64,000 nucleotides of DNA from Pandoraea horticolens (GTDB lineage: Bacteria > Pseudomonadota > Gammaproteobacteria > Burkholderiales > Burkholderiaceae), in the NCBI RefSeq assembly GCF_902459555.1, contig NZ_CABPSM010000015.1:62001-126000 (forward strand), given 5' to 3'. The position numbers and the translations under genes were made by a program. Positions within the stretch are counted from its first letter, which is position 1, and each line of letters begins with the position of its first letter. This document shows positions 1-64,000 of this stretch, piece after piece. A model generated the notes under the pieces. That model saw nothing but the letters and a program-made list of their open reading frames with translations. It ran no database searches and was not told the DNA's origin.

Positions 1-2
1 AG

Positions 3-761
3 TCCGGTGTGCTCACGCAGGGCGGCGGCAATATCGAGATGTTCTCGCATGGCAGCATCCTGCTTGGCCAGAGCCGGATCATGACGACGTTCGGGGGCGA
101 TATTCTCGGCTGGTCGTCGGAGGGGGATATCAACGCGGGGCGCGGTTCGAAGTCCACCATCGTCTATACGCCGCCCAAGCGTGAATATGACCCGTGGGGT
201 AACGTGAAACTATCGCCGCAGGTGCCGAGCACCGGCGCGGGGATCGCCACACTTAACCCGATTCCGGAGGTGAAGCCGGGCGACGTCGATCTGCTGGCGC
301 CGCTGGGAACGATCGATGCCGGCGAGGCGGGGATTCGGGTCTCGGGGAGCTTGAATCTGGTGGCGCCGCAAGTGATGAACGCAGCGAACATCCAGGTGCA
401 AGGGAAGTCGACGGGCGTTCCGGTCATCGCTGGCGTGAACGTGGCGGCGCTGACCAACGCGAGCGCCAGTGCAGCGCAAGCAGCGTCCGCCGCGCAGGAC
501 GCCGTGCAGCGTGAGCGAAGTGCCGCGCGTGCATCGCAGCCGTCGATCTTCACGGTGCGCACGTTGGGGCAGGCGACTGCGCCGGAGGCGGGGGCAGGCG
601 TTGGTACGGCGTTGCCGCTGCGATCGTCGTTTTCGCCCGAGACGGCTCGCTACAGCGCATCAAACCCGGTGCAGATCGTGGGGCTGGGCGCGAAGGTCGA
701 TCCGGCGCTCTGGGCACGTCTGAGCGACGCGGAACGCCTGGCGTTGCGGCAGGATCGATAG
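3..761 (+). CDS. Filamentous-haemagglutinin-type exoprotein, C-terminal part (5' end outside window)
   Basis: The open frame enters from the left edge and ends at TAG 759-761, so only about 252 C-terminal residues are visible. The first part is Gly/Ser/Asn-rich with beta-helix character (GGGNIEMFSHGSILLGQS, then GGDILGWSSEGDINAGRG). It resembles the end of large two-partner-secreted filamentous haemagglutinins with a DUF3739-type tail. An Ala/Gln-rich segment follows, then a Ser/Pro-rich tail. In such proteins this region lies after the beta-helical shaft and is exposed on or released from the outer membrane. No transporter (TpsB) gene is visible on this side. The family call rests on composition and phrase-level resemblance; the N-terminal TPS domain cannot be seen. 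Confidence 0.7.
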   Translation, partial: SGVLTQGGGNIEMFSHGSILLGQSRIMTTFGGDILGWSSEGDINAGRGSKSTIVYTPPKREYDPWGNVKLSPQVPSTGAGIATLNPIPEVKPGDVDLLAPLGTIDAGEAGIRVSGSLNLVAPQVMNAANIQVQGKSTGVPVIAGVNVAALTNASASAAQAASAAQDAVQRERSAARASQPSIFTVRTLGQATAPEAGAGVGTALPLRSSFSPETARYSASNPVQIVGLGAKVDPALWARLSDAERLALRQDR

Positions 762-999
762 GTGGTGAGTGAAATGTGGCCATCAATCTGGCGCTCATGC
801 GGGCTTTCCTGGACGCGGGCATCCGTTTCGCGATCCCGGCCTGCGTGCAATATCTTGCTCAAGCGTTCCGGCCCCTGGGGGTGTGTGCACCACACACTAG
901 GTGCTCAGGGGGGGCGCGAGCCTGCTGGCATAAGCGTTGCGGCGTGGTAGGATCGTTCGTGTCCACGTGATTCAGATCGTGGCATCGATCCAATCCGGT

Positions 1000-1015
1000 C
1001 CCGTCTCGAGACGGG
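1000..1015. promoter_or_regulatory. Perfect 16-bp palindrome before the histone-like gene
   Basis: CCCGTCTCGAGACGGG is a perfect inverted repeat ending 6 bases before the AGGAGG ribosome-binding site of the next gene. It could be a repressor operator or a 5' leader hairpin close to the ribosome-binding site. Function is inferred only from position and symmetry. Confidence 0.4.
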
Positions 1016-1032
1016 TACTTCAGGAGGCCAGT

Positions 1033-1662
1033 ATGTCTGCAGAGCAAAAGACGTTACATCGCGGGTTCACCATCATCACCGTTCTCGAACGCCTATCGAA
1101 GGGCCGCGCACGGCTGTCGGCCAAGGTGCTTGCCAGCGACGAAGATCACAAGCGACGCCTCGGCGGAAAAAAGCTCCTGCAAGCCAAGCGCTGGTTCGAT
1201 CACTTTGCCGATGATCTGGCCGCGCCGGTCATCGCCGGACTCAAGCACACCATCGATCTGGAGTTGGCCGCTGCTGCGAAGGCTGCATCGAAGACGCCCG
1301 CCAAGCCGGCAGCCCCCAAGGCTCCTAAAGCCACCAAGCCGGCTAAACCTGCGAAGGCCGTGAAGGCCGCCAAGCCGAAAAAAGCGGCGAAGGCGGACAA
1401 GCCCGATAAGGTGGTGAAGCCGCGCAAGTCGTCCAAAGCTGTCGCCGCGACGAAGCGGGTACAGGGGCTGAGAGTAGGCAATGGTTCGTCTGCCGCCGTA
1501 GGCGCGGCCAATGGCGCGGCGCGGGCAAAGTCGGTGAGAATGGCCAAACCCGTTGCGGCTGGCAGTGCCGCGAAAACGCGTAAGCGCACCGCGTCGTCAG
1601 CACCCGCCGGAGCATCGGCACCCAAGCCGTTCAAGACGGCACCGGGTCGTAGCACGACGTAG
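1033..1662 (+). CDS. Histone H1-like Lys/Ala/Pro-rich protein
   Basis: The 209-residue protein starts at ATG 1033 behind a strong AGGAGG (1022-1027); the longer frame upstream lacks a comparable site. Residues 1-80 form a compact-looking, mostly helical N-terminal part (LERLSKGRARLSAKVL, then KRWFDHFADDLAAPVIAGL). From about residue 85 the chain becomes a low-complexity basic tail with repeated AKPAKP/KAAKPKK units, like eukaryotic histone H1 and bacterial H1-like proteins such as those of Bordetella. Such tails usually bind DNA non-specifically and affect nucleoid structure. The N-terminal part is not a family I can name. A terminator follows at 1728, so it is likely monocistronic. Repetitive Lys codons make length variation between strains likely. 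Confidence 0.6.
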   Translation: MSAEQKTLHRGFTIITVLERLSKGRARLSAKVLASDEDHKRRLGGKKLLQAKRWFDHFADDLAAPVIAGLKHTIDLELAAAAKAASKTPAKPAAPKAPKATKPAKPAKAVKAAKPKKAAKADKPDKVVKPRKSSKAVAATKRVQGLRVGNGSSAAVGAANGAARAKSVRMAKPVAAGSAAKTRKRTASSAPAGASAPKPFKTAPGRSTT

Positions 1663-1727
1663 CGTTACACGAGGGCGAGCGGCGCATATCGGGAGCGATT
1701 GCCGCGACGTCACAAGACTTCTGTTCA

Positions 1728-1765
1728 ACGGCGCGCGCCAGTCCGGCGACGCGCCGTTTTTCTTT
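1728..1765 (+). terminator. Intrinsic terminator of the histone-like gene
   Basis: Stem ACGGCGCG (1728-1735) pairs with CGCGCCGT (1750-1757), followed by TTTTTCTTT. Confidence 0.75.
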
Positions 1766-1964
1766 GGGCCGATGAGCCGAAAGCGCTTGTATGCGGGGCG
1801 GGCGAATATGACGCCTCGCGTATTGGGCGGGGGATGGCGGATATCACGGTCACCGAATCGATTGCGGCACGGGCGACATATGCTGGGAATTTCATGTGTT
1901 GCAAACGCACCACCCGTGTACAGACTTTGTCGCGGACGTGTCAAAATGCTCCCGCTTTCCGATC

Positions 1965-2003
1965 ACTAGCGGTGCTTTTCCTTCGCAGGAAAGCACCGCT
2001 AGT
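1965..2003. promoter_or_regulatory. Long near-perfect hairpin upstream of the porin
   Basis: The arms (1965-1982 and 1987-2003, read outward ACTAGCGGTGCTTT...) pair over 17 bp with a single bulged T and a TCGC loop. AT-rich DNA (TATTTAATAAG) follows. It could be a second terminator insulating the porin gene or a regulatory stem in its leader. The lack of a clean U-tract leaves the role open. Confidence 0.5.
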
Positions 2004-2135
2004 TATTTAATAAGTACTCCATTGCATATGCGGTTGCAGCAAGCCTCGTATCGCTGACGTGAGCAACCGACATCGACCGGGGATGTCCGCAGTGACGGAC
2101 CGAAAAAATATAAGACCACCATCAAAGAGGAAAAC

Positions 2136-3311
2136 ATGAAGCGCTTCCAACTCACGGCGCTGGCTGCTGCCAGTTTTGCCGTCGCCGCACCGGCGATGGC
2201 CCAGAGCAACGTCACGCTCTATGGTGTGATCGACGCGGGCATCGGTTACGTCAACAATGTGGCAAGCGGCCTGAATGCCAAGGGCGCGCACAACTTCCAG
2301 GCCGTGAGCGGCATTGGCCAGGGCAACCGTTGGGGCCTGAAGGGCTCGGAAGATTTGGGCGGCGGCCTGAAGGCGGTGTTCGTGTTGGAAAATGGTTTCA
2401 GCCTGACCAACGGCGGCTTGCTGCAAAACAGCCGCATGTTCGGTCGTCAGGCATACGTGGGGTTGCAGAGCACGCAGGCGGGTACCGTGACGATCGGTCG
2501 TCAATATGACGCCGTGGTCGATTTCGTGAGCCCGATCACGTCGGCCAAGCAGTGGGCGACGCAGTATGGCGCGCACGTCGGAGACATCGACAACCTGTAC
2601 AACTCGTTCCGCGTCAACAACTCGATCAAGTACACGAGTGTGAACTACAGCGGGTTCTCGTTCGGCGCGTTGTACGGCTTCAGCAACGAAGCCAACACCG
2701 GCAGCGGCACGGGCTTCTCGCATAACAACGCGTTCAGCCTTGGTGCTTCGTATGCCAACGGCCCGCTCACGGCGGCACTTGGCTATATGCACCTGGCAAG
2801 CCCGGGCACGGCCAACGGCAGTGGTGCTGTGACGAACGATTACTCGAGCGCCACCGACATCTTCTATACGAGCGCCGTCGACAAGCACGACATCGCGGCG
2901 GCTGGCGTGTCGTACCAGATTCAGGCTGCTACGGTCGGTTTCGTGTACAGCTACGCCAAGGTTCGCTACACGAATCAGTCGTCGATTCGTGTGAATACGT
3001 TTGAACTGAACGGCAAGTATCAGGTGACGCCGAACCTGCTGGGTGGTCTGGCCTTCATCTACAGCGATGGCAGCGTGGGTGGTGCAACGGCGCTCTCGGG
3101 CATCACTAAGGGCACGAAGCCGCGCTGGTTCCAGGTCAACGCGGGGGGTGTGTACTCGTTCAGCAAGCGCACGGAAACGTACCTGACGGGTGTCTACCAG
3201 CGCGCAACGGGTGACGCTGTCGTGGCCGCGATCGACAATGTTGGCGGCCCGACGGGCACGGGCGCGCAGTCGCAAATCGCCGTCATCGCTGGCATGCGCC
3301 ACAAGTTCTAA
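2136..3311 (+). CDS. Gram-negative trimeric porin (OmpC/Porin_4 type)
   Basis: The 391-residue outer-membrane protein begins with a classic signal peptide (MKRFQLTALAAASFAVAAPAMA, cleavage after AMA). Mature QSNVTLYGVIDAGIGYV is the first beta-strand typical of Burkholderiales porins. GLKGSEDLGGGLKAVFVLENGF and RQAYVGLQ are further family signatures. The chain ends in GMRHKF with a C-terminal Phe, the BAM recognition signal for a 16-stranded barrel. An AGAGGAAAAC ribosome-binding site precedes the ATG. It should form a general diffusion pore; substrate preference cannot be read. It stands alone between two long intergenic regions and is a distant paralogue of the porin at 8883. Confidence 0.92.
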   Translation: MKRFQLTALAAASFAVAAPAMAQSNVTLYGVIDAGIGYVNNVASGLNAKGAHNFQAVSGIGQGNRWGLKGSEDLGGGLKAVFVLENGFSLTNGGLLQNSRMFGRQAYVGLQSTQAGTVTIGRQYDAVVDFVSPITSAKQWATQYGAHVGDIDNLYNSFRVNNSIKYTSVNYSGFSFGALYGFSNEANTGSGTGFSHNNAFSLGASYANGPLTAALGYMHLASPGTANGSGAVTNDYSSATDIFYTSAVDKHDIAAAGVSYQIQAATVGFVYSYAKVRYTNQSSIRVNTFELNGKYQVTPNLLGGLAFIYSDGSVGGATALSGITKGTKPRWFQVNAGGVYSFSKRTETYLTGVYQRATGDAVVAAIDNVGGPTGTGAQSQIAVIAGMRHKF

Positions 3312-3796
3312 GGTGGATTTCAGGCCGATTCGCACACAGTATCGTCGGCATGACCGGCGGGGGAGGCCGATGCCATTCCTCTGGTTGCAACGGGCTCCGC
3401 CGCCTGCCGGTGGGGCCCTGTGTATTGGGGAAGGCCAATCCGTGTGCATTTCACCCACTTTATGTGTATAATCACGACCTTGTCCAAAATATGGGCAGTG
3501 CGGGGGGTGGCGCTCACTGACGAACGATGAGTGTCTGCTTCGCCATCAATCAACCGTTCAGCCAGTCTGGAAGGCGCGATGCGGGTTCGCGGTAGCGAGC
3601 GGGGCGTCGAATGCCAATCGGGAGATCGCAGAGGAGGTGAGTCGCGGTCCCGCCGGATGTGGTGTAGTGCAAGTCCGTAGCAAGTCCGTTCGTCGCGCCT
3701 GGCAGGAGGAGTCTCCGGCAGGGCGGGGAAGGGTGTCTTTGCTCGGTAAGTTAAATATCCGGCTCGAATGAGCCGAATCACTATTCGAGATATTGC
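3312..3796. other. Long leader/intergenic region upstream of rpsU
   Basis: This 485-bp stretch has no plausible gene. It contains a consensus -10 element (3467-3472) and then about 320 bases of GC-rich sequence with many short self-complementary segments and the tandem CAAGTCCG-TAG-CAAGTCCG (around 3670-3687). An AGGAGG at about 3632 is not followed by a usable start codon. It may be a structured 5' untranslated region of rpsU; it matches no riboswitch I recognise. Confidence 0.5.
3467..3472 (+). promoter_or_regulatory. Candidate -10 element of rpsU
   Basis: TATAAT is a perfect sigma70 -10 hexamer in a locally AT-rich tract (TTTATGTGTATAATCACG). No good -35 is found at 16-18 bp spacing. If used, the rpsU mRNA has a leader of about 320 nt. 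Confidence 0.45.
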
Positions 3797-4009
3797 ATGA
3801 CCAAGATCGTTATCAAAGACGGTGAACCCGTTGAAGTTGCACTGCGTCGTTTCCGTCGCGCTATCGACGGCACGGGCCTGATCAAGGAAGTCAAGGCACG
3901 CGCTGCTTACGAAAAGCCGACGGCTGAGCGCAAGCGCAAGAAGGCTGCTGCCGTGGCCCGTCTGCGTAAGCGTCTGCGCAGCCAGACGCTGAAGAAGAAG
4001 ATGTACTAA
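3797..4009 (+). CDS. rpsU: 30S ribosomal protein S21
   Basis: The 70-residue protein ([20 protein letters not shown] at the start, [14 protein letters not shown] at the end) is full-length S21. S21 is a small-subunit protein near the anti-Shine-Dalgarno end of 16S rRNA and helps initiation. In many Burkholderiales rpsU sits directly before yqeY-dnaG. Here the yqeY-dnaG pair lies 59 kb away, so this copy is solitary with its own promoter region and terminator. Burkholderia genomes can carry several rpsU copies, so this may be one of a set. Confidence 0.97.
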
Positions 4010-4051
4010 GCACGTCGTTGCGCCGTTGGCGCAGTGAAGTGCGAAGTCAAG

Positions 4052-4076
4052 AACCCGCCGCGAGGCGGGTTTTTTT
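4052..4076 (+). terminator. rpsU intrinsic terminator
   Basis: AACCCGCC-GCGA-GGCGGGTT stem-loop directly followed by a run of T. Confidence 0.9.
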
Positions 4077-4167
4077 ATGGATGGAAGCGGCGTATCGGTT
4101 TGCTACACTCATGGCCGTCGCTGCCACGCCGCGATCGCTTTATCCTCTGACTCCCTACGATTCTGAT

Positions 4168-4641
4168 ATGAAAACGTTGACTTTCGCTGCGCTCGACACG
4201 CTGACACAACAAGCCGAGCAGTCGCCGCGTGCCCGCATGAACCAGAACCTGCACGAGTCGCTGGAAGATCCGATTCAGCGTCTGGCCATTGCGATGGAGC
4301 CGGCAACGTACATTCGCCCGCATCTGCATCGCCATACGTGGGAGTTGCTCACGGCGCTGCGCGGCCGTCTTATTGTGCTGACGTTCGACGAAGCGGGTAT
4401 CGTCACCGACCGCAAGGTGCTCGGAGAGGACGCGAGCGTAGCGGAGACGCCGCAGGGCACCCATCACACCGTGCTGTCGCTGGATCCGGGGGCCGTGATT
4501 TTCGAAGTGAAGCATGGTCCGTACCGTCCGTTCGTCGAGTCCGATTACGCGAGCTGGTCGGCACCGGCAGACACCCCCGAAGCCGCAGCGTTCATGGCGT
4601 GGGTCAAGACGGCGCAGGTGGGTGAGCGCTGGACAGCCTGA
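4168..4641 (+). CDS. WbuC-family cupin metalloprotein
   Basis: This 157-residue protein is called from ATG 4168 (MKTLTFAALDTL); the frame is open upstream, but that extension runs back over the rpsU terminator. It contains a single cupin barrel: RPHLHRHTWELLTALRG supplies the His and Glu metal ligands of cupin motif 1, and ETPQGTHHTVLSLDPGAVIFEVKHGPY forms motif 2. The family is named after the E. coli O-antigen-locus gene wbuC; its reaction is unknown. There are no sugar-biosynthesis genes nearby. Confidence is high for the fold and low for function. Confidence 0.8.
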   Translation: MKTLTFAALDTLTQQAEQSPRARMNQNLHESLEDPIQRLAIAMEPATYIRPHLHRHTWELLTALRGRLIVLTFDEAGIVTDRKVLGEDASVAETPQGTHHTVLSLDPGAVIFEVKHGPYRPFVESDYASWSAPADTPEAAAFMAWVKTAQVGERWTA

Positions 4642-4996
4642 TGCTCGATAAAGCTCCAATGGCGCGCAATTCGATGGCGCTGTTGGGGCGTCAGCGCGTT
4701 CAGCCCTGAAACTCGATGGCCATGGCGAGCAGCGCTGTGGCCGCTGAGTCGACTGCACCACGCCAGTCGATCCAGTCGACGGTTTCGGGTGGGATAGCGT
4801 CTGACTTGCTGTTGCCAGGGCGTGCCAACGGTATTCATGAAACCCCGGTAAGCCGGCCGACTGTGAGGGCTGGCTCAGCACGCGATTGATGGATGAGGCG
4901 CAGTCGTTTGTCACGCGGCCAGACGCAAAGGCGTTGGCAGGTGAGGCGGCACCGAAGGCATAGGTATCGCAGCGAACGCCGCAATCCATATCTGGA
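4642..4996. other. Gene-poor stretch before tRNA-Arg
   Basis: This 355-bp region has no supported gene. A frame open on the minus strand reads through it into the cupin gene, but it shows no recognisable domain and no ribosome-binding site. It may be a decayed remnant beside the tRNA. Confidence 0.4.
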
Positions 4997-5071
4997 TGGT
5001 CCCCCCGACAGGAATCGAACCTGTATCTAGCGCTTAGGAGGCACTCGTTCTATCCATTGAACTACAGGGAG
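4997..5071 (-). tRNA. tRNA-Arg (anticodon CCU)
   Basis: Read on the minus strand, the 75-nt sequence folds as a complete cloverleaf with encoded CCA. The acceptor CTCCCTG pairs with CGGGGGG (two G-U pairs), then discriminator A. The D stem is GTTC/GAAC, the anticodon stem AGTGC/GCGCT with loop CTCCTAA (anticodon CCT), and the T arm ACAGG-TTCGATT-CCTGT. It decodes AGG. tRNA-Arg(CCU) genes are frequent integration targets, but no integrase is present here. Confidence 0.95.
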
Positions 5072-5716
5072 AGACTGCATTCTATCCATTAGCGCGACGC
5101 CCTTTGAAATCAGGGACATCGCCTTATTCTACGGGGCTTTCCGGCTGATTGTGATACCCCTAACGTATCACGCCAGATCACCCCGCAACCTGCTGTATCA
5201 CGTTGTGGCCGCTGCAAATCTGCTACAGCACGGAAGCATGCTGGCATTCATTTTGCAAATCAGTGCACATCGGCCACTTAGGCTTAACACGAGCGCAAGA
5301 GTATAGCAAAAACGTTTCACGTGAAGGCGCGGGCGTTAGCTTATGTACTCGAAATGGATGTCGATATCGAAGGCGACAGGAAACATCGACGAGATGTTGG
5401 CCTTACACTTTCGGGCGTAGCGTTGTTTTCGATAGCGATGCCCTCCTGACGCGATCCGTCTACCCTTGTCTGCCCGTTGCCGGGTTTTCGCATCGACACG
5501 CTCACGCACGTTTTGCAGAAATGGAGCGACGTCGGCGTCGCGTTTCCCCGTCACCGAGATGAAGCGCGAATCGAAGTCCGGCAGAGCCCCGTCCAACAGG
5601 TTCACGAAAACCATCGCCATCGGGCTTCACCACCGTCTATGTTCCGCCGACGGTTGCCGGGAATGCGAATCATGAGGGCGACGCGAGGCGGATCGCAGCC
5701 TCGCGCCACCATCGCT
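5072..5716. other. Gene-poor region downstream of the metallo-hydrolase, next to tRNA
   Basis: No confident gene lies in these 645 bp. Base composition is visibly more AT-rich than its neighbours between about 5080 and 5430. TCTATCCATT, part of the tRNA D-arm region, recurs at about 5084-5093. A TTCACGTGAA palindrome lies at 5316-5325. A minus-strand frame of 94 codons (5336-5620) has mixed composition, weak support and no family I know. The region may be a scar of past integration at the tRNA. Confidence 0.4.
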
Positions 5717-6562
5717 TTAGGCTTCGGTCATGTAAAGCAGGTCGTATTCGTTCCGCGTCCGCTTGATTCTCGCGAAGCCGAGTTCGCCCAAATGCATACC
5801 GGCGATCAAAAGTCCCTCCGAACTGACCATGTCCAGAAGCCTCGATCGTGTGGTGGCCGCCCGTGTGGGGTCTTGATCGAATGCAATCGAGACGTCGGGG
5901 CGTTCAATCTGGATGTGAGGAAAATGCACGACATCCCCCCAAACCAGCAAGCTTTGATCCCGGGATTCGACGAGGTATCCCGTGTGTCCATCGGTGTGCC
6001 CCGGCAATGACATCGCGCGGATGCCCGGAAGCACCTCCCCATCATCGAAAGTCCGCAGCCTGTCGCTGTAGCCATCGAACACCTGACGGGCTATTCGGAA
6101 GTTGCCGCGTGCCCGCTCGCTCGCACGACTGAGATTTCCCTCATCCTGCCAAAATCCGACCTCTCGCCAATGAGCGACCAGCTCCGCGTTCGGGAAGGCA
6201 ATCTGTCCGGCGGCATTCACGAGTCCCCCGACATGGTCGGGATGGGCGTGTGTGAGCAGGATCGTGTCGACCGAGGACGGTTCGATACCGGCGAGCAGCA
6301 GATTGGCCTTCAGATGGCCACCCCATTGCTTGATACCGCCAGCCCCGCCATCGATGAGGATGGTGCGACCCGCGCCGCGTACCACATAGCAGTTGATATG
6401 CACGGCGTCGGGCACCGTCTGCCCGGCATCACGCTGCATTCTGAACGCCTCGGACGCCTCGATATTCGAGAGAAAGTCGAGGCTGGCGGTGAGGTAGCCA
6501 TCGCTGATGGCGGTAACGGTGAAATCGCCAACTTGCTGGCTCGGAAAGACGGGAACGGGCAC
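5717..6562 (-). CDS. MBL-fold metallo-hydrolase
   Basis: The 281-residue protein carries the metallo-beta-lactamase signature THAHPDH at residues 104-110, giving the His/Asp ligands of a dinuclear zinc site. A later His occurs in LPGHTDGHTGY, an Asp in WGDVVHFPH, and a final His in AGMHLG. It has no signal peptide and is probably a cytoplasmic hydrolase of the AttM/lactonase-like branch, acting on a lactone or ester. It is the last gene of a leftward operon: 18 bp follow the tautomerase-like gene, which follows a barrel-like gene. The lactonase specificity is inference only. Confidence 0.85.
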   Translation of the reverse strand: MPVPVFPSQQVGDFTVTAISDGYLTASLDFLSNIEASEAFRMQRDAGQTVPDAVHINCYVVRGAGRTILIDGGAGGIKQWGGHLKANLLLAGIEPSSVDTILLTHAHPDHVGGLVNAAGQIAFPNAELVAHWREVGFWQDEGNLSRASERARGNFRIARQVFDGYSDRLRTFDDGEVLPGIRAMSLPGHTDGHTGYLVESRDQSLLVWGDVVHFPHIQIERPDVSIAFDQDPTRAATTRSRLLDMVSSEGLLIAGMHLGELGFARIKRTRNEYDLLYMTEA

Positions 6563-6580
6563 AACACTTCTCCTGATCGA

Positions 6581-6907
6581 TTAATTTCGAGCGTGGATGC
6601 TCGGCGCCGCGTAGCCAAAACAACGAATGCGTGCCGTGAGACCTGTGCGGCGGGCAATGGCGCTCTCCAAGCCTTCCATGAACTGATTCATTACCGCGGG
6701 CGTGCGAAACGTCTCGAGGCGATACTGGATTTCCGCGAAGACGGGATGGCCGTGGCCATGCCGAACATCCAGATAGATGACGTGAACGTTTTCGAGTTTG
6801 GCCTCGAGGACGTTCGTACAAAGCTCGACACAGTCGCGGGAAAGCCCGGCAAGGCGCTCTCCGGAAGGCATGCTTCCCGCCTCGATATGGAATGTGACGT
6901 TCGGCAT
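6581..6907 (-). CDS. Tautomerase-superfamily-like protein
   Basis: This 108-residue protein begins Met-Pro, so processed Pro1 could act as catalytic base as in 4-oxalocrotonate tautomerase and CHMI. The chain (MPNVTFHIEAGSMPSGERLA, later VIYLDVRHGHGHPVFAEIQY) fits a beta-alpha-beta tautomerase fold and is longer than the 62-residue 4-OT. It sits 7 bp after the upstream barrel-like gene and 18 bp before the MBL hydrolase, which suggests one pathway. The exact substrate is unknown. Confidence 0.6.
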   Translation of the reverse strand: MPNVTFHIEAGSMPSGERLAGLSRDCVELCTNVLEAKLENVHVIYLDVRHGHGHPVFAEIQYRLETFRTPAVMNQFMEGLESAIARRTGLTARIRCFGYAAPSIHARN

Positions 6908-6914
6908 TGCAGAC

Positions 6915-7460
6915 CTACTTTGTCGACGCTGTCGAAAGAGGGCGGGGGCTTGTCAGTTGCTCTGTCATCGGTGCGTACAGATGAAGGCCATCGACGATGC
7001 TCTCGACAAGCGGAGCGTTTGCCCGCGGCAGAACGGCGAGCCAGCGGTGCTCCGGAAACTTCTCCAACGCAACGGCGTGCATGGCCAGCGGCTCGAGGCC
7101 CATCCGAATCAGAGGATCGGGGCCACTTGAACAAAGCACGAGGATTTCATCGGCACCGACCGCCGGCGCAAGACCAATATCGCTATACAGATTTCGGTGC
7201 CAGTCGGTGATGTGTTGCTGCCACCTCGCGAAATTGCCACCGCCTTTCTGACGATATTCCTCTCCCATCAGCACTTCCAGGCCGTCAATCGTGTGGATGG
7301 CGAGATAGACGGGGCAGCCGTCGCTAATCGACCGGAAGCGTTGCGATGTGTGAAAGCCGGTGACCGAGATCAGGGCGGGCAGCTTTTCAAGGCTGTAGAA
7401 GTCGTTCCATTCGGCTTCGCTGTGAGAATCGGCGAAGCTGCATTCCACGGTGTAGATCAT
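6915..7460 (-). CDS. Conserved hypothetical protein, possible dimeric alpha/beta-barrel fold
   Basis: This 181-residue protein is first in the leftward operon and divergent from the LysR gene. The N-terminal MIYTVECSFADSHSEAEWND and a repeat-like second half (EILVLCSSGPDPL, HRWLAVLPR) suggest two ferredoxin-like halves, as in EthD/antibiotic-monooxygenase-type dimeric barrels. I do not recognise a characterised homologue. Such proteins often bind or isomerise hydrophobic catabolic intermediates. The neighbouring tautomerase and MBL hydrolase fit an uncharacterised catabolic module. Confidence 0.5.
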   Translation of the reverse strand: MIYTVECSFADSHSEAEWNDFYSLEKLPALISVTGFHTSQRFRSISDGCPVYLAIHTIDGLEVLMGEEYRQKGGGNFARWQQHITDWHRNLYSDIGLAPAVGADEILVLCSSGPDPLIRMGLEPLAMHAVALEKFPEHRWLAVLPRANAPLVESIVDGLHLYAPMTEQLTSPRPLSTASTK

Positions 7461-7546
7461 CAGATTGTCCTCTGTACCGGATGAGCACCTTGCTGCGAAA
7501 AACGCATTCTTAGTGCGGTAACGTAATGGTAATCTGGCATTTTCAG

Positions 7547-7565
7547 CGTTTATAGCGAATTAACG
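7547..7565. promoter_or_regulatory. Imperfect inverted repeat in the LysR divergent promoter region
   Basis: CGTTTAT-AGCGA-ATTAACG lies between the divergent operon (7460) and the LysR gene (7626). Its place and dyad form suit a LysR-type binding site. One arm position mismatches. Confidence 0.3.
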
Positions 7566-7625
7566 TCAGTCTTCAGTGATGTTTGCTCAAGCTGACCCGA
7601 GCACGTTCGAATCGACGAGACCCCC

Positions 7626-8525
7626 ATGCCACGCAAAATCCCCAGCAACTCAGCGCTTCTGGCATTCGAAGCGGCGGCTCGACACGGCAGCTTCGCCCGC
7701 GCGGCCGAGGAGTTGGCACGCACCGAGGGCGCAGTCAGTCGTCAGATTGGCCGGTTGGAGGCGTTCTTGGGGGTTGCGCTGTTCGAGCGAGTGGGAAATC
7801 GGGTGCGTCTCGCACCTCACGGCACGCGGTACGCGGTGCAGGTTCGGGAGATTCTGGACCGGCTGGAGCGAGACAGCCTGTATCTGATGGGACAACCCAT
7901 CGAGGGGGCGAGCATCGATATTGCTGCCAGTCCCACCTTCGCTGCCCGTTGGCTCATTCCCCGGCTGAAGCGCTTTCAGCGCGAGTATCCGAACATTACC
8001 GTGCATATTGCGGAACGTATGGCCCCCTTCCTGCTTGCTGGAAGCGGTTTCGACGCGGCCATCCATTTTGAACATCCCGCATGGGCGGGGATGCATCTGC
8101 ATCACCTGCTGGAAGAAATTCTTGTGCCGGTTTGTAGCCCGGCGCTCCTTGCCGAAGCCGGTGCAAACACATCGCTCGATGCGTTGCCACTGCTTCACCG
8201 AAGGCAGAACCCGGATGCCTGGCAGAGGTATGCGCAAGCGTCCGGCATCGTGCTTACCAACCCGGCGGTGGGGGCGCGTTACGATCTCCACGTCATGCTG
8301 ATAGAAGCTGCACTAGCCGGTTTGGGGGTGGCATTAGTGCCGCGTCTGTACATCGGCGCCGAGCTTGAGCAAGGCCGTTTGGTCGCGCCCTGGCCAGACG
8401 GCAAGGCGCTCACCAAGAACTTTTGCCTTGTGCTTCCCGAATCGATGGAATTGAGTGAGAGGCCAGTTCAGGCATTTTCGAAATGGATTCTGGAAGAGGC
8501 TCGCGGCTCGGGAATTTCCCGATAG
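7626..8525 (+). CDS. LysR-family transcriptional regulator, GcvA-like
   Basis: The 299-residue protein has an N-terminal winged HTH (residues about 5-64: LLAFEAAARHGSFARAAEEL, then GAVSRQIGRLE) and a periplasmic-binding-fold effector domain (about 90-290). The HTH wording FEAAARHGSFARAAEEL is typical of the GcvA/AmpR branch. It is transcribed divergently from the 7460-5717 operon with a 165-bp shared promoter region, so it most likely regulates that operon. Its stop codon TAG (8523-8525) is embedded in the operator of the next promoter. Confidence 0.92.
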   Translation: MPRKIPSNSALLAFEAAARHGSFARAAEELARTEGAVSRQIGRLEAFLGVALFERVGNRVRLAPHGTRYAVQVREILDRLERDSLYLMGQPIEGASIDIAASPTFAARWLIPRLKRFQREYPNITVHIAERMAPFLLAGSGFDAAIHFEHPAWAGMHLHHLLEEILVPVCSPALLAEAGANTSLDALPLLHRRQNPDAWQRYAQASGIVLTNPAVGARYDLHVMLIEAALAGLGVALVPRLYIGAELEQGRLVAPWPDGKALTKNFCLVLPESMELSERPVQAFSKWILEEARGSGISR

Positions 8526-8551
8526 AACAACCGCGCTCGCCATTTGTTCCA
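8523..8551. promoter_or_regulatory. Operator O1 of the GntR regulon (porin side)
   Basis: TAGAACA-N15-TGTTCCA forms an inverted repeat immediately followed by TTGACG. The same design with the same 15-bp spacer occurs at 10182-10210 before gntR. Both are preceded by TTTCCCGA. Binding by the GntR protein encoded at 10246 is inferred. Confidence 0.75.
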
Positions 8552-8580
8552 TTGACGCTACAAATTGGCGCTCCTAGAGT
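8552..8580 (+). promoter_or_regulatory. Promoter P1 (porin / leader ORF)
   Basis: -35 TTGACG (8552-8557), exactly 17 bp, -10 TAGAGT (8575-8580). The operator abuts the -35, so bound regulator would block RNA polymerase. The predicted start is near 8587-8588. Confidence 0.65.
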
Positions 8581-8587
8581 CGTCGCC

Positions 8588-8665
8588 ATGATGACTTCCG
8601 CTGTTCCAACGCCAATGAAGACGCTCGCTCGTAAGCGCGCCGCGTATCGCGTTCTGCGCGAATAA
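8588..8665 (+). CDS. Small leader ORF, 25 codons
   Basis: ATG at 8588 lies at the predicted transcription start of P1, so it could be read as a leaderless message. The peptide MMTSAVPTPMKTLARKRAAY plus RVLRE is basic and ends at TAA 8663-8665. It occupies the start of a roughly 295-nt leader before the porin. It might be a leader peptide, a remnant or a chance frame. The matching promoter P2 has the gntR ATG at the same distance from its -10. Confidence 0.35.
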   Translation: MMTSAVPTPMKTLARKRAAYRVLRE

Positions 8666-8882
8666 GTCGCTTTCTCCGTAGGCACGTGGCGCCTCGCGAT
8701 GCAGATCGCGTCAGCGTGCTCTCCCATTTTGTCCTTCGCCGTCCGACGTGCGCCGCGCGCTCACGCCGCGGCTTCGTGCGCCCTCGCGTTTGCCCAGCCC
8801 AGTGAGCTTTCCGTTCACGGCTCGGGCAAGCGCACGGCGCATCGGGAAACTGTTTTCTTCAACAAAAGCAGGATGCACGCCT

Positions 8883-10067
8883 ATGACACGCCTCACACGC
8901 AAAACGCTACCCCTCGCTCCCTCAGCTGCCGCTGCCTGCACCGCGTTGCTGCTCGCCACGACAGCGGCACCGGCCCTGGCACAATCCAGCGTCACGCTCT
9001 ACGGCGTGATGGAAGCGGCCATCGTTTCGCAGAACCACGCGAGCCCCGATGGCGGTCGCATCTACGCCGTCAATCAGGCCGGCGAAGGCTTCCTCTCCGC
9101 AAGCCGCTTCGGTCTGCAAGGCGTGGAAGATCTCGGCAGCGGCATGAAGGCGCGCTTCGTTCTGGAAAACGGCTTCAACTCGCAGGCCGGGACGTTCGAT
9201 CAACAAGGGCAACTCTTTGGCCGGCAGGCCTTCGTCGCGCTGCAAGGCGGTTGGGGCGAATTCGCGCTTGGCCGTCAGTACACGGGCGCCGTAGTGGCGA
9301 TCTCGATGGTCGATCCGATCTTCATCGGCGCACCGCCCACGAACTCGTGGCTCGTCTTCCTGACGGGGCAGCGCTTCAACAACGCGCTCACCTGGACAAA
9401 GAAGTTCGGCCCGTTCGGCATGAATCTTCAATACGCTTTCGGCGGCATCGCGGGGCAGGGCTCGGCGCGCTCGTCGGCGTCGGGCGGCGTGTCGTGGGAG
9501 CAAAGCGGTGGCGTATTCACCGCGCAGGTGCAACAGACGCACGACTCACAGAGCCGTCTCGCAAAGACCTGGTCGCTCGGCGCGAAGGTGGGCTATGGGC
9601 AGTGGAAATTCCACGCCGACTATCTCCAGAGTCAGCGCGATGCCGGCTTCGACGTGTCCAACGGCGGCACCGATTACGCATCGATCACGAACATGAGCAC
9701 CGCCGCCACGCCGACGACCGTCGCCGCCATCGGCTCTGTGTTCTCTGCGGCAAGACGAGATCAATTCTTCACGCTCGGCGCGAGTTACCTGCTCAATCCG
9801 TCGTGGCAATTCATCGCGGCGTATATGTACGACAACACGAGCGCGGTCAATTTCAGAGGCAAACGGCAGACGCTCTACGGCGTGATCGACTATTTCCTGT
9901 CCAAGCGTACCGACGTCTACTTCGCGACCGCCTACGAGCGAGTGGACGGCGGATGGTCGGGGCTCTTCGGCACGTCAACGACCAACTGGACCGGCGGCAA
10001 CGGCGTGAAGCTCAACGGGTACGACAACCAGATGAGCTACTACGTCGGACTGCGTCACCGCTTCTGA
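8883..10067 (+). CDS. Gram-negative trimeric porin of the catabolic regulon
   Basis: Starting at ATG 8883 gives a 394-residue protein with a normal signal peptide (MTRLTRKTLPLAPSAAAACT, cut after ALA). The mature start QSSVTLYGVMEAAIVS matches other Burkholderiales porins. The longer in-frame extension from 8748 would bury the signal sequence and was rejected. GLQGVEDLGSGMKARFVLENGF, FGRQAFVALQG and the final YYVGLRHRF (C-terminal Phe) are family signatures. The operator shared with gntR suggests it is a dedicated outer-membrane entry pore for the substrate taken up by the ABC transporter encoded downstream. Confidence 0.92.
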   Translation: MTRLTRKTLPLAPSAAAACTALLLATTAAPALAQSSVTLYGVMEAAIVSQNHASPDGGRIYAVNQAGEGFLSASRFGLQGVEDLGSGMKARFVLENGFNSQAGTFDQQGQLFGRQAFVALQGGWGEFALGRQYTGAVVAISMVDPIFIGAPPTNSWLVFLTGQRFNNALTWTKKFGPFGMNLQYAFGGIAGQGSARSSASGGVSWEQSGGVFTAQVQQTHDSQSRLAKTWSLGAKVGYGQWKFHADYLQSQRDAGFDVSNGGTDYASITNMSTAATPTTVAAIGSVFSAARRDQFFTLGASYLLNPSWQFIAAYMYDNTSAVNFRGKRQTLYGVIDYFLSKRTDVYFATAYERVDGGWSGLFGTSTTNWTGGNGVKLNGYDNQMSYYVGLRHRF

Positions 10068-10181
10068 AAACGATCGCGGCTCAGCCTCGAAGCATGCTGC
10101 GCCGGAACCTGGAAACCCTTGCGGCGCCTGCATTTGCGGGCCGCCTTCCGGTAATGCCGAATGCCTTAGGTGTTTTCCCGA

Positions 10182-10210
10182 TAGAACATTCTGTCTGTCG
10201 CTTTGTTCTA
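10182..10210. promoter_or_regulatory. Operator O2 of the GntR regulon (gntR side)
   Basis: TAGAACA-N15-TGTTCTA is a perfect 7-bp inverted repeat, followed at once by TTGACC. It is the twin of O1 at 8523-8551. Autoregulation of gntR and control of the downstream genes is the natural inference. Confidence 0.78.
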
Positions 10211-10239
10211 TTGACCGGACATTATGACACTTCCAGAAT
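10211..10239 (+). promoter_or_regulatory. Promoter P2 (gntR and catabolic operon)
   Basis: -35 TTGACC (10211-10216), 17 bp, -10 CAGAAT (10234-10239). The gntR ATG begins only 6 bases after the -10, so a transcript from here would be leaderless. Confidence 0.6.
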
Positions 10240-10245
10240 CGCCGC

Positions 10246-11043
10246 ATGGATACCTCACTACCGCTTCCGAAGTACCACCAGATCTACCTCGTGCTACGCG
10301 AGCAGTTGCAGGAGGGACGTTTCGATCGCGACGGCGTGCCGGGCGAACATGTGCTGGCCGATCAGTTCAGTGTGGCGCGTATCACCATTCGTAAGGCGAT
10401 GGAAATGCTGGTGGCCGATGGTCTCGTCGTGCGTCGCCCGGGACTGGGAACGTGGCCGTTGCATGCCGGGCAACGCACCGGCGGCAAGACGCCAGGCATC
10501 TCCCGCGAGAAGGCGCATCTGACCGGCTTGCTCGAGAACATCGTCAACATGGGGCTGCGCACGAGTGTTTCGGTGCTCGAATCGAGTGTCGTGGGCGCGA
10601 GCGATGCCGTTGCCGACGCGTTGGCGCTGGAACTCGGTGCACCGGTCTACAAAAGCGTTCGTGTACGCAGCACGCAGGCTGGCCCCTTGTCGTACATCAC
10701 GACGCATGTGCCCCAGGGGATCACTGAGATCAATCGCGAAGAACTTGAACGCAAGCCGCTGCTGATGCTGCTCGAAGAAGCCGGTGTCGAACTCGGCGGC
10801 GCGACGCAAACCATTTCCGCTCGTCTGGCCGATGCCGTCGTGGCACGCCATCTCGACATCGCCGTCGGCTCTGCGTTGCTGGCGGTCACGCGCCTCGTGC
10901 GCGACGTGTCCGAGCGTCCCGTGCAACTGTTGCAAGGCCTGTATCGCCCCGATCGCTACCAGTACCAACTTCAACTCTCTCGTGTCGGCAATATCGACGC
11001 GAAGGTCTGGGTCAGCGAAGAACTGTCTGCCCAATTCCACTGA
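10246..11043 (+). CDS. GntR-family (HutC/UTRA) transcriptional regulator
   Basis: The 265-residue protein has an N-terminal GntR winged HTH (residues about 8-75: YHQIYLVLREQLQEGRF, HVLADQFSVARITIRKAMEM) and a C-terminal UTRA effector-binding domain (about 95-255) typical of the HutC subfamily. This subfamily usually represses catabolic operons and is released by the substrate or an intermediate. It is the first gene of the operon, 20 bp before the substrate-binding-protein gene. Its promoter lacks room for a ribosome-binding site, suggesting leaderless translation. The two matching operators point to autoregulation plus control of the porin. Confidence 0.93.
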   Translation: MDTSLPLPKYHQIYLVLREQLQEGRFDRDGVPGEHVLADQFSVARITIRKAMEMLVADGLVVRRPGLGTWPLHAGQRTGGKTPGISREKAHLTGLLENIVNMGLRTSVSVLESSVVGASDAVADALALELGAPVYKSVRVRSTQAGPLSYITTHVPQGITEINREELERKPLLMLLEEAGVELGGATQTISARLADAVVARHLDIAVGSALLAVTRLVRDVSERPVQLLQGLYRPDRYQYQLQLSRVGNIDAKVWVSEELSAQFH

Positions 11044-11063
11044 TCACGTCCGGAGAATCGTCA

Positions 11064-12275
11064 ATGAGTTCGCGTCGCACGTTCTTGCGTCAGTCCACTG
11101 CTATGGCCGCGCTCGCTGCCACTTCCAGCGCACCATGGCTCGCGCACGCCGCCGGCAAGCCGGTCAAGATCGGTGTGCTGCATCCCGTCACGGGAGCGCT
11201 GGCCTACTCCGGCCAGCAGTGCCGTCTCGGTGCACTGCTGGCCATTGACGACATCAATGCCGCAGGCGGCATCAAGTCGCTTGGCGGTGAGCCCATCGAG
11301 GCGGTGCTCGGCGACGCACAGTCGCGCCCGGAGGCCGGGTCGGCGGAAGTCGAGAAGATGAACGAGGCGGGTGTGTCGGCCATCGTTGGCGCTTATGCGT
11401 CGGCGATCTGTCTGGCGACGACGCAAACGGCGGCGAAATATGGCCTGCCGCATGTCGTTGACGTGGGCGTGGCCGACCAGATCGTGGAGCGCGGCCTGAC
11501 GAACACCTTCCGTTTTGGCCCCGGCTACCGCATGTGTTCGCTGCGCGCGGTCGACGATCTCGCCGCCCTCAACAACGCCGCCGGGAAGCCGGCCAAGACG
11601 GTGATGATCGTGCACGAAGAGTCGCTCTTCGGTACGGGCACGGCCGCGCTGCTGCAAAAGGAATTGCCCGCCCGCGGCTTCGAGATCAAGGAAGTGATCA
11701 AGCACGCCAACCCGACGCGCGACTTCAATAACATCGTGCTGCGCATGCGCTCGGTGAATCCGGACATTGTGATTCCGGCGAACTACTACAACGAATACGC
11801 GCTACTGCTGCGTGCGATGAAGCAGCAGAAGGTGCAGCCCAAGGCGATCTACTCGGTGCTCGGCGGCGCGGCGTCGAGCTACAAGTTCCTCAAAGAGTTT
11901 CCGGACATCGCCGACGGCATCATCGACTGCAACCACTGGTTCAATCCGAAAGACCCGCGCGTGGCGACGCTCAAAGCGCGCACGCAAGCCAAGGGAGCGT
12001 TCTTCAGTTACGAGGTCTTCATGACCTACACGGCGATGATGCTGCTGGCCGATGCCATCGAGCGCGCCAAATCCGTCGATCGCGCGGCGATTACGGCGGC
12101 GCTCGCATCGAGTTCGTTCAAGGACCACATCATGCCCTACGGCCCGACGAAGTTCGTCAACGGGCAGAACACGGGCGCACAGCCGCTGCTCACGCAGGTC
12201 TCGCGCGGCGACATCAATGTGATTCTGCCGGACACCTATCGTCAGGTGGCGCCGATCTTCCCGCTCAAGGCCTGA
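11064..12275 (+). CDS. ABC transporter substrate-binding protein, branched-chain-amino-acid/amide type
   Basis: The 403-residue periplasmic protein has a twin-arginine signal (SSRRTFLRQSTAMAALAATS, cut near AHAAG). A Peripla_BP_6 fold follows, opening with VKIGVLHPVTGALAYSGQQ. This family (LivK/AmiC/UrtA) binds amino acids, amides, urea and aromatic or dicarboxylic acids, so ligand identity cannot be deduced. Genes for permeases and ATPases follow with 4-bp or smaller gaps. Export by Tat suggests folding before export. The neighbouring enzymes suggest a cyclic amide, imide or carboxylate ligand. Confidence 0.92.
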   Translation: MSSRRTFLRQSTAMAALAATSSAPWLAHAAGKPVKIGVLHPVTGALAYSGQQCRLGALLAIDDINAAGGIKSLGGEPIEAVLGDAQSRPEAGSAEVEKMNEAGVSAIVGAYASAICLATTQTAAKYGLPHVVDVGVADQIVERGLTNTFRFGPGYRMCSLRAVDDLAALNNAAGKPAKTVMIVHEESLFGTGTAALLQKELPARGFEIKEVIKHANPTRDFNNIVLRMRSVNPDIVIPANYYNEYALLLRAMKQQKVQPKAIYSVLGGAASSYKFLKEFPDIADGIIDCNHWFNPKDPRVATLKARTQAKGAFFSYEVFMTYTAMMLLADAIERAKSVDRAAITAALASSSFKDHIMPYGPTKFVNGQNTGAQPLLTQVSRGDINVILPDTYRQVAPIFPLKA

Positions 12276-12279
12276 TGCG

Positions 12280-13152
12280 ATGTTCGACCCGGTCATTCTC
12301 CTGTCGGCCGTGCTCAACGGGCTCACCACGGGGGCGGTGTACGCGCTCATCGCCCTGGGCCTCACGCTCGTGTACGGCGTGCTGCACATCATCAACTTCT
12401 CGCACGGCGCGGCGTTGATGATCGCGCTGTACGCCGTGTGGCTGCTCAAGGAAAAGCTCGGCATCGATCCGTATGTTGCGCTGCCGTTCGTCACACTAGG
12501 CATGTTTGCGCTCGGCTACGGCTTGCAACGCTGCGTGATCGAGCGGGCCAGCCACGGCAAGGACGAGAACATTCTGCTCGTCACCCTCGGGCTTGCCATC
12601 GTGCTGGAGAACCTTGCGCTGGTGGGGTTCAAGTCCGATACGCACACCATCGACACCCCTTACACGCTCGCCACCGTCGACATCGGACCGGTCATGCTGT
12701 CTGTGCCGAAGCTCATCGCATTCGGCGGCGCGTTGGCTGCGGCGGCGTTGCTCTTCTGGATCATGCGGGCGACGGATCTCGGCCGTGCAATTCGTGCCGT
12801 TGCCAAGGAGAAGCACGGCGCGAAGCTCATGGGGATCGACGTCGAGCGGGTCTACGCGCTGTCGTTCGGCATCGGCATGGCGTGTGTGGGCGCGGCGGCT
12901 TGTTTCCTGATGCCGACGTACTACGTCAACCCGCAAGTGGGCAGCGGCTTCGTGCTGGTGGCCTTCACCATTGTGGTGCTCGGCGGCATGGGGAGCTTCG
13001 CCGGCGCACTCGCCGGGGGGCTGCTCATCGGTGTGGTCGAGTCGCTGGGCGGGCTATGGCTGGGCGATTCGCTCGGGCAGATGGGCATCTTCGCCATTTT
13101 CATCATCGTCGTGCTGCTGCGTCCGCAGGGCTTGTTCGGTGCGCGGGCATGA
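12280..13152 (+). CDS. ABC transporter permease, LivH type
   Basis: This 290-residue inner-membrane protein has about eight hydrophobic segments and family signatures near the start (NGLTTGAVYALIALGLTLVY, IINFSHGAALM). It starts 4 bp after the binding-protein stop. With the LivM-type protein it would form the transmembrane channel of the importer. The conserved loop AIRAVAKEKHGAKLMGID is the cytoplasmic coupling segment that contacts the ATPases. Confidence 0.94.
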   Translation: MFDPVILLSAVLNGLTTGAVYALIALGLTLVYGVLHIINFSHGAALMIALYAVWLLKEKLGIDPYVALPFVTLGMFALGYGLQRCVIERASHGKDENILLVTLGLAIVLENLALVGFKSDTHTIDTPYTLATVDIGPVMLSVPKLIAFGGALAAAALLFWIMRATDLGRAIRAVAKEKHGAKLMGIDVERVYALSFGIGMACVGAAACFLMPTYYVNPQVGSGFVLVAFTIVVLGGMGSFAGALAGGLLIGVVESLGGLWLGDSLGQMGIFAIFIIVVLLRPQGLFGARA

Positions 13153-13168
13153 GCAGGGAGAGCAAACG

Positions 13169-14185
13169 ATGAGAGACCTTCGTTGGATCATGTTGTTCGG
13201 CGTCGTGATCGCGGCGCTGCTGGCCGCGCTGCAATCGGGCGTGTGGTTGTCGTTCGTGATGATGACGCTCTATACCGTGCTGCTGTCGCAGTCCTGGAAC
13301 ATTCTGGGCGGGTTCGGCGGGCAGTTGTCGTTCGGGCATGCGCTCTTCTTCGGCGTAGGCGCCTACGCGCAAGCGATTGCGCAGTTGCAGTGGGGTTGGA
13401 ACCCTTGGCTGGCGATGCCGTTCGCCATCGTGATGGGGACAGTGATCGCCGTCGTCATCGGCGCGATCACGTTTCGCTACGGCCTCAAGGGGTCGTACTT
13501 CGCGCTCGTGACGCTGGCCTTCGCGGAAGTCTTCCGGATTCTCGCCGTGTCGCTGCCGTTCACCGGGGCGGGCGTGGGGCTGATGGTGCCGTTGCGTCAG
13601 AGCGTCGGGAATCTGCAATTCGCGTCGCCGCGTGGTTATGCGGCGCTTCTGCTCTTCTTCGTGATGGCCGCGCTGCTCGTCACGGCCTGGTTGCGGCATT
13701 CGCGCTTCGGCGCGTGGCTGCAAGCCGTGCGCGACAACGAGAACGCAGCGCGTGCGGTCGGCGTGAATCCGCTGCGCGTGAAGCTCGGTGCAATTGCACT
13801 CTCTGGCGCATTCATGAGCGCGGCGGGTATGTGCTACGTGCAGATGTTCCAGTACATCGACGCGGGCATTGCCTTTGGCTCGACGATCTCGGTCGAGGCA
13901 CTTGTCGGCGTGATCGTGGGCGGTTTGGGCACGCTCTGGGGGCCCGTGCTGGGCGCGGCGGTGCTGTATGCACTGGGCGAGTTCACGCGAAATCTGTTCG
14001 GCGAGTTGCCGGGCCTGTCGATGGTGATTTACGGCGTGGTGCTGATTGTGATCGTGATGTTCCTGCCACGCGGCATTACCGGCGCGGGAGCGTCGGTGCG
14101 CCGGTTGCTGGGAACGGACAAGAAGACGGTTGCCGCGCCCGATGCGCAAGCGGCCGCCACGCATGAGGAGAACGCCCGTGTCTGA
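13169..14185 (+). CDS. ABC transporter permease, LivM type
   Basis: Start chosen at ATG 13169 (MRDLRWIMLFGVVIAALL), 16 bp after the livH-type stop with GGGAGAGC upstream; the longer frame overlaps the preceding gene and is a shadow. The 338-residue product has the LivM signatures GGQLSFGHALFFGVGAY and LQAVRDNENAARAVGVN (coupling helix). The hydrophilic C-terminal tail is short. Its stop overlaps the next gene's GTG by 8 bp, indicating translational coupling. Confidence 0.94.
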   Translation: MRDLRWIMLFGVVIAALLAALQSGVWLSFVMMTLYTVLLSQSWNILGGFGGQLSFGHALFFGVGAYAQAIAQLQWGWNPWLAMPFAIVMGTVIAVVIGAITFRYGLKGSYFALVTLAFAEVFRILAVSLPFTGAGVGLMVPLRQSVGNLQFASPRGYAALLLFFVMAALLVTAWLRHSRFGAWLQAVRDNENAARAVGVNPLRVKLGAIALSGAFMSAAGMCYVQMFQYIDAGIAFGSTISVEALVGVIVGGLGTLWGPVLGAAVLYALGEFTRNLFGELPGLSMVIYGVVLIVIVMFLPRGITGAGASVRRLLGTDKKTVAAPDAQAAATHEENARV

Positions 14186-14936
14186 GGCGCTGTTGAAGGC
14201 CAATGGCCTGTCCATTACGTTCGGCGGCCTCAAGGCCGTTCAGGACGTGAGTCTCGTCGTCAATCCGGGCACGCTCACGGCGCTTGTCGGCCCGAACGGT
14301 GCGGGGAAAACGACGCTGTTCGGTCTGCTCTCCGGATTCCTGACGCCAACGGCGGGCCGTGTCGAGTTTCAGGGACGCGACATCACGGGGCAAGCCCCGT
14401 TCGAAACCGCGCGCCAGGGGCTCACGCGCACCTTCCAGATCGTGCAGCCGTTCGGCGCGCAGACGGTGCGCGAGAACATCGCCGTGGGCGCGCATCTGCA
14501 TCAACGTGAGCGCCGCGCGGCGCTGCGCGAGGCAGAGGAAATTGCACTTCGCACGAACCTGCAGGCCCAGTTGGACAAGCCCGCCGCCGACCTTACCGTC
14601 TGCGGTCGCAAGCGTCTCGAACTGGCCCGAGCGTTGGCGACCCGCCCGCGTCTGTTGCTGCTCGACGAAGTGCTCGCGGGCCTTAACCCGAGCGAGATCG
14701 ACGAGATGATTCCCGTGGTGCGCGAAATCGCCGAGAGCGGGGTGACCGTGCTGATGATCGAGCATGTGATGCGCGCGGTCATGAGTCTTGCGGAGCATGT
14801 GTGGGTACTCGCGCAGGGCAAGCTGATCGCTGCCGGTACGCCGCGAGAAGTCACCTCCGATGCCGCCGTGATCGAAGCCTATCTGGGGCACGGCACAGCG
14901 GCGCGGCTCGCTGCGCAGTCGGGAGGTGCGCAATGA
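14178..14936 (+). CDS. ABC transporter ATP-binding protein, LivG type
   Basis: GTG 14178, preceded by GAGGAG (14165-14170), gives a 252-residue ATPase. Walker A is GPNGAGKTT (about residues 38-46); Walker B is LLLLDEVLAGL. The signature region reads VCGRKRLELARAL rather than LSGGQ, which is common in LivG proteins. The C-terminal LivG extension (AEHVWVLAQGKLIAAGTP, then AVIEAYLG) is present. It overlaps both neighbours (8 bp with livM-type, 4 bp with livF-type). Confidence 0.93.
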   Translation: MSEALLKANGLSITFGGLKAVQDVSLVVNPGTLTALVGPNGAGKTTLFGLLSGFLTPTAGRVEFQGRDITGQAPFETARQGLTRTFQIVQPFGAQTVRENIAVGAHLHQRERRAALREAEEIALRTNLQAQLDKPAADLTVCGRKRLELARALATRPRLLLLDEVLAGLNPSEIDEMIPVVREIAESGVTVLMIEHVMRAVMSLAEHVWVLAQGKLIAAGTPREVTSDAAVIEAYLGHGTAARLAAQSGGAQ

Positions 14937-15643
14937 GTCATTTGTTGGAAGTGGAGGGCTTGCGCACCGGCTATGGCCGTGTCGAAGTGCTGCGCGGCGT
15001 CGACCTGAGCGTGGGCGCAGGCGAGATCGTGGTGCTGCTCGGCAGCAACGGCGCGGGCAAATCCACGTTGAACAACACGCTCTCGGGCATTAACCCTGTG
15101 TGGGCCGGACGCGTGCGGTTCGACGGACACGACCTCACCGGGCGTCATTACCGCGACGTAGTGAAGGCGGGGCTGATTCAGGTGCCGGAAGGCCGCCGCA
15201 TCTTCCCTAACCTGAGCGTGCGCGAAAACCTGATGCTGGGGGCGTTCGCCCGTGGACGCGCGTCGCGCGAGCAAAGCCTGGAGCGCATGCTCGATCTGTT
15301 TCCGCGTCTTCGAGAACGCATTGCCCAGCCCGCCGGCACGATGTCCGGTGGCGAGCAGCAGATGCTGGCCATCGGCCGCGGCCTGATGGCCGAGCCACGA
15401 CTGCTCATCCTCGACGAACCGTCGCTGGGCCTCTCGCCCCTGATGGTCGAAGAACTCTTCACGCTGATCGCCCGCCTGCAACACGATGGCCTGTCGATCC
15501 TGCTGGTCGAACAGAACGTAGGGCAGTCGCTGGAAACGGGCCAGCGCGGCTATGTGCTGGAGAACGGCGCGATCCGTCACAGCGGCACGTGCGCCGAGTT
15601 GCTGGCGAGCAGCGACCTGCGCCGCGCCTATCTCGGAATGTAA
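14933..15643 (+). CDS. ABC transporter ATP-binding protein, LivF type
   Basis: ATG 14933 overlaps the livG-type stop (ATGA). The 236-residue ATPase has Walker A GSNGAGKST, signature SGGEQQMLAIGRGLM and Walker B LLILDEPSLGL, followed by VEQNVGQSLE with the switch-region residues of LivF. It completes a five-component branched-chain-type importer. It is followed after 4 bp by the hydratase large subunit, so transporter and enzymes are one transcription unit. Confidence 0.94.
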   Translation: MSHLLEVEGLRTGYGRVEVLRGVDLSVGAGEIVVLLGSNGAGKSTLNNTLSGINPVWAGRVRFDGHDLTGRHYRDVVKAGLIQVPEGRRIFPNLSVRENLMLGAFARGRASREQSLERMLDLFPRLRERIAQPAGTMSGGEQQMLAIGRGLMAEPRLLILDEPSLGLSPLMVEELFTLIARLQHDGLSILLVEQNVGQSLETGQRGYVLENGAIRHSGTCAELLASSDLRRAYLGM

Positions 15644-15647
15644 GGGA

Positions 15648-16916
15648 ATGACCGTGGCTCAAACGCTGACGCAAAAACTGTTGGCGGCCGCCTGTGGCCG
15701 CGACGAGGTCGCCGTGGGCGAGATCGTCACTTGTCGCGTCGATCTCGCGATGTTTCACGATTCCAGCGGCCCCCGCCGTCTGCAACCGATGCTCGAATCG
15801 CTGGGCGCACAGTTGTGGGACAAATCGAAAGTGGTGCTCGTCATCGATCACTACGTGCCGGAATTCGACGACGAATCGCGGCGTATCGTGCGCATCGCCC
15901 GCGGCTGGGCGAGCGCGCAGGCGCTGCCCAACGTCTACGACTCGGTTGGCATCTGCCACGTGGTCGTTCCCGAACACGGCCATCTGCGCCCCGGCATGTT
16001 CTGCGTGGGCGGTGATTCGCATTCGCCCACCGGCGGGGCGTTCGGCGCTTATATGTTCGGCATCGGCAGCACCGAAATGCTGGGCGTCGCCGTCTCGGGC
16101 GAGATCTGGGTCAAAGTGCCGGAAACCCTTCAGATGCGCTGGGACGGACGTCTGGCCGACGGTGTAACCGCGAAGGACATGATGCTGCACATGATCGGCC
16201 GCTTCGGCATGAATGGCGGACGTTATCAGGCCATCGAATTCTGCGGCGAGGCCGTGCGTGCGCTGTCGATGCAGGAGCGCATGACGCTCTCGAACATGAG
16301 CGCCGAACTTGGCTCGCAGGTTGGGCTGATTGCGCCCGACGCGACCACGCTCGACTACCTGCGCTCGGTTGGCGCGACCGCCGCCATTGACGTCGAGCGC
16401 TGGCAGTCAGATGAGGGCGCCGCCGCCGAAGTGCATTCGTTCGATGCCGGCGCACTTGCCCCGCAGGTGGCCGCGCCGCACAGCCCTGCCAATACGCGCG
16501 GCGTCGGCGAATTCGCCGATGTCGCGGTAGACGTCGCTTATCTGGGCGCCTGCACGGGGGCGAAGCTCGAGGACCTGCGCGCGGCGGCCCGCGTGCTGCG
16601 AGGCAAGCGCGTGGCCGATGGTATGCACTTCGTCGTCGCCCCGGCCTCGCAGCGAGATCAGGCGCAGGCGGCTCGCGAGGGCGTGATGGACGTGCTCACG
16701 GCTGCCGGTGCGCAGGTGCTTGCCACCACCTGCGGTGCCTGCGCGGGATACGGCGGCTCGATTCCCGAAGGGGCAACCGTCATGTCGAGCACTGCCCGCA
16801 ATTTCAAGGGGCGCATGGGGGCGGAGACGGCGCAGGTCTATCTCGGCTCGCCCTATACGGTGGCGGCTGCCGCGCTCACTGGCCGCATCGCCGACCCGCG
16901 CGACTTGCTCGCCTGA
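15648..16916 (+). CDS. Aconitase-family hydratase, large subunit (LeuC-like / DmdA-like)
   Basis: The 422-residue protein belongs to the aconitase/isopropylmalate isomerase large-subunit family. The three [4Fe-4S] ligands are present: Cys about 301 in LGACTGAK and Cys about 362 and 365 in TTCGACAGYGG. GGDSHSPTGGAFG and FGIGSTEM are substrate/cluster motifs. The enzyme adds or removes water at a C=C bond of a dicarboxylic acid. True leucine LeuC is unlikely here: no leuB or leuA is nearby and the context is catabolic. The best precedent is dimethylmaleate hydratase DmdA of nicotinate fermenters, because a dimethylmalate-lyase-like gene occurs at 23293. Specificity is inferred. Confidence 0.85.
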   Translation: MTVAQTLTQKLLAAACGRDEVAVGEIVTCRVDLAMFHDSSGPRRLQPMLESLGAQLWDKSKVVLVIDHYVPEFDDESRRIVRIARGWASAQALPNVYDSVGICHVVVPEHGHLRPGMFCVGGDSHSPTGGAFGAYMFGIGSTEMLGVAVSGEIWVKVPETLQMRWDGRLADGVTAKDMMLHMIGRFGMNGGRYQAIEFCGEAVRALSMQERMTLSNMSAELGSQVGLIAPDATTLDYLRSVGATAAIDVERWQSDEGAAAEVHSFDAGALAPQVAAPHSPANTRGVGEFADVAVDVAYLGACTGAKLEDLRAAARVLRGKRVADGMHFVVAPASQRDQAQAAREGVMDVLTAAGAQVLATTCGACAGYGGSIPEGATVMSSTARNFKGRMGAETAQVYLGSPYTVAAAALTGRIADPRDLLA

Positions 16917-16938
16917 CTTTGTTCGTCACACGTTTGCC

Positions 16939-17487
16939 ATGACCACCCCAACCACGACTGTTGATCCACGCAGCACCTCGCATCGCGCCTGGGTCGTCGG
17001 CGCCGATATCGATACCGACGCACTCGCGCCGGGTGCTTACATGAAGTTCGGCATCGACGAGATCGCGCGCCATTGCCTGCATCGCGTTCGCCCCGAGTTT
17101 GCGGCGAGCGTGCAGGCGGGCGACGTGCTCGTCGCCGGCCCGAACTTCGGCATCGGCTCGTCGCGCGAGCAGGCGGCAGCGGCGCTGGTTTATCTCGGCG
17201 TGCGCGCTGTGATTGCGCCGTCGTTCAATGGCCTGTATTTCCGCAACGCCTTCAATGTGGGGCTGTTGTTACTGACCTGCGCCGACGCGCATCGCGTTGC
17301 CGAGGGCGAAGCCCTGCGGCTTTCGCCGCGCGAAGGCTTCGTCGAGCGTGCCAACGGCAGCCGGCTCGCCTGCGAGACCGTGCCGGGATTTCTGCTCGAC
17401 ATGGTCGACGCAGGCGGGCTGCTCAACCTGCTCAAGCAACGCCGTATGGCACCCCACGCGACATCCAACGGAGTTTCCTCATGCTAG
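16939..17487 (+). CDS. Aconitase-family hydratase, small subunit (LeuD-like / DmdB-like)
   Basis: ATG 16939 gives 182 residues of the swivel domain that closes over the active site. DIDTDALAPGAYMKF and VLVAGPNFGIGSSREQA are the family signatures; GIGSSREQA carries the substrate-binding Ser/Arg. It pairs with the large subunit 22 bp upstream. Its stop overlaps the following hydantoinase-B-like start by 7 bp. Confidence 0.88.
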   Translation: MTTPTTTVDPRSTSHRAWVVGADIDTDALAPGAYMKFGIDEIARHCLHRVRPEFAASVQAGDVLVAGPNFGIGSSREQAAAALVYLGVRAVIAPSFNGLYFRNAFNVGLLLLTCADAHRVAEGEALRLSPREGFVERANGSRLACETVPGFLLDMVDAGGLLNLLKQRRMAPHATSNGVSSC

Positions 17488-19175
17488 ATCCCGTCACTTT
17501 GGCGGTCCTCAAGGGCCGTCTGGAGCAGATCGCCGACGAAATGGACGCGACGCTTTACCGCAGTGCGTTCAATCCCATCATTGCCGAGGCGCATGACGCC
17601 TGTCACGGCATCTACGACGCGGCCACTGGCGCCACGCTGATTCAGGGCAAGTCGGGCCTGCCCGTCTTCGTCGGTGCGATGGCCTTCGCCGTGCAGGCGG
17701 CGGCGCGCGCGGCGGCAGAGCGCGGCGGCATGGTCGATGGCGATGTATGGCTGTTCAACGACCCCTACGAGGGCGGTACCCACGCCAACGACTTCAAGCT
17801 TGTGCGTCCGGTGTTTCGCAACGGCAAGCTGTATTGCTTTCTGGCGTCGGCCGCGCACTGGCACGACGTGGGAGGTGCGGTGCCGGGCAACTACAACCCG
17901 GCGGCGACCGAGTGCTGGCAGGAAGCCGTGCAGATTCCGCCGGTACGCATCGTTCGCGGTGGTGAACTCGATGCCGACGTGCTCGCGATCCTCAAGGCAA
18001 ACACGCGACTGCCCGACAGCCTCTGGGGCGATCTGAACGGGCAATTGTCGGCGCTGACCCTCGGCGCACGACGTCTGGCAGATCTGCTCGACGAATACGG
18101 CGACATGACGGTGCAGGAGGCCCTTGGCCAACTGCGCGAGCGTGCCGTCAAGCTCATGCGTGCACATGTGGCCGCGTTGCCCGATGGCGAGTACGTCTAT
18201 CAGGACATGCTCGATAACGATGGGGTGCGCGATGTGCCGCTCACCATTGCGCTGCGCATGCGCGTGCAGGGCGAGACGCTTACGCTCGATTTCACCGGAA
18301 CGTCGCCTGCCTGCATGGGGCCGGTGAACATTTCCCGGGCGACGGCGATTGCCGCCTGCTACGTGGCGCTCAAACACCTGTTCCCGGATGTGCCCGCCAA
18401 CGCGGGCGTGCTGGACGCGGTGCAATTCGAACTGCCGGAAGGGTTGGTGATTTCCGCACAGCGCCCGCGCCCCGTGGGCGGCTATACCGAGACAATCCTG
18501 CGCATGATCGACGTGATCTTCTGTGCGATGGCCAAAGCCGCGCCGCAACGCGCGATGGCGCAGGCATACGGCACGATCAATGCCTTGTCGATCGCGGGCT
18601 ATCGCACCGACGAGGCGCGTCGCGGCCAGCGCTGGGTGATGTTCAGCTTCTTCGGTGGCGGCCACGGCGGCCACATGGATGGCGATGGTCTGTCGCACGG
18701 CAACGCGCCGATTTCGACCGCCACGATTCCGCCCGTCGAGATTCTCGAAGCGGCCTATCCCGTGCGTTTCACGCAGTGGGCGCTGCGTCCCGACTCGGCG
18801 GGCGACGGTGAGCATCGGGGCGGACTGGGTGCGATCTATGAGATCGAACTGCTGGAAGACAGCGCAGAAGCGTTTGTGTTCGGCGAGCGCGGCCGCTCGG
18901 CGCCGCAAGGCATTGTGGGTGGTCAGGCGTCGGTGCCGAACGTATTCCGGTATCAGAACGATGGCGAGTGGTGCACGCCGCCGATGGCCTCGAAGATGCT
19001 CGGCATCCGGCTGGCGCGCGGTGAACGTGTGCGGCTCGAGACGCCGGGTGGCGGCGGTTACGGCGATCCCGCCCGGCGCGACGCGGCAGCGCGCGCGCAT
19101 GACCGGGCGATGGGGTATGTGACGCAGGTGGCGGATGCCGCGAGCGGCAAGGCAACGAAGGAGCAACAGGCATGA
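17481..19175 (+). CDS. Hydantoinase B / oxoprolinase-type subunit
   Basis: Start ATG 17481 (MLDPVTLAVLKGRLEQIADE) is preceded by GGAG; longer frames upstream are shadows of the preceding gene. The 564-residue protein matches the HyuB/oxoprolinase-B fold: SAFNPIIAEAHDACHGIYD, FNDPYEGGTHANDFKLVRPV, SAAHWHDVGGAVPG and the C-terminal LETPGGGGYGDP. HyuB proteins work with HyuA in ATP-dependent opening of cyclic amides (hydantoins, 5-oxoproline, caprolactam) or in related carboxylations. It overlaps the hyuA-like gene by 4 bp. Confidence 0.92.
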   Translation: MLDPVTLAVLKGRLEQIADEMDATLYRSAFNPIIAEAHDACHGIYDAATGATLIQGKSGLPVFVGAMAFAVQAAARAAAERGGMVDGDVWLFNDPYEGGTHANDFKLVRPVFRNGKLYCFLASAAHWHDVGGAVPGNYNPAATECWQEAVQIPPVRIVRGGELDADVLAILKANTRLPDSLWGDLNGQLSALTLGARRLADLLDEYGDMTVQEALGQLRERAVKLMRAHVAALPDGEYVYQDMLDNDGVRDVPLTIALRMRVQGETLTLDFTGTSPACMGPVNISRATAIAACYVALKHLFPDVPANAGVLDAVQFELPEGLVISAQRPRPVGGYTETILRMIDVIFCAMAKAAPQRAMAQAYGTINALSIAGYRTDEARRGQRWVMFSFFGGGHGGHMDGDGLSHGNAPISTATIPPVEILEAAYPVRFTQWALRPDSAGDGEHRGGLGAIYEIELLEDSAEAFVFGERGRSAPQGIVGGQASVPNVFRYQNDGEWCTPPMASKMLGIRLARGERVRLETPGGGGYGDPARRDAAARAHDRAMGYVTQVADAASGKATKEQQA

Positions 19176-21244
19176 GCACAGCAGCAACGACCGGGGCCCC
19201 GCTGATCGTGGGTGTTGATGTAGGCGGCACGTTTACCGATTTGTTCGTGCTCGACGAGGCGGCCGGTGCGGCACGCATCGTCAAGGTGCCGTCGACGCGG
19301 GGCGAAGAAGCGCGCGGTTTCATGAACGGCATCGGGCGTGTCGGCGCTGCCGCCGAGACGGCAGGCGCGGGGGCCATCGCGACCATCGTGCACGGCACGA
19401 CGGTCGGCACGAATGCACTGCTCGAGCGTAAGGTCGCCCGCACCGGCATCATCACCACGACCGGCTTTCGCGACGTGCTGGAGATGCGCCGTCGCGACCG
19501 TCCCGCCACGTGGGGGCTGCGCGGCGATTTCACGCCGATCGTGCCGCGCGACCTGCGCATCGAAGTCGATGAGCGCGTGCTCTCGGACGGCACGATCCAC
19601 ACCGACGTCGATATCGCTCAGGTCGAGTCGGCGGCGCGTGCGCTGCTTGAAGCCGGTTGCGAAGCGGTGTGCGTGTTCTTCATCAATGCGTATGCCAACC
19701 CTGTCAACGAACAGCGGGCGGTCGCAGCGGTTCGCGCCCTCTGGCCTAACGGCTATGTGACGGCGGCGACGGAAGTATTGCCCGAGATCCGCGAATTCGA
19801 GCGGTGCTCGACCGCCACGCTTAACGCGGCGCTGCAACCGGTGGTGGGCAGCTATCTCACGCGGCTCGAGCGCGACCTGAAGGCACAAGGGTTCGGCGGT
19901 GAACTGCTCGTCGTGCAGAGCAATGGCGGCATCATGTCGCGGCAGACCGCCAGCGATGTCCCGGTACGCACCGCGCTCTCGGGGCCGGCGGCCGGTGTGA
20001 TCGCGTGCGCGGCGATTGCGCGCGCGGCGGGCTTCGCCAACGTTGTCACAGGCGATATGGGCGGCACGTCGTTCGATGTCTCGCTTGTGGCGGGCGGCGA
20101 GGCATCGCTCTCCGCACAGACATCCATCGAGTTCGGCATGGTGGTGCGCTCGCCGATGATCCAGATCGAAACCATCGGGGCGGGTGGTGGCTCGATTGCG
20201 TCGGTGGACGCAGGCGGCTTGCTGCAAGTCGGGCCCGAGTCGGCGGGCAGCATTCCCGGCCCGGCCTGTTACGGGCGCGGTAATCTGCGCCCGACCGTGA
20301 CCGACGCCAACGTGCTGCTCGGACGTATTGCCGCCGACCGGCCGCTGGGCGGCGGCTTGCTCGACAAACTCGACGCGGGCTTGGCGGCACAGGCCATCGG
20401 CGAGCACGTGGCCGCGCCGCTGGGGTTGGAGGTACATGCGGCGGCGGAAGCCATTCTGACGGTGGCCAACGCCAAGATGGCCGGGGCCATTCGCGTGGTG
20501 TCGATCGAGCGGGGCCACGATCCGCGCCAGTTTGCCTACATGCCGTTCGGCGGCGGCGGTGCGTTGCACGTGTGCGCGATGATGCGCGAGGTCGGTACGA
20601 CCACAGGGATCGTGCCGCGTTACCCCGGCGTGACCTCGGCGCTCGGTTGCGTGATGGCCGACATGCGTCACGACAGCGTGCAGACACTCAATCAGCCGCT
20701 TGCCGCCCTCGATGTCGAGGATCTCGTGGCCCGCGTGGAGGCGCTTGCTCAGGCTTGTCAGACGCGTCTGGATTCGGCGGGCGTGCGTTTCGAATCGGTG
20801 CGCGAGGCCATCGAACTCGACATGCTCTACGTCGGCCAAAGCCACACCGTGCGTGTGCCGGTGTCGCGCGATGCACTGCATCGCGATGGCATTGCACAGG
20901 CATTCGACGTTGCCTATCGCGAGGCGTTCGGCCGTGCGCTCGATGGGATTGCGGTGCGCATCATGAATCTGCGCTACGCCCGCATCGGTGTGCGTCCGAA
21001 ATTCGATCTCGCGGTGCTCGCGCCGCAGGACAGCGCCATGCCGGCGCCGCTGGGGACGCAACGTGTCTATCACGCAGGGCAGTGGTGGGATGCCGTGCGA
21101 TATGCGCGCCTCGATTTGCCGGTCGGTGCGACGGTGGCGGGCCCCGCGATTCTTGAGCAATCGGATACGACGATCTGGCTGGAGCCGGAATTCTCGGGGC
21201 GCGTCGACGCGCTGGGCAACCTGCTCATCACGCGCAGCGCTTGA
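19172..21244 (+). CDS. Hydantoinase A / oxoprolinase-type ATPase subunit
   Basis: The 690-residue protein begins with the actin/Hsp70-like ATP-binding motif GVDVGGTFTDLFVLD (from about residue 14). HGTTVGTNALLERK, VTGDMGGTSFDVSLV and FGGGGALHVCAM follow, all typical of HyuA/OplAH-A. It uses ATP to phosphorylate and thereby activate a lactam or imide carbonyl for hydrolysis by the AB complex. It starts inside the hyuB-like stop codon (ATGA). Acetone-carboxylase-like function is a formal alternative, but no gamma subunit is present. The neighbours favour ring opening of an imide or lactam. Confidence 0.92.
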   Translation: MSTAATTGAPLIVGVDVGGTFTDLFVLDEAAGAARIVKVPSTRGEEARGFMNGIGRVGAAAETAGAGAIATIVHGTTVGTNALLERKVARTGIITTTGFRDVLEMRRRDRPATWGLRGDFTPIVPRDLRIEVDERVLSDGTIHTDVDIAQVESAARALLEAGCEAVCVFFINAYANPVNEQRAVAAVRALWPNGYVTAATEVLPEIREFERCSTATLNAALQPVVGSYLTRLERDLKAQGFGGELLVVQSNGGIMSRQTASDVPVRTALSGPAAGVIACAAIARAAGFANVVTGDMGGTSFDVSLVAGGEASLSAQTSIEFGMVVRSPMIQIETIGAGGGSIASVDAGGLLQVGPESAGSIPGPACYGRGNLRPTVTDANVLLGRIAADRPLGGGLLDKLDAGLAAQAIGEHVAAPLGLEVHAAAEAILTVANAKMAGAIRVVSIERGHDPRQFAYMPFGGGGALHVCAMMREVGTTTGIVPRYPGVTSALGCVMADMRHDSVQTLNQPLAALDVEDLVARVEALAQACQTRLDSAGVRFESVREAIELDMLYVGQSHTVRVPVSRDALHRDGIAQAFDVAYREAFGRALDGIAVRIMNLRYARIGVRPKFDLAVLAPQDSAMPAPLGTQRVYHAGQWWDAVRYARLDLPVGATVAGPAILEQSDTTIWLEPEFSGRVDALGNLLITRSA

Positions 21245-21266
21245 GCACGGGTATCGGAGAGACGAC

Positions 21267-21884
21267 ATGAGTCAAACCCTCAAGCTCGACAGCGCTCGCA
21301 CCGCGCTCATCATCGTGGACTTGCAGAACGACTTCATCACGCCGGGCGGTGCGTACGACCGGGGGAGAGCGACCACACCGCAGGCGCAGGCGCTTCCCGC
21401 GCGGCTGGCGCCGGTTGCGGCGTCGCTCAAAGCGGCGGGCGGTTACGTCGCGGCGAGTCAGTTCACGCTCTGGCCCGATGCGAACGGCGAGCCGATGATC
21501 TCCCCGCACCTGAAACAGTTACGGCCTTTCCTGCGGCGCGGTGACTTCGTGGCCGGCACGACGGGACACGCGACGGTGGATGCCCTTGCGGGCCACGTCG
21601 ACATGTCGGTGTGGAAGGTGGCTTATTCGGCGTTCTTCAACACGCAGCTCGACTGGGTGCTGCGTCGTGCAGGCGTCGAGACCGTAGCGGTGTGCGGCAT
21701 CGTGACGAATGGCGGCGTGGCGAGTACCGCGCGGGACGCGCATATGCGCGATTACCGCGTACTCGTGCTCTCGGACGGCTGCGCCGCCCCCACACCTGCC
21801 GCACACGACGCCGCGCTTGCCGATCTGTGCACCGTGGGCGAAGTTCTGACTTGCGAGGCCTTCATGGGCCGGCTTGCTGCATGA
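21267..21884 (+). CDS. Isochorismatase-fold hydrolase lacking the nucleophilic Cys
   Basis: ATG 21267 with GGAGAGACG upstream gives 205 residues. The family's catalytic Asp is Asp18 (IIVDLQNDF) and the Lys is Lys117 (VWKVAYSAFF). The nucleophile position, normally GxxTNxCVxSTA, reads GIVTNGGVASTARDA, so Gly150 replaces Cys. Gly at this site is the state in true isochorismatases (EntB, PhzD), which hydrolyse a vinyl ether without a Cys. Amidases of this fold (nicotinamidase, N-carbamoylsarcosine amidase, maleamate amidase) need the Cys. The context would suggest an amidase, so the substitution is unexpected. The gene ends in an ATGA overlap with the flavoprotein gene. Confidence 0.85.
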   Translation: MSQTLKLDSARTALIIVDLQNDFITPGGAYDRGRATTPQAQALPARLAPVAASLKAAGGYVAASQFTLWPDANGEPMISPHLKQLRPFLRRGDFVAGTTGHATVDALAGHVDMSVWKVAYSAFFNTQLDWVLRRAGVETVAVCGIVTNGGVASTARDAHMRDYRVLVLSDGCAAPTPAAHDAALADLCTVGEVLTCEAFMGRLAA

Positions 21885-23296
21885 GCGCGCCGGTGATTCG
21901 TCATGGCTTGCCGCCAGTGGACGATCTGCCGCACGCCCGTGTCGTGATCGTCGGCGCGGGGGCTTGCGGGCTGACTGCCGCGTTGGTCCTGCAAGACGCC
22001 GGCATCGATTGCGTACTATTGGAGCGCGACGCGGTGCCCAGCGGTTCCACGGCACTCTCGTCGGGCTTCATCCCGGCGGCGGGAAGCGATGTGCAGCGGG
22101 CCGCGGGTATCGACGATAGCCCGCGCCGGTTTGCCGACGATATTGCGGGCAAGACGCAGGGCACGGCTGCCGGGCATCTCGTGCGTGCCTACACGCAGGC
22201 CTCGGGGCCGGCGATGGATCTGTTGGCGCGTCATGGCTTGCGCTTCGAGATTCTCGATGGCTTTCTGTATCCCGGGCACACCGTGCGTCGTATGCACAGC
22301 TTGCCCGAGCGTACCGGTGCGGCGCTCATGGCGGCACTGGAGCGCGCCGTGCAGGCGACCGACGCGGCTATCCTCACGCGCACGCTGGTCCGGGAGTTAT
22401 GGGTGGACGAGGCGGGGCGAGTATGCGCCGTCGGTGGACTTCGTCCGGATGGTTCGATGGAGTATCTCGGCTGCGACATGCTGTTGCTGGCGTGCAATGG
22501 TTTCGGCGGCAATGCCACGCTTCGCGCCGAACTGCTGCCGGAGATGACGCATGCGGTGTTTGGCGGGCACGAAGGTAACGACGGCAGTGCGCTTCTCTGG
22601 GGGCGCGAACTGGGCGCGGCACAGGCCGATCTCGGCGGGTATCAGGGACACGGCTCGTGGGCGAGTCCGCACGGTGTGCTGATTTCGTGGGCCGTCATCA
22701 TGGACGGTGGCATTCAGGTCAATCGGGAGGGACGCCGTTTCCACGACGAAACGCACGGCTACTCCGAGGCGGCCGTGTATGTGCTGGCGCAGACGGATGG
22801 CGTCGCGTGGAACGTGTTCGATGCGCAAACGCTGGCGCTCGCCAGAACCTTCCCCGACTTTCAGGACGCAGAAGCCGCTGGGGCGCTCAAGACTTGCGCG
22901 GATATTGACGCGCTCGCCCGAATCGTCGGCTGCGACGCGGCGACGTTGCGAGAGACGCTCGACACCGTGGCGCCTGGTGCAACGGCCGGTGACGGACGTA
23001 CGTTCGCGCGAGCGATCGCCGCGCCGTATTACGCCGTGAAAGTCACCGGTGCGCTATTCCACACGCAAGGCGGACTCGATATCGACGCCCAATGCCGTGT
23101 ACTCACGCCCGACGGCACGCCTCTGCCCAATCTGCTAGCCGCCGGTGGCGCGGCGCGTGGTGTGTCGGGCCATGCCGTCTGGGGCTATCTGTCTGGCAAC
23201 GGCCTGCTCTCGGCCGTTGCGGGAGGCTTTCTCGCAGCGCATACGGCAGCCGATGTGATCGCGGCCCAATCACCTTCTCAGGAGACCTCTGCATGA
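21881..23296 (+). CDS. FAD-dependent oxidoreductase of the fumarate reductase/tricarballylate dehydrogenase type
   Basis: The 471-residue flavoprotein has an N-terminal FAD-binding motif VVIVGAGACGLTAALVL (about residues 21-37), Glu at the end of the second strand (LLERD), and a flavin-contacting SSGFIPAAGS. The C-terminal VLTPDGTPLPNLLAAGGAAR and GYLSGNGLLSA are typical of the family containing fumarate reductase flavoprotein, urocanate reductase, TcuA and 3-ketosteroid dehydrogenases. It likely oxidises a CH-CH bond alpha to a carboxyl or imide carbonyl, or reduces the corresponding alkene. It has no signal peptide and is probably cytoplasmic. It overlaps both neighbours by 4 bp. Confidence 0.87.
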   Translation: MSAPVIRHGLPPVDDLPHARVVIVGAGACGLTAALVLQDAGIDCVLLERDAVPSGSTALSSGFIPAAGSDVQRAAGIDDSPRRFADDIAGKTQGTAAGHLVRAYTQASGPAMDLLARHGLRFEILDGFLYPGHTVRRMHSLPERTGAALMAALERAVQATDAAILTRTLVRELWVDEAGRVCAVGGLRPDGSMEYLGCDMLLLACNGFGGNATLRAELLPEMTHAVFGGHEGNDGSALLWGRELGAAQADLGGYQGHGSWASPHGVLISWAVIMDGGIQVNREGRRFHDETHGYSEAAVYVLAQTDGVAWNVFDAQTLALARTFPDFQDAEAAGALKTCADIDALARIVGCDAATLRETLDTVAPGATAGDGRTFARAIAAPYYAVKVTGALFHTQGGLDIDAQCRVLTPDGTPLPNLLAAGGAARGVSGHAVWGYLSGNGLLSAVAGGFLAAHTAADVIAAQSPSQETSA

Positions 23297-24156
23297 CGTC
23301 CTCGTCGTCTCTCAAACAGTGCCTGGGCGGCGATGTGCTGCTCGCCCCCGGTGTCTACGACGCGCTGTCTGCACTCATTGCCGCTCAGGCGGGCTTCGAG
23401 GCGCTGTATCTGTCGGGCGCGTCGATTGCCTACACCCGGCTGGGGCGCTCGGACATCGGGCTGACGACCTATCCGGAGGTGGAAGACACGCTCGCCCGGA
23501 TTACCGAGCGCGTTGAGATTCCCGTGATCGTCGACGCCGACACCGGCTTCGGCAACGCCCTCAACGTCAAACGCACCGTGCGAGGCTTCGAGCGCGCCGG
23601 GGCCGCAATGATTCAGTTGGAAGATCAGACCTTCCCGAAGCGCTGCGGTCATCTCGACGGCAAGGGCGTGGTGCCGGTGCAGGAGATGATCGGCAAGGTG
23701 CGCGCGGCGGTCGACGCCCGTCACGATGCGCGCACGCTGATTCTCGCGCGAACGGACGCCGTGGCCGTCGAAGGTCTCGATGCCGCGCTCGATCGTGCCG
23801 AGCGCTATCTGGAAGCGGGGGCCGATGCGCTGTTCATCGAAGCGTTGCGCAGCCCGGAGCAAATGGCGGCGGCGTGTACGCGATTCGCACAGCGCGTGCC
23901 GTTGCTGGCCAACATGGTCGAAGGCGGCAAGACCCCGGTGCAAAGCGCGCAGGCGCTCGCCGACATCGGCTTCCGTATCGTGATCTTCCCGGGCGGGACG
24001 GCGCGTGCTGTCGCCAACACGTTGCAGGGGTACTACGCCAATCTGCACGAGCAAGGCACTACGGCGGCATGGCGTGAACGCATGCTCGACTTCGATGGCT
24101 TGAATGCGGTGATCGGCACCCCGGCGCTGCTCGCCGAGGGCAAGCAATACGAATAG
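23293..24156 (+). CDS. Isocitrate lyase/PEP mutase superfamily lyase (dimethylmalate-lyase-like)
   Basis: The 287-residue protein shows the Mg-binding DADTGFGN at residues 81-88 and the lyase signature KRCGH at 116-120. The Cys of KRCGH is the catalytic residue of isocitrate, methylisocitrate and 2,3-dimethylmalate lyases and is absent in PEP mutase and phosphonopyruvate hydrolase. Start ATG 23293 overlaps the flavoprotein stop. It should cleave a 2-hydroxy dicarboxylate in a retro-Claisen reaction to a 2-oxo acid plus a carboxylic acid. Together with the aconitase-type hydratase it would resemble the last two steps of nicotinate fermentation. Oxaloacetate decarboxylase activity is an alternative in this family. 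Confidence 0.88.
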   Translation: MTSSSSLKQCLGGDVLLAPGVYDALSALIAAQAGFEALYLSGASIAYTRLGRSDIGLTTYPEVEDTLARITERVEIPVIVDADTGFGNALNVKRTVRGFERAGAAMIQLEDQTFPKRCGHLDGKGVVPVQEMIGKVRAAVDARHDARTLILARTDAVAVEGLDAALDRAERYLEAGADALFIEALRSPEQMAAACTRFAQRVPLLANMVEGGKTPVQSAQALADIGFRIVIFPGGTARAVANTLQGYYANLHEQGTTAAWRERMLDFDGLNAVIGTPALLAEGKQYE

Positions 24157-24219
24157 ACGGGCAGGCGGGCGATGCCCGTATGAGGAATCGGCGCGTGGTG
24201 TGGGTCGCGCCGGTAAGGC

Positions 24220-24253
24220 AGGGCCTGTCGCGATTGGCTTCGCGTCAGGCCCT
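24220..24253. terminator. Bidirectional hairpin at the end of the catabolic operon
   Basis: AGGGCCTGTCGCG (24220-24232) pairs with CGCGTCAGGCCCT (24241-24253) with one mismatch and an 8-base loop. It lies between the lyase stop and the convergent CoA-transferase stop. U-tract is weak (TCTTACG). Confidence 0.55.
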
Positions 24254-24264
24254 TCTTACGGGTG

Positions 24265-25488
24265 TCAGACGATGCTGTCGCCGCGCAACTGCGCGATCCT
24301 GGCGTCGTCGAAGCCCAGGCGTTCACGCAGAATTTCGTCGCTGTGCTGGCCCAGCGTGGGCGGAGCGCTACGGGCCACGGGCGGCGTCTCGCTCATCTTC
24401 ATCGGGCTGGCGACGAGGCGGGCCACACCGCCCGAGGGATGCGGCAACTCCAGCGCCATCTCGCGCGCGATGACCTGCGGATGGGCGAACACTTCCGGCA
24501 GCGTGTTGATCGGGCCGCACGGCACACCGGCCGCTTCGAGCTTGTCGATCCAGGTGTCCTTGCCGAACTTGCACACCATTTGCGCGAGAATTGGCACGAG
24601 CGTGTCGCGGTGACGTACGCGCGATGGGTTGGTCGCAAAACGCGCGTCGTCGGCAAGCGCGGGCGCTTCGCCCGCCTCGACGAACTTGCGGAACTGCCCG
24701 TCGTTGCCCACCGCCACGATGATCCAGCCGTCGTCGGCCGTCTGGAAGGTCTGGTACGGCACGATGTTCGGGTGCGCATTGCCCCAGCGCACGGGGGGCT
24801 TCCCGCTCGCCAGATAGTTGGTGTTCATGTTGGCGAGCATGGCGACCTGCGTGTCGAGCAACGCCATGTCGATGTACTGACCCACGCCCGTGCGGTCGCG
24901 GTGGGTGAGGGCGGCCATGATCGCGAGGCTCGCATACATGCCCGTCATCAGATCGGCAATGGCGACGCCGGCCTTTTGAGGGCCGCCCCCCGGCAGGCCG
25001 TCGCGCTCGCCGGTGATGCTCATGAAGCCGCCAATGCCTTGCACGATGAAGTCGTATCCGGCGCGCGACGCGTGCGGGCCGTTCTGGCCGAAGCCCGTGA
25101 TCGAGCAGTAGACGAGATCCGGTTTGGTGGCCTTGAGCGACGCGTAGTCGAGGCCGTACTTCGCGAGTTGGCCGACCTTGTAGTTCTCGACGACGACGTC
25201 GCTTTGCGCGGCGAGTGCGCGCACGATCGCTTGCCCTTCCGGGCGCGAGATGTCGAGCGTGAGCGAGCGCTTGTTGCGGTTGGCCGCGAGATAGTAAGCG
25301 GCCTCCTGCGTGTCGTTGCCGTTGGCGTCTCGCTGATACGGCGGCCCCCAGCTACGAGTGTCGTCGCCCACGCCGGGGCGCTCCACCTTGATGACGTCGG
25401 CCCCCAGATCCGCCAGATTCTGCGTGGCCCACGGCCCGGCCAGTACTCGCGAAAGATCCAACACCCGGATATGGCTCAGCGCGCCCAT
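24265..25488 (-). CDS. Family III CoA-transferase (CaiB/BaiF/Frc type)
   Basis: Start chosen at the ATG ending at 25488 (MGALSHIRVLDLSRVLAGPW), with AGGAGA about 9 bases upstream; the longer frame has no such site. The 407-residue protein carries the conserved LADLGADVIKVERPG and Asp179 in AGVAIADLMTGMYA, which aligns with the catalytic Asp of formyl-CoA transferase. GGG/GLPGGGP is the glycine-loop region. It transfers CoA between carboxylic acids such as succinyl-CoA and an organic acid. It converges on the catabolic operon and is not part of it, but could activate one of its acids; this is speculation. Confidence 0.9.
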   Translation of the reverse strand: MGALSHIRVLDLSRVLAGPWATQNLADLGADVIKVERPGVGDDTRSWGPPYQRDANGNDTQEAAYYLAANRNKRSLTLDISRPEGQAIVRALAAQSDVVVENYKVGQLAKYGLDYASLKATKPDLVYCSITGFGQNGPHASRAGYDFIVQGIGGFMSITGERDGLPGGGPQKAGVAIADLMTGMYASLAIMAALTHRDRTGVGQYIDMALLDTQVAMLANMNTNYLASGKPPVRWGNAHPNIVPYQTFQTADDGWIIVAVGNDGQFRKFVEAGEAPALADDARFATNPSRVRHRDTLVPILAQMVCKFGKDTWIDKLEAAGVPCGPINTLPEVFAHPQVIAREMALELPHPSGGVARLVASPMKMSETPPVARSAPPTLGQHSDEILRERLGFDDARIAQLRGDSIV

Positions 25489-25662
25489 CGTATTCGTATC
25501 TCCTGTGCATTCGTCGTGGTTCGTGGTCGTCGGCATTGCGCGGAACAATGTTTTGCAATGCGGAACTTCTGAGGGGGAGTCTACGGCCTGCCGTTCTCCG
25601 CTGACCAGCGTCGTTTCGCAGTGCGGTTGGCGGCGCGACGCGGTGACGGGATCGATTTCCCG

Positions 25663-25668
25663 TATAAT
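25663..25668 (+). promoter_or_regulatory. Candidate -10 of alaS
   Basis: Perfect TATAAT within CCCGTATAATCAAAAG, 65 bases before the alaS ATG. A clear -35 at standard spacing was not found. Confidence 0.5.
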
Positions 25669-25733
25669 CAAAAGTTTGCAAAATACCCACCAGGCTTGGC
25701 TTAGCTCGCCCGGTCCCCACGCTCACGCACCCT

Positions 25734-28358
25734 ATGAAAGTCGCAGACATTCGGGAAAAATTCCTCAACTTCTTCGAGTCGAAGGGGCACACCATCGTGC
25801 GCTCGTCGAGCCTCGTGCCGTCCAATGACCCCACGCTGCTGTTCACGAACTCCGGCATGGTGCAGTTCAAGGACGTCTTCCTCGGTCTCGAAACGCGCCC
25901 ATACAAGCGCGCGACCACGGCCCAGCGCAGCGTGCGCGCGGGCGGCAAGCACAACGATCTGGAGAACGTCGGCTACACGGCGCGTCACCACACGTTCTTC
26001 GAAATGCTGGGCAACTTCTCGTTCGGCGACTACTTCAAGCGCGAAGCGATTCAGTACGCCTGGGAATTGCTGACGGAAGTCTACAAACTGCCGAAGGACA
26101 AACTCTGGGTCACCGTCTACAAGGAAGACGACGAGGCTTACGACATCTGGGCGAAGGAAGTGGGCGTGCCGGCCGAGCGAATCATCCGCATCGGCGACAA
26201 CAAGGGCGCGCGCTACGCCTCGGACAACTTCTGGCAGATGGCCGACACCGGCCCGTGCGGCCCGTGCTCGGAAATCTTCTTCGATCACGGCGCCGACGTG
26301 TGGGGCGGCCCCCCCGGATCGCCGGAAGAAGACGGTGATCGCTACATCGAGATCTGGAATCTCGTGTTCATGCAGTTCAACCGCGACGAGCAGGGCAACA
26401 TGACGCCGCTGCCCAAGCCCTGCGTGGATACCGGCATGGGGCTGGAGCGTATCGCGGCCGTGCTGCAGCACGTGCACAGCAATTACGAAATCGACCTGTT
26501 CCAGCATCTGATCAAGGCTGCGGGCCGCGAGACCGGTGTGACCGATCTCAACGCGAACTCGCTCAAGGTGATTGCCGATCACATCCGCGCTTGCTCGTTC
26601 CTGATCGTCGACGGCGTGATTCCGGGCAACGAAGGCCGCGGCTATGTGCTGCGCCGTATCATCCGCCGCGCGATCCGCCACGGTTACAAGCTCGGCTGCA
26701 AGAAGCCGTTCTTCTACAAGCTCGTACCGGATCTGGTCGCCGAGATGGGCGTCGCTTATCCGGAACTGGCGCAAGCGCAGCAACGCGTGACCGACGTGCT
26801 CAAGCAGGAAGAAGAGCGTTTCGGCGAAACCATCGAGAACGGTATGGAGATTCTCGAAGGCGCGCTGGCCGATCTGGCCAAGCGCGGCGTGACCACGCTC
26901 GACGGCGAACTCGCCTTCAAGCTGCACGACACGTATGGCTTCCCGCTCGATCTGACGGCCGACGTTTGCCGCGAGCGCGGCATCACGGTCGACGAGGCCG
27001 CGTTCGATGCTGCAATGGCGCGTCAGCGCGAGCAGGCCCGTGCTGCGGGCAAGTTCAAGATGGCGACAGCCCTCGAATACAGCGGCGACAAGACCCGCTT
27101 CCAGGGCTACGACAAGCTGGTGCTCGAAGGTGCCAAGGTGACGGCGCTCTACGTCGATGGCACGAGCGTGGGCAAGCTCTCCGCAGGGCAACAAGGTATC
27201 GTCGTGCTCGACACCACGCCGTTCTACGCCGAGTCCGGCGGTCAGGTGGGCGATCAGGGCCTGATCGCCGCTGGCGGCGCACGTTTCGGTGTGTCGGACA
27301 CGCAGAAGATTCAGGCCGACGTGTTCGGCCACTACGGCAAGCTGGAATCGGGCGAACTGAAGGTGGGCGAGGCTGTCGCGGCGCAGGTCGACGCCGTGCG
27401 CCGTGCGCGCACCGTTCGCAACCACTCTGCCACGCACTTGATGCACAAGGCGCTGCGTGAAGTGCTGGGCGCACACGTGCAACAGAAGGGCTCGCTCGTC
27501 GACGCCGACAAGACGCGTTTCGACTTCGCACACAACGCTGCGATGACCGCCGACGAAATTCGTCGCGTGGAAGATATCGTCAACGCGGAAGTCCTGACCA
27601 ACGCGCCGACGCAAGCGGCGGTGATGTCCTTCGACGATGCCGTCAAGGGCGGCGCAATGGCCCTGTTCGGTGAGAAGTACGGCGACGAAGTGCGCGTGCT
27701 CGATATCGGCACGTCGCGCGAACTGTGCGGCGGCACGCACGTGACGCGCACCGGCGACATCGGCCTGTTCAAGATTGTGATGGAAGGGGGGGTGGCCGCC
27801 GGTATCCGTCGCGTAGAGGCTATCACCGGCGACAACTCGGTGCGTTTCGTGCAGAAGCTCGACGACCAGGTCAACGAGGCTGCCGCTGCACTCAAGACTC
27901 AACCGGCCGAACTCACGCCGCGTATCGCGCAGGTGCAGGAGCAGGTCAAGTCACTCGAGAAGGAACTGGCGGCGCTCAAGTCGAAGCTCGCTTCGAGCCA
28001 GGGTGACGAACTGGTCGAGAAGGCAGTCGACGTGAACGGCCTGAAAGTGCTGGCTGCGCAACTCGAAGGCGCCGATGTCAAGACGCTGCGCGAGACGATG
28101 GACAAGCTCAAGGACAAGCTCAAGAGCGCGGCCATCGTGCTCGCGGCTGTCGAGGGTGGCAAGGTCAGCCTCATTGCAGGCGTGACGGCCGACGCGACCG
28201 GCAAGGTCAAGGCCGGCGAGTTGGTCAACTTCGTCGCGCAGCAGGTCGGCGGCAAGGGCGGGGGCCGTCCGGACATGGCGCAAGCTGGCGGCACCGACCC
28301 GTCGCAGTTGCCGCAGGCGCTGGCCGGCGTGCAGGGTTGGGTCGCAGGCAAGTTCTGA
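25734..28358 (+). CDS. alaS: Alanyl-tRNA synthetase
   Basis: The 874-residue class II synthetase starts [19 protein letters not shown], followed by [16 protein letters not shown] and the catalytic motifs ([33 protein letters not shown]). The editing domain has [11 protein letters not shown] and CGGTHV, the zinc-binding His/Cys set that clears Ser- and Gly-tRNA-Ala. A coiled-coil-rich C-Ala (DHHA1) domain ends [12 protein letters not shown]. Length matches the family (about 875). It is single-copy housekeeping and is followed by a strong terminator. Confidence 0.98.
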
Positions 28359-28435
28359 CGATCCGGTCAGGGCGGCGGTGCAGGCTGCCGTTCCGGTTCG
28401 ATGGCGGTCTCCGGCGATTTGCCGGGATGGCTTGA

Positions 28436-28465
28436 GCAAAACGCGCACTTCGGTGCGCGTTTTGC
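28436..28465. terminator. alaS terminator, strong UUCG hairpin
   Basis: GCAAAACGCGCAC-TTCG-GTGCGCGTTTTGC is a perfect 13-bp stem closed by a UUCG tetraloop; the A-rich/T-rich base makes it usable from both sides. Confidence 0.85.
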
Positions 28466-28680
28466 ATTTGAGGAGCGGATGACCCCGTACCGTCGGGTGG
28501 CCTGATGAACAAACGGTACAGTTTCAGTATTTGAAAGGATGCCGAAGTAAAGGCGCTCAGTATTTCGCGGGCGTGAGAGGCAAAGCCACACCCGGATGGC
28601 AAGTGCCGCCATTGCCCTTCATGACGCAGGGGAACCTCCGCTGCCGGTAATGGTTTGCATGTAAAGTATTTGGAAAGTTG

Positions 28681-28696
28681 CGCGCACCGGTGCGCG
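28681..28696. promoter_or_regulatory. Perfect 16-bp palindrome before the MFS gene
   Basis: CGCGCACCGGTGCGCG is a perfect palindrome 21 bp before the ATG at 28718. It could be a repressor operator or a leader stem. The core GCGCACCG also occurs in the alaS terminator stem (GCGCAC), so a terminator-related role is possible. Confidence 0.4.
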
Positions 28697-28717
28697 GTTT
28701 CCCACAAAGTCATCGTC

Positions 28718-29974
28718 ATGCCAGCCACACTCACCGATTCCGACAGAGCCGCCTCGTTGCACCAGCCTTCGCCTGAGCGCGCGGCGTGGCGCATCGCCCT
28801 GTCCTGCATGCTTGCGCTGGCCATTGCCATGGGCATTGGCCGCTTCGCCTTCACGCCGATGTTGCCTCTGATGCTGCAAGAACGGCTCACCGATATTCAA
28901 CACGGCAGTTGGCTCGCTTCCCTCAATTACGCGGGGTACTTCGTCGGCGCGTTGTCATGCATGTGGCTGCGCTTCACGCCGACGCTCATCATCCGTTTTG
29001 CACTCGCTGCCACCGTCGTGCTGACATTAGCGATGGGGCTGCTCGAGTCGTTCGCCGTGTGGGCCGTCGTTCGCACGCTGGCGGGGGTGATGAGTGCGTG
29101 GGCGATGGTGTTCTCGGCCGGATGGGGTTTCCGCAAGCTCGGTGAATTGCGTATGCCGAGTCTGGGGGGCGTGATCTTCGCCGGCCCCGGCGCGGGCATC
29201 GTGGTGACGGGCTTGCTTGCGAACTTGAACAGCACGCTGGCGTGGCCCGCGCGCGGCGGCTGGCTGCTGTGCAGCGTGCTTGCACTGGCGTTGCTCGTGG
29301 TGATCTGGCGCACGTTCGCGGCGGACGCGCCCACGCCCGCGAAGACGGCCAGTGCAACCAAGTCCTCGGCTGGTACGCCTGCGCAGGCCGCGGCGCATGC
29401 TGTCAATCATGGCAGTGGCGAGAGCGTCGTCCCCGTCACGGTGCTCTACAGCTTCGCCGGCTTCGGTTACATCATCACGGCGACGTTCCTGCCGGTGATC
29501 GCGCGTCAGGCCTTACCGGGCTCGTCGTGGCCGGACCTCTTTTTCCCGCTGCTCGGTCTGATGGTCATGCCGGGGGCGATCATTGGCGCGCGTGCGCCGC
29601 TTGCCTGGGACAATCGGCTGCTGCTCGCGGCGTGCTACCTCATGCAAGGCTTGGGGGTGGGGATCGGTGTCGTGCTGCCGAATGTGGCGGGATTCGCGTT
29701 GGGCAGTGTGCTCGTGGGGCTGCCGTTCACGGCGATTACCGTGTACGCGGTGCGCGAGTGCCGGCGTCTGCGTGGGGACAATGCCAATGGCTTGATCGGC
29801 CTGGTGACGGCATCCTATGGCATCGGCCAGATCGTCGGGCCGCTGGCGGCTGCGCCACTTGTCGCGGCCACCGGCAGCTTCACGGCAGCGCTGCTAGGCG
29901 CGAGCGGCGTGCTCGTGCTCGGTGCGATCGGCTTCGTGTGGGATTGGCGGCGCTCGCTCGAGCACGCACCCTGA
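28718..29974 (+). CDS. MFS transporter, YbfB/YjiJ family
   Basis: ATG 28718 (MPATLTDSDRAAS) is preferred; it yields 418 residues with about 12 membrane segments. MGIGRFAFTPMLPLMLQE is the YbfB/YjiJ hallmark at the end of TM1. A hydrophilic Ala/Thr-rich loop (about residues 215-245) separates the two six-helix halves. The family exports or imports unknown small molecules. The gene ends just before the hexamer repeat at 30007. Substrate is unknown. Confidence 0.88.
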   Translation: MPATLTDSDRAASLHQPSPERAAWRIALSCMLALAIAMGIGRFAFTPMLPLMLQERLTDIQHGSWLASLNYAGYFVGALSCMWLRFTPTLIIRFALAATVVLTLAMGLLESFAVWAVVRTLAGVMSAWAMVFSAGWGFRKLGELRMPSLGGVIFAGPGAGIVVTGLLANLNSTLAWPARGGWLLCSVLALALLVVIWRTFAADAPTPAKTASATKSSAGTPAQAAAHAVNHGSGESVVPVTVLYSFAGFGYIITATFLPVIARQALPGSSWPDLFFPLLGLMVMPGAIIGARAPLAWDNRLLLAACYLMQGLGVGIGVVLPNVAGFALGSVLVGLPFTAITVYAVRECRRLRGDNANGLIGLVTASYGIGQIVGPLAAAPLVAATGSFTAALLGASGVLVLGAIGFVWDWRRSLEHAP

Positions 29975-30000
29975 TCCTCGCGCGCAGTGCCGCCGTCATC

Positions 30001-30060
30001 GCCATCGCTATCGCTATCGCTATCGCTATCGCTATCGCTATCGCTATCGCTATCGCTATC
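30001..30060. repeat. Hexanucleotide tandem repeat (GCTATC)9
   Basis: One GCCATC unit is followed by nine exact GCTATC copies (30007-30060). The array lies in the 133-bp gap between the MFS stop and the class II aldolase start, 47 bases before that ATG. Being non-coding and a multiple of six, copy changes would shift spacing of promoter or leader elements without frameshifting a gene. Confidence 0.95.
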
Positions 30061-30107
30061 GCGATTGACGTCTGCCGATCCGACATCTCCATCTTCTGGG
30101 ACTCTCT

Positions 30108-30878
30108 ATGTCTTTTACCCTGCGGGCAGGCAAAAAGGCCGCCACCGCCACGAGCGACGCCGAGCGCCAGATGCGCGTCGACCTCGCAGCCTGTTACCGG
30201 CTCGTTGCGCTGCACGGCTGGGACGATCTCATCTACACCCACATCTCCGCGATGGTGCCGGCTGAGCCGGGGCACTTTCTCATCAACCCGTTCGGACTGG
30301 CATTCGACGAAGTGACGGCATCGAATCTCGTCAAGATTACGATCACCGGTGAGATCGTGGGCGAGAGCGAACATCCTGTGAACGTGACCGGGTTTGCGCT
30401 GCACGGCGCCGTGCATGCGGCGCGCGCGGATGCCGTGTGTGTCATGCATTTGCACAATACGGCTGGCGTCGCGGTGTCGATTCAACCCCATGGATTGCTG
30501 CCGATCTCGCAGCACGCGCTTCGCTTTCACGAGCGTATCGGCTATCACGACTACGAGGGTCTGGCGTTTTCACCGTCGGAGGGGGAGCGGCTCGTGGCGT
30601 CGCTCGGCCCGCATCCGGCCATGCTGTTGCGCAATCACGGCACGCTCACGACCGGACGCACCGTGGCCGAAGCCTTCGTGCTGATGGCCACGTTGGTCAA
30701 AGCGTGCGAGATCCAGTTGCTGGCGCTGGCGGGCGGCACGTCACCTCATCTGCCGAGCGCCGCTGTGCAGGACAAAACCGCCATTCAACTCGAAGACGGC
30801 GGCGCCATCGAAGGTGCGCTGGAGTGGCCTGCACTGCTACGCAAACTGGATAAAATAGACGCCTCGTTTCGCGATTGA
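30108..30878 (+). CDS. Class II aldolase/adducin-family protein
   Basis: The 256-residue protein has the L-fuculose-1-phosphate-aldolase fold. Zinc ligands are visible in VMHLHNTAGVAVS (His pair) and LRNHGTLTTGRT (His), and THISAMVP and NPFGLAFDEV are family motifs. Members include sugar-phosphate aldolases and decarboxylases of hydroxy acids, and many have unknown substrates. A tautomerase gene follows after 114 bp. The GCTATC array lies directly upstream and may affect expression. Confidence 0.88.
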   Translation: MSFTLRAGKKAATATSDAERQMRVDLAACYRLVALHGWDDLIYTHISAMVPAEPGHFLINPFGLAFDEVTASNLVKITITGEIVGESEHPVNVTGFALHGAVHAARADAVCVMHLHNTAGVAVSIQPHGLLPISQHALRFHERIGYHDYEGLAFSPSEGERLVASLGPHPAMLLRNHGTLTTGRTVAEAFVLMATLVKACEIQLLALAGGTSPHLPSAAVQDKTAIQLEDGGAIEGALEWPALLRKLDKIDASFRD

Positions 30879-30939
30879 CCGCCGCGCAGGCGCGATGTCG
30901 GGAGCGCCGGGAAAGCCGGCAGGCTTTGCACGAGGAAGC

Positions 30940-30964
30940 AGATGGGCGGTGGTGCCGCCCATCT
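30940..30964 (+). promoter_or_regulatory. Hairpin in the aldolase-tautomerase gap
   Basis: AGATGGGCGG-TGGTG-CCGCCCATCT is a perfect 10-bp stem with 5-base loop, 28 bp before the tautomerase ATG. There is no U-tract, so attenuation or mRNA processing is as likely as termination. Confidence 0.5.
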
Positions 30965-30992
30965 TGATAACGACATGAGGAGATAGACTGCA

Positions 30993-31187
30993 ATGCCAAC
31001 GTTTCACGTCGAGATGTTCGAGGGGCGCTCGGTCGAGCAAAAGCGCGCATTCGTCAAAGCTGTCACGGAAGCCGCAGTGAACACGATCGGTTGCACGGCG
31101 GAGTCTGTGGAGATCATCATTACCGACATCAAGCGCGAGAACTGGTCTACGGCAGGTACGCTTTGGTCGGACCCGCGTCCTGAGTAA
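30993..31187 (+). CDS. 4-oxalocrotonate tautomerase family protein
   Basis: The 64-residue protein has the 4-OT length and catalytic Pro2 (Pro1 after Met removal) in MPTFHVEMFEGRSVEQKRAF. VEIIITDIKRENW supplies the beta-strand with an Arg. These hexameric enzymes interconvert enol and keto forms of 2-oxo acids in aromatic catabolism, or act on related substrates. GAGGAGATAG is the ribosome-binding site. The adjoining aldolase gene suggests a shared pathway, which is unproven. Confidence 0.9.
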   Translation: MPTFHVEMFEGRSVEQKRAFVKAVTEAAVNTIGCTAESVEIIITDIKRENWSTAGTLWSDPRPE

Positions 31188-31234
31188 AACCGAGTGAGCC
31201 GGTGAGCGCCGCTGGCGCCGCCGGCAGGTCTGGG

Positions 31235-31259
31235 GCGGGGAGGCTCACGGCCTCCCCGC
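31235..31259 (+). terminator. Hairpin after the tautomerase gene
   Basis: GCGGGGAGGC-TCACG-GCCTCCCCGC, a perfect 10-bp stem. No U-tract follows, so termination strength is uncertain. It ends 18 bp before the next GTG start. Confidence 0.5.
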
Positions 31260-31277
31260 CGTATCGAAGAGGTTATC

Positions 31278-32393
31278 GTGTCGCAAGTCCCGTCCGTATC
31301 GAGTTTTCACGCCACCGCCCGTGCCGCCGCCGGCAGCGAACCGGCTCAAACGCCGCAACACTTTGCGTCGGATAACTACGCCGGGATTTGCCCCGAGGCG
31401 CTGCATTATCTGATCGATGCAAATGCCAGCGGTCACGAAGTCGCCTACGGCGACGATACCTGGACGCAGCGTGTATGCGACGGCATTCGCCAGTTGTTCG
31501 ACACGGACTGCGAGGTCTTCTTCGTCTTTAACGGTACGGCGGCCAACTCGCTGGCGCTGGCGTCGTTGTCGCAGTCGTATCACTCCGTCATCTGCCACGA
31601 ACTGGCGCACGTCGAGACCGACGAGTGCGGTGGGCCCGAATTTTTCTCCAACGGCGCGAAGCTGCTCACCGCGCGCGGACGCGAGAACAACGGCAAGCTC
31701 ACGCCGGACGCCGTCGAATCGGTTATTAACCGGCGCTCGGACATTCACTTCCCGAAACCCAAGGTCGTCACGCTCACGCAGGCGACCGAGGTCGGTACCG
31801 TCTACTCGGTCGACGAGATTCAGGCGATCTCGGCGGTGGCCAAGCGGCGCAATCTACGCGTGCACATGGACGGCGCTCGGTTCGCCAACGCCGTCGCAAC
31901 GCTGGGCTGTCATCCGGGCGATGTGACCTGGCGCGCGGGCGTGGACGTGCTTTGCTTTGGGGGCACAAAGAATGGCCTGCCGGTAGGCGAGGCCGTGGTG
32001 TTCTTCAATCGCGCGCTGGCCGAGGACTTCGCGTATCGAGTGAAGCAAGCAGGACAGTTGGCGTCGAAGATGCGCTTCATTTCTGCACCCTGGCTTGGCA
32101 TGCTGGAGCACGACACGTGGCTGCGCAACGCACGTCACGCCAACGCCATGGCGCAATTGCTCGCACAACGCCTTCGCGATGTGCCGGGCGTATCGCTGAT
32201 GTTCGAGACGCAAGCCAACGCCGTGTTCGCGGAATTGCCGTTGCATGTGATCGAAGCGCTACGCGCCGAGGGCTGGCGCTTCTACACGTTCATTGGCGCC
32301 GGCGGTTGCCGTTTCATGTGTGCGTGGGATACCCGCCCGGAAACGGTCGAGCGTCTGGCCGCGGATATCCGGCAACTGAGCGTGAAAGCGTAA
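31278..32393 (+). CDS. Threonine-aldolase-family PLP enzyme
   Basis: This 371-residue fold-type-I PLP enzyme is called from GTG 31278 (GAGG upstream). FASDNYAGICPEALHYLIDAN is the low-specificity threonine aldolase N-terminus. FNGTAANSLAL binds PLP phosphate, HMDGARFANA supplies the PLP Asp, and the Schiff-base Lys is in CFGGTKNGLPVGE. It cleaves L-threonine or allo-threonine to glycine and acetaldehyde. Stereospecificity is not readable. It is followed by the convergent ClC gene. Confidence 0.9.
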   Translation: MSQVPSVSSFHATARAAAGSEPAQTPQHFASDNYAGICPEALHYLIDANASGHEVAYGDDTWTQRVCDGIRQLFDTDCEVFFVFNGTAANSLALASLSQSYHSVICHELAHVETDECGGPEFFSNGAKLLTARGRENNGKLTPDAVESVINRRSDIHFPKPKVVTLTQATEVGTVYSVDEIQAISAVAKRRNLRVHMDGARFANAVATLGCHPGDVTWRAGVDVLCFGGTKNGLPVGEAVVFFNRALAEDFAYRVKQAGQLASKMRFISAPWLGMLEHDTWLRNARHANAMAQLLAQRLRDVPGVSLMFETQANAVFAELPLHVIEALRAEGWRFYTFIGAGGCRFMCAWDTRPETVERLAADIRQLSVKA

Positions 32394-32424
32394 TCGATTC
32401 TCCGGTGCAGGCCGGCGGCGCGAT

Positions 32425-33795
32425 TCATGCCTGTCGTGTCGCCGGTACCGTAGGCGTGAGAAAGCGGTGTGCCAACGTGTGATAGAACGACGGCGCGATC
32501 GCTTTCGACACCTGAGTCGAGAGCAACGCAACGGCCATGAGCGGAATCACCATCCGATGGCCGTCGATCATCTCCATGACGATCACGAACGACGTAATCG
32601 GCGATTGTGTGACCGCCGCCAGATACCCGACCATACACAGCGCAGCCATCGCTGGCAGCGGTATTACCGACGTGATGTGAGCCATTACGTTGCCGAGCCC
32701 CGCGCCGATGGCGAGCGACGGCGCGAAGATGCCACCGGGAATCCCCGACAGGTACGACACACATAACGCGGCGAATTTCAGTAGGGCGTAGAGCGGCGAG
32801 AGCGCCTCATGCGACTCAAGCAGGCCGCGCGCTTCCGCATAACCACTGCCGAAGGTCGTGCCCCCCGAGGCCACGCCAATCACGGCAATGGCCAGCCCGC
32901 ACAGAAACGCGAAGCGCACCGGGTACGTCCGGCGAAGGCTCACAAGCGACGCTGGCATCCAGCGCGGCACGTTGAGCATCAGCCAGCCGAACAGGCCACC
33001 TGCAACGCCTGTCAGCAAGCTGGCGGCAATGAGCACGGGGATCAGCGTCCAGTGGAATTCGGTGAGCGCCTTGATTTGTCCGAAGTACAGATAATTGCCC
33101 TGCAGCCCGAGCGCCACGACGCCGGAAAAGATGATGGCCGTGATGAGCGTGCCGATGTTCCGGGCAACGAAACTCCGGCTCAATTCCTCGATGGCGAACA
33201 CGACACCTGCGAGCGGCGTATTGAACGCAGCCGCCAGACCCGCCGCTGCGCCGGCCAGCGTCAATTGACGCTCGATGTGCGCGCTGCTGCGGCGATAGCC
33301 ATGACGCATGGCATACATCAGCGAAGCGCCGATTTGCACCGTCGGCCCTTCGCGGCCAATGGTGAAGCCGCAAAGAATGCCGAGAAACGAGATCGCAATC
33401 TTGCCGATCATGATGCGCAGCGACAGCAGCGATTTCGACAGCCGCGAGTCTTGCAGCGTGGCGATGACCTGCGGAATGCCGCTGCCTTCTGCGCCAGGGA
33501 AGAACTTCTGCGTCAGCCAGATGGCCAGCGCAGCGCCAAGCGGCGTGACGACCAGCGGCAGCCAGGCGCCATGCGACAGCATGCGCTGGAACAGTTCGAA
33601 ACCGAAGTCGACGAGCTTGGCGTACGCGACTGAGACCAGGCCCACGAGCACTGCACCGAGCCAGAACACACCGTAGTTATGCCAGAGGCGGCGCGAGCGA
33701 TTGACGCCCCGTCTGGCCAGCCGGGCCGATAACGACAGCAACGGCGACGGCGACGGCGGCGAGGCGGACTCGGTGTTTGGCAGGATAGCTGACAC
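32425..33795 (-). CDS. ClC-family chloride channel/transporter (ClcB-like)
   Basis: The 456-residue membrane protein has all four selectivity-filter motifs: GSGIPQ, GREGPTVQ (gating Glu near residue 148), the IEELSRSF segment with the internal Glu of H+/Cl- exchangers, and GGIFAPSL. Both Glu residues suggest a Cl-/H+ antiporter rather than a channel. The N-terminus (Ser/Pro-rich) is called from a GTG at 33795; a later start near the first membrane helix is possible. It has no operon partners. Confidence 0.9.
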   Translation of the reverse strand: MSAILPNTESASPPSPSPLLSLSARLARRGVNRSRRLWHNYGVFWLGAVLVGLVSVAYAKLVDFGFELFQRMLSHGAWLPLVVTPLGAALAIWLTQKFFPGAEGSGIPQVIATLQDSRLSKSLLSLRIMIGKIAISFLGILCGFTIGREGPTVQIGASLMYAMRHGYRRSSAHIERQLTLAGAAAGLAAAFNTPLAGVVFAIEELSRSFVARNIGTLITAIIFSGVVALGLQGNYLYFGQIKALTEFHWTLIPVLIAASLLTGVAGGLFGWLMLNVPRWMPASLVSLRRTYPVRFAFLCGLAIAVIGVASGGTTFGSGYAEARGLLESHEALSPLYALLKFAALCVSYLSGIPGGIFAPSLAIGAGLGNVMAHITSVIPLPAMAALCMVGYLAAVTQSPITSFVIVMEMIDGHRMVIPLMAVALLSTQVSKAIAPSFYHTLAHRFLTPTVPATRQA

Positions 33796-33939
33796 TTAGT
33801 CGTGAGCGAAGAGTGAAAGACGTTGGCCGATTATACGCCCCGGCCCTTATGGGCTTGGTCTGCAGACGTCTCGGATGCTTCCGAATGTGCATCCCGTCAT
33901 GAGTTCATTTAATATATTCGAATTCGCGGAAGAACGATC

Positions 33940-34470
33940 ATGAACGAACTAATTTTCTGTCCCCGCTGTGCCTCGCCGCTCGACTCGCGTGATGTCGCCG
34001 GGCGTATTCGCCGTGCTTGCCCGGATACCGCCTGCGGTTTCGTCCACTGGGACAATCCTTTGCCGGTGGTCGCCGGCCTTGTGGAGTATCGCGGTCAGAT
34101 CCTGCTGGCGCGCAACGCCGCGTGGACCGAGGGCATGTTCGCGCTCATCACCGGATTTCTCGAGCGCGATGAAACGCCTGAAGATGGCGTGCGGCGCGAG
34201 ATCAAGGAAGAGACCAATCTGGAGACCGCCGCGATTTCGCTGCTCGGCGTCTACGAATTCATGCGCAAGAATGAGTTGATCATCGCCTATCACGCGGTCT
34301 GCGATGGCGATATTCGTCTCTCGGAAGAGCTGGCCGAGTTCCGCCTCGTGTCGCCGGAGCGGGTGCGTCCGTGGCGTGCGGGCACCGGACACGCGGTGGC
34401 TGAGTGGCTGCGCCGACGCAATCTGCCGATCGAATATGTCGATTCGGCAAAGCTGTCGATTGCGGGCTGA
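33940..34470 (+). CDS. Nudix hydrolase with N-terminal zinc ribbon
   Basis: This 176-residue protein has Cys7, Cys10, Cys27 and Cys32, forming a probable zinc ribbon as in NudC-type enzymes. The Nudix box spans Gly72-Leu94 (GFLERDETPEDGVRREIKEE then TNL) and fits GX5EX7REUXEEXGU except Thr for the second last Gly. It probably hydrolyses a nucleoside-diphosphate-linked compound such as ADP-ribose or NADH. It precedes tusA by 89 bp. Confidence 0.88.
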   Translation: MNELIFCPRCASPLDSRDVAGRIRRACPDTACGFVHWDNPLPVVAGLVEYRGQILLARNAAWTEGMFALITGFLERDETPEDGVRREIKEETNLETAAISLLGVYEFMRKNELIIAYHAVCDGDIRLSEELAEFRLVSPERVRPWRAGTGHAVAEWLRRRNLPIEYVDSAKLSIAG

Positions 34471-34559
34471 TGGCGTGGTGCGGCGACTACGGTAGAATCG
34501 CGGTTTGCAGGGTGAACCTGGCACAAGATTCGCACAAGACTGACAAGAGGGACATGAGC

Positions 34560-34787
34560 ATGGAATTTCAGAAAGAAGTCGACGCGAGCGGTCTGAACTG
34601 CCCGCTGCCGATCCTGCGTGCCAAGAAGGCGCTTGCCGAAATGCAGAGCGGCGAAGTGCTGCACATCATTGCCACGGATCCCGGTTCGGCGCGCGACTTC
34701 AGCGCATTTGCCAAGCAAACCGGCAACGAACTCATCGAGTCGCGTGAAGAGGGCAAGACGTTCCATTTCCTGATGCGCCGCCGCTGA
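34560..34787 (+). CDS. tusA: TusA-family sulfur-carrier protein
   Basis: This 75-residue protein has the conserved persulfide Cys14 in GLNCPLPILRAKKAL and the TusA C-terminus. Two ATGs are possible (34554 and 34560); AAGAGG at 34545-34550 is better spaced for 34560. TusA accepts sulfur from IscS for tRNA 2-thiouridine and other sulfur trafficking. Some paralogues in this family serve other sulfur pathways, so the gene name is probable, not certain. Confidence 0.85.
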   Translation: MEFQKEVDASGLNCPLPILRAKKALAEMQSGEVLHIIATDPGSARDFSAFAKQTGNELIESREEGKTFHFLMRRR

Positions 34788-34813
34788 TCGCACGGCATCG
34801 CATCGCGGGCGCA

Positions 34814-34845
34814 AAAAAGCCGACGGACATGCCGTCGGCTTTTTC
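34814..34845. terminator. Bidirectional terminator tusA/galU
   Basis: AGCCGACGG-ACATG-CCGTCGGCT flanked by A-run on the left and T-run on the right, serving both convergent genes. Confidence 0.92.
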
Positions 34846-34866
34846 TTTGGTACCGGTGCCTGACGC

Positions 34867-35751
34867 TTACACGAGATCGCCGTGCGACTCGCGCAGGTAC
34901 TCGCGGAACGCGTCTTTCAGCTCCGGGTGGCGCAGCGCAAACTCCACCGTCGCCTTCAGGTAGCCGAGTTTGCTACCGCAATCGAAGCGCTTGCCCTTGT
35001 AGCGGTACGCCAGGACAACCTCATCGTGCATCAGCTTCTGGATGGCATCCGTCAACTGAATCTCGCCACCTGAACCCGGATTGATCTCGCGGATGCAATC
35101 GAAAATGCGCGGACGCAGCACATAGCGGCCGACGACGCCCAGATTCGACGGCGCGTTTTCCGGTGCCGGCTTCTCGACGATATTCGTCAGCTTGACGATA
35201 TCCTTCTCGCCCCACTCGTTGCCCGCGACGATCCCGTACGAGCGGCTTTGCTCGATGGGGATCTCTTCCACGCCGATGATCGAGCTGTGATACTGGTTGT
35301 ACAGATCGACCATTTGCTTGAGCACCGGCGGATCGCCGTCGAGCAAGTCGTCGGCGAGGATGACCGCGAACGGCTCGTCACCCACGAGCTTTTCTGCGCA
35401 CAGCACGGCATGTCCCAGACCGAGTGCCTTGGGCTGACGCACGTAGAAGCAGTCGATGTGCGGCGGCTTGATCGAATGCACGACGTCGAGCAGTGCCTGC
35501 TTGTTCTTGGCTTCCAGTTCCGCTTCGAGTTCGAAGGCCGTGTCGAAGTGATCTTCGATCGCGCGCTTGTTACGGCCCGTCACGAAGATCATCTCTGTAA
35601 TGCCGGCGGCCGCCGCTTCTTCCACCGCGTACTGAATCAGCGGCTTGTCTACGATGGGCAGCATTTCCTTCGGGCTCGCCTTGGTCGCCGGGAGGAATCG
35701 GGTGCCGAGGCCCGCAACGGGGAACACGGCTTTGGTCACGACGGCTTTCAT
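34867..35751 (-). CDS. galU: UTP-glucose-1-phosphate uridylyltransferase
   Basis: The 294-residue enzyme begins with the nucleotidyltransferase motif [20 protein letters not shown] (GLGTRFLP) and has [10 protein letters not shown] and [13 protein letters not shown] typical of GalU. It makes UDP-glucose for LPS, capsule and trehalose. It follows valS on the same strand after 29 bp and is probably co-transcribed with it. Confidence 0.97.
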
Positions 35752-35780
35752 TGGTATCTCCCTGGTGGATGTCGAGCGTC

Positions 35781-38642
35781 TCAGGCCGGCAGGCGAGCTA
35801 GCTGGGCCTGCAACTTACCGAGAACGGCTTCAAAGTCGACCAATCGTTGCTTCTCGAGTTCCACGACGTTGGCGGGCGCGCGGGCCACAAAGCTCTCGTT
35901 GGAGAGCTTGCCGTTGCACTTTGCGATTTCGCCTTCGAGACGTTTGACTTCCTTGCCGAGGCGCTCGCGCTCCGCGGCCACGTCGATCTCGACCTTCAAT
36001 GCCAGCTTGTTCGCGCCGACCACGGCGAGCGGCGCACCGGCAGCCTGCGCGTCGAGCGTGGCTTCGTCGGCCAGCACCTGCACCTCGGAGAGCTTTGCGA
36101 GCGTTTGCAGATACGGGGCGATCGACGTGAGGAATGGCACATCGCCCGCGACCAGCAGCGGCACGCGTTGTGCCGGCGACAGGCTCATTTCGCCTCGCAG
36201 ATTACGGCACGCGTCGACGGCAGCCTTCAACTGCTGCATCCAGGCTTCGTCACCTTCGTCGATTTTGCTCGCGTCTGCCACCGGGTACGGCTGCACCATG
36301 ATGCTGGCTTCGCCCGCGGCCTTGTCCTCCGGATAGCGGCCGGCCAGCGGCGCTACCTTCTGCCACAGGGCTTCGGTGATGAACGGAATGATCGGGTGGG
36401 CCAGACGCAGCACCGTTTCCAGCACGCGCAGCAGGGTGCGGCGCGTGGCGCGTTGTTGCGCCGGGGTGCCATTCTGGATCTGCCACTTGGCCAGTTCGAC
36501 GTACCAGTCGCAGTACTCGTCCCACACGAACTTGTAGATCGTGCTGGCGATGTTGTCGAAGCGATAGTCGGCAAAGCCCTTGGCAACGTCGGCTTCCACG
36601 CGCTGCAACAGCGACACGATCCAGCGGTCGGCGCGCGAGAAGTTCAGTTGACCGTCGGGGCCGCAATCGCCCACGCACGGTGCCATGCCGCAGTCCTGGC
36701 CTTCGCAGTTCATCAGCACGAAGCGCGTGGCGTTCCACAGCTTGTTGCAGAAGTTGCGATAACCTTCACAGCGCGCGAGGTCGAAGTTGATGTTCCGGCC
36801 GAGCGTGGCCATCGACGCGAACGTGAAGCGCAGCGCGTCGGTGCCGAACGGCGCAATGCCGTCCGGGAATTCCTTGCGCGTCTTCTTCTCGATGCTCGCC
36901 GCCTGCTTCGGGTTCATCAGGCCGGTCGTGCGCTTGGCGAGGAGGGTGTCGAGCGACACACCGTCGACGATGTCGAGCGGATCGAGCGTGTTGCCCTTCG
37001 ACTTGGACATCTTCTGGCCCTCGGCGTCGCGCACCAGGCCGTGCATGTACACGGTCTTGAAGGGCACCTTGCCGGTGAAGTGCGTGGTCATCATGACCAT
37101 GCGCGCCACCCAGAAGAAGATGATGTCGAAGCCGGTCACGAGCACCGTCGACGGCAGGAAATGCTTCAGTTCGGGCGTCTCTTGCGGCCAGCCGAGCGAC
37201 GAGAACGGCACCAGTGCCGACGAGAACCACGTGTCGAGCACGTCTTCGTCGCGCTTGAGTGCGCCGGTATAGCCGTTCGCGCGTGCCTTCCCGGCAGCTT
37301 CCTCTTCCGTCCGGGCGACGTAGACATTGCCCGCATCGTCATACCATGCGGGAATCTGGTGCCCCCACCAGAGTTGACGCGAGATACACCAGTCCTGAAT
37401 GTTCTCGAGCCACTGGTTGTAAGTCGTCGCCCAGTTTTCCGGCACGAACTTGATTTCACCGTCACGCACGACGTCGAGGGCGACTTCGGTGATCGACTTG
37501 CCCGGATGGAACGTGCCTTCCGGCGCCGGTTTGCTCATCGCGACAAACCATTGGTCGGTGAGCATTGGCTCGATGATCGTGCCGGTGCGGTCGCTGCGCG
37601 GCACCATCAGCTTGTGCGGCTTGACCGATTCGAGCAGCCCCTGGGCGTCGAGGTCGGCCACGATCTGCTTGCGGGCCTCGAAACGATCCAGTCCGCGGTA
37701 CTTTTCCGGGGCGTTCTCGTTGATCTTCGCGTCGAGCGTGAGAATGTTGATCTGCGGCAGGTTGTGGCGCTGGCCCACGGCGTAATCGTTGAAGTCGTGC
37801 GCCGGCGTGACTTTCACCACGCCCGTGCCGAATTCGAGATCGACGTAATCGTCGGCGATGATCGGGATTTCACGATCGGACAGCGGCAGCTTGGCCATCT
37901 GGCCGATCAGGTGCTTGTAGCGCTCGTCTTCCGGATGGACCATCAGCGCTACGTCGCCGAGCATCGTTTCGGGGCGCGTGGTGGCGACCGTGAGCGAGCC
38001 CGAACCATTGGCCAGGGGGTAGCGGATGTGCCACAGCGAGCCTTCTTCTTCCTCGCTGACCACTTCCAGATCGGACACGGCGGTGAGCAGGACCGATTCC
38101 CAGTTCACGAGACGCTTGCCCCGATAGAGCAGCCCTTGCTCGTACAGCGTGACGAACACGTCGCGCACGACACGGGACATCTTTTCGTCCATCGTGAAGT
38201 ATTCGCGGCTCCAGTCGATGGAGGCGCCCAGACGGCGCACCTGACGCGTGATCGTGCTGCCCGACTGTTCCTTCCACTCCCACACGCGCTCGACGAACTT
38301 CTCGCGGCCGAGATCGTGGCGCGAGACCTTCTCGGCGTCGAGCTGGCGCTCGACGACGATCTGCGTGGCGATGCCCGCATGGTCCGTACCCGGCACCCAG
38401 AGGGTGTTGGCCCCCTTCATACGGTGGTAGCGGGTGAGGCCATCCATGATCGTCTGGTTGAACGCATGACCCATGTGCAGCGTGCCGGTAACGTTCGGCG
38501 GCGGCAACTGGATGCTGAAATCTTCGCGGGCGTCGTCGAAAGTCGGCCGGGCATAGCCTCGGCGTTCCCATTCGGGGCCCCAGTGGGCTTCGACGTCCTG
38601 CGGCTCGAAGCTCTTGGCAAGCGTATTGTCGCTGTCGCTCAT
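35781..38642 (-). CDS. valS: Valyl-tRNA synthetase
   Basis: The 953-residue class Ia synthetase has the HIGH motif as HMGHAF in [15 protein letters not shown] and KMSKSKGN. The CP1 editing domain and a C-terminal coiled-coil ([19 protein letters not shown]) are present. Length matches the bacterial enzyme. It is transcribed divergently from uvrD across 111 bp and is followed by galU. Confidence 0.98.
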
Positions 38643-38677
38643 GGATTGGATGGACCGTGTAATGCGTGAAACCCTGA

Positions 38678-38683
38678 ATTATA
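38678..38683 (-). promoter_or_regulatory. Candidate -10 of valS
   Basis: TATAAT read on the minus strand, 36 bases before the valS ATG. No strong -35 at normal spacing. Confidence 0.4.
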
Positions 38684-38719
38684 AAAGATTCGGTGCCGTT
38701 TCCGCGGCGCAGCAGGATT

Positions 38720-38725
38720 TATAAT
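38720..38725 (+). promoter_or_regulatory. Candidate -10 of uvrD
   Basis: TATAAT in GGATTTATAATCGGGC, 29 bases before the uvrD ATG. Confidence 0.45.
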
Positions 38726-38753
38726 CGGGCTTCACTCGAAATTCCCTCCCGAC

Positions 38754-41075
38754 ATGCCCGATCTGCTAGCGAATCTGAACCCCGAACAACTGGCCGCCGT
38801 GACCCTCCCGGACGAGCCAGCCCTCATTCTCGCGGGCGCAGGTTCCGGCAAGACGCGCGTGCTGACCACCCGTATCGCCTGGCTGATACAGCAGGGCCAT
38901 GTTAGTCCGGCCGGTATTCTGGCGGTGACCTTCACCAACAAGGCGGCCAAGGAAATGCAGGCCCGTCTGGGGGCCATGCTGCCGATCAGCACCCGTGCCA
39001 TGTGGATCGGCACCTTCCACGGGCTGTGCAACCGCATGCTGCGCGCGCATTTCCGCGACGCCGGGCTGCCGCAGAGCTTCCAGATCCTCGATCAGGCCGA
39101 CCAACTCTCCGCCATCAAGCGAATGATGAAAGCGGCGAATGTCGACGATGAGAAGTATCCGCCGAAAAACCTGCAGTATTTCATCAATAACGCCAAGGAG
39201 CAGGGCCTGCGCCCTCACGAGGTCGAGGCCAACGACGCCTTCAACCAGAAGTTCGTCGAGCTGTACACCACCTATCAGGAGCAGTGCCAGCGCGAAGGGG
39301 TGGTCGATTTTGCCGAATTGCTGCTGCGCTGTTTCGAGTTGCTCAAGCATAACGAACCGCTGCGGGTGCATTACCAATCGCGCTTTCGTCACATTCTCGT
39401 CGACGAGTTCCAGGACACGAACAAACTCCAGTACGCATGGCTCAAGATGCTCGCGGGGTCGAACGCAGCAGTATTTGCCGTGGGCGACGACGATCAGAGT
39501 ATTTACGCCTTTCGTGGTGCCAACGTCGGCAATATGGCTGACTTCGAGCGCGAATTCCGCGTTCGGCACATGATCAAGCTGGAGCAGAACTATCGGTCGC
39601 ACGGCAACATCCTCGACGCCGCCAATGCGTTGATTTCGAATAACGCGCGGCGTCTGGGCAAGAATTTGCGCACCGATGCGGGGCATGGCGAGCTGATCCG
39701 GGTCTACGAAGCCGCGACCGACTTGCAGGAGGCCAGCTGGCTGGTCGATGAAATCAAGGCGCTCGTTGCACAGGGGCTGTCGCGTCAGGACATCGCCATT
39801 CTGTACCGCAGCAATGCCCAGTCGCGAGTGATGGAACACGCGCTGGTGGGGGCGGGCATCGCGTACCGCGTGTATGGCGGGCTGCGCTTCTTCGAGCGTC
39901 AGGAAGTCAAGCATGCGCTGGCCTATTTGCGTCTGATCGAGAATCCGAACGACGACACGGCATTTGCCCGTGTCGTGAACTTCCCGACGCGCGGGATCGG
40001 CGCACGGTCGCTGGAGCAACTGGCTGACGCGGCGCGTCTGTACAACTGCTCGATGTACGCCGCCGTGCCCTATATGACCGGCAAGGCGGGCACCAATCTG
40101 ACGGCATTCGTCCGGTTGATCGAGCAGATGCGTCAGGACACCGCGCGCCTTACGCTGCCGGAGGTCGTCACGCACGTCATCGACGCGAGCGGGCTGATCG
40201 CGCACTATCAAACCGAGAAGGAAGGTCAGGATCGCATCGAGAACTTGCAGGAACTGGTGCACGCCGCCACGGCGTTTATCGCCGAGGAAGGTTATGGGCT
40301 CGACGCGCCGGCGCGTCTGATCGCCATGCGTCCTGCGCTGCCGGGCGCCCCCGATGTCCTGGCCTCGCCCGACGGCGTGGTGGACGCCGACACGCCCGTG
40401 GAGATGACCCCGCTCGCCGGTTTCCTGTCGCACGCCTCGCTTGAGGCCGGGGACAATCAGGCCGAGGCCGGGCAGGACGCCGTGCAACTCATGACGGTTC
40501 ATGCCGCCAAGGGGCTGGAATTCACGGCGGTCTTCGTCACCGGGCTGGAGGAGGGGCTGTTCCCGCACGAAAACAGTGCGCTCGAACTCGACGGTCTCGA
40601 AGAAGAACGCCGGTTGATGTATGTGGCGATCACGCGGGCTAAGGAACGGCTATATCTCTCGTTCACCCAAAGCCGCATGCTGCATGGTCAGACACGCTAC
40701 AACGTGCGTTCGCGCTTCTTCGAGGAAATCCCGGACGCGGTGCTGAAGTTCCTGACGCCGCGTGCGCAACCGGGGGGGCGTCTGGGGCAAGCCGAGCCGG
40801 CGTGGGGGCGTGACTGGTTCTCGCGTCCGCAAGTGGGCGCGACGAAGCAGGACGAATGGGTGGCGACAAAGTCGGAGCAGGCGCTTGCCGACCGTTCGCG
40901 CGCATCGGAGACCGGCTTCAAGCTGGGGCAGGGGGTCTTCCACACCAAGTTCGGCGAGGGCAAGATCATCGGGCTCGAGGGGGTGGGCGTGGAAGCCCGG
41001 GCGCATGTGAAATTCGGCCGTCATGGCGAGAAGTGGCTCGCACTGGCCGTCGCGAAGCTCCAGCCGATCGAGTAA
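38754..41075 (+). CDS. uvrD: DNA helicase II, UvrD type
   Basis: The 773-residue SF1A helicase has Walker A GAGSGKT at residues 28-34, motif II VDEFQDTNKLQYAW, motif III GDDDQSIYAFRGA, motif V TVHAAKGLEFTAVFV and motif VI YVAITRAKERLYL. The C-terminal Tudor-like domain (GQGVFHTKFGEGKIIGLEG) is the UvrD/PcrA RNA-polymerase-binding part, which separates it from Rep. It acts in nucleotide excision and mismatch repair. Confidence 0.93.
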   Translation: MPDLLANLNPEQLAAVTLPDEPALILAGAGSGKTRVLTTRIAWLIQQGHVSPAGILAVTFTNKAAKEMQARLGAMLPISTRAMWIGTFHGLCNRMLRAHFRDAGLPQSFQILDQADQLSAIKRMMKAANVDDEKYPPKNLQYFINNAKEQGLRPHEVEANDAFNQKFVELYTTYQEQCQREGVVDFAELLLRCFELLKHNEPLRVHYQSRFRHILVDEFQDTNKLQYAWLKMLAGSNAAVFAVGDDDQSIYAFRGANVGNMADFEREFRVRHMIKLEQNYRSHGNILDAANALISNNARRLGKNLRTDAGHGELIRVYEAATDLQEASWLVDEIKALVAQGLSRQDIAILYRSNAQSRVMEHALVGAGIAYRVYGGLRFFERQEVKHALAYLRLIENPNDDTAFARVVNFPTRGIGARSLEQLADAARLYNCSMYAAVPYMTGKAGTNLTAFVRLIEQMRQDTARLTLPEVVTHVIDASGLIAHYQTEKEGQDRIENLQELVHAATAFIAEEGYGLDAPARLIAMRPALPGAPDVLASPDGVVDADTPVEMTPLAGFLSHASLEAGDNQAEAGQDAVQLMTVHAAKGLEFTAVFVTGLEEGLFPHENSALELDGLEEERRLMYVAITRAKERLYLSFTQSRMLHGQTRYNVRSRFFEEIPDAVLKFLTPRAQPGGRLGQAEPAWGRDWFSRPQVGATKQDEWVATKSEQALADRSRASETGFKLGQGVFHTKFGEGKIIGLEGVGVEARAHVKFGRHGEKWLALAVAKLQPIE

Positions 41076-41097
41076 CGACGGCGTCGTTACCCATGAC

Positions 41098-41125
41098 AAA
41101 GGGCACCCGAGGGTGCCCTTTGTTT
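41098..41125. terminator. Terminator after uvrD
   Basis: AAAGGGCACC-CGAG-GGTGCCCTTT followed by GTTTTG. Confidence 0.85.
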
Positions 41126-41145
41126 TGCCGGTCGCTTGCCTGCGG

Positions 41146-41955
41146 TTATGCCTCCGGCGGCGCGACGTTCGGATCGATGGCGCCGATTTCCTGTACGCCG
41201 AAGCAGCCGCGATAGGTGGCATAGAACGAGCAGTACAGCACTGCCGTGAACAGGATCGAGTACGGCATGAGTATGAGCATTGCGTACTGATGAATGCCCA
41301 TCGCGGCCATCGTCAGCGCCACGATCAGCGGCAGCACCGTGGCAATGACCGCCGTGCACAGCCCATAGACAAAGAAGGCGCGCAGGTTGCGTACGCAGGC
41401 CGTCCAACTGAAGAAGAGCGCCTTGACGGGCGTGACGTCGTGCCATGCCACGAGCACCGGTGCGAACCAGAACATCATCGCCACCGGAACGTAGGCTACC
41501 GCCGCCGCCAGCATCGCCTGGCCCATCGAACCGTTCACGAGCGACTCTTCGCTGATGCGGCCGCCGAAGAGCATCTTGTTTAGCAGATCGCCGCCGTCGA
41601 AGAGTGCCGAGAACAGGAACACAGCAGCCATCGCCACAATGTAATAGCCGCCGAGGATCAGCAGGCGGCGCGAGACTTCCTTGCCGTGACCGCGAAAGCC
41701 GTCGAGCAGCACGTTCGGCAACACCTGCTTGCTCTTGATGATGTCACGGCAGGCGGCCATGAAGCCGACGGACAAGCCAGGGATGAACAGCAGCGGCAGG
41801 AACGCGCCCACGACCGGCGGGATCGACAACAGCATCACGCCAAACAAATAGGCGAAGAGCAGCGTCAGAATGGCGAGTGGGTTCTTGCGGAACAGCCAGA
41901 TACCCTGGCGCAGCCACACATAACCACTCTTCGGCGGGACTTCAAGCAATTGCAT
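41146..41955 (-). CDS. BPSS1780-type conserved membrane protein
   Basis: ATG at 41955 (MQLLEVPPKSGYVWLRQGIW) gives 269 residues with about six hydrophobic helices. The opening WLRQGIWLFRKNPLAIL matches the betaproteobacterial BPSS1780 family, whose function is unknown. It follows thrB on the same strand after 31 bp, a pairing I recall from Burkholderiales genomes. The frame extending upstream into thrB is a shadow. Confidence 0.82.
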   Translation of the reverse strand: MQLLEVPPKSGYVWLRQGIWLFRKNPLAILTLLFAYLFGVMLLSIPPVVGAFLPLLFIPGLSVGFMAACRDIIKSKQVLPNVLLDGFRGHGKEVSRRLLILGGYYIVAMAAVFLFSALFDGGDLLNKMLFGGRISEESLVNGSMGQAMLAAAVAYVPVAMMFWFAPVLVAWHDVTPVKALFFSWTACVRNLRAFFVYGLCTAVIATVLPLIVALTMAAMGIHQYAMLILMPYSILFTAVLYCSFYATYRGCFGVQEIGAIDPNVAPPEA

Positions 41956-41986
41956 AGGGTTCGAATGACTCCGATAGGACGTCAGG

Positions 41987-42958
41987 TTACAGCCACGGGA
42001 TGGAAACGGCTTCGATGCGTTCGCGCAGGATTCGTTCGAAATGCCCCGGATCGTGCGGCTTGAGCATTTCGGCCGCGCGCGGCAAGTGAAAATCATACAG
42101 GCGCGACACCCAGAAGCGCAGCGCTCCCGCCCGGAGCATATCGCGCCAGTGCGACGCTTCGATGCTCGTGAGCGGGCGCACCGTCTCATAGGCGCGCAGC
42201 ATGGCATGCACGCGAGTCTCGTCGAGCACGCCGGTCGACAGGTCGCAGCACCAGTCGTTGACCGTCACGGCCAGATCGAACAGCCACTTGTCGCAACCTG
42301 CGAAGTAGAAATCGAAGAATCCGCCCAGGCGGGGCGAACCGTCTTCGGCCTTGTCGAACAACACGTTGTCGCGGAACAGGTCGCAGTGGCAGGGGCCGGC
42401 CGGCATCTCGAGATAGTCGGTCGACGCGAAAAACGCCTCCTGATGCGCCATCTCGCTTTGCAGCAACGCGCGTTCCGCGTCGCTCAGGAACGGCATGATT
42501 TCGGGCGTCGCTTCGCGCCACCACGGCAGGCTGCGCAGGTTGGCCTGCTCGAGGGTGAAGTCGCGCCCAGCCAGGTGCATGCGTGCGAGCATGGCGCCGA
42601 CGTGCGTGCAGTGTGCCGGCGCGGGCGCCAGTTCGGAGCGTCCCGCCAGCTTGGTGACGATGGTCGCGGGCTTGCCGTTCAACTCGCCCAGAATCTCGCC
42701 CGTGCGATCGGGAATCGGATCGGGCACAGGCACGCTGTGATGCGCGAGGTGGCCCATCAGTTGAAGATAGAACGGCAACTGTGTCGCGGTAAGCTTCTCG
42801 AACAGCGTCAGCACGAACTCGCCGCGCTCGGTCGTCAGGAAGTAGTTGGTGTTTTCAATGCCGGAGCTGATGCCCCGGAAATCGAGAACATTCCCCAAAT
42901 CGTAGCGTTGCAGCCATTGCTGGAGCTGCTCGGGCGAGACGGAAGTGAAAACGGCCAT
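41987..42958 (-). CDS. thrB: Homoserine kinase (APH-fold type)
   Basis: Start taken at [16 protein letters not shown] (ATG ending 42958), the usual N-terminus; a 10-residue-longer frame exists. The 323-residue protein has the aminoglycoside-phosphotransferase fold with [22 protein letters not shown] and the catalytic loop [14 protein letters not shown] (Asp and Asn). It phosphorylates homoserine for threonine synthesis. It is unrelated to the GHMP-type ThrB of E. coli. Order thrB, BPSS1780-type gene, with DUF2782 upstream, suggests an operon. Confidence 0.92.
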
Positions 42959-43086
42959 GCGTGCGTTGAGTGGAGGTGTCTCAGACAAACGGCCCGTGCA
43001 CGTGCACCGGGCCGCTGAATCAAGACATACAGGAAGCTGGCGTGCCGCCAGGCGGCACGCGGAGGTGAGTCAGATTACCAGAGATG

Positions 43087-43458
43087 TCAGAACTTCAGAC
43101 CGACGGACGGCAAGCGATCGTTTTGCGACGTGTTGTCGCGCGCTCGCGGCGAGTTGTCCGGCGGCGTGGTCAACTGGTAATTAGTGCCGAATCGGGAATG
43201 GACATCGATCTCCGTCGGCTTGCCGCGATCACGGTACTCGGTCACGGTCGTGCCTTGGTCGTTGACGTAGTAGCTCGGCTTGCGTTCCTGGTTGACGTCC
43301 ACCGACGAGGTGCTGGTGGCAGCGGCGCGGGCGTCGGCCTCGCGTTTGGCGGCTTGCGCGGCGGTTTCCTTGCCATCCTGGGCAAATGCATGGCCGGTGA
43401 GCAGCAGGCCGGCACCGAACAGCAGGGGCAGGGCACGGGAAAGGCGCGTTTTCATCAT
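43087..43458 (-). CDS. DUF2782 periplasmic protein
   Basis: Two adjacent ATGs (43458 and 43455) follow CGGAGAATA. The 123-residue product has a signal peptide ([20 protein letters not shown], cut after HAFA), then a charged Ala-rich linker and a small domain (YYVNDQGTTVTEYRDRGKPT, then YQLTTPPDNSP). This is DUF2782, usually found between polA and thrB in Burkholderiales. Function is unknown. Confidence 0.8.
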   Translation of the reverse strand: MMKTRLSRALPLLFGAGLLLTGHAFAQDGKETAAQAAKREADARAAATSTSSVDVNQERKPSYYVNDQGTTVTEYRDRGKPTEIDVHSRFGTNYQLTTPPDNSPRARDNTSQNDRLPSVGLKF

Positions 43459-43821
43459 TATTCTCCGAGGGCGGGAACGCATCCGCGACGTTGGGGCGAG
43501 CCGGGCCGGCGCAGCGGGTTCCAATATGTCCATTCTATCAAACGTCCCCCGCTTCGCATCGTGAAATCGCGTTGAATACGCCGTGGTTCCTCGCCTGCGG
43601 GGCGGTGCTGAGCTTCAGACAGCCGTTTCGGGGTGCATGAGCGGGTGCGTGAGAGGGTGTCCGGCCAGTCGGGAGCGCGCGATCGCGGTCTGCTATATTC
43701 CTCTGGGTAATAAGCGAATCACGAAACGGTCGTTTTCCTCGCTGCCGCGTTCTGGCATCCTCGGAGACTGTCTTGATGGGTGGCCGCGTGCCGCCCATCT
43801 GCATTCTGGAGTCCGCAATTC

Positions 43822-45057
43822 ATGTCGTCTTCCTCTGCTTCCGCCGCTGTCAAAGCGGCCCCGCCTTCGCCGTCCGCATATAACGCCCGGCCGCTCGCCA
43901 TTGCGCTGGTGCTGATTGCCATCGGCATCGCCTATCTGCAAGCCACCGTGGGCCCGAAGCAGGCCGCGCTGGCCGGCGTTGGCGCGCTGCTCGGTGTGGC
44001 ACTCTATCACGCGGCGTTCGGCTTTACGTCGGCCTGGCGTGTGTTCATTGCAGATCGTCGCGGTGCGGGTCTACGTGCGCAAATGGTCATGCTCGCCGTC
44101 GGCGTCTTGCTGTTCTTCCCCGCGCTGGCCGATGGAACGCTCTTCGGTAACAAGGTCGTCGGACTCGTCTCGCCGGTCGGCGTATCGGTGGCGTTTGGTG
44201 CTTTCATTTTCGGCATCGGCATGCAACTCGGCGGCGGCTGCGCGTCGGGCACGCTTTACACGGTGGGGGGCGGCAGCACGCGCATGATCGTCACGCTGGC
44301 CGCCTTCATCGTCGGTTCGGTGGTCGCGACGGCACATCTGCCCTGGTGGGAGTCGTTGCCGCATATCAAGCCGGTCTCGCTGGTCAAGGTGTGGGGGCTG
44401 TGGCCTGCGCTTATCGCGAACCTCGTGCTGTTCGCTGCGATCGGTGCTTTCACGTTGTGGGCGGAAAAGCGCCGTCATGGCCGGGTCGTCGGCGTGCCGA
44501 TGACGCGTAGCGCGAAGGGCACGCCCGCGCTCTTGCGTGGTCCGTGGCCACCGCTGTGGGGGGCGTTGGCGCTGGTGCTGCTGAACTACGCGACGCTGGC
44601 GCTGGCTGGTCGTCCGTGGGGCGTGACGTCGGCATTCGCTCTCTGGGGCGCCAAGGCCTTCATGGCGCTCGGCGTCGACGTGGCCTCGTGGCCATACTGG
44701 GCGAAGCAGGTCAACGTGCTGAATGCCCCGGTCACGCAGGATGTTACGTCCGTGATGGACATCGGCATCATTCTCGGGGCGCTCGCGGCTGCCTCCATCG
44801 CCGGCAAGTTCGCTCCCGTGTGGAAGATTCCGGTGCGCTCGCTGATTGCGGCCGTCGTGGGCGGGTTGCTGCTCGGTTACGGCGCGCGTCTGGCGTACGG
44901 CTGCAATATCGGGGCGTATTTCAGCGGCATCATTTCGGGCAGCCTGCACGGCTGGCTGTGGCTGGTGGCAGCGTTCTTCGGCAATGTGTTCGGCACACGT
45001 CTGCGCCCGCTGTTCGGTCTGGAGGTAGAAACCACCCCGCGCGAAACTGGCTGCTGA
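43822..45057 (+). CDS. YeeE/YedE (TsuA-like) sulfur-compound transporter
   Basis: ATG 43822 with CTGGAG upstream gives 411 residues with about nine or more membrane helices. Two Cys motifs match thiosulfate transporter TsuA: GGGCASGTLYTVGGGS (near residue 140) and YGCNIGAYFSGIISG (near residue 360). In TsuA these Cys relay the thiosulfate ion through the membrane. It may import thiosulfate or another small sulfur anion. tusA (34560) and the sulfurtransferase (52504) are elsewhere in this window and not linked. Confidence 0.87.
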   Translation: MSSSSASAAVKAAPPSPSAYNARPLAIALVLIAIGIAYLQATVGPKQAALAGVGALLGVALYHAAFGFTSAWRVFIADRRGAGLRAQMVMLAVGVLLFFPALADGTLFGNKVVGLVSPVGVSVAFGAFIFGIGMQLGGGCASGTLYTVGGGSTRMIVTLAAFIVGSVVATAHLPWWESLPHIKPVSLVKVWGLWPALIANLVLFAAIGAFTLWAEKRRHGRVVGVPMTRSAKGTPALLRGPWPPLWGALALVLLNYATLALAGRPWGVTSAFALWGAKAFMALGVDVASWPYWAKQVNVLNAPVTQDVTSVMDIGIILGALAAASIAGKFAPVWKIPVRSLIAAVVGGLLLGYGARLAYGCNIGAYFSGIISGSLHGWLWLVAAFFGNVFGTRLRPLFGLEVETTPRETGC

Positions 45058-45117
45058 TCGACACAATGCCTCGGCAGATCTCGTGTCTGCCAGGAAAACG
45101 GCGCTCGCGATAACGGA

Positions 45118-45163
45118 AACCCCCAAGCGTTGGACATGAGTCCAATCCTTGGGGGTTTTTTCA
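45118..45163. terminator. Bidirectional terminator
   Basis: AACCCCCAAG (45118-45127) pairs with CTTGGGGGTT (45148-45157), with an inner TTGGA/TCCAA stem, then TTTTT. It separates the transporter and the convergent LOG gene. Confidence 0.92.
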
Positions 45164-45181
45164 TGGTGAAGATTGCCGCGA

Positions 45182-45916
45182 TTACAGGTAGAACATCTTC
45201 TCGCTGGTTTCCGACTCGGGCTCGATGCGGCCGTCGTAGAAAGCGAACACGGCCTTGAGGATTTCGTCGGGATCGTCGATGACCTTCACCAGGTCGAGAT
45301 CCTTCTCGCCGATGAGTCCCATCGGCAGCATCGTCGAGCGTACCCAGTCGAGCAACCCCGTCCAGAACTCCGTGCCCACGAGAATCACGGGGACCTGGCG
45401 CGACTTCTGCGTCTGGATGAGGGTGAGGACTTCGGACAGTTCATCGAGCGTACCGAAGCCGCCCGGCATGATCACGAAGGCATCCGAATTCTTCACAAAG
45501 GTGACCTTGCGCGTGAAGAAGTGACGAAAGCGCAGCGAGATGTCCTGGTACTGGTTGCCCTTCTGTTCGTGCGGCAATTCGATGTTCAGACCCACGGTCG
45601 GCGAGGCGCCGCCATGCGCGCCCTTGTTGGCCGCTTCCATGATGCCGGGGCCGCCGCCGGAGATCACCGCAAACCCGTTATCGGAGAATTTGCGGGCGAT
45701 GGTCATCGTTAGTTTGTAGAACGGCGATTTCGGTTTGATACGCGCGCTGCCGTAGATGCTCACGGCTGGCCGGATCTCGGACAGGTACTCGGTCGCCTCG
45801 ATGAACTCTGCCATAATCGTGAACATCTGCCACGATGCGCGCGCCTTTTTTGCGGTAGCGCGCTCATGGTCTGCCAGCATGCGCAGACTCGGTATCTCTT
45901 TTCTTCTCTTGGTCAT
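45182..45916 (-). CDS. LOG-family protein (cytokinin riboside 5'-monophosphate phosphoribohydrolase-like)
   Basis: Start MTKRRKEIPSLRMLADHERA at 45916 gives 244 residues. The Rossmann-like fold carries GGGPGIMEAANKGA and PGGFGTLDE, the LOG signature that binds nucleotide and catalyses base release. Members include PpnN, which cleaves nucleoside monophosphates. The start codon directly abuts the polA start on the other strand (CATATG), so the two genes share no intergenic DNA. A downstream start, for example near MFTIMAEF, would create space but lose conserved sequence. No Shine-Dalgarno is visible at 45916. Confidence 0.85.
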   Translation of the reverse strand: MTKRRKEIPSLRMLADHERATAKKARASWQMFTIMAEFIEATEYLSEIRPAVSIYGSARIKPKSPFYKLTMTIARKFSDNGFAVISGGGPGIMEAANKGAHGGASPTVGLNIELPHEQKGNQYQDISLRFRHFFTRKVTFVKNSDAFVIMPGGFGTLDELSEVLTLIQTQKSRQVPVILVGTEFWTGLLDWVRSTMLPMGLIGEKDLDLVKVIDDPDEILKAVFAFYDGRIEPESETSEKMFYL

Positions 45917-48655
45917 ATGTCGGAACAGCAAAGTCTGGAAGGTAAGACGCTCTTATTGGTCGATGGTTCGAGTTATCTTTATCGAGCCTATCACGCCCTG
46001 CCGGATTTGCGCGGCCCCAACGGCGAACCCACCGGGGCGCTGCACGGCATCGTCAATATGCTGCGCCGCATGCGTAAAGACGTACATGCAGAGTATAGCG
46101 CCTGCGTTTTCGACGCTAAGGGCAAGACATTCCGCGACGATTGGTACCCCGAATACAAGGCGAATCGTCCGTCGATGCCGGAAGATTTGCGCGCGCAGAT
46201 CGAACCCATTCACGAAGCCGTGCGCGCCATGGGTTGGCCGCTGTTGATGATTGACGGCGTGGAAGCCGATGACGTCATCGGCACGCTCGCGAAGCAAGCG
46301 GCCGTGCGAGGCATGCGTGTAGTGGTCTCCACCGGCGACAAGGATCTGGCGCAACTCGTGAACGATCACGTGACGCTCGTGAACACGATGACCAACGAGA
46401 CGCTCGACGCCGCTGCCGTTGCCGCGAAATTCGGCGTGCCGCCCGAGCGCATCGTCGATTACCTCACCCTGGTGGGCGATACAGTCGACAACGTGCCGGG
46501 TGTGGAAAAATGCGGACCGAAAACGGCCGTCAAGTGGCTCACGCAATACGGTGATCTCGACAATCTCGTTGCGAATGCAGCGGAAGTGAAGGGCGCGGTA
46601 GGCGAGAATTTGCGACGTGCCCTCGACTGGCTACCCATGGGGCGCAAGCTCGTGACGGTTGCGCTCGACTGCGATCTCGCGCCGCAGGTCACGTCCATTG
46701 AAGCCAGCTTGCAGACGCAACCCGAAGACACCGAGACGTTGCGCGATTTCTTTGCGCGTCACGGCTTCAAGACGCTGCTGCGTGAGGCAGAGGCCGCTGC
46801 CGCCACGCAGGCAGGCGAGCAGGCCCCGGCGCCCGTGGCCGACACGATCGAGCGTCAGTACGACGCCGTGCTGACGTGGGAACAGTTCGACGCGTGGCTA
46901 AAGATCATCGAAGCTGCGGAACTGACGGCGTTCGATACCGAGACGACGTCGCTCGACGCGATGCAGGCGCAGCTCGTAGGTCTCTCGTTCTCGTGCGAGC
47001 CGGGGCGTGCGGCTTATATTCCGGTGGCGCACCGCGCACCGGGCGAGGTCGAACAATTGCCGCGTGACGAAGTTCTCGCGCGCCTGAAGCATTGGCTCGA
47101 GAGCCCGAACCACAAGAAGGTCGGTCAGAACCTCAAGTACGATTCGCATGTGCTCGAGAACTACGGCATCAAGCTGGGCGGCATCGAGCACGACACGCTG
47201 CTCCAGTCATATGTGGTCGAGTCGCATCGCAGCCATGACATGGACAGTCTTGCCTCGCGTCACCTCGGGGTGACGACGATCAAGTATGAGGATGTGTGCG
47301 GCAAGGGCGCCAAGCAGATCGGCTTCGATGAAGTCGGTATCGAACAGGCCACGGCATACGCCGCGGAGGATGCCGACATCACGCTGCGTTTGCACCGCGC
47401 GCTTTATCCCGATGTGGCGCGTGAGGCCACGTTGGAGTTCGTCTACGGCAGCATCGAAATGCCGACGGCGCGCGTGCTCCAACGCATGGAGCGCAACGGT
47501 GTGCTCGTGGATACCGCCCGGCTCGCCGCGCAAAGCGACGAAATCGGCCACAAGTTGATCGCGCTCGAAGCCGAGGCGTATGCATTGGCCGGGCAGCAAT
47601 TCAACCTGAATTCCCCCAAGCAGATCGGCGACATCTTCTTCACGCAATTGCAATTGCCGGTGGTCAAGAAGACGGCCAGCGGCGCCCCGTCGACCGACGA
47701 GGAAGTGCTTCAGAAACTGGCCGAAGATTATCCGCTGCCGAAGGTGTTGCTCGACTACCGTGGCCTCGCCAAGCTCAAGTCGACCTATACCGACAAGCTG
47801 CCGAAGATGGTCAATCCGTCGACCGGCCGGGTGCATACGAACTACGCCCAGGCGGTGGCGATCACCGGACGTCTGGCATCGAACGATCCGAATTTGCAGA
47901 ACATTCCGGTGCGCACGGCCGAGGGACGTCGCATTCGCGAGGCGTTCATCGCCCCGCTGGGCAGTCAACTGGTATCGGCCGATTATTCGCAGATCGAACT
48001 GCGCATCATGGCGCATATCTCGGGCGACGATAGCCTGCTGCGTGCGTTCGCCAACGGCGAGGACATCCACCGGGCGACGGCGGCGGAGATCTTTGCCGTC
48101 ACGCCGCTCGAAGTCTCTTCCGAGCAGCGTCGTTATGCCAAGGTCATCAACTTCGGCCTGATCTACGGCATGAGCGCGTTCGGGCTGGCCGCGAACCTCG
48201 GGATCGAACGCGACGCCGCCAAGCAGTACATCGATCGTTATTTCATGCGTTACCCCGGCGTCGCACGTTACATGGACGAGACCCGCAAGAGCGCCAAGGC
48301 ACGCGGTTACGTCGAGACGGTGTTCGGCCGCCGGCTGTGGCTGCCGGACATCAACGGGGGTAACGGGCCGCGTCGTCAGGCTGCCGAGCGGGCGGCGATC
48401 AACGCGCCGATGCAGGGCACTGCCGCCGATCTCATCAAGCTCTCGATGGTCGCCGTACAGCGCTGGCTGGACGACAGAGGGTTGCAGACGCGTCAGATCA
48501 TGCAGGTCCACGATGAACTAGTGCTGGAAGTGCCCGATCACGAACTGGCGGAAGTTCGCAAGCGTCTTCCGGAACTGATGTGCGGCGTAGCAAAGCTGCG
48601 TGTGCCGCTCGTGGCTGAGGTGGGCGTCGGCGAGAATTGGGAGCAGGCGCACTGA
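45917..48655 (+). CDS. polA: DNA polymerase I
   Basis: The 912-residue enzyme has the 5'-3' exonuclease domain (LLLVDGSSYLYRAYHAL, GVEADDVIGTLA), an active-looking 3'-5' proofreading domain (FDTETTSLD near residue 338; YAAEDADITLRL) and the family A polymerase domain (SADYSQIELRIMAHIS, RRYAKVINFGLIYGMSAFGL, MQVHDELVLEV). It processes Okazaki fragments and repairs DNA. ATG 45917 has no Shine-Dalgarno in the pyrimidine-rich DNA upstream and touches the divergent LOG gene start. Confidence 0.98.
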   Translation: MSEQQSLEGKTLLLVDGSSYLYRAYHALPDLRGPNGEPTGALHGIVNMLRRMRKDVHAEYSACVFDAKGKTFRDDWYPEYKANRPSMPEDLRAQIEPIHEAVRAMGWPLLMIDGVEADDVIGTLAKQAAVRGMRVVVSTGDKDLAQLVNDHVTLVNTMTNETLDAAAVAAKFGVPPERIVDYLTLVGDTVDNVPGVEKCGPKTAVKWLTQYGDLDNLVANAAEVKGAVGENLRRALDWLPMGRKLVTVALDCDLAPQVTSIEASLQTQPEDTETLRDFFARHGFKTLLREAEAAAATQAGEQAPAPVADTIERQYDAVLTWEQFDAWLKIIEAAELTAFDTETTSLDAMQAQLVGLSFSCEPGRAAYIPVAHRAPGEVEQLPRDEVLARLKHWLESPNHKKVGQNLKYDSHVLENYGIKLGGIEHDTLLQSYVVESHRSHDMDSLASRHLGVTTIKYEDVCGKGAKQIGFDEVGIEQATAYAAEDADITLRLHRALYPDVAREATLEFVYGSIEMPTARVLQRMERNGVLVDTARLAAQSDEIGHKLIALEAEAYALAGQQFNLNSPKQIGDIFFTQLQLPVVKKTASGAPSTDEEVLQKLAEDYPLPKVLLDYRGLAKLKSTYTDKLPKMVNPSTGRVHTNYAQAVAITGRLASNDPNLQNIPVRTAEGRRIREAFIAPLGSQLVSADYSQIELRIMAHISGDDSLLRAFANGEDIHRATAAEIFAVTPLEVSSEQRRYAKVINFGLIYGMSAFGLAANLGIERDAAKQYIDRYFMRYPGVARYMDETRKSAKARGYVETVFGRRLWLPDINGGNGPRRQAAERAAINAPMQGTAADLIKLSMVAVQRWLDDRGLQTRQIMQVHDELVLEVPDHELAEVRKRLPELMCGVAKLRVPLVAEVGVGENWEQAH

Positions 48656-48858
48656 CGAGGCTGACTGGGTTGGCGCCTAAAGTGCGTGCGCGATACAAGA
48701 TGCAGCACGCCTTGGCTGCCGCCGCGCTCGGGTTCTCGCAATAAGAGGAATAGAGATGCGGGCATACCCGAAGTCCGCACTCTGCGGTAAGGTAATCGCT
48801 ATCGCCGGGATGGCAGTGACCGACCGGCTGGACGGTTTTCCAAGCACAGGGAGTTATC

Positions 48859-50238
48859 GTGAGCGTGCATCGCATCGTTGTGGTCGGCGGCGGCGCCGGC
48901 GGTCTGGAGCTTGTCACCCGCTTGGGCGACAAGTACGGGCGTGGCAAGGACGTTCAAATCACGCTGGTCGACCGTTCGCTGTCACACATCTGGAAACCGC
49001 TGCTGCATGAGGTTGCCGCCGGTGTCATGGACACCGCGACGCACCAGCTCTCGTACGTTGCGCAGGCCAATTGGCATCACTTCGAGTTCGCTGCGGGCGA
49101 GATGATCGGGCTGGATCGCGCTGCCAAGACGATCCGGCTGGCGGCCGTGCCTGCGGCGGCTGACGAAGGGGAGGGCGATCTGCTGCCTGAGCGTACCTTG
49201 CCGTACGACACGCTTGTCCTCGCCATGGGCAGCACCACCAACTTCTTCGGTGTGCCTGGGGCCCAGCAAAACACTATTGCACTGGATACGGTCGAGCAGG
49301 CCGAGCGCTTCCGGCGTCGCCTGATGGCGGCCTGTGTGCGTGCACAGAATGATTCGGAAACGCCAGCGGCACAGCGTGCCGGCGCGAACGAGGTGCTCGA
49401 AGGCACGCGAGGCGGTGAGCGCTTGCCGGCCCCGGGGCGTCGCAAGGTCAACCTCGTCATCGTCGGCGCAGGGGCCACGGGCGTTGAGCTTTCGGCGGAG
49501 CTGCGCAATACGGCGGAAGTCCTTCGCTCCTACGGCCTGAAGCTCGATCCGCGAAAAGATGTGGGCATTACCATCATCGAATCGAGTCCGCGCATTCTGA
49601 AGGCGCTGCCTGAGCGTGTGTCCGGCGCGGTGGCCGGATTGCTCGGCAAGCTCGACGTCGACATTCTGTGCGGCGATTCGGTCGCCGAGGTGCGCAAGGA
49701 CGAGGTCACGACCACCGGCGGGAAGGTGTTGCCCGCGGATATCACGGTCTGGTCGGCGGGGATCACGGCGCCGCCGGTGCTCGGTACGTTGGGGCTCGCC
49801 GTCAATCGTCTGAATCAGGTTGAGGTCTTGCCGACGTTGCAAAGCAAGACCGATCCGGAAATCTTCGCTTTTGGCGACTGCGCGAGCTGCGAATGGCCGG
49901 AACACGGCTTCGTGCCGCCGCGTGCGCAAGCCGCGCATCAGCAGGCGAGCTTTCTGGTCAAGGCCATCGATGCCCGGCTCAAAGGGCAGAGCTTGCCGGC
50001 GTTCACCTATCGCGATTTCGGGTCGCTCGTCTCGCTGGGCAAGTTCAGCGCAGTGGGCAATCTGATGGGTGGCCTGATCGGCGGCAGCATGTTCATCGAA
50101 GGGCTCTTCGCTCGGGTGATGTACACGTCGCTCTATCGCATGCACGTGGCGGCGCTGCATGGTGTCTGGCGCATGATGCTCGATACCATTGCCAATCGTC
50201 TGCGGCGTTCCACCGTACCGCGCGTCAAGTTACATTGA
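48859..50238 (+). CDS. Type II NADH dehydrogenase-like flavoprotein
   Basis: GTG 48859 (after GGGAG) starts this 459-residue protein. FAD is bound by RIVVVGGGAGGLELVTRLG, NAD(P)H by NLVIVGAGATGVELSAEL, and the C-terminal IFAFGDCASC is the second flavin motif. A hydrophobic C-terminal segment (GNLMGGLIGGSMFIEGLF) and amphipathic end suit monotopic membrane binding of NDH-2. It oxidises NADH and reduces quinone without pumping protons. Symbol ndh is plausible but not asserted. Confidence 0.88.
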   Translation: MSVHRIVVVGGGAGGLELVTRLGDKYGRGKDVQITLVDRSLSHIWKPLLHEVAAGVMDTATHQLSYVAQANWHHFEFAAGEMIGLDRAAKTIRLAAVPAAADEGEGDLLPERTLPYDTLVLAMGSTTNFFGVPGAQQNTIALDTVEQAERFRRRLMAACVRAQNDSETPAAQRAGANEVLEGTRGGERLPAPGRRKVNLVIVGAGATGVELSAELRNTAEVLRSYGLKLDPRKDVGITIIESSPRILKALPERVSGAVAGLLGKLDVDILCGDSVAEVRKDEVTTTGGKVLPADITVWSAGITAPPVLGTLGLAVNRLNQVEVLPTLQSKTDPEIFAFGDCASCEWPEHGFVPPRAQAAHQQASFLVKAIDARLKGQSLPAFTYRDFGSLVSLGKFSAVGNLMGGLIGGSMFIEGLFARVMYTSLYRMHVAALHGVWRMMLDTIANRLRRSTVPRVKLH

Positions 50239-50468
50239 CGTTGGCCGCAGGGGGGGCGAGCGTGCCGTCCCTGCCTTGCGCTGGTCTTCTTCTGCCGGAC
50301 GCGTGCGGTTTCGGATAGATCCGATCATCGGCGCGCCGGTGTCCGAGTGCATACGCGCGCCCTCTCTAGTAATATCCGAACGTCCGGCCCCGGACCGACG
50401 ATTCCCGTCTTTTCCGTTGGCGGTTTCCCCGGCAATTCCTCTACCGACGCTTTTCTCTGGAGTGCGAC

Positions 50469-51344
50469 ATGTCGCAAGCGGATCTGGATAGTCTCGTGCC
50501 CGAAGTGGCGCCGCGCAATCGCCGCGATTTTCTGAAGACCGCCGTTGGCTCGGCGTTTGCGCTGGCCGTGCTGCCGGTGGCTGCCGAAACCATCACCACC
50601 GACACACATGGGCTCGACGCGGGCGAGGTCATGCTGACCGTGCCGGGCATCAAGATGCCGGTCTACTACGCGAAGCCGGCCGGTAAGACGCATCTGCCGA
50701 CCGTCGTCGTGGTCTCGGAGATCTTCGGCGTACATCAACATATTGCCGACATTTGCCGCCGGTTCGCCAAACTCGGCTATCTGGCGCTGGCGCCGGAATT
50801 GTTCGCGCGCGCGGGCGATCCGCAGTCGCTGGGGACGATTGCCGAGATTCAGTCGCAGATCGTCTCGAAGACGCCGGACAAGCAGGTGCTGAGCGATATC
50901 GATGCGACGGTCAAATGGGCGGTGGCCAATGGCGGCGACGAGAAGCGTCTCGGCGTCACCGGTTTCTGTTGGGGCGGTCGCGTGGCATGGCTTTATGACG
51001 CCCATAACCCGAACGTGAAGGCGGCGGTGGCCTGGTACGGGCGCATCGTTGGCGACAAGAGTGCCGACTTCCCCGAAAATCCGATCGATATCGCGGGCAA
51101 GCTGCACGGGCCGCTGCTCGGTCTGTACGGCGGCAAGGATACGGGTATTTCGGTCGCGAGCGTTGAGCAGGCGCGCGAGGCCCTTGCCAAGGGCAGCGCG
51201 GCGTCGAAGGGGTCGGAACTGAAGGTGTTCCCGAATTCGGGGCATGCCTTCTTCGCCGACTACCGGTCGAGCTATGTCGAGACCGACGCGAAGGAGGGCT
51301 GGACGCTGGCGTTGGACTGGTTCCGCAAGCATGGTGTGGTCTGA
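50469..51344 (+). CDS. Dienelactone hydrolase-family protein with Tat signal
   Basis: The 291-residue alpha/beta-hydrolase has Cys in GFCWGGRVAW (nucleophile), Asp in YGGKDTGIS and His in SGHAFFAD, with Glu in SEIFGVHQH. These are the catalytic residues of carboxymethylenebutenolidase. Residues 18-26 (RRDFLKTAV) form a twin-arginine signal, so the protein is probably exported, unlike classical cytoplasmic dienelactone hydrolases. Its natural substrate is unknown. A long promoter region (50239-50468) precedes it. Confidence 0.88.
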   Translation: MSQADLDSLVPEVAPRNRRDFLKTAVGSAFALAVLPVAAETITTDTHGLDAGEVMLTVPGIKMPVYYAKPAGKTHLPTVVVVSEIFGVHQHIADICRRFAKLGYLALAPELFARAGDPQSLGTIAEIQSQIVSKTPDKQVLSDIDATVKWAVANGGDEKRLGVTGFCWGGRVAWLYDAHNPNVKAAVAWYGRIVGDKSADFPENPIDIAGKLHGPLLGLYGGKDTGISVASVEQAREALAKGSAASKGSELKVFPNSGHAFFADYRSSYVETDAKEGWTLALDWFRKHGVV

Positions 51345-51502
51345 GTTGCGGGTGCTACGGGCGGGACCGTCGGATCTGTTAAGGCATTCGGGCGCATTTG
51401 GCGTATCGGGCACGTCGAACGTCTTTGCGCTGTGCGGGCCGACGGTTTGCCTGTAACGGTAAAAGCTGGTTAAATCGCCGGCTTGCCTGCGGGAGAATCA
51501 CC

Positions 51503-52387
51503 ATCGACACCATTTTCTTATTCATCGTTATCGCCACGCTGGCTTCCGGCGTGCTGAGCCTTGCCGGGGCGGCGTCGCTGTCGCTCGGCCTGCTCTCCAG
51601 GCTCATCGACAAGATGGTGAGTTTCTCGGCGGGCGTGCTACTCGGCACGGCGCTGTTGCATCTGCTGCCTGAGAGTCTGGAGTCGCACGTCGACGCGCAC
51701 GTCATCACGCGCTGGTTGTTGGGTGGGTTGCTTGGGTTCTTCCTGCTGGAGAAGCTCTCGCTCTTGCGCCACAGCCACCATCACGAGGGCGACGGGCATC
51801 ATCACGAGCATGGGCATGATGCCCACGAGGCAGGCAAGGGCGGTTGGATGATTCTGATTGGCAGCGCGATTCACAACTTTGCCGATGGTGTTGTGATTGC
51901 GGCGGCATTTCTGGCCGATCCGCGTCTCGGGATGGCGGCAACGGTGTCGATCACCGTCCACGAGGTGGCGCACAAACTCGGCGACTTCATGGTGTTGCTC
52001 AATGCGGGTTTCAAGCGCCGTAAAGCATTGGTGCTGACGCTGGCGTCGAGCCTGACGGCGCTGGCGGGTGGGGTGTTGGGCTACTTCATGCTCGACCGTC
52101 TGCAGAGCCTGATCCCGTACTTGCTTGCGCTGGCGGCGAGCAGCTTCATCTACATTGCAGTGTCGGACCTGATGCCGCAGATGCAGCGTCGGACGTCGCC
52201 GCGCGACGCGCTGCCTCAGATTCTGCTGATCGCTGTCGGACTGGCGCTGGTGGTGTGGCTCAACGGTCACGATCATGAGCACGAGCACGGACACGATCAT
52301 AAGGATGGCGGCAGTGCCCTTGCGATGTCCGCATTAGCGTCGGGCGATGGCAGCCGCGTCGCGGCGACGGGCAAGTCGCCGCATTGA
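51503..52387 (+). CDS. ZIP-family metal transporter (start codon uncertain)
   Basis: The protein has eight membrane segments and a His-rich cytosolic loop (HSHHHEGDGHHHEHGHDAHE) with ZIP motifs IHNFADGVVIAAAF (TM4) and VHEVAHKLGDF (TM5), which bind Zn/Fe. Conserved sequence begins at the IDTIFLFIVIATLASGV segment. At that point the codon is ATC (51503), preceded by GGGAGA at suitable spacing. The only canonical start in frame is TTG 51398, giving 35 unlikely Arg/Cys-rich residues. An ATC start, or one base changed from ATG, is likely. A second His-rich tail ends the protein. Likely imports Zn, Fe or Mn. Confidence 0.82.
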   Translation: MDTIFLFIVIATLASGVLSLAGAASLSLGLLSRLIDKMVSFSAGVLLGTALLHLLPESLESHVDAHVITRWLLGGLLGFFLLEKLSLLRHSHHHEGDGHHHEHGHDAHEAGKGGWMILIGSAIHNFADGVVIAAAFLADPRLGMAATVSITVHEVAHKLGDFMVLLNAGFKRRKALVLTLASSLTALAGGVLGYFMLDRLQSLIPYLLALAASSFIYIAVSDLMPQMQRRTSPRDALPQILLIAVGLALVVWLNGHDHEHEHGHDHKDGGSALAMSALASGDGSRVAATGKSPH

Positions 52388-52439
52388 TGGGATAGCGTGG
52401 CGCCCGGCATTTGACGTCGGGCCGCGCGAAGCCAGAAAG

Positions 52440-52463
52440 AAGGGCGTCCCGAGGGACGCCCTT
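52440..52463. terminator. Bidirectional terminator
   Basis: AAGGGCGTCC-CGAG-GGACGCCCTT between the convergent ZIP and sulfurtransferase genes. Confidence 0.8.
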
Positions 52464-52503
52464 CGTCATTATCGCTGTAGCTTCAGCGCAGACGCTGCGT
52501 GAC

Positions 52504-53388
52504 TTACGGTTGCGCTCCGGTGGCGACCGGACGGCGCTTGTCGGCGCACCACTCGCTCCAGGATCCCGGATAGAGGCTGGCGCCATGAAGCCCGGCGACC
52601 TCCATGGCGAGCAGGTTGTGGCAAGCCGTCACGCCTGAGCCGCATTGCGAGATGACCCGCTCTGGTTGGCGATCCTTGCCGATGACTTGCGTGAAAGCTT
52701 CGCGAAGCGTGGCGGCGGGCTTGAAACGGCCGTCGGGACCGAGGTTGTCCTTGAAGCATCGATTGACCGCACCGGGAATGTGGCCGCCAATCGGGTCGAT
52801 GGTTTCGTTCTCGCCGCGATAGCGATCCGGTGCGCGGGCATCGATGACCAGACGTTCATGCGACGTCAAATTGCGCTCGATGGCGGCCGCGTCTGCCGTG
52901 GTGGCGAGCGGCTCGCCTGGACTGAAGTCACCGGCCGGCGGTGTTTCGGGCGGGGCGGCGTCGAGCTTGAAGCCGGCGGCTTCCCAGGCTTGCAGGCCAC
53001 CGTCGAGCACTGCGACGGATTCATGGCCGAGCCAACGCAGTAGCCACCACAGGCGGGCGGCATACATGCCGCCTTGTGCGTCATAGGCGACAGCCTGCTG
53101 ACCGTTCGACAATCCGCAGTCGGCAAGGAAACGCACGAGGGCGTCGCGCTCGGGCAACGGATGGCGGCCATTTTTGCCCGTTGTCTTTCCGGACAAGTCG
53201 CGCTCGAGGTGGGTGTAAAACGCGCCGAAGATATGGCCGTCGACATAGGCGGCTTCGCCTGCCGCCGGGTTGGCGAGATCGAATCGGCAATCGAAGATGA
53301 CCACCGGGGCGCCGCCGCCGGCGGCGGTTTGCATCAGCGCATCGAGATTTTGCGGACTGATGAGCGTGGTGAAGTGCGTATGAATCAT
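52504..53388 (-). CDS. Sulfurtransferase, mercaptopyruvate type (SseA-like)
   Basis: ATG at 53388 with GGAG 6 bases upstream gives 294 residues; the longer frame adds non-conserved sequence. It contains two rhodanese domains. The C-terminal active loop CGSGVTACHN is that of 3-mercaptopyruvate sulfurtransferase (SseA), not the CRKGVT of thiosulfate rhodanese. The N-terminal structural domain has IFDCRFDLANP and GHIFGAFYTHLE. It transfers sulfur from mercaptopyruvate to an acceptor, cytoplasmically. It overlaps no other gene. Confidence 0.9.
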   Translation of the reverse strand: MIHTHFTTLISPQNLDALMQTAAGGGAPVVIFDCRFDLANPAAGEAAYVDGHIFGAFYTHLERDLSGKTTGKNGRHPLPERDALVRFLADCGLSNGQQAVAYDAQGGMYAARLWWLLRWLGHESVAVLDGGLQAWEAAGFKLDAAPPETPPAGDFSPGEPLATTADAAAIERNLTSHERLVIDARAPDRYRGENETIDPIGGHIPGAVNRCFKDNLGPDGRFKPAATLREAFTQVIGKDRQPERVISQCGSGVTACHNLLAMEVAGLHGASLYPGSWSEWCADKRRPVATGAQP

Positions 53389-53545
53389 GACGTCTCCGCA
53401 GACGGGCGTAGGGGAATCGTTCAGCGGGAACTGACCGAGCCGCTTGCCGGACGGATGGCGCGCATCGCCCTTGAGGGCGCTGTCGGCGGCCGGGAACGTT
53501 GCCGAGAATGCCACGGCGCTCTGGTGTAGCGCCTGGCAGCTGCAA

Positions 53546-54400
53546 TCAGGCGGGCGCCGACGGCCGTCGCAATGCGGTCATGCCGCTTGCCACAATCAGC
53601 AGCATGCCGATCCAGCCGGCCAGTGCGGGCCAATCGTCCCAGACAAGCATGCTGATCAGTGTAGCGAAGATTACGCCGGAATATTGCAGATTCGCAGTAA
53701 CAAGGGTGTTGCCCAGACTGAAAGCCCGGGTGAGTGCCGTTTGCGCGATGAGTGCTGCAAGGCCGATACCCAGCATCAGCGCGGTGCCGCGCCATGTCAG
53801 CGCGTGCATGCCTTCGACGGCAACCCAACCGAGGCCCAGCAGCACGCCACCGAGCGAGAAATAGAAGACGATGCGCCAGTCGGGTTCACCTGCCGCCCCA
53901 AGCTCTTTGACCTGCATGTACGCCACGGCTGAGAACACACCCGAGACAACACCAGCGACGCCGCCGCCCCACGCCTGACTATCGATGGTTGGTTGAAGCA
54001 ATAGCGCCACACCGACGAACCCCGCAAAGATCGCGGCGACCAGACGGAAGTCGGTACGCAGGCTGCCGCGCATCGCAGCGGTTGCCATGACGATCAGCGA
54101 AATCCAGATCGGCGACATGTAATTGAGCGTCATCGCCGTGGATAGCGGCAATTGTGTGAGCGAATAGAACCAAAGGCCGAGTGAGATGACACCTGCGGTG
54201 CTGCGTTTGACGTGGGCGCCAAGGTGGCGAGTCCGGAGCGTCTGGCCTCGCATGCCGGTAATTGCCAGCAAAACGATGACACCGATAAGACTGCGGTAGA
54301 GAACGATTTCGCCGGTGTTGTATTCGTTTGCTGCCAGTTTGATGAAGAGCCCCATCAACGTGAACATGAAGGCGGAGACCAACATCCAGAGCGATTGCAT
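53546..54400 (-). CDS. EamA/DMT-superfamily transporter
   Basis: The 284-residue protein has ten hydrophobic helices arranged as two EamA repeats (first around residues 1-135, second about 145-280). VLYRSLIGVIVLL and LNYMSPIWISLIV are family phrases. DMT carriers export amino acids, drugs or nucleotide sugars; the substrate is unknown. It follows the Rieske gene on the same strand with a terminator hairpin between. Confidence 0.88.
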   Translation of the reverse strand: MQSLWMLVSAFMFTLMGLFIKLAANEYNTGEIVLYRSLIGVIVLLAITGMRGQTLRTRHLGAHVKRSTAGVISLGLWFYSLTQLPLSTAMTLNYMSPIWISLIVMATAAMRGSLRTDFRLVAAIFAGFVGVALLLQPTIDSQAWGGGVAGVVSGVFSAVAYMQVKELGAAGEPDWRIVFYFSLGGVLLGLGWVAVEGMHALTWRGTALMLGIGLAALIAQTALTRAFSLGNTLVTANLQYSGVIFATLISMLVWDDWPALAGWIGMLLIVASGMTALRRPSAPA

Positions 54401-54512
54401 GGCGAATTGTGGCCGATTGACGGCGAAAAGGCGCGTTTTGTGCTGAACGCGGGTGACGCGCGCGGCATAGATTGTTGCCGCGGGGTCATAGTTGAAGCAT
54501 CGCGACGATTCT

Positions 54513-54543
54513 AACGAAAACGGCGGGCCTATGGCCCGCCGTT
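54513..54543 (-). terminator. Terminator of the Rieske gene
   Basis: AACGGCGGGCC (54519-54529) pairs with GGCCCGCCGTT (54533-54543); read leftward it is followed by TTCGTTAG. Confidence 0.6.
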
Positions 54544-54661
54544 CGGCGAAAGTTCGGCAAATATTTAATTCAGTCTCGCCAGCACCACATCGTCGCCTGC
54601 GCCATCCTCAAACGGATGCATCTACTTTCTCACGCAGTGAGATGTTTCTGTGGGAAGCGGT

Positions 54662-55777
54662 TTAGAAATCGCCCATCTGGCGCCGCAGGAATTCGTGGAA
54701 ATGCTGCATGCCGTCTTCCATCGGGCTTTGGTACGGGCCGACTTCCGACACGCCACGCTCGAACAGGGCGCGACGGCCTGCGTCCATGCGCTCGGCGATT
54801 TCATCGTCCTCGCGGGCGGTTTCCATATACGCGGCACGCTCGGCCTCGATGAATTCGCGTTCGAAGAGCGCGATTTCCTCGGGGTAATAGAATTCGACGA
54901 TGTTCGTCGTCTTCTGCGGGCCGCGCGGGATGAGCCACGACACCACCAACACATGCGGATACCACTCGATCATCAGGTGCGGGTAGTACACCATCCAGAT
55001 CGCGCCGAAGTCGGGCGGAACGCCTTCGCGGTAACGCAGCAGCACGTCGTGCCAATCGCGGTAGATCGGGCTGCCCGGCTTGGCGAGACCTTCATGCACA
55101 CCTACGGTCTGGACGCTGTACCAGTCACCGAACTCCCAGCTCAGGTCTTCGCACGAGACGAAGCTGCCCAATCCCGGGTGGAACGGCACGACATGGTAGT
55201 CCTCGAGGTAAACCTCGATGAACGTTTTCCAGTTGTAGTTACATTCGTGCACTTCGACGTGATCGAACATGAAGTTCGAAAAGTCGAGATGGTGCTTCAC
55301 GCCCAGACGTGAGAGATCGGCTTGTACGTCGCGGCCTTGCGCTTCGAACAGCAGTCCGTTCCAGCGTTGCAGCGGGAACTTGCCGAGGTTCAGGCATGGC
55401 TTCTCGGGGAAGTGCGGCGCGCCGAGCAGTTCGCCCTTCGTGTCGTAAGTCCAACGATGGAGCGGGCACACAATGTTGCGTGCATTGCCGCGCCCATTGA
55501 GCATGACCGCCTGACGATGGCGGCAGACGTTCGAGAGCAGTTCGATGCCACTATGCTCGCCCGCACCGTTGCGGACCAGCATGCGACCTTCCTGCTCGGC
55601 CGGCAGCGCGAAATAGTCGCCCGCTTCCGGCACCATCAGTTCGTGGCCGACATACCGAGGCCCGTATTTGAATAGGACTTCACGTTCGCGGGCGAGGAGC
55701 GCCTCGTCGAAATACGTGTAGACCGGCAATTGGCTCGAGGCCGGTTTCAATTGCAAAGCGCTGCTTAGATTGGACAT
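54662..55777 (-). CDS. Rieske non-heme iron ring-hydroxylating oxygenase, alpha subunit
   Basis: The 371-residue protein starts at MSNLSSALQLKPASS (ATG at 55777, with GGGAG). Rieske [2Fe-2S] ligands are Cys85, His87, Cys104 and His107. The mononuclear iron site shows EDYHVVPFH (His195, His200) and a distal Asp. This layout matches single-component-type oxygenases such as choline- or carnitine-oxygenases and some aromatic dioxygenases. No reductase or beta subunit lies adjacent. A long bidirectional intergenic region separates it from xseB. Confidence 0.88.
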   Translation of the reverse strand: MSNLSSALQLKPASSQLPVYTYFDEALLAREREVLFKYGPRYVGHELMVPEAGDYFALPAEQEGRMLVRNGAGEHSGIELLSNVCRHRQAVMLNGRGNARNIVCPLHRWTYDTKGELLGAPHFPEKPCLNLGKFPLQRWNGLLFEAQGRDVQADLSRLGVKHHLDFSNFMFDHVEVHECNYNWKTFIEVYLEDYHVVPFHPGLGSFVSCEDLSWEFGDWYSVQTVGVHEGLAKPGSPIYRDWHDVLLRYREGVPPDFGAIWMVYYPHLMIEWYPHVLVVSWLIPRGPQKTTNIVEFYYPEEIALFEREFIEAERAAYMETAREDDEIAERMDAGRRALFERGVSEVGPYQSPMEDGMQHFHEFLRRQMGDF

Positions 55778-56004
55778 TCCCACTCCCGTCGAGCTTGAAA
55801 GCAGTGAACAACCCAACCATCGAAGAATCGATTTAGGGAACCGACGATTATACCCGGTATGGGCTGTCGGGGGCACCTAAGTCCATGATTTGCGTTAAAT
55901 AATGTCCGAAAATTGTCATCCCCGACGGTTTTGAGGCAATTTACGCCCTGCGAGGTGACGCGCTTTTGCCGTAAAATGGAACATTCGACCTGAATTTTGC
56001 GTTT

Positions 56005-56274
56005 ATGGCCAAGACTGCAAAGTCGCAAGACGCGGTGCCCGAGGTGCCGCAGGACCTGCCCGAGACCTATGAGGCTGCGCTTGCCGAGTTGGAAAAGCTG
56101 GTGGGGCGCATGGAGGGCGGTGAGCTGGGGCTGGAGGAATCGCTCGGTGCATACCGGCGCGGTGCCGTGCTGGTGAAATATTGCCAGGGCTTGCTCGAGA
56201 AGGTGGAGCAGCAGGTCAAGGTGCTGGAAGGTGAAACGCTCAAGCCGCTCGAGGCGGCGCGCGATGACTTCTAA
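56005..56274 (+). CDS. xseB: Exodeoxyribonuclease VII small subunit
   Basis: The 89-residue helical protein has the XseB core YEAALAELEKLVGRMEGGEL and SLGAYRRGAVLVKYCQ. It binds XseA and limits its toxicity while degrading single-stranded DNA. The preceding GTAAAATGG provides a possible -10 (TAAAAT, 55972-55977). It leads the xseB-ispA-dxs cluster. XseA is not in the window. Confidence 0.95.
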   Translation: MAKTAKSQDAVPEVPQDLPETYEAALAELEKLVGRMEGGELGLEESLGAYRRGAVLVKYCQGLLEKVEQQVKVLEGETLKPLEAARDDF

Positions 56275-56379
56275 CCGCCCAGCTTACGGCAAGGCGACCC
56301 AAGACCCAACGCGTCCCGAGGTGGCCCGGGGCGACTCAATAACACGCACGGCCTGAAGGGTACGTGCAGGATGAAGACG

Positions 56380-57276
56380 ATGGCGGATCAGAATATCAAG
56401 ACCTGGATGCAGGCGGTGCAGGCCCGTGTGGAACAGGCGCTCGATGCCGCGCTGCCCAGGGTAGCCGATGGCGGCTCGGCGCGACTCAACGAATCGATGC
56501 GTTACGCGGTGCTCGGCGGCGGCAAGCGGGTGCGCCCGCTGTTGTGCTTTGCGGCCGGCGAAGTGACGCAGGCCAGCGAGACGGCCCTCGACCGTGCCGC
56601 GTGCGCCGTGGAAATGATCCACGCCTACTCGCTGGTGCACGACGATCTGCCGTGCATGGACGATGACGATCTACGCCGCGGCAAGCCGACGGTGCACGTC
56701 CAGTACGACGAAGCCACCGGCCTGCTCGCGGGCGACGGTCTGCAAACCCAGGCATTTGCGTTGCTTGGCGAAGCTACGGGGGATCTGAGCGCTGCGCAGT
56801 CGCTCGCATTGGTGCGCGAACTGGCGATGGCCTCGGGTGCGCTCGGTATGGCGGGCGGTCAGGCGATCGATCTGGAGAGCGTTGGCATCAAGCTCACGCA
56901 GTCGCAACTGGAAAACATGCATCGCCTGAAGACGGGGGCGCTGTTGCGTGCCTCGCTGCGCATGGGAGCCATCTGCGGTCGTGCGTTGTCAGATGACGAA
57001 ACGGTTGCGCTGGATGCCTATGCGGCAGCCGTGGGATTGGCTTTCCAGGTGGTGGACGACATTCTCGACGCGACGGCCGATTCGGCCACGCTCGGCAAGA
57101 CGGCGGGCAAGGATGCCGCGAACGACAAGCCGACGTACGTGTCGCTGATGGGCCTTGAGGGCGCACGAGCGTACGCGGAAAAACTGCGCGCCGACGCCCA
57201 TGCGGCGAGTACGTCGCTCGGCAATGCGGATCGGTTGCGCGCGTTGGCCGATTACGTGGTGGATCGCATCAACTGA
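56380..57276 (+). CDS. ispA: Farnesyl diphosphate synthase (IspA)
   Basis: ATG 56380 ([13 protein letters not shown]) has the CAGG ribosome-binding site at best distance; ATG 56371 three codons upstream overlaps that site. The 298-residue prenyltransferase has the first Asp-rich motif [19 protein letters not shown] near residue 88 and the second, FQVVDDILD. It makes FPP from IPP and DMAPP. Position between xseB and dxs is conserved in many proteobacteria, supporting isoprenoid supply. Confidence 0.96.
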
Positions 57277-57473
57277 CCGGCGGATTGCCGGGCTGGCAAG
57301 TTTCGAGGCGGCCCCCAGCAGCACAGGGTCACGAGATCCGGGGGCGGTTTGCAGTAGACATAAGCAAGGGGCAAGGAGGGTCGGCGCGATCTCCCCACAG
57401 AACGCACCGGCAGGAGATCGGGATTGGCTCACTGGGGAAGCCGCCCGATAGAACGCCTATATATGGAACGACG

Positions 57474-59387
57474 ATGTACGAACTTCTAAATACTATCGAT
57501 GACCCGGCCGCATTGCGGCGTCTGGAGCGTCGCCAACTTGCGCCGTTGGCCGAAGAGCTGCGCGCCTTCGTGCTCGAAAGTGTGTCGCGCACGGGGGGGC
57601 ACTTGTCGTCCAACCTCGGCACGGTTGAGCTGACGATCGCGCTGCACTACGTGTTCAACACGCCGGAGGATCGCATCGTCTGGGACGTGGGCCACCAGAG
57701 CTACCCGCACAAGATCCTGACCGGCCGTCGCGACGCGATGGGTTCGCTGCGTCAGCTTGGCGGCATTTCGGGCTTCCCGAAGCGCGACGAGTCGCCGTAC
57801 GACACGTTCGGTACAGCACACTCGAGTACGTCGATTTCGGCGGCACTCGGTATGGCGCTGGGCGCGCGCACGAAGGGCGAGAACCGCTTCGGCATCGCCG
57901 TGATCGGCGACGGTGCGATGACAGCCGGTATGGCGTTCGAGGCGATGAACAACGCGGGGGTTCACGAAGACGTGCCGCTGCTGGTCATCCTGAACGACAA
58001 CGATATGTCGATTTCGCCGCCGGTGGGGGCACTCAACCGCTACCTCGCCCGTCTGATGTCGGGCCGCTTCTATGCGGCGGCAAAGAAGGGCGTGGAGAAG
58101 GTGCTGAGCGTGGCGCCGCCGGTGCTGGAATTGGCGCGCAAGTTCGAAGAGCACGCGAAGGGCATGGTCGTGCCTGCGACGATGTTCGAGGAATTCGGCT
58201 TTAACTATATCGGTCCGATCGACGGTCACGACCTCGACTCGCTGATTCCGACGCTCGAGAACATCAAGAATCTGAAGGGGCCGCAATTTCTGCACGTGGT
58301 CACGCGCAAGGGTTACGGCTACAAGCTGGCCGAGGCTGACCCGGTGCTGTATCACGGTCCCGGCAAGTTCAACCCGGCCGAAGGTATCAAGCCGAGTACG
58401 AGCAGCAAGAAGACGTATACCCAAGTGTTTGGCGACTGGCTGTGCGATATGGCCGCAGCCGACAAGCGTGTTGTGGGGATCACCCCCGCCATGCGCGAAG
58501 GCTCGGGCATGGTCGAGTTCGAGAAGCGCTTTCCGGAACGTTATTACGACGTCGGCATTGCCGAGCAACATGCGGTGACGTTCGCGGGCGGTATGGCGAC
58601 CGAAGGCCTCAAGCCGGTCGTCGCCATTTACTCGACGTTCCTGCAACGCGGCTACGATCAATTGATTCACGATGTCGCGCTGCAAAATCTGCCGGTCCTC
58701 TTCGCGCTTGATCGTTCGGGCCTTGTGGGCGCGGACGGTGCAACGCACGCGGGTGCTTACGACATCGCTTATCTGCGCTGCATCCCGAATATGGTCGTGA
58801 TGGCGCCGTCGGACGAGAACGAATGCCGTCAGATGCTCTACACCGGTGTGCAGATCGACGGTCCGTCGGCCGTGCGTTATCCGCGCGGCGCTGGTACGGG
58901 CGCTGTCATCGAGCAAACGATGACGGCACTGCCGATCGGCAAGGGCATCGTGCGCCGTGAAGGTCGGGCGGAAGCCGGGCGTCGCGTGGCGATTCTGGCG
59001 TTCGGCAGCATGGTTGCCCCGGCGCTTGCCGCTGCCGCGCAACTGGACGCGACCGTGGCCGACATGCGCTTCGTCAAGCCGATCGACGATGAGCTGATCG
59101 CACGACTGGCGCAGACGCACGATTACCTCGTGACGGTGGAAGAGGGCAGCATCATGGGGGGCGCGGGTTCGGCAGTTGCGGAATCCCTGCTCGCCGGTGG
59201 GGTTACTCGACCCGTACTACAATTGGGCCTGTCCGATCGCTTCATCGATCATGGCGATCCGGCGGCGCTGCTGTCGGCCGAGGGACTCGACGCGGCAGGT
59301 ATTGCGAAATCGATCTGCACGCGCTTCGACCTGTCGCTGGAAGCCTCTCGGGCGGCTGACAAGGTCACGACGAAGCTCGTCGCCTGA
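57474..59387 (+). CDS. dxs: 1-deoxy-D-xylulose-5-phosphate synthase
   Basis: Starting at ATG 57474 ([17 protein letters not shown]) the 637-residue enzyme is typical length. The TPP site [18 protein letters not shown] lies near residue 145, and [15 protein letters not shown] and [11 protein letters not shown] are conserved DXS segments. It condenses pyruvate and glyceraldehyde 3-phosphate, the first step of the MEP isoprenoid pathway. The 197-bp gap after ispA has no gene. The upstream extension of the frame is non-conserved. Confidence 0.97.
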
Positions 59388-59413
59388 GCGTCCGGTAGTC
59401 CCGAATATCCGAA

Positions 59414-59447
59414 CGATCCGGCTTGTTACGCCGGATCGTTTCATTTT
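59414..59447 (+). terminator. Terminator after dxs
   Basis: CGATCCGGC-TTGTTAC-GCCGGATCG followed by TTTCATTTT. Confidence 0.85.
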
Positions 59448-59584
59448 GCGTTACGTATTTTCCGTCCCGTGCCGGGGCTCTCCGGCACGTTCCCGATGAC
59501 ACTCGCCGGAGGCTCGCGAGCCGTGCGTCGGATACGTTTGCCCATTGCCTCCCCCAGTCGGCTTGCCGGCAAAGAAGGAAATAG

Positions 59585-60394
59585 ATGAATCAGATGAACC
59601 CCGCTTTCGTCATGCCGGACGTGCAGAGCACCGTCGATACCCGGCAGATTCCGATTCAACGCGTTGGCGTGCGTGGTGTGCGTCACCCGTTGTCGGTGCG
59701 TTTGGCCGATGGCGACGCACAAGCCACCGTGGGCTTGTTCAATCTCGACGTTCATTTGGCTGCCGATCAGAAGGGCACGCATATGTCGCGTTTCGTGGCG
59801 CTGCTCGAGGCGCATCGTGCGCCGCTGGATGTCGCAGGTTTCCGGGCCATGCTCGATAGCATGCTGGATAAGCTCGAAGCCGAGGCCGGTCGCATCGAAG
59901 TGACGTTCCCGTATTTCATCAACAAGACGGCACCGGTGTCGGGCGTGCAGAGCTTGCTGGATTACGAGGTGACGCTCACGGGTGACGTGCGCAACGGTCA
60001 GACGCGCGTATGGCTCAAGGTGCTTGTGCCGGTCACGAGCCTGTGCCCGTGCTCGAAGAAAATTTCGCAGTACGGTGCGCACAACCAGCGCTCGCATATC
60101 ACCATCGACGCGGAAATCGCGGGCGACATCGCTGTCGAGGAATTGGTGCGTATGGCCGAAGAAGAAGCGTCCTGCGAATTGTGGGGGCTGCTCAAGCGTC
60201 CGGACGAGAAATACGTGACCGAGCGCGCCTATGAGAATCCGAAGTTCGTCGAGGATCTGGTGCGCGACGTGGCAACGCGTCTGAACGATGAGCCGCGCAT
60301 TGTGGCCTACGTGCTTCAGGCCGAGAACTTCGAGTCGATCCACAATCACAGTGCCTATGCCGTGATCGAGCGTGACAAGCGTGTGGCAGCTTGA
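59585..60394 (+). CDS. folE2: GTP cyclohydrolase FolE2 (type IB)
   Basis: The 269-residue protein has the catalytic Cys in [19 protein letters not shown] near residue 153, Glu in [15 protein letters not shown] and His in [10 protein letters not shown], the GCYH-IB signature. It converts GTP to dihydroneopterin triphosphate for folate synthesis. Unlike FolE it can use metals other than zinc. AAGGAAATAG precedes the ATG. It follows dxs, separated by a terminator. Confidence 0.96.
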
Positions 60395-60424
60395 GATTGC
60401 GGTACCTTCAGGCGCGCGCTGCAT

Positions 60425-60456
60425 AAAAAAGACCGCTCCGGGGAGCGGTCTTTTTA
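60425..60456. terminator. Bidirectional terminator folE2/tsaD
   Basis: GACCGCTCC-GG-GGAGCGGTC flanked by AAAAAA and TTTTT, serving convergent folE2 and tsaD. Confidence 0.92.
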
Positions 60457-60480
60457 TTGGGCGGTTCCCGCAAGGGGGGA

Positions 60481-61512
60481 TCAGATGCTGCGCACGATGT
60501 CGGCAAGATCCCAGCGCGGGCGGACAGTGTAGGCGTATTCGCTGTCCGCTTCGTCCGGCCAATGCTTGAGACGCATGGCGCCGGCGAAGGCGATCATGGC
60601 CCCGTTATCTGTACAGAATGCCAGGTCGGGGTAGTGCACGCGATAGCCGCGTCGTCGGGCCGCTTCGTTGAGCCCCGCGCGAAGCTGTGCGTTGGCGCCG
60701 ACGCCACCGGCGACGACGAGCGTCTTCATACCGGTCTGCTTGAGGGCGGCCATCGATTTGGCAACGAGTACGTCGACGATCGCGTCGACAAAGCCCCGCG
60801 CGAGATCGGCCTTTTCCTGCTCGCAGACATTGCCGTCGAGCTTGCGCACTTGCGTGAGCACGGCAGTTTTCAATCCGCTGAAGCTGAAGTCGAGGTTGCC
60901 GGAGTGCTTCATCGGGCGTGGCAGGTCGTAGCGTCCCGGTGTACCGAACTCGGCCAGACGCGAGACGGCTGGACCGCCCGGATAGCCGAGTCCCAGCAAT
61001 TTTGCGGTCTTGTCGAAGGCTTCGCCTGCAGCGTCGTCCAGCGTTTCGCCAAGCATGGCGTACTGGCCGAAGGCGCGCACTTCCATCAACTGGGTGTGGC
61101 CGCCGGAGACCAGCAGCGCGACGAATGGGAAATCGGGGGCGTCCGGCGCGAGCAGCGGGGAGAGCAGGTGGCCCTCGAGGTGGTGCACGCCAACGACCGG
61201 GCGATCGAGCGCGAAGGCGAGCGCGTTCGCGACGCTCGCGCCTACCAGCAGCGCACCGGCAAGGCCAGGGCCCTGCGTGTAGGCGAGGGCGTCGACTGCG
61301 CTGAGCGGCTTGCCGGCCTGCGCGAGCACCTCTTCGGCCAGCGGCAGCGCGCGACGAATGTGGTCGCGCGACGCCAGTTCGGGCACCACGCCGCCATATT
61401 CACGGTGCATGGCAATCTGCGAATGCAGCGCGTGCGAGAGCAGGCCGGCCTCCGTGTCATAGAGCGCGAGGCCTGTTTCGTCGCAGGAGCTTTCAATGCC
61501 TAGAACCAGCAT
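60481..61512 (-). CDS. tsaD: tRNA threonylcarbamoyladenosine transferase TsaD
   Basis: [20 protein letters not shown] at 61512 is the usual start; a frame 9 residues longer exists. The 343-residue ASKHA protein has HHLEGH (metal-binding His pair), [11 protein letters not shown] and the [10 protein letters not shown] phosphate loop. It completes t6A37 formation on ANN-decoding tRNAs with TsaB, C and E. It is convergent to folE2 and upstream of the divergent BaiN-type gene. Confidence 0.97.
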
Positions 61513-61601
61513 GGCTTGAGGGGTGGCGCGGAGCGTCATGAAGAAGGATAACCCGTAAGTATACCAGTCGACCTTAACGCCCGCCGGTTACAATGCGCGC
61601 C

Positions 61602-62852
61602 ATGGAAAAGTTCGATGTAGCGATTGTGGGTGCTGGCGCGGCCGGCCTGATGTGCGCGGCGGTGGCCGGGCAGTTGGGGCTGCGTGTGGTGCTCATCGAT
61701 CACGCGACGCGTCTGGCCGAGAAGATCCGGATTTCAGGCGGCGGGCGCTGCAATTTCACAAATATCAATGCCGGGCCGGCCAACTATCTGTCCGAGAATC
61801 CCCGTTTCTGCCGTTCGGCACTGGCGCGCTATACACCGCGCGACTTTCTGGATTTACTCAAGCGTCATCGCATTGCGTGGCACGAAAAGCATCGCGGGCA
61901 GCTTTTCTGCGATGAAAGCGCCGAAGATGTTATCGAGATGCTTCGCCAGGAGTGCGCGGCGGGGCACGTGCACTGGCGGATGCCCTGTGCTGTCCACACC
62001 GTTGCCTACACGGAGGCGGGTGGGGCGCATCGGTATCATTTGACGACCGATGCGGGTCATATCGCGGTAAAACGGCTCGTGATCGCGACCGGCGGCCTGT
62101 CGATTCCGAAAATCGGCGCGACGGACTGGGGCTATCGCATCGCCCGTCAGTTCGGTCTGGAGGTCATCGAGCCGCGCCCGGCACTTGTGCCGCTCATGTT
62201 CGACGCCTCGACGTGGGCGCCCTTTGCGGGGTTGTCCGGCTTGTCGCTGGAGGTCGAGGTCAGTACGGGGAAGGGGAAGGAAGCCGGCAGCTTTGTCGAG
62301 GATTTGCTGTTCACGCACCGGGGATTGTCCGGTCCCGCCATCCTCCAAATTTCCAGTTTCTGGACGCCAGGACAACCTATCACGCTGGATCTGGCGTCAT
62401 CGTCGGACATCGAGGCGGCATTGTTCGAGGCCAAGGCGGCGTCTAAACGCCAGTTGGCCAACTTGCTGGCGCAATGGGTGCCGGCGCGTCTCGCAGATGC
62501 TTGGGTGGCCAACAGCGGACTCTCGCCGCAGGCGCGCGTGCAAGAGCTGCCGGACAAAGCACTGCGCTCGCTCGCTCAGGCGTTCTCGGGGTGGACGCTC
62601 AAGCCGTGTGGCTCGGAGGGCTGGCGCAAGGCGGAAGTCACGCGCGGCGGAGTCGACACGCGGGCGCTTTCCTCTGCAACGATGGAGGTCCGCACGCAGC
62701 TGGGGCTGTACTTCGTCGGGGAAGTCGTGGACGTGACGGGGTGGCTCGGCGGTTACAACTTCCAGTGGGCGTGGGCGTCGGCGGTGGCTTGTGCCCGGGC
62801 GATGTCCGAAAGCGTTCAGGTCGGCCGGGCAGGAGAGAACGCACTGTCGTAG
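61602..62852 (+). CDS. BaiN/HI0933-family flavoprotein
   Basis: ATG 61602 (MEKFDVAIVGAGAAGLMCA) gives 416 residues; an ATG 3 codons earlier is possible. FAD motif GAGAAGLMCAAVAG, the HI0933 hallmark ISGGGRCNFTN near residue 46, and the C-terminal GEVVDVTGWLGGYNFQWAW define the family of YhiN/BaiN NAD(P)/FAD oxidoreductases. Some members reduce bile-acid enones; most are uncharacterised. It lies where rpsU often sits relative to yqeY in relatives. Confidence 0.9.
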   Translation: MEKFDVAIVGAGAAGLMCAAVAGQLGLRVVLIDHATRLAEKIRISGGGRCNFTNINAGPANYLSENPRFCRSALARYTPRDFLDLLKRHRIAWHEKHRGQLFCDESAEDVIEMLRQECAAGHVHWRMPCAVHTVAYTEAGGAHRYHLTTDAGHIAVKRLVIATGGLSIPKIGATDWGYRIARQFGLEVIEPRPALVPLMFDASTWAPFAGLSGLSLEVEVSTGKGKEAGSFVEDLLFTHRGLSGPAILQISSFWTPGQPITLDLASSSDIEAALFEAKAASKRQLANLLAQWVPARLADAWVANSGLSPQARVQELPDKALRSLAQAFSGWTLKPCGSEGWRKAEVTRGGVDTRALSSATMEVRTQLGLYFVGEVVDVTGWLGGYNFQWAWASAVACARAMSESVQVGRAGENALS

Positions 62853-63215
62853 ACGGCCACTCCCGGCCTGTGATACGCTCTCGCCTTCGTGGAGACGACG
62901 CATCAATGGTTGTTTTCGGGACGTTTGCGACAGTTCAAGACGCTTCCGAAGCATTGCCGGGGTTTTGCGTCTGACACGTCACCGGCCAAACGGGCGTTCA
63001 GCGCCTGGGCCGGGGCCCGATCTCCAGCGAGCCCGCTTGTGATCGCGTTTGTGATCGTCTCCCCAAGCGGGTTTTTGTGCTTTCTGCCCCCCGTTTGCGT
63101 CTGCGCCAGCTTATCGGCTGCGGTCGCGCGCGGTGAGTGCCTGACGGCAGTCGTCCTTTTCTTTGGGGCGGCATGCACTACACTGAAACGTATTCGAATT
63201 CCGGAACCCCTGCTC
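62853..63215. other. Intergenic region BaiN-type gene to yqeY
   Basis: This 363-bp region has no gene; the open frame running into yqeY shows no conserved start. It contains a possible terminator with a long loop (63032-63076) and a weak -10 (TACACT, 63179-63184). The canonical rpsU is absent here. Confidence 0.5.
63032..63076 (+). terminator. Candidate terminator with 26-base loop
   Basis: CCCGCTT (63032-63038) pairs with AAGCGGG (63065-63071), then TTTTT. The loop holds the direct repeat TTGTGATCG twice (63037-63057). Confidence 0.4.
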
Positions 63216-63665
63216 ATGAGTCTGAAAGAACGCGTCAACGAAGACATGAAGACGGCCATGCGTGCCAAGGCCGCCGACAAACTGGGGACCATCCGGCTGC
63301 TGCTCGCGGCAATCAAACAAAAGGAAGTCGACGAGCGCATCTCCCTGGACGATGACGCAGCGGTTGTTGCTATCGTCGACAAGCTGATCAAGCAGCGCAA
63401 GGATTCCATCAGCCAGTTCCAGGCTGCCGGCCGCACCGATCTGGCCGACAAGGAGGCTGCCGAACTCGAAGTGCTCCAGGTCTATATGCCGCAGCAGCTT
63501 TCGGCAGAGGAAGTCGCGCAAGCGATCAAGGCCGCTGTGGCGCAAACCGGTGCTGCCGGTCCGCAGGACATGGGCAAGGTAATGGGCGTGCTCAAGGGCC
63601 TGTTGGCCGGTCGGGCCGACATGACGGCCGTGTCCGCGCAAGTGAAGGCGGCGTTGGCTGCGTAA
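63216..63665 (+). CDS. yqeY: GatB/YqeY domain protein
   Basis: ATG 63216 (MSLKERVNEDMKTAMRAKAA) gives the usual 149 residues; the long upstream extension is rejected. The helical N-terminal part and the small C-terminal GatB tail-like domain (GPQDMGKVMGVLKGLLAGR, DMTAVSAQVKAAL) are complete. Function is thought to be amidotransferase- or tRNA-related but is not settled. It precedes dnaG by 69 bp as in the macromolecular-synthesis operon. Confidence 0.93.
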   Translation: MSLKERVNEDMKTAMRAKAADKLGTIRLLLAAIKQKEVDERISLDDDAAVVAIVDKLIKQRKDSISQFQAAGRTDLADKEAAELEVLQVYMPQQLSAEEVAQAIKAAVAQTGAAGPQDMGKVMGVLKGLLAGRADMTAVSAQVKAALAA

Positions 63666-63734
63666 TTCTGTGGTGCGGCAAGTTGCCGTCGTTCGTGCGA
63701 CGGCGCGTCACCGCATCGCGATGGCATCGATCCA

Positions 63735-64000
63735 GTGATTCCCCAGTCGTTTCTGCAGGACCTCCTCAACCGCGTCGATATCGTCGAGGTGGTGGGTCGT
63801 TATGTTCAGTTGAAGAAAGGCGGGGCGAACTTCATGGGGCTATGCCCCTTTCATAACGAGAAGTCGCCCTCATTTACGGTGAGTCCCACCAAGCAGTTCT
63901 ATCACTGCTTCGGGTGTGGCGCGCACGGCAGCGCGATCAGCTTCCTGATGGAGCATGCCGGACTCGGATTTGTCGAAGCTGTCGAGGAGTTGGCCCGCAA
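63735..64000 (+). CDS. dnaG: DNA primase, N-terminal part (cut by window edge)
   Basis: GTG 63735 begins IPQSFLQDLLNRVDIVEVVG, the DnaG start. The first 88 codons contain the CHC2 zinc-ribbon ligands in LCPFHNEKSPSF and HCFGCGAHG (Cys-His-Cys-Cys). It makes RNA primers for replication. The remainder, and any rpoD after it, lie outside the window. Confidence 0.95.
   Translation, partial: MIPQSFLQDLLNRVDIVEVVGRYVQLKKGGANFMGLCPFHNEKSPSFTVSPTKQFYHCFGCGAHGSAISFLMEHAGLGFVEAVEELAR

Follow-up and report, generated by a model that had tools for sequence, protein, structure and literature searches.

The window analysed here is a stretch of 64,000 nucleotides from Pandoraea horticolens. An open reading frame on its forward strand (21267..21884, +) encodes a product of 205 amino acids that was classified by Pfam, alignment and phylogenetic tree as a Gly-type isochorismatase-fold hydrolase, referred to below as the Gly protein. 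The stretch GIVTNGGVASTA of this product contains Gly150, and Asp18, Lys117 and Cys143 are also present. In a Pfam scan, the protein matched PF00857 (Isochorismatase) with 129 bits against a cut-off of 27, and both this score and the fold place it in the superfamily. The translation and the alignment agree with the sequence-only reading of this gene, in which Asp18 and Lys117 of the usual triad were visible and Gly150 occupied the nucleophile site.

The Gly protein is encoded within an operon on the forward strand. At the head of the operon lies a gene for a GntR-type regulator (10246..11043, +; PF00392 and PF07702) that shares 79% identity with the GntR at the same place in another locus, L027. 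It is followed by the periplasmic binding protein of a branched-chain-amino-acid-type ABC transporter (11064..12275, +; PF13458, 170 bits) and by permeases and ATPases of the livH, livM, livG and livF type (12280..15643, +), which were read from open reading frames and have annotated counterparts in the same order in L027. The livH product is 84% identical to its L027 counterpart, and the livM, livG and livF types were assigned from the open reading frames and gene order. Next come the large subunit of a LeuC/homoaconitase-type hydratase (15648..16916, +), which passed the cut-off of TIGR01343 hacA_fam (409 bits against 385.7), and a LeuD/DmdB-type small subunit (16939..17487, +), which passed that of TIGR02087 (149 bits against 109) and has a basic residue in the loop PGAYMKF. 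The best PDB match of this LeuD is the homoaconitase small subunit 2pkp. The window LeuCD scored over the cut-off of hacA_fam and under those of the HacA_Meth and HacB_Meth models.

The two genes directly upstream of the Gly protein encode a HyuB-type subunit (17481..19175, +; PF02538, 555 bits; start codon read by eye) and a HyuA-type subunit of an ATP-dependent lactam/imide hydrolase (19172..21244, +; 690 aa; PF01968/PF05378). They overlap by 4 bp, and HyuA ends 22 bp before the Gly protein. HyuB matches a hydantoinase (6yra, 228 bits) and an N-methylhydantoinase (7hk5, 226 bits) in the PDB. Caprolactamase was dropped as the exact function of HyuAB, since the NCBIfam models for it (NF050156 for HyuA) gave 510 bits for HyuA and 285 bits for HyuB, both against a cut-off of 1000. 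Downstream, with an overlap of 4 bp, lies a gene for an FAD-dependent alkene reductase or dehydrogenase of the flavocytochrome c/TcuA kind (21881..23296, +; PF00890), which scored 134 bits against the flavocytochrome c fumarate reductase 1d4c. This gene in turn overlaps by 4 bp a gene for a PrpB-like C-C lyase of the isocitrate lyase/PEP mutase superfamily (23293..24156, +), classified by PDB alignments and a retained KRCGH motif. The lyase gave 299 bits with TIGR02317 prpB and 71 bits with isocitrate lyase; PrpB was dropped as its exact function because the cut-off of TIGR02317 is 354. Tail to tail with the operon lies a gene for a CaiB-type CoA-transferase (24265..25671, -), for which the best model was succinate--glutarate CoA-transferase (NF052585; 514 bits, under the cut-off of 750). 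A CaiB-type gene adjoins the operon in all seven Pandoraea loci among the best 80 of 584 loci. The amide-type cluster that had been noticed around the Gly protein is thus real, and is bigger than was first described. Further downstream, a simple repeat at about 29990-30070, read as AIAIAI or SLSLSL depending on the frame, lies between the open reading frames 28655-29974 and 30108-30878.

In E. coli RutB and PncA, column 150 of the alignment with the Gly protein holds the catalytic Cys. Compared with the Cys-type amidases RutB, BiuH, NicF and PncA, the Gly protein therefore has the catalytic Asp and Lys and lacks the catalytic Cys. All NCBIfam equivalogs stayed under their cut-offs (RutB 79 of 378 bits, BiuH 64 of 370, nicotinamidase 40 of 174), and RutB was dropped as an exact function on its score. 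The enzymes EntB and YecD of E. coli carry Gly in the same alignment column. For EntB this agrees with what had been said of the position at the outset, and the residue there is Gly156 (PMC12553813). YecD, with Asp25, Lys112 and Gly145, is a further known case of the Asp-Lys-Gly set that the sequence-only reading had not named (PMC12553813). Four public records (L029-L032) annotate Gly proteins without Cys at the catalytic position as 'cysteine hydrolase'. The window's genome also encodes, outside the window, isochorismatase-fold proteins (L001, L003, L008) with Gly (YecD group), Ser, or His/Ala/Val at three catalytic positions.

The conservation of Gly150 was examined in 169 orthologous sequences drawn from six partly overlapping sets, with the window's own copy excluded and a few genomes falling in two sets. 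Residue 150 was Gly in 168 of these, Ala in one and Cys in none. The searches of the window's family and of the order used the whole window protein and gave Gly in 17/17 and 2/2 sequences, respectively. The phylum (7/7), class (25/26) and further-family (37/37) sets were collected with profiles built from Gly sequences and are to that extent biased, as are the named loci (80/80; the best 80 of 584 loci), for which one of two search patterns contains TNGG. In the window's family, 18 of 299 genomes have an orthologue, as do 8 of 398 in the phylum and 3 of 150 in the order, with the window's genome counted each time. In the order, true orthologues (61-100% identity) were separated by a gap from all other matches (39% at most). 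In the class set, 26 of 385 genomes had an orthologue; this set was recognized as alphaproteobacterial because it contains the Tistrella plasmid sequence at 100%. In the further family, 37 of 198 genomes had one, nearest to the Sulfitobacter orthologue (75-79%). The sole exception at position 150 was an Ala in L230; the genome carries this protein as a second copy, with no pathway gene adjoining it. Conservation of Gly150 in orthologues from the same cluster had been proposed as a check, and Cys in identical clusters would have pointed to a strain-specific loss or a sequencing error; both of these explanations are ruled out by the conservation across orthologues.

Asp18, Lys117 and Arg86 were invariant across all six sets, and Gln20, His81 and His159 each showed one variation. 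The copies with Ala150 (L230/L284) and Gln159 (L226/L282) both lie outside the operon. The possibility that another Cys (143 or 172) serves as nucleophile, with Cys143 put forward as a substitute in the sequence-only reading, could draw on the position of Cys143 beside the motif and its presence in each of the 17 orthologues of the window's family. Across four sets, however, Cys143 was replaced by Ala, Gly, Ser or Thr in 14/80, 17/26, 29/37 and 5/7 orthologues, and Cys172 was replaced by Ser in 2/80 and 4/37. As no other Cys is invariant, Cys143 was excluded as the nucleophile, and catalysis by either Cys is highly improbable.

The relationship of the Gly protein to EntB and YecD was examined in a tree of 81 family members from which column 150 had been removed; it is a quick tree, and its deep forks are open. 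The 81 members came from 83 rows (L008_g and L175_g were omitted); the window gene, L002, had been skipped earlier, and L004, L005 and L179 were unusable. The orthologues of the Gly protein, 21 in number, formed one clade (SH-aLRT 100), apart from both a YecD group (five rows, support 99) and an EntB group (three rows, support 100). On this tree, Gly at column 150 requires three changes. Judged from the tree, orthologues of the Gly protein are a third separate Gly clade in the isochorismatase fold; membership of the EntB or YecD types was ruled out by the separate clades, within the limits of a quick tree built without column 150. YecD has the same fold and the same catalytic set as the Gly protein but differs in its motif (TNIGVEST, against TNGGVAST in the Gly protein), and no HyuAB, LeuCD or lyase genes lie in the 6 kb around E. 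coli yecD. EntB shares Gly at the nucleophile position and differs by its AHIGC motif and by the enterobactin genes around it.

An AlphaFold2 model of the Gly protein (pLDDT 92.6) was compared with solved structures, with differences in Z under 1 counted as ties. Among the matches listed, the closest folds were biuret hydrolase BiuH (VIA Z 22.4), the ureidoacrylate amidohydrolase RutB (21.4), triuret hydrolase TrtA (21.2) and YecD (20.7), followed by NicF (20.6), Ami (20.4) and PhzD (18.5). RutB, unlike the Gly protein, has Cys in column 150. The maleamate amidases NicF (3ot4, 3uao) and Ami (4l07, 4l08), with Z of 19.9-20.6, have the same fold, and their substrate is a half-amide such as is proposed below for the Gly protein; Ami differs in having Cys149, as reflected in the C149A mutant named in the title of 4l08. 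Because of its separate clade and the fold ranking, the Gly protein looks like a Gly variant of an origin separate from EntB, with a fold nearest to amide and ureide hydrolases.

Gly is also found at the nucleophile position of PhzD. This raises the alternative that the Gly protein protonates a vinyl ether, enol or enamide bond and adds water to it, in the way EntB and PhzD act on isochorismate, and cuts no amide. The Asp-Lys-Gly set of EntB and the lack of a conserved covalent nucleophile would agree with such chemistry. The separate clade and a fold nearer to BiuH, RutB and TrtA than to PhzD argue against it, no chorismate or enolpyruvyl gene was found among the window operon proteins scanned with NCBIfam and Pfam, and the operon suggests nitrogen removal and glutarate formation. 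Enol or vinyl ether hydrolysis, one of the options raised at the outset, thus keeps a small place as an unlikely activity and is not favoured by clade, fold or operon. Another of those options was that the amide nitrogen is removed elsewhere, and this may be so.

The gene neighbourhood was surveyed in 131 loci with enough flank (162 loci minus 5 repeats and 26 with short flanks; a few genomes still occur twice). A HyuB orthologue (at least 50% identity) was found beside the Gly protein in 127 of these, a hydratase (LeuCD or PrpD-type) in 126, a PrpB-like lyase in 125 and the FAD enzyme in 107, and HyuA lay directly upstream of the Gly protein in 124. Many genera carry the operon, including Limnohabitans, Variovorax, Achromobacter, Sulfitobacter and Azospirillum. 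A contig labelled as an Akkermansia muciniphila MAG (L103) carries the operon in its Limnohabitans form, with a Gly protein 61% identical to that of the window, and is probably wrongly binned. The Gly protein is thus usually part of one conserved operon of HyuB-HyuA, the Gly protein, a LeuCD or PrpD-type hydratase, a PrpB-like lyase and often a flavoprotein. In one family, presence of the Gly protein coincided exactly with that of a HyuB orthologue, in 37 of the 197/198 genomes whose lists were compared; the HyuB orthologues of these genomes share 61-68% identity (E <= 5.8e-170), and the next HyuB class 42-45%.

In four genomes (L074, L088, L102 and L282), the Gly protein has no HyuB orthologue beside it. 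Three of these exceptions were searched whole: HyuB was absent genome-wide in Halomonas and Billgrantia, and only distant HyuBs were found in L074. In Halomonas and Billgrantia, the Gly gene lies directly behind genes for a tripartite tricarboxylate transporter of the TctC-TctB-TctA type (TctB was scanned in Halomonas only); this arrangement, in genomes that have no HyuB, counts in favour of a vinyl ether, enol or enamide as substrate. In L282, the Gly protein occurs with a GntR gene and no adjoining pathway gene. In a Comamonadaceae MAG (L074/L146), the Gly protein and a GntR regulator (50% identical to the window's) lie near an HMG-CoA-lyase-type protein, CaiB and LeuCD, with an arylmalonate-decarboxylase-like protein and an aromatic-hydroxylase-like FAD protein also adjoining; this set is possibly a CoA-dependent version of the pathway. 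The tight link to HyuA and the exact co-occurrence with HyuB in one family could also mean that the Gly protein is a catalytically silent partner or a third subunit of HyuAB. Two genomes that have the Gly protein without any HyuB and the invariance of Asp18, Lys117 and Arg86 in all six sets speak against such a role, and it is considered quite improbable.

A link between the operon and glutarate was found in Tistrella (L029), where the gene order is HyuB-HyuA-Gly protein-acyl-CoA dehydrogenase-CaiB-LeuC-LeuD. Whether this acyl-CoA dehydrogenase is a glutaryl-CoA dehydrogenase (GCDH) was set as a test beforehand, since pyruvate and glutarate would be the end products of a route from hematinic acid. 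The enzyme scored 620 bits against human GCDH and 617 against the GCDH 3gnc, compared with 243 for the best chain of another labelled activity. A corresponding enzyme in L311 scored 598 bits against 3gnc and 237 against the best chain of another labelled activity. The chain 4w9u, labelled only as acyl-CoA dehydrogenase, falls within the GCDH range (600 bits with the Tistrella enzyme, 688 with that of L311). The GCDH assignment was made because of these PDB comparisons; NCBIfam alone does not yield it, as no model passed its cut-off for either of the two enzymes scanned. GlutCoADH_Des gave 215 bits for Tistrella and 227 for L311 against a cut-off of 470, and the FadE model gave 235 bits for the Tistrella enzyme against 600.

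GCDH was found directly behind the FAD gene in two genera besides Tistrella, which makes only three genera with GCDH in the operon. L311 carries a single run of tautomerase-HyuB-HyuA-Gly protein-lyase-FAD-GCDH-CaiB, in which neighbouring genes from the Gly protein through CaiB overlap by 4 or 8 bp. In L323, GCDH follows the FAD gene and the contig ends within it, with 36% of the gene present. GCDH (at least 45% identity) occurred in 4 of the 131 loci, among which L323 is not counted because its flank is too short. Assuming a single GCDH in a genome of about 4000 genes and a view of 20 genes, we estimate that chance alone would place one nearby in about 0.5% of loci. A single close GCDH (72% identity) is encoded in the window's genome, away from the operon. 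In a fourth genus (L273/L326), CaiB lies between the Gly protein and LeuC. Succinate--glutarate CoA-transferase was the best model, by more than 200 bits, for all four CaiB proteins scanned, all under the cut-off of 750 (window 514 bits, Tistrella 533, L311 535, L326 512). Since three genera carry GCDH in the operon, glutarate is a likely product of the pathway.

From these gene contents, the Gly protein can tentatively be read as the hydrolase that acts second and releases nitrogen in a catabolic operon that would convert a carboxylated cyclic imide or lactam, with hematinic acid as the best fit, to glutarate, with no Cys needed. HyuAB would open the imide or lactam ring at the cost of ATP and yield a half-amide, whose remaining amide the Gly protein would cut, releasing nitrogen. 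LeuCD, or a PrpD-type enzyme, would then hydrate the cis-unsaturated acid left by amide cleavage, and the PrpB-like lyase would cleave the hydrated acid to glutarate and an oxoacid, probably pyruvate. A CaiB-type CoA-transferase and glutaryl-CoA dehydrogenase would take glutarate onward. In the literature searched, no report was found of HyuAB of this type opening an imide.

The hydratase and lyase steps have parallels in known pathways. The lower part of nicotinate fermentation uses the dimethylmaleate hydratase DmdAB and dimethylmalate lyase and yields propionate. Like the window operon, it pairs a LeuCD-type hydratase with a subsequent lyase from the isocitrate lyase superfamily. It differs in that it is not known to involve HyuAB or the Gly protein and in that it yields propionate rather than glutarate. 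The methylcitrate cycle uses PrpD/AcnD and PrpB. The operon resembles it in the logic of a hydratase and a 2-methylisocitrate lyase, the window lyase being PrpB-like at 299 bits. It differs from this cycle in that its lyase stays under the PrpB cut-off and in that it adds nitrogen-releasing genes and, in three genera, GCDH.

If glutarate is the product, the compound split by a lyase of this superfamily must be HOOC-C(OH)(R)-CH(COOH)-CH2CH2-COOH. With CH3 as R, the oxoacid would be pyruvate, the substrate of hydration a methylated homoaconitate and the matching imide hematinic acid; CH3 is favoured because PrpB is the model closest to the lyase by the scores given above. Hematinic acid (3-methyl-4-(2-carboxyethyl)maleimide), which derives from chlorophyll, heme and bilins, would therefore be the best-fitting natural substrate. 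It has been found in leaves, in herbivore material and, by work cited in the same source, in lake sediments (PMC7318184). Routes for isonicotinate/citrazinate, nicotinate, creatinine/hydantoin and caprolactam were also considered and fit the glutarate link less well. With some reserve, the operon can be proposed to serve the catabolism of hematinic acid and perhaps, through the FAD enzyme, of dihydrohematinic acid; the Gly protein would then be an amidase in which the carboxylate of the substrate takes the place of the missing Cys. For hematinic acid as such, the FAD enzyme would be superfluous.

A single residue in the loop of LeuD-type small subunits has a role in substrate preference. At this position, LeuD proteins of the window type have Lys in 88, Arg in 2 and His in 2 of the 92 rows listed of 97; Arg is found in homoaconitase 2pkp and Val in 3vba. 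The loop region of LeuD-type small subunits has been described as setting substrate preference (PMC7308503). In the window type, the basic residue counts in favour of the proposed route; the argument cannot be extended to the other LeuD type, in which Ser occupies this position in 29 of 38 loci.

A different nitrogen-releasing activity was also considered, in which HyuAB opens a hydantoin-like ring and the Gly protein, as a ureide hydrolase, removes the carbamoyl group. The creatinine route proceeds in this way, by ring opening and then carbamoyl removal. The best fold matches of the Gly protein (the biuret, ureidoacrylate and triuret hydrolases) and the match of HyuB to N-methylhydantoinase (226 bits) could be explained by such an activity. 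Those hydrolases carry the Cys that the Gly protein lacks, though, and release of a free amino acid would leave the hydratase, the lyase and glutaryl-CoA dehydrogenase unexplained, which makes a ureide substrate improbable.

For cleavage of a half-amide by the Gly protein, a mechanism that replaces the Cys nucleophile can be proposed. Among maleamic acids, disubstituted ones are the fastest to be cleaved. Kirby and Lancaster reportedly described carboxyl catalysis in substituted maleamic acids in 1972 (cited in PMC6384577). In the enzyme, attack by the neighbouring cis-carboxylate on the amide of a disubstituted maleamate would give a cyclic anhydride; Asp18 and Lys117 would provide acid/base catalysis, and the Gly149-Gly150 loop would make room for the substrate. 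With no conserved nucleophile, hydrolysis would proceed either by direct attack of water or with help from the substrate. The loss of Cys may have been possible because substituted maleamic acids are cleaved with their own carboxyl group, and ring opening may be coupled to ATP because such acids tend to re-close. YecD is reported to have no gamma-lactamase activity and to leave uncleaved several amides that its G145C mutant did cleave (PMC12553813). This result, together with Cys149 of Ami, which acts on plain maleamate, counts against substrate-assisted amide cleavage.

Billgrantia ethanolica has a parallel cluster (L142, 9099-17596) with LeuCD, GntR, a PrpB-like lyase, an FAD enzyme and an isochorismatase-fold protein that has Cys and is nearest to the maleamate amidase Ami (104 bits). 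It also encodes two proteins of the polysaccharide-deacetylase family, one of which matches the allantoinase PuuE (92 bits). The polysaccharide-deacetylase/PuuE-like family includes cyclic imidases, for example HxnM (PMC9304392). This parallel cluster looks like a substitute for HyuAB and the Gly protein, and would thereby support the order of imide, half-amide and diacid. Both versions occur within one genome in Billgrantia, and their substrates may differ.

Among the openly licensed papers listed, judged by titles and abstract openings, no description of this combination of genes was found, nor any bacterial pathway that consumes hematinic acid. The operon, widespread as it is, thus apparently has not been described. 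Since it lacks a conserved Cys, the Gly branch lends itself to tests of whether amides are cleaved with help from the substrate. Chlorophyll synthesis and degradation are on a scale of 10^12 kg per year, and one-ring products have been reported from leaves and sediments (PMC7318184). If the reading of the operon as a pathway for hematinic acid is true, it would close a gap in the carbon and nitrogen cycle.
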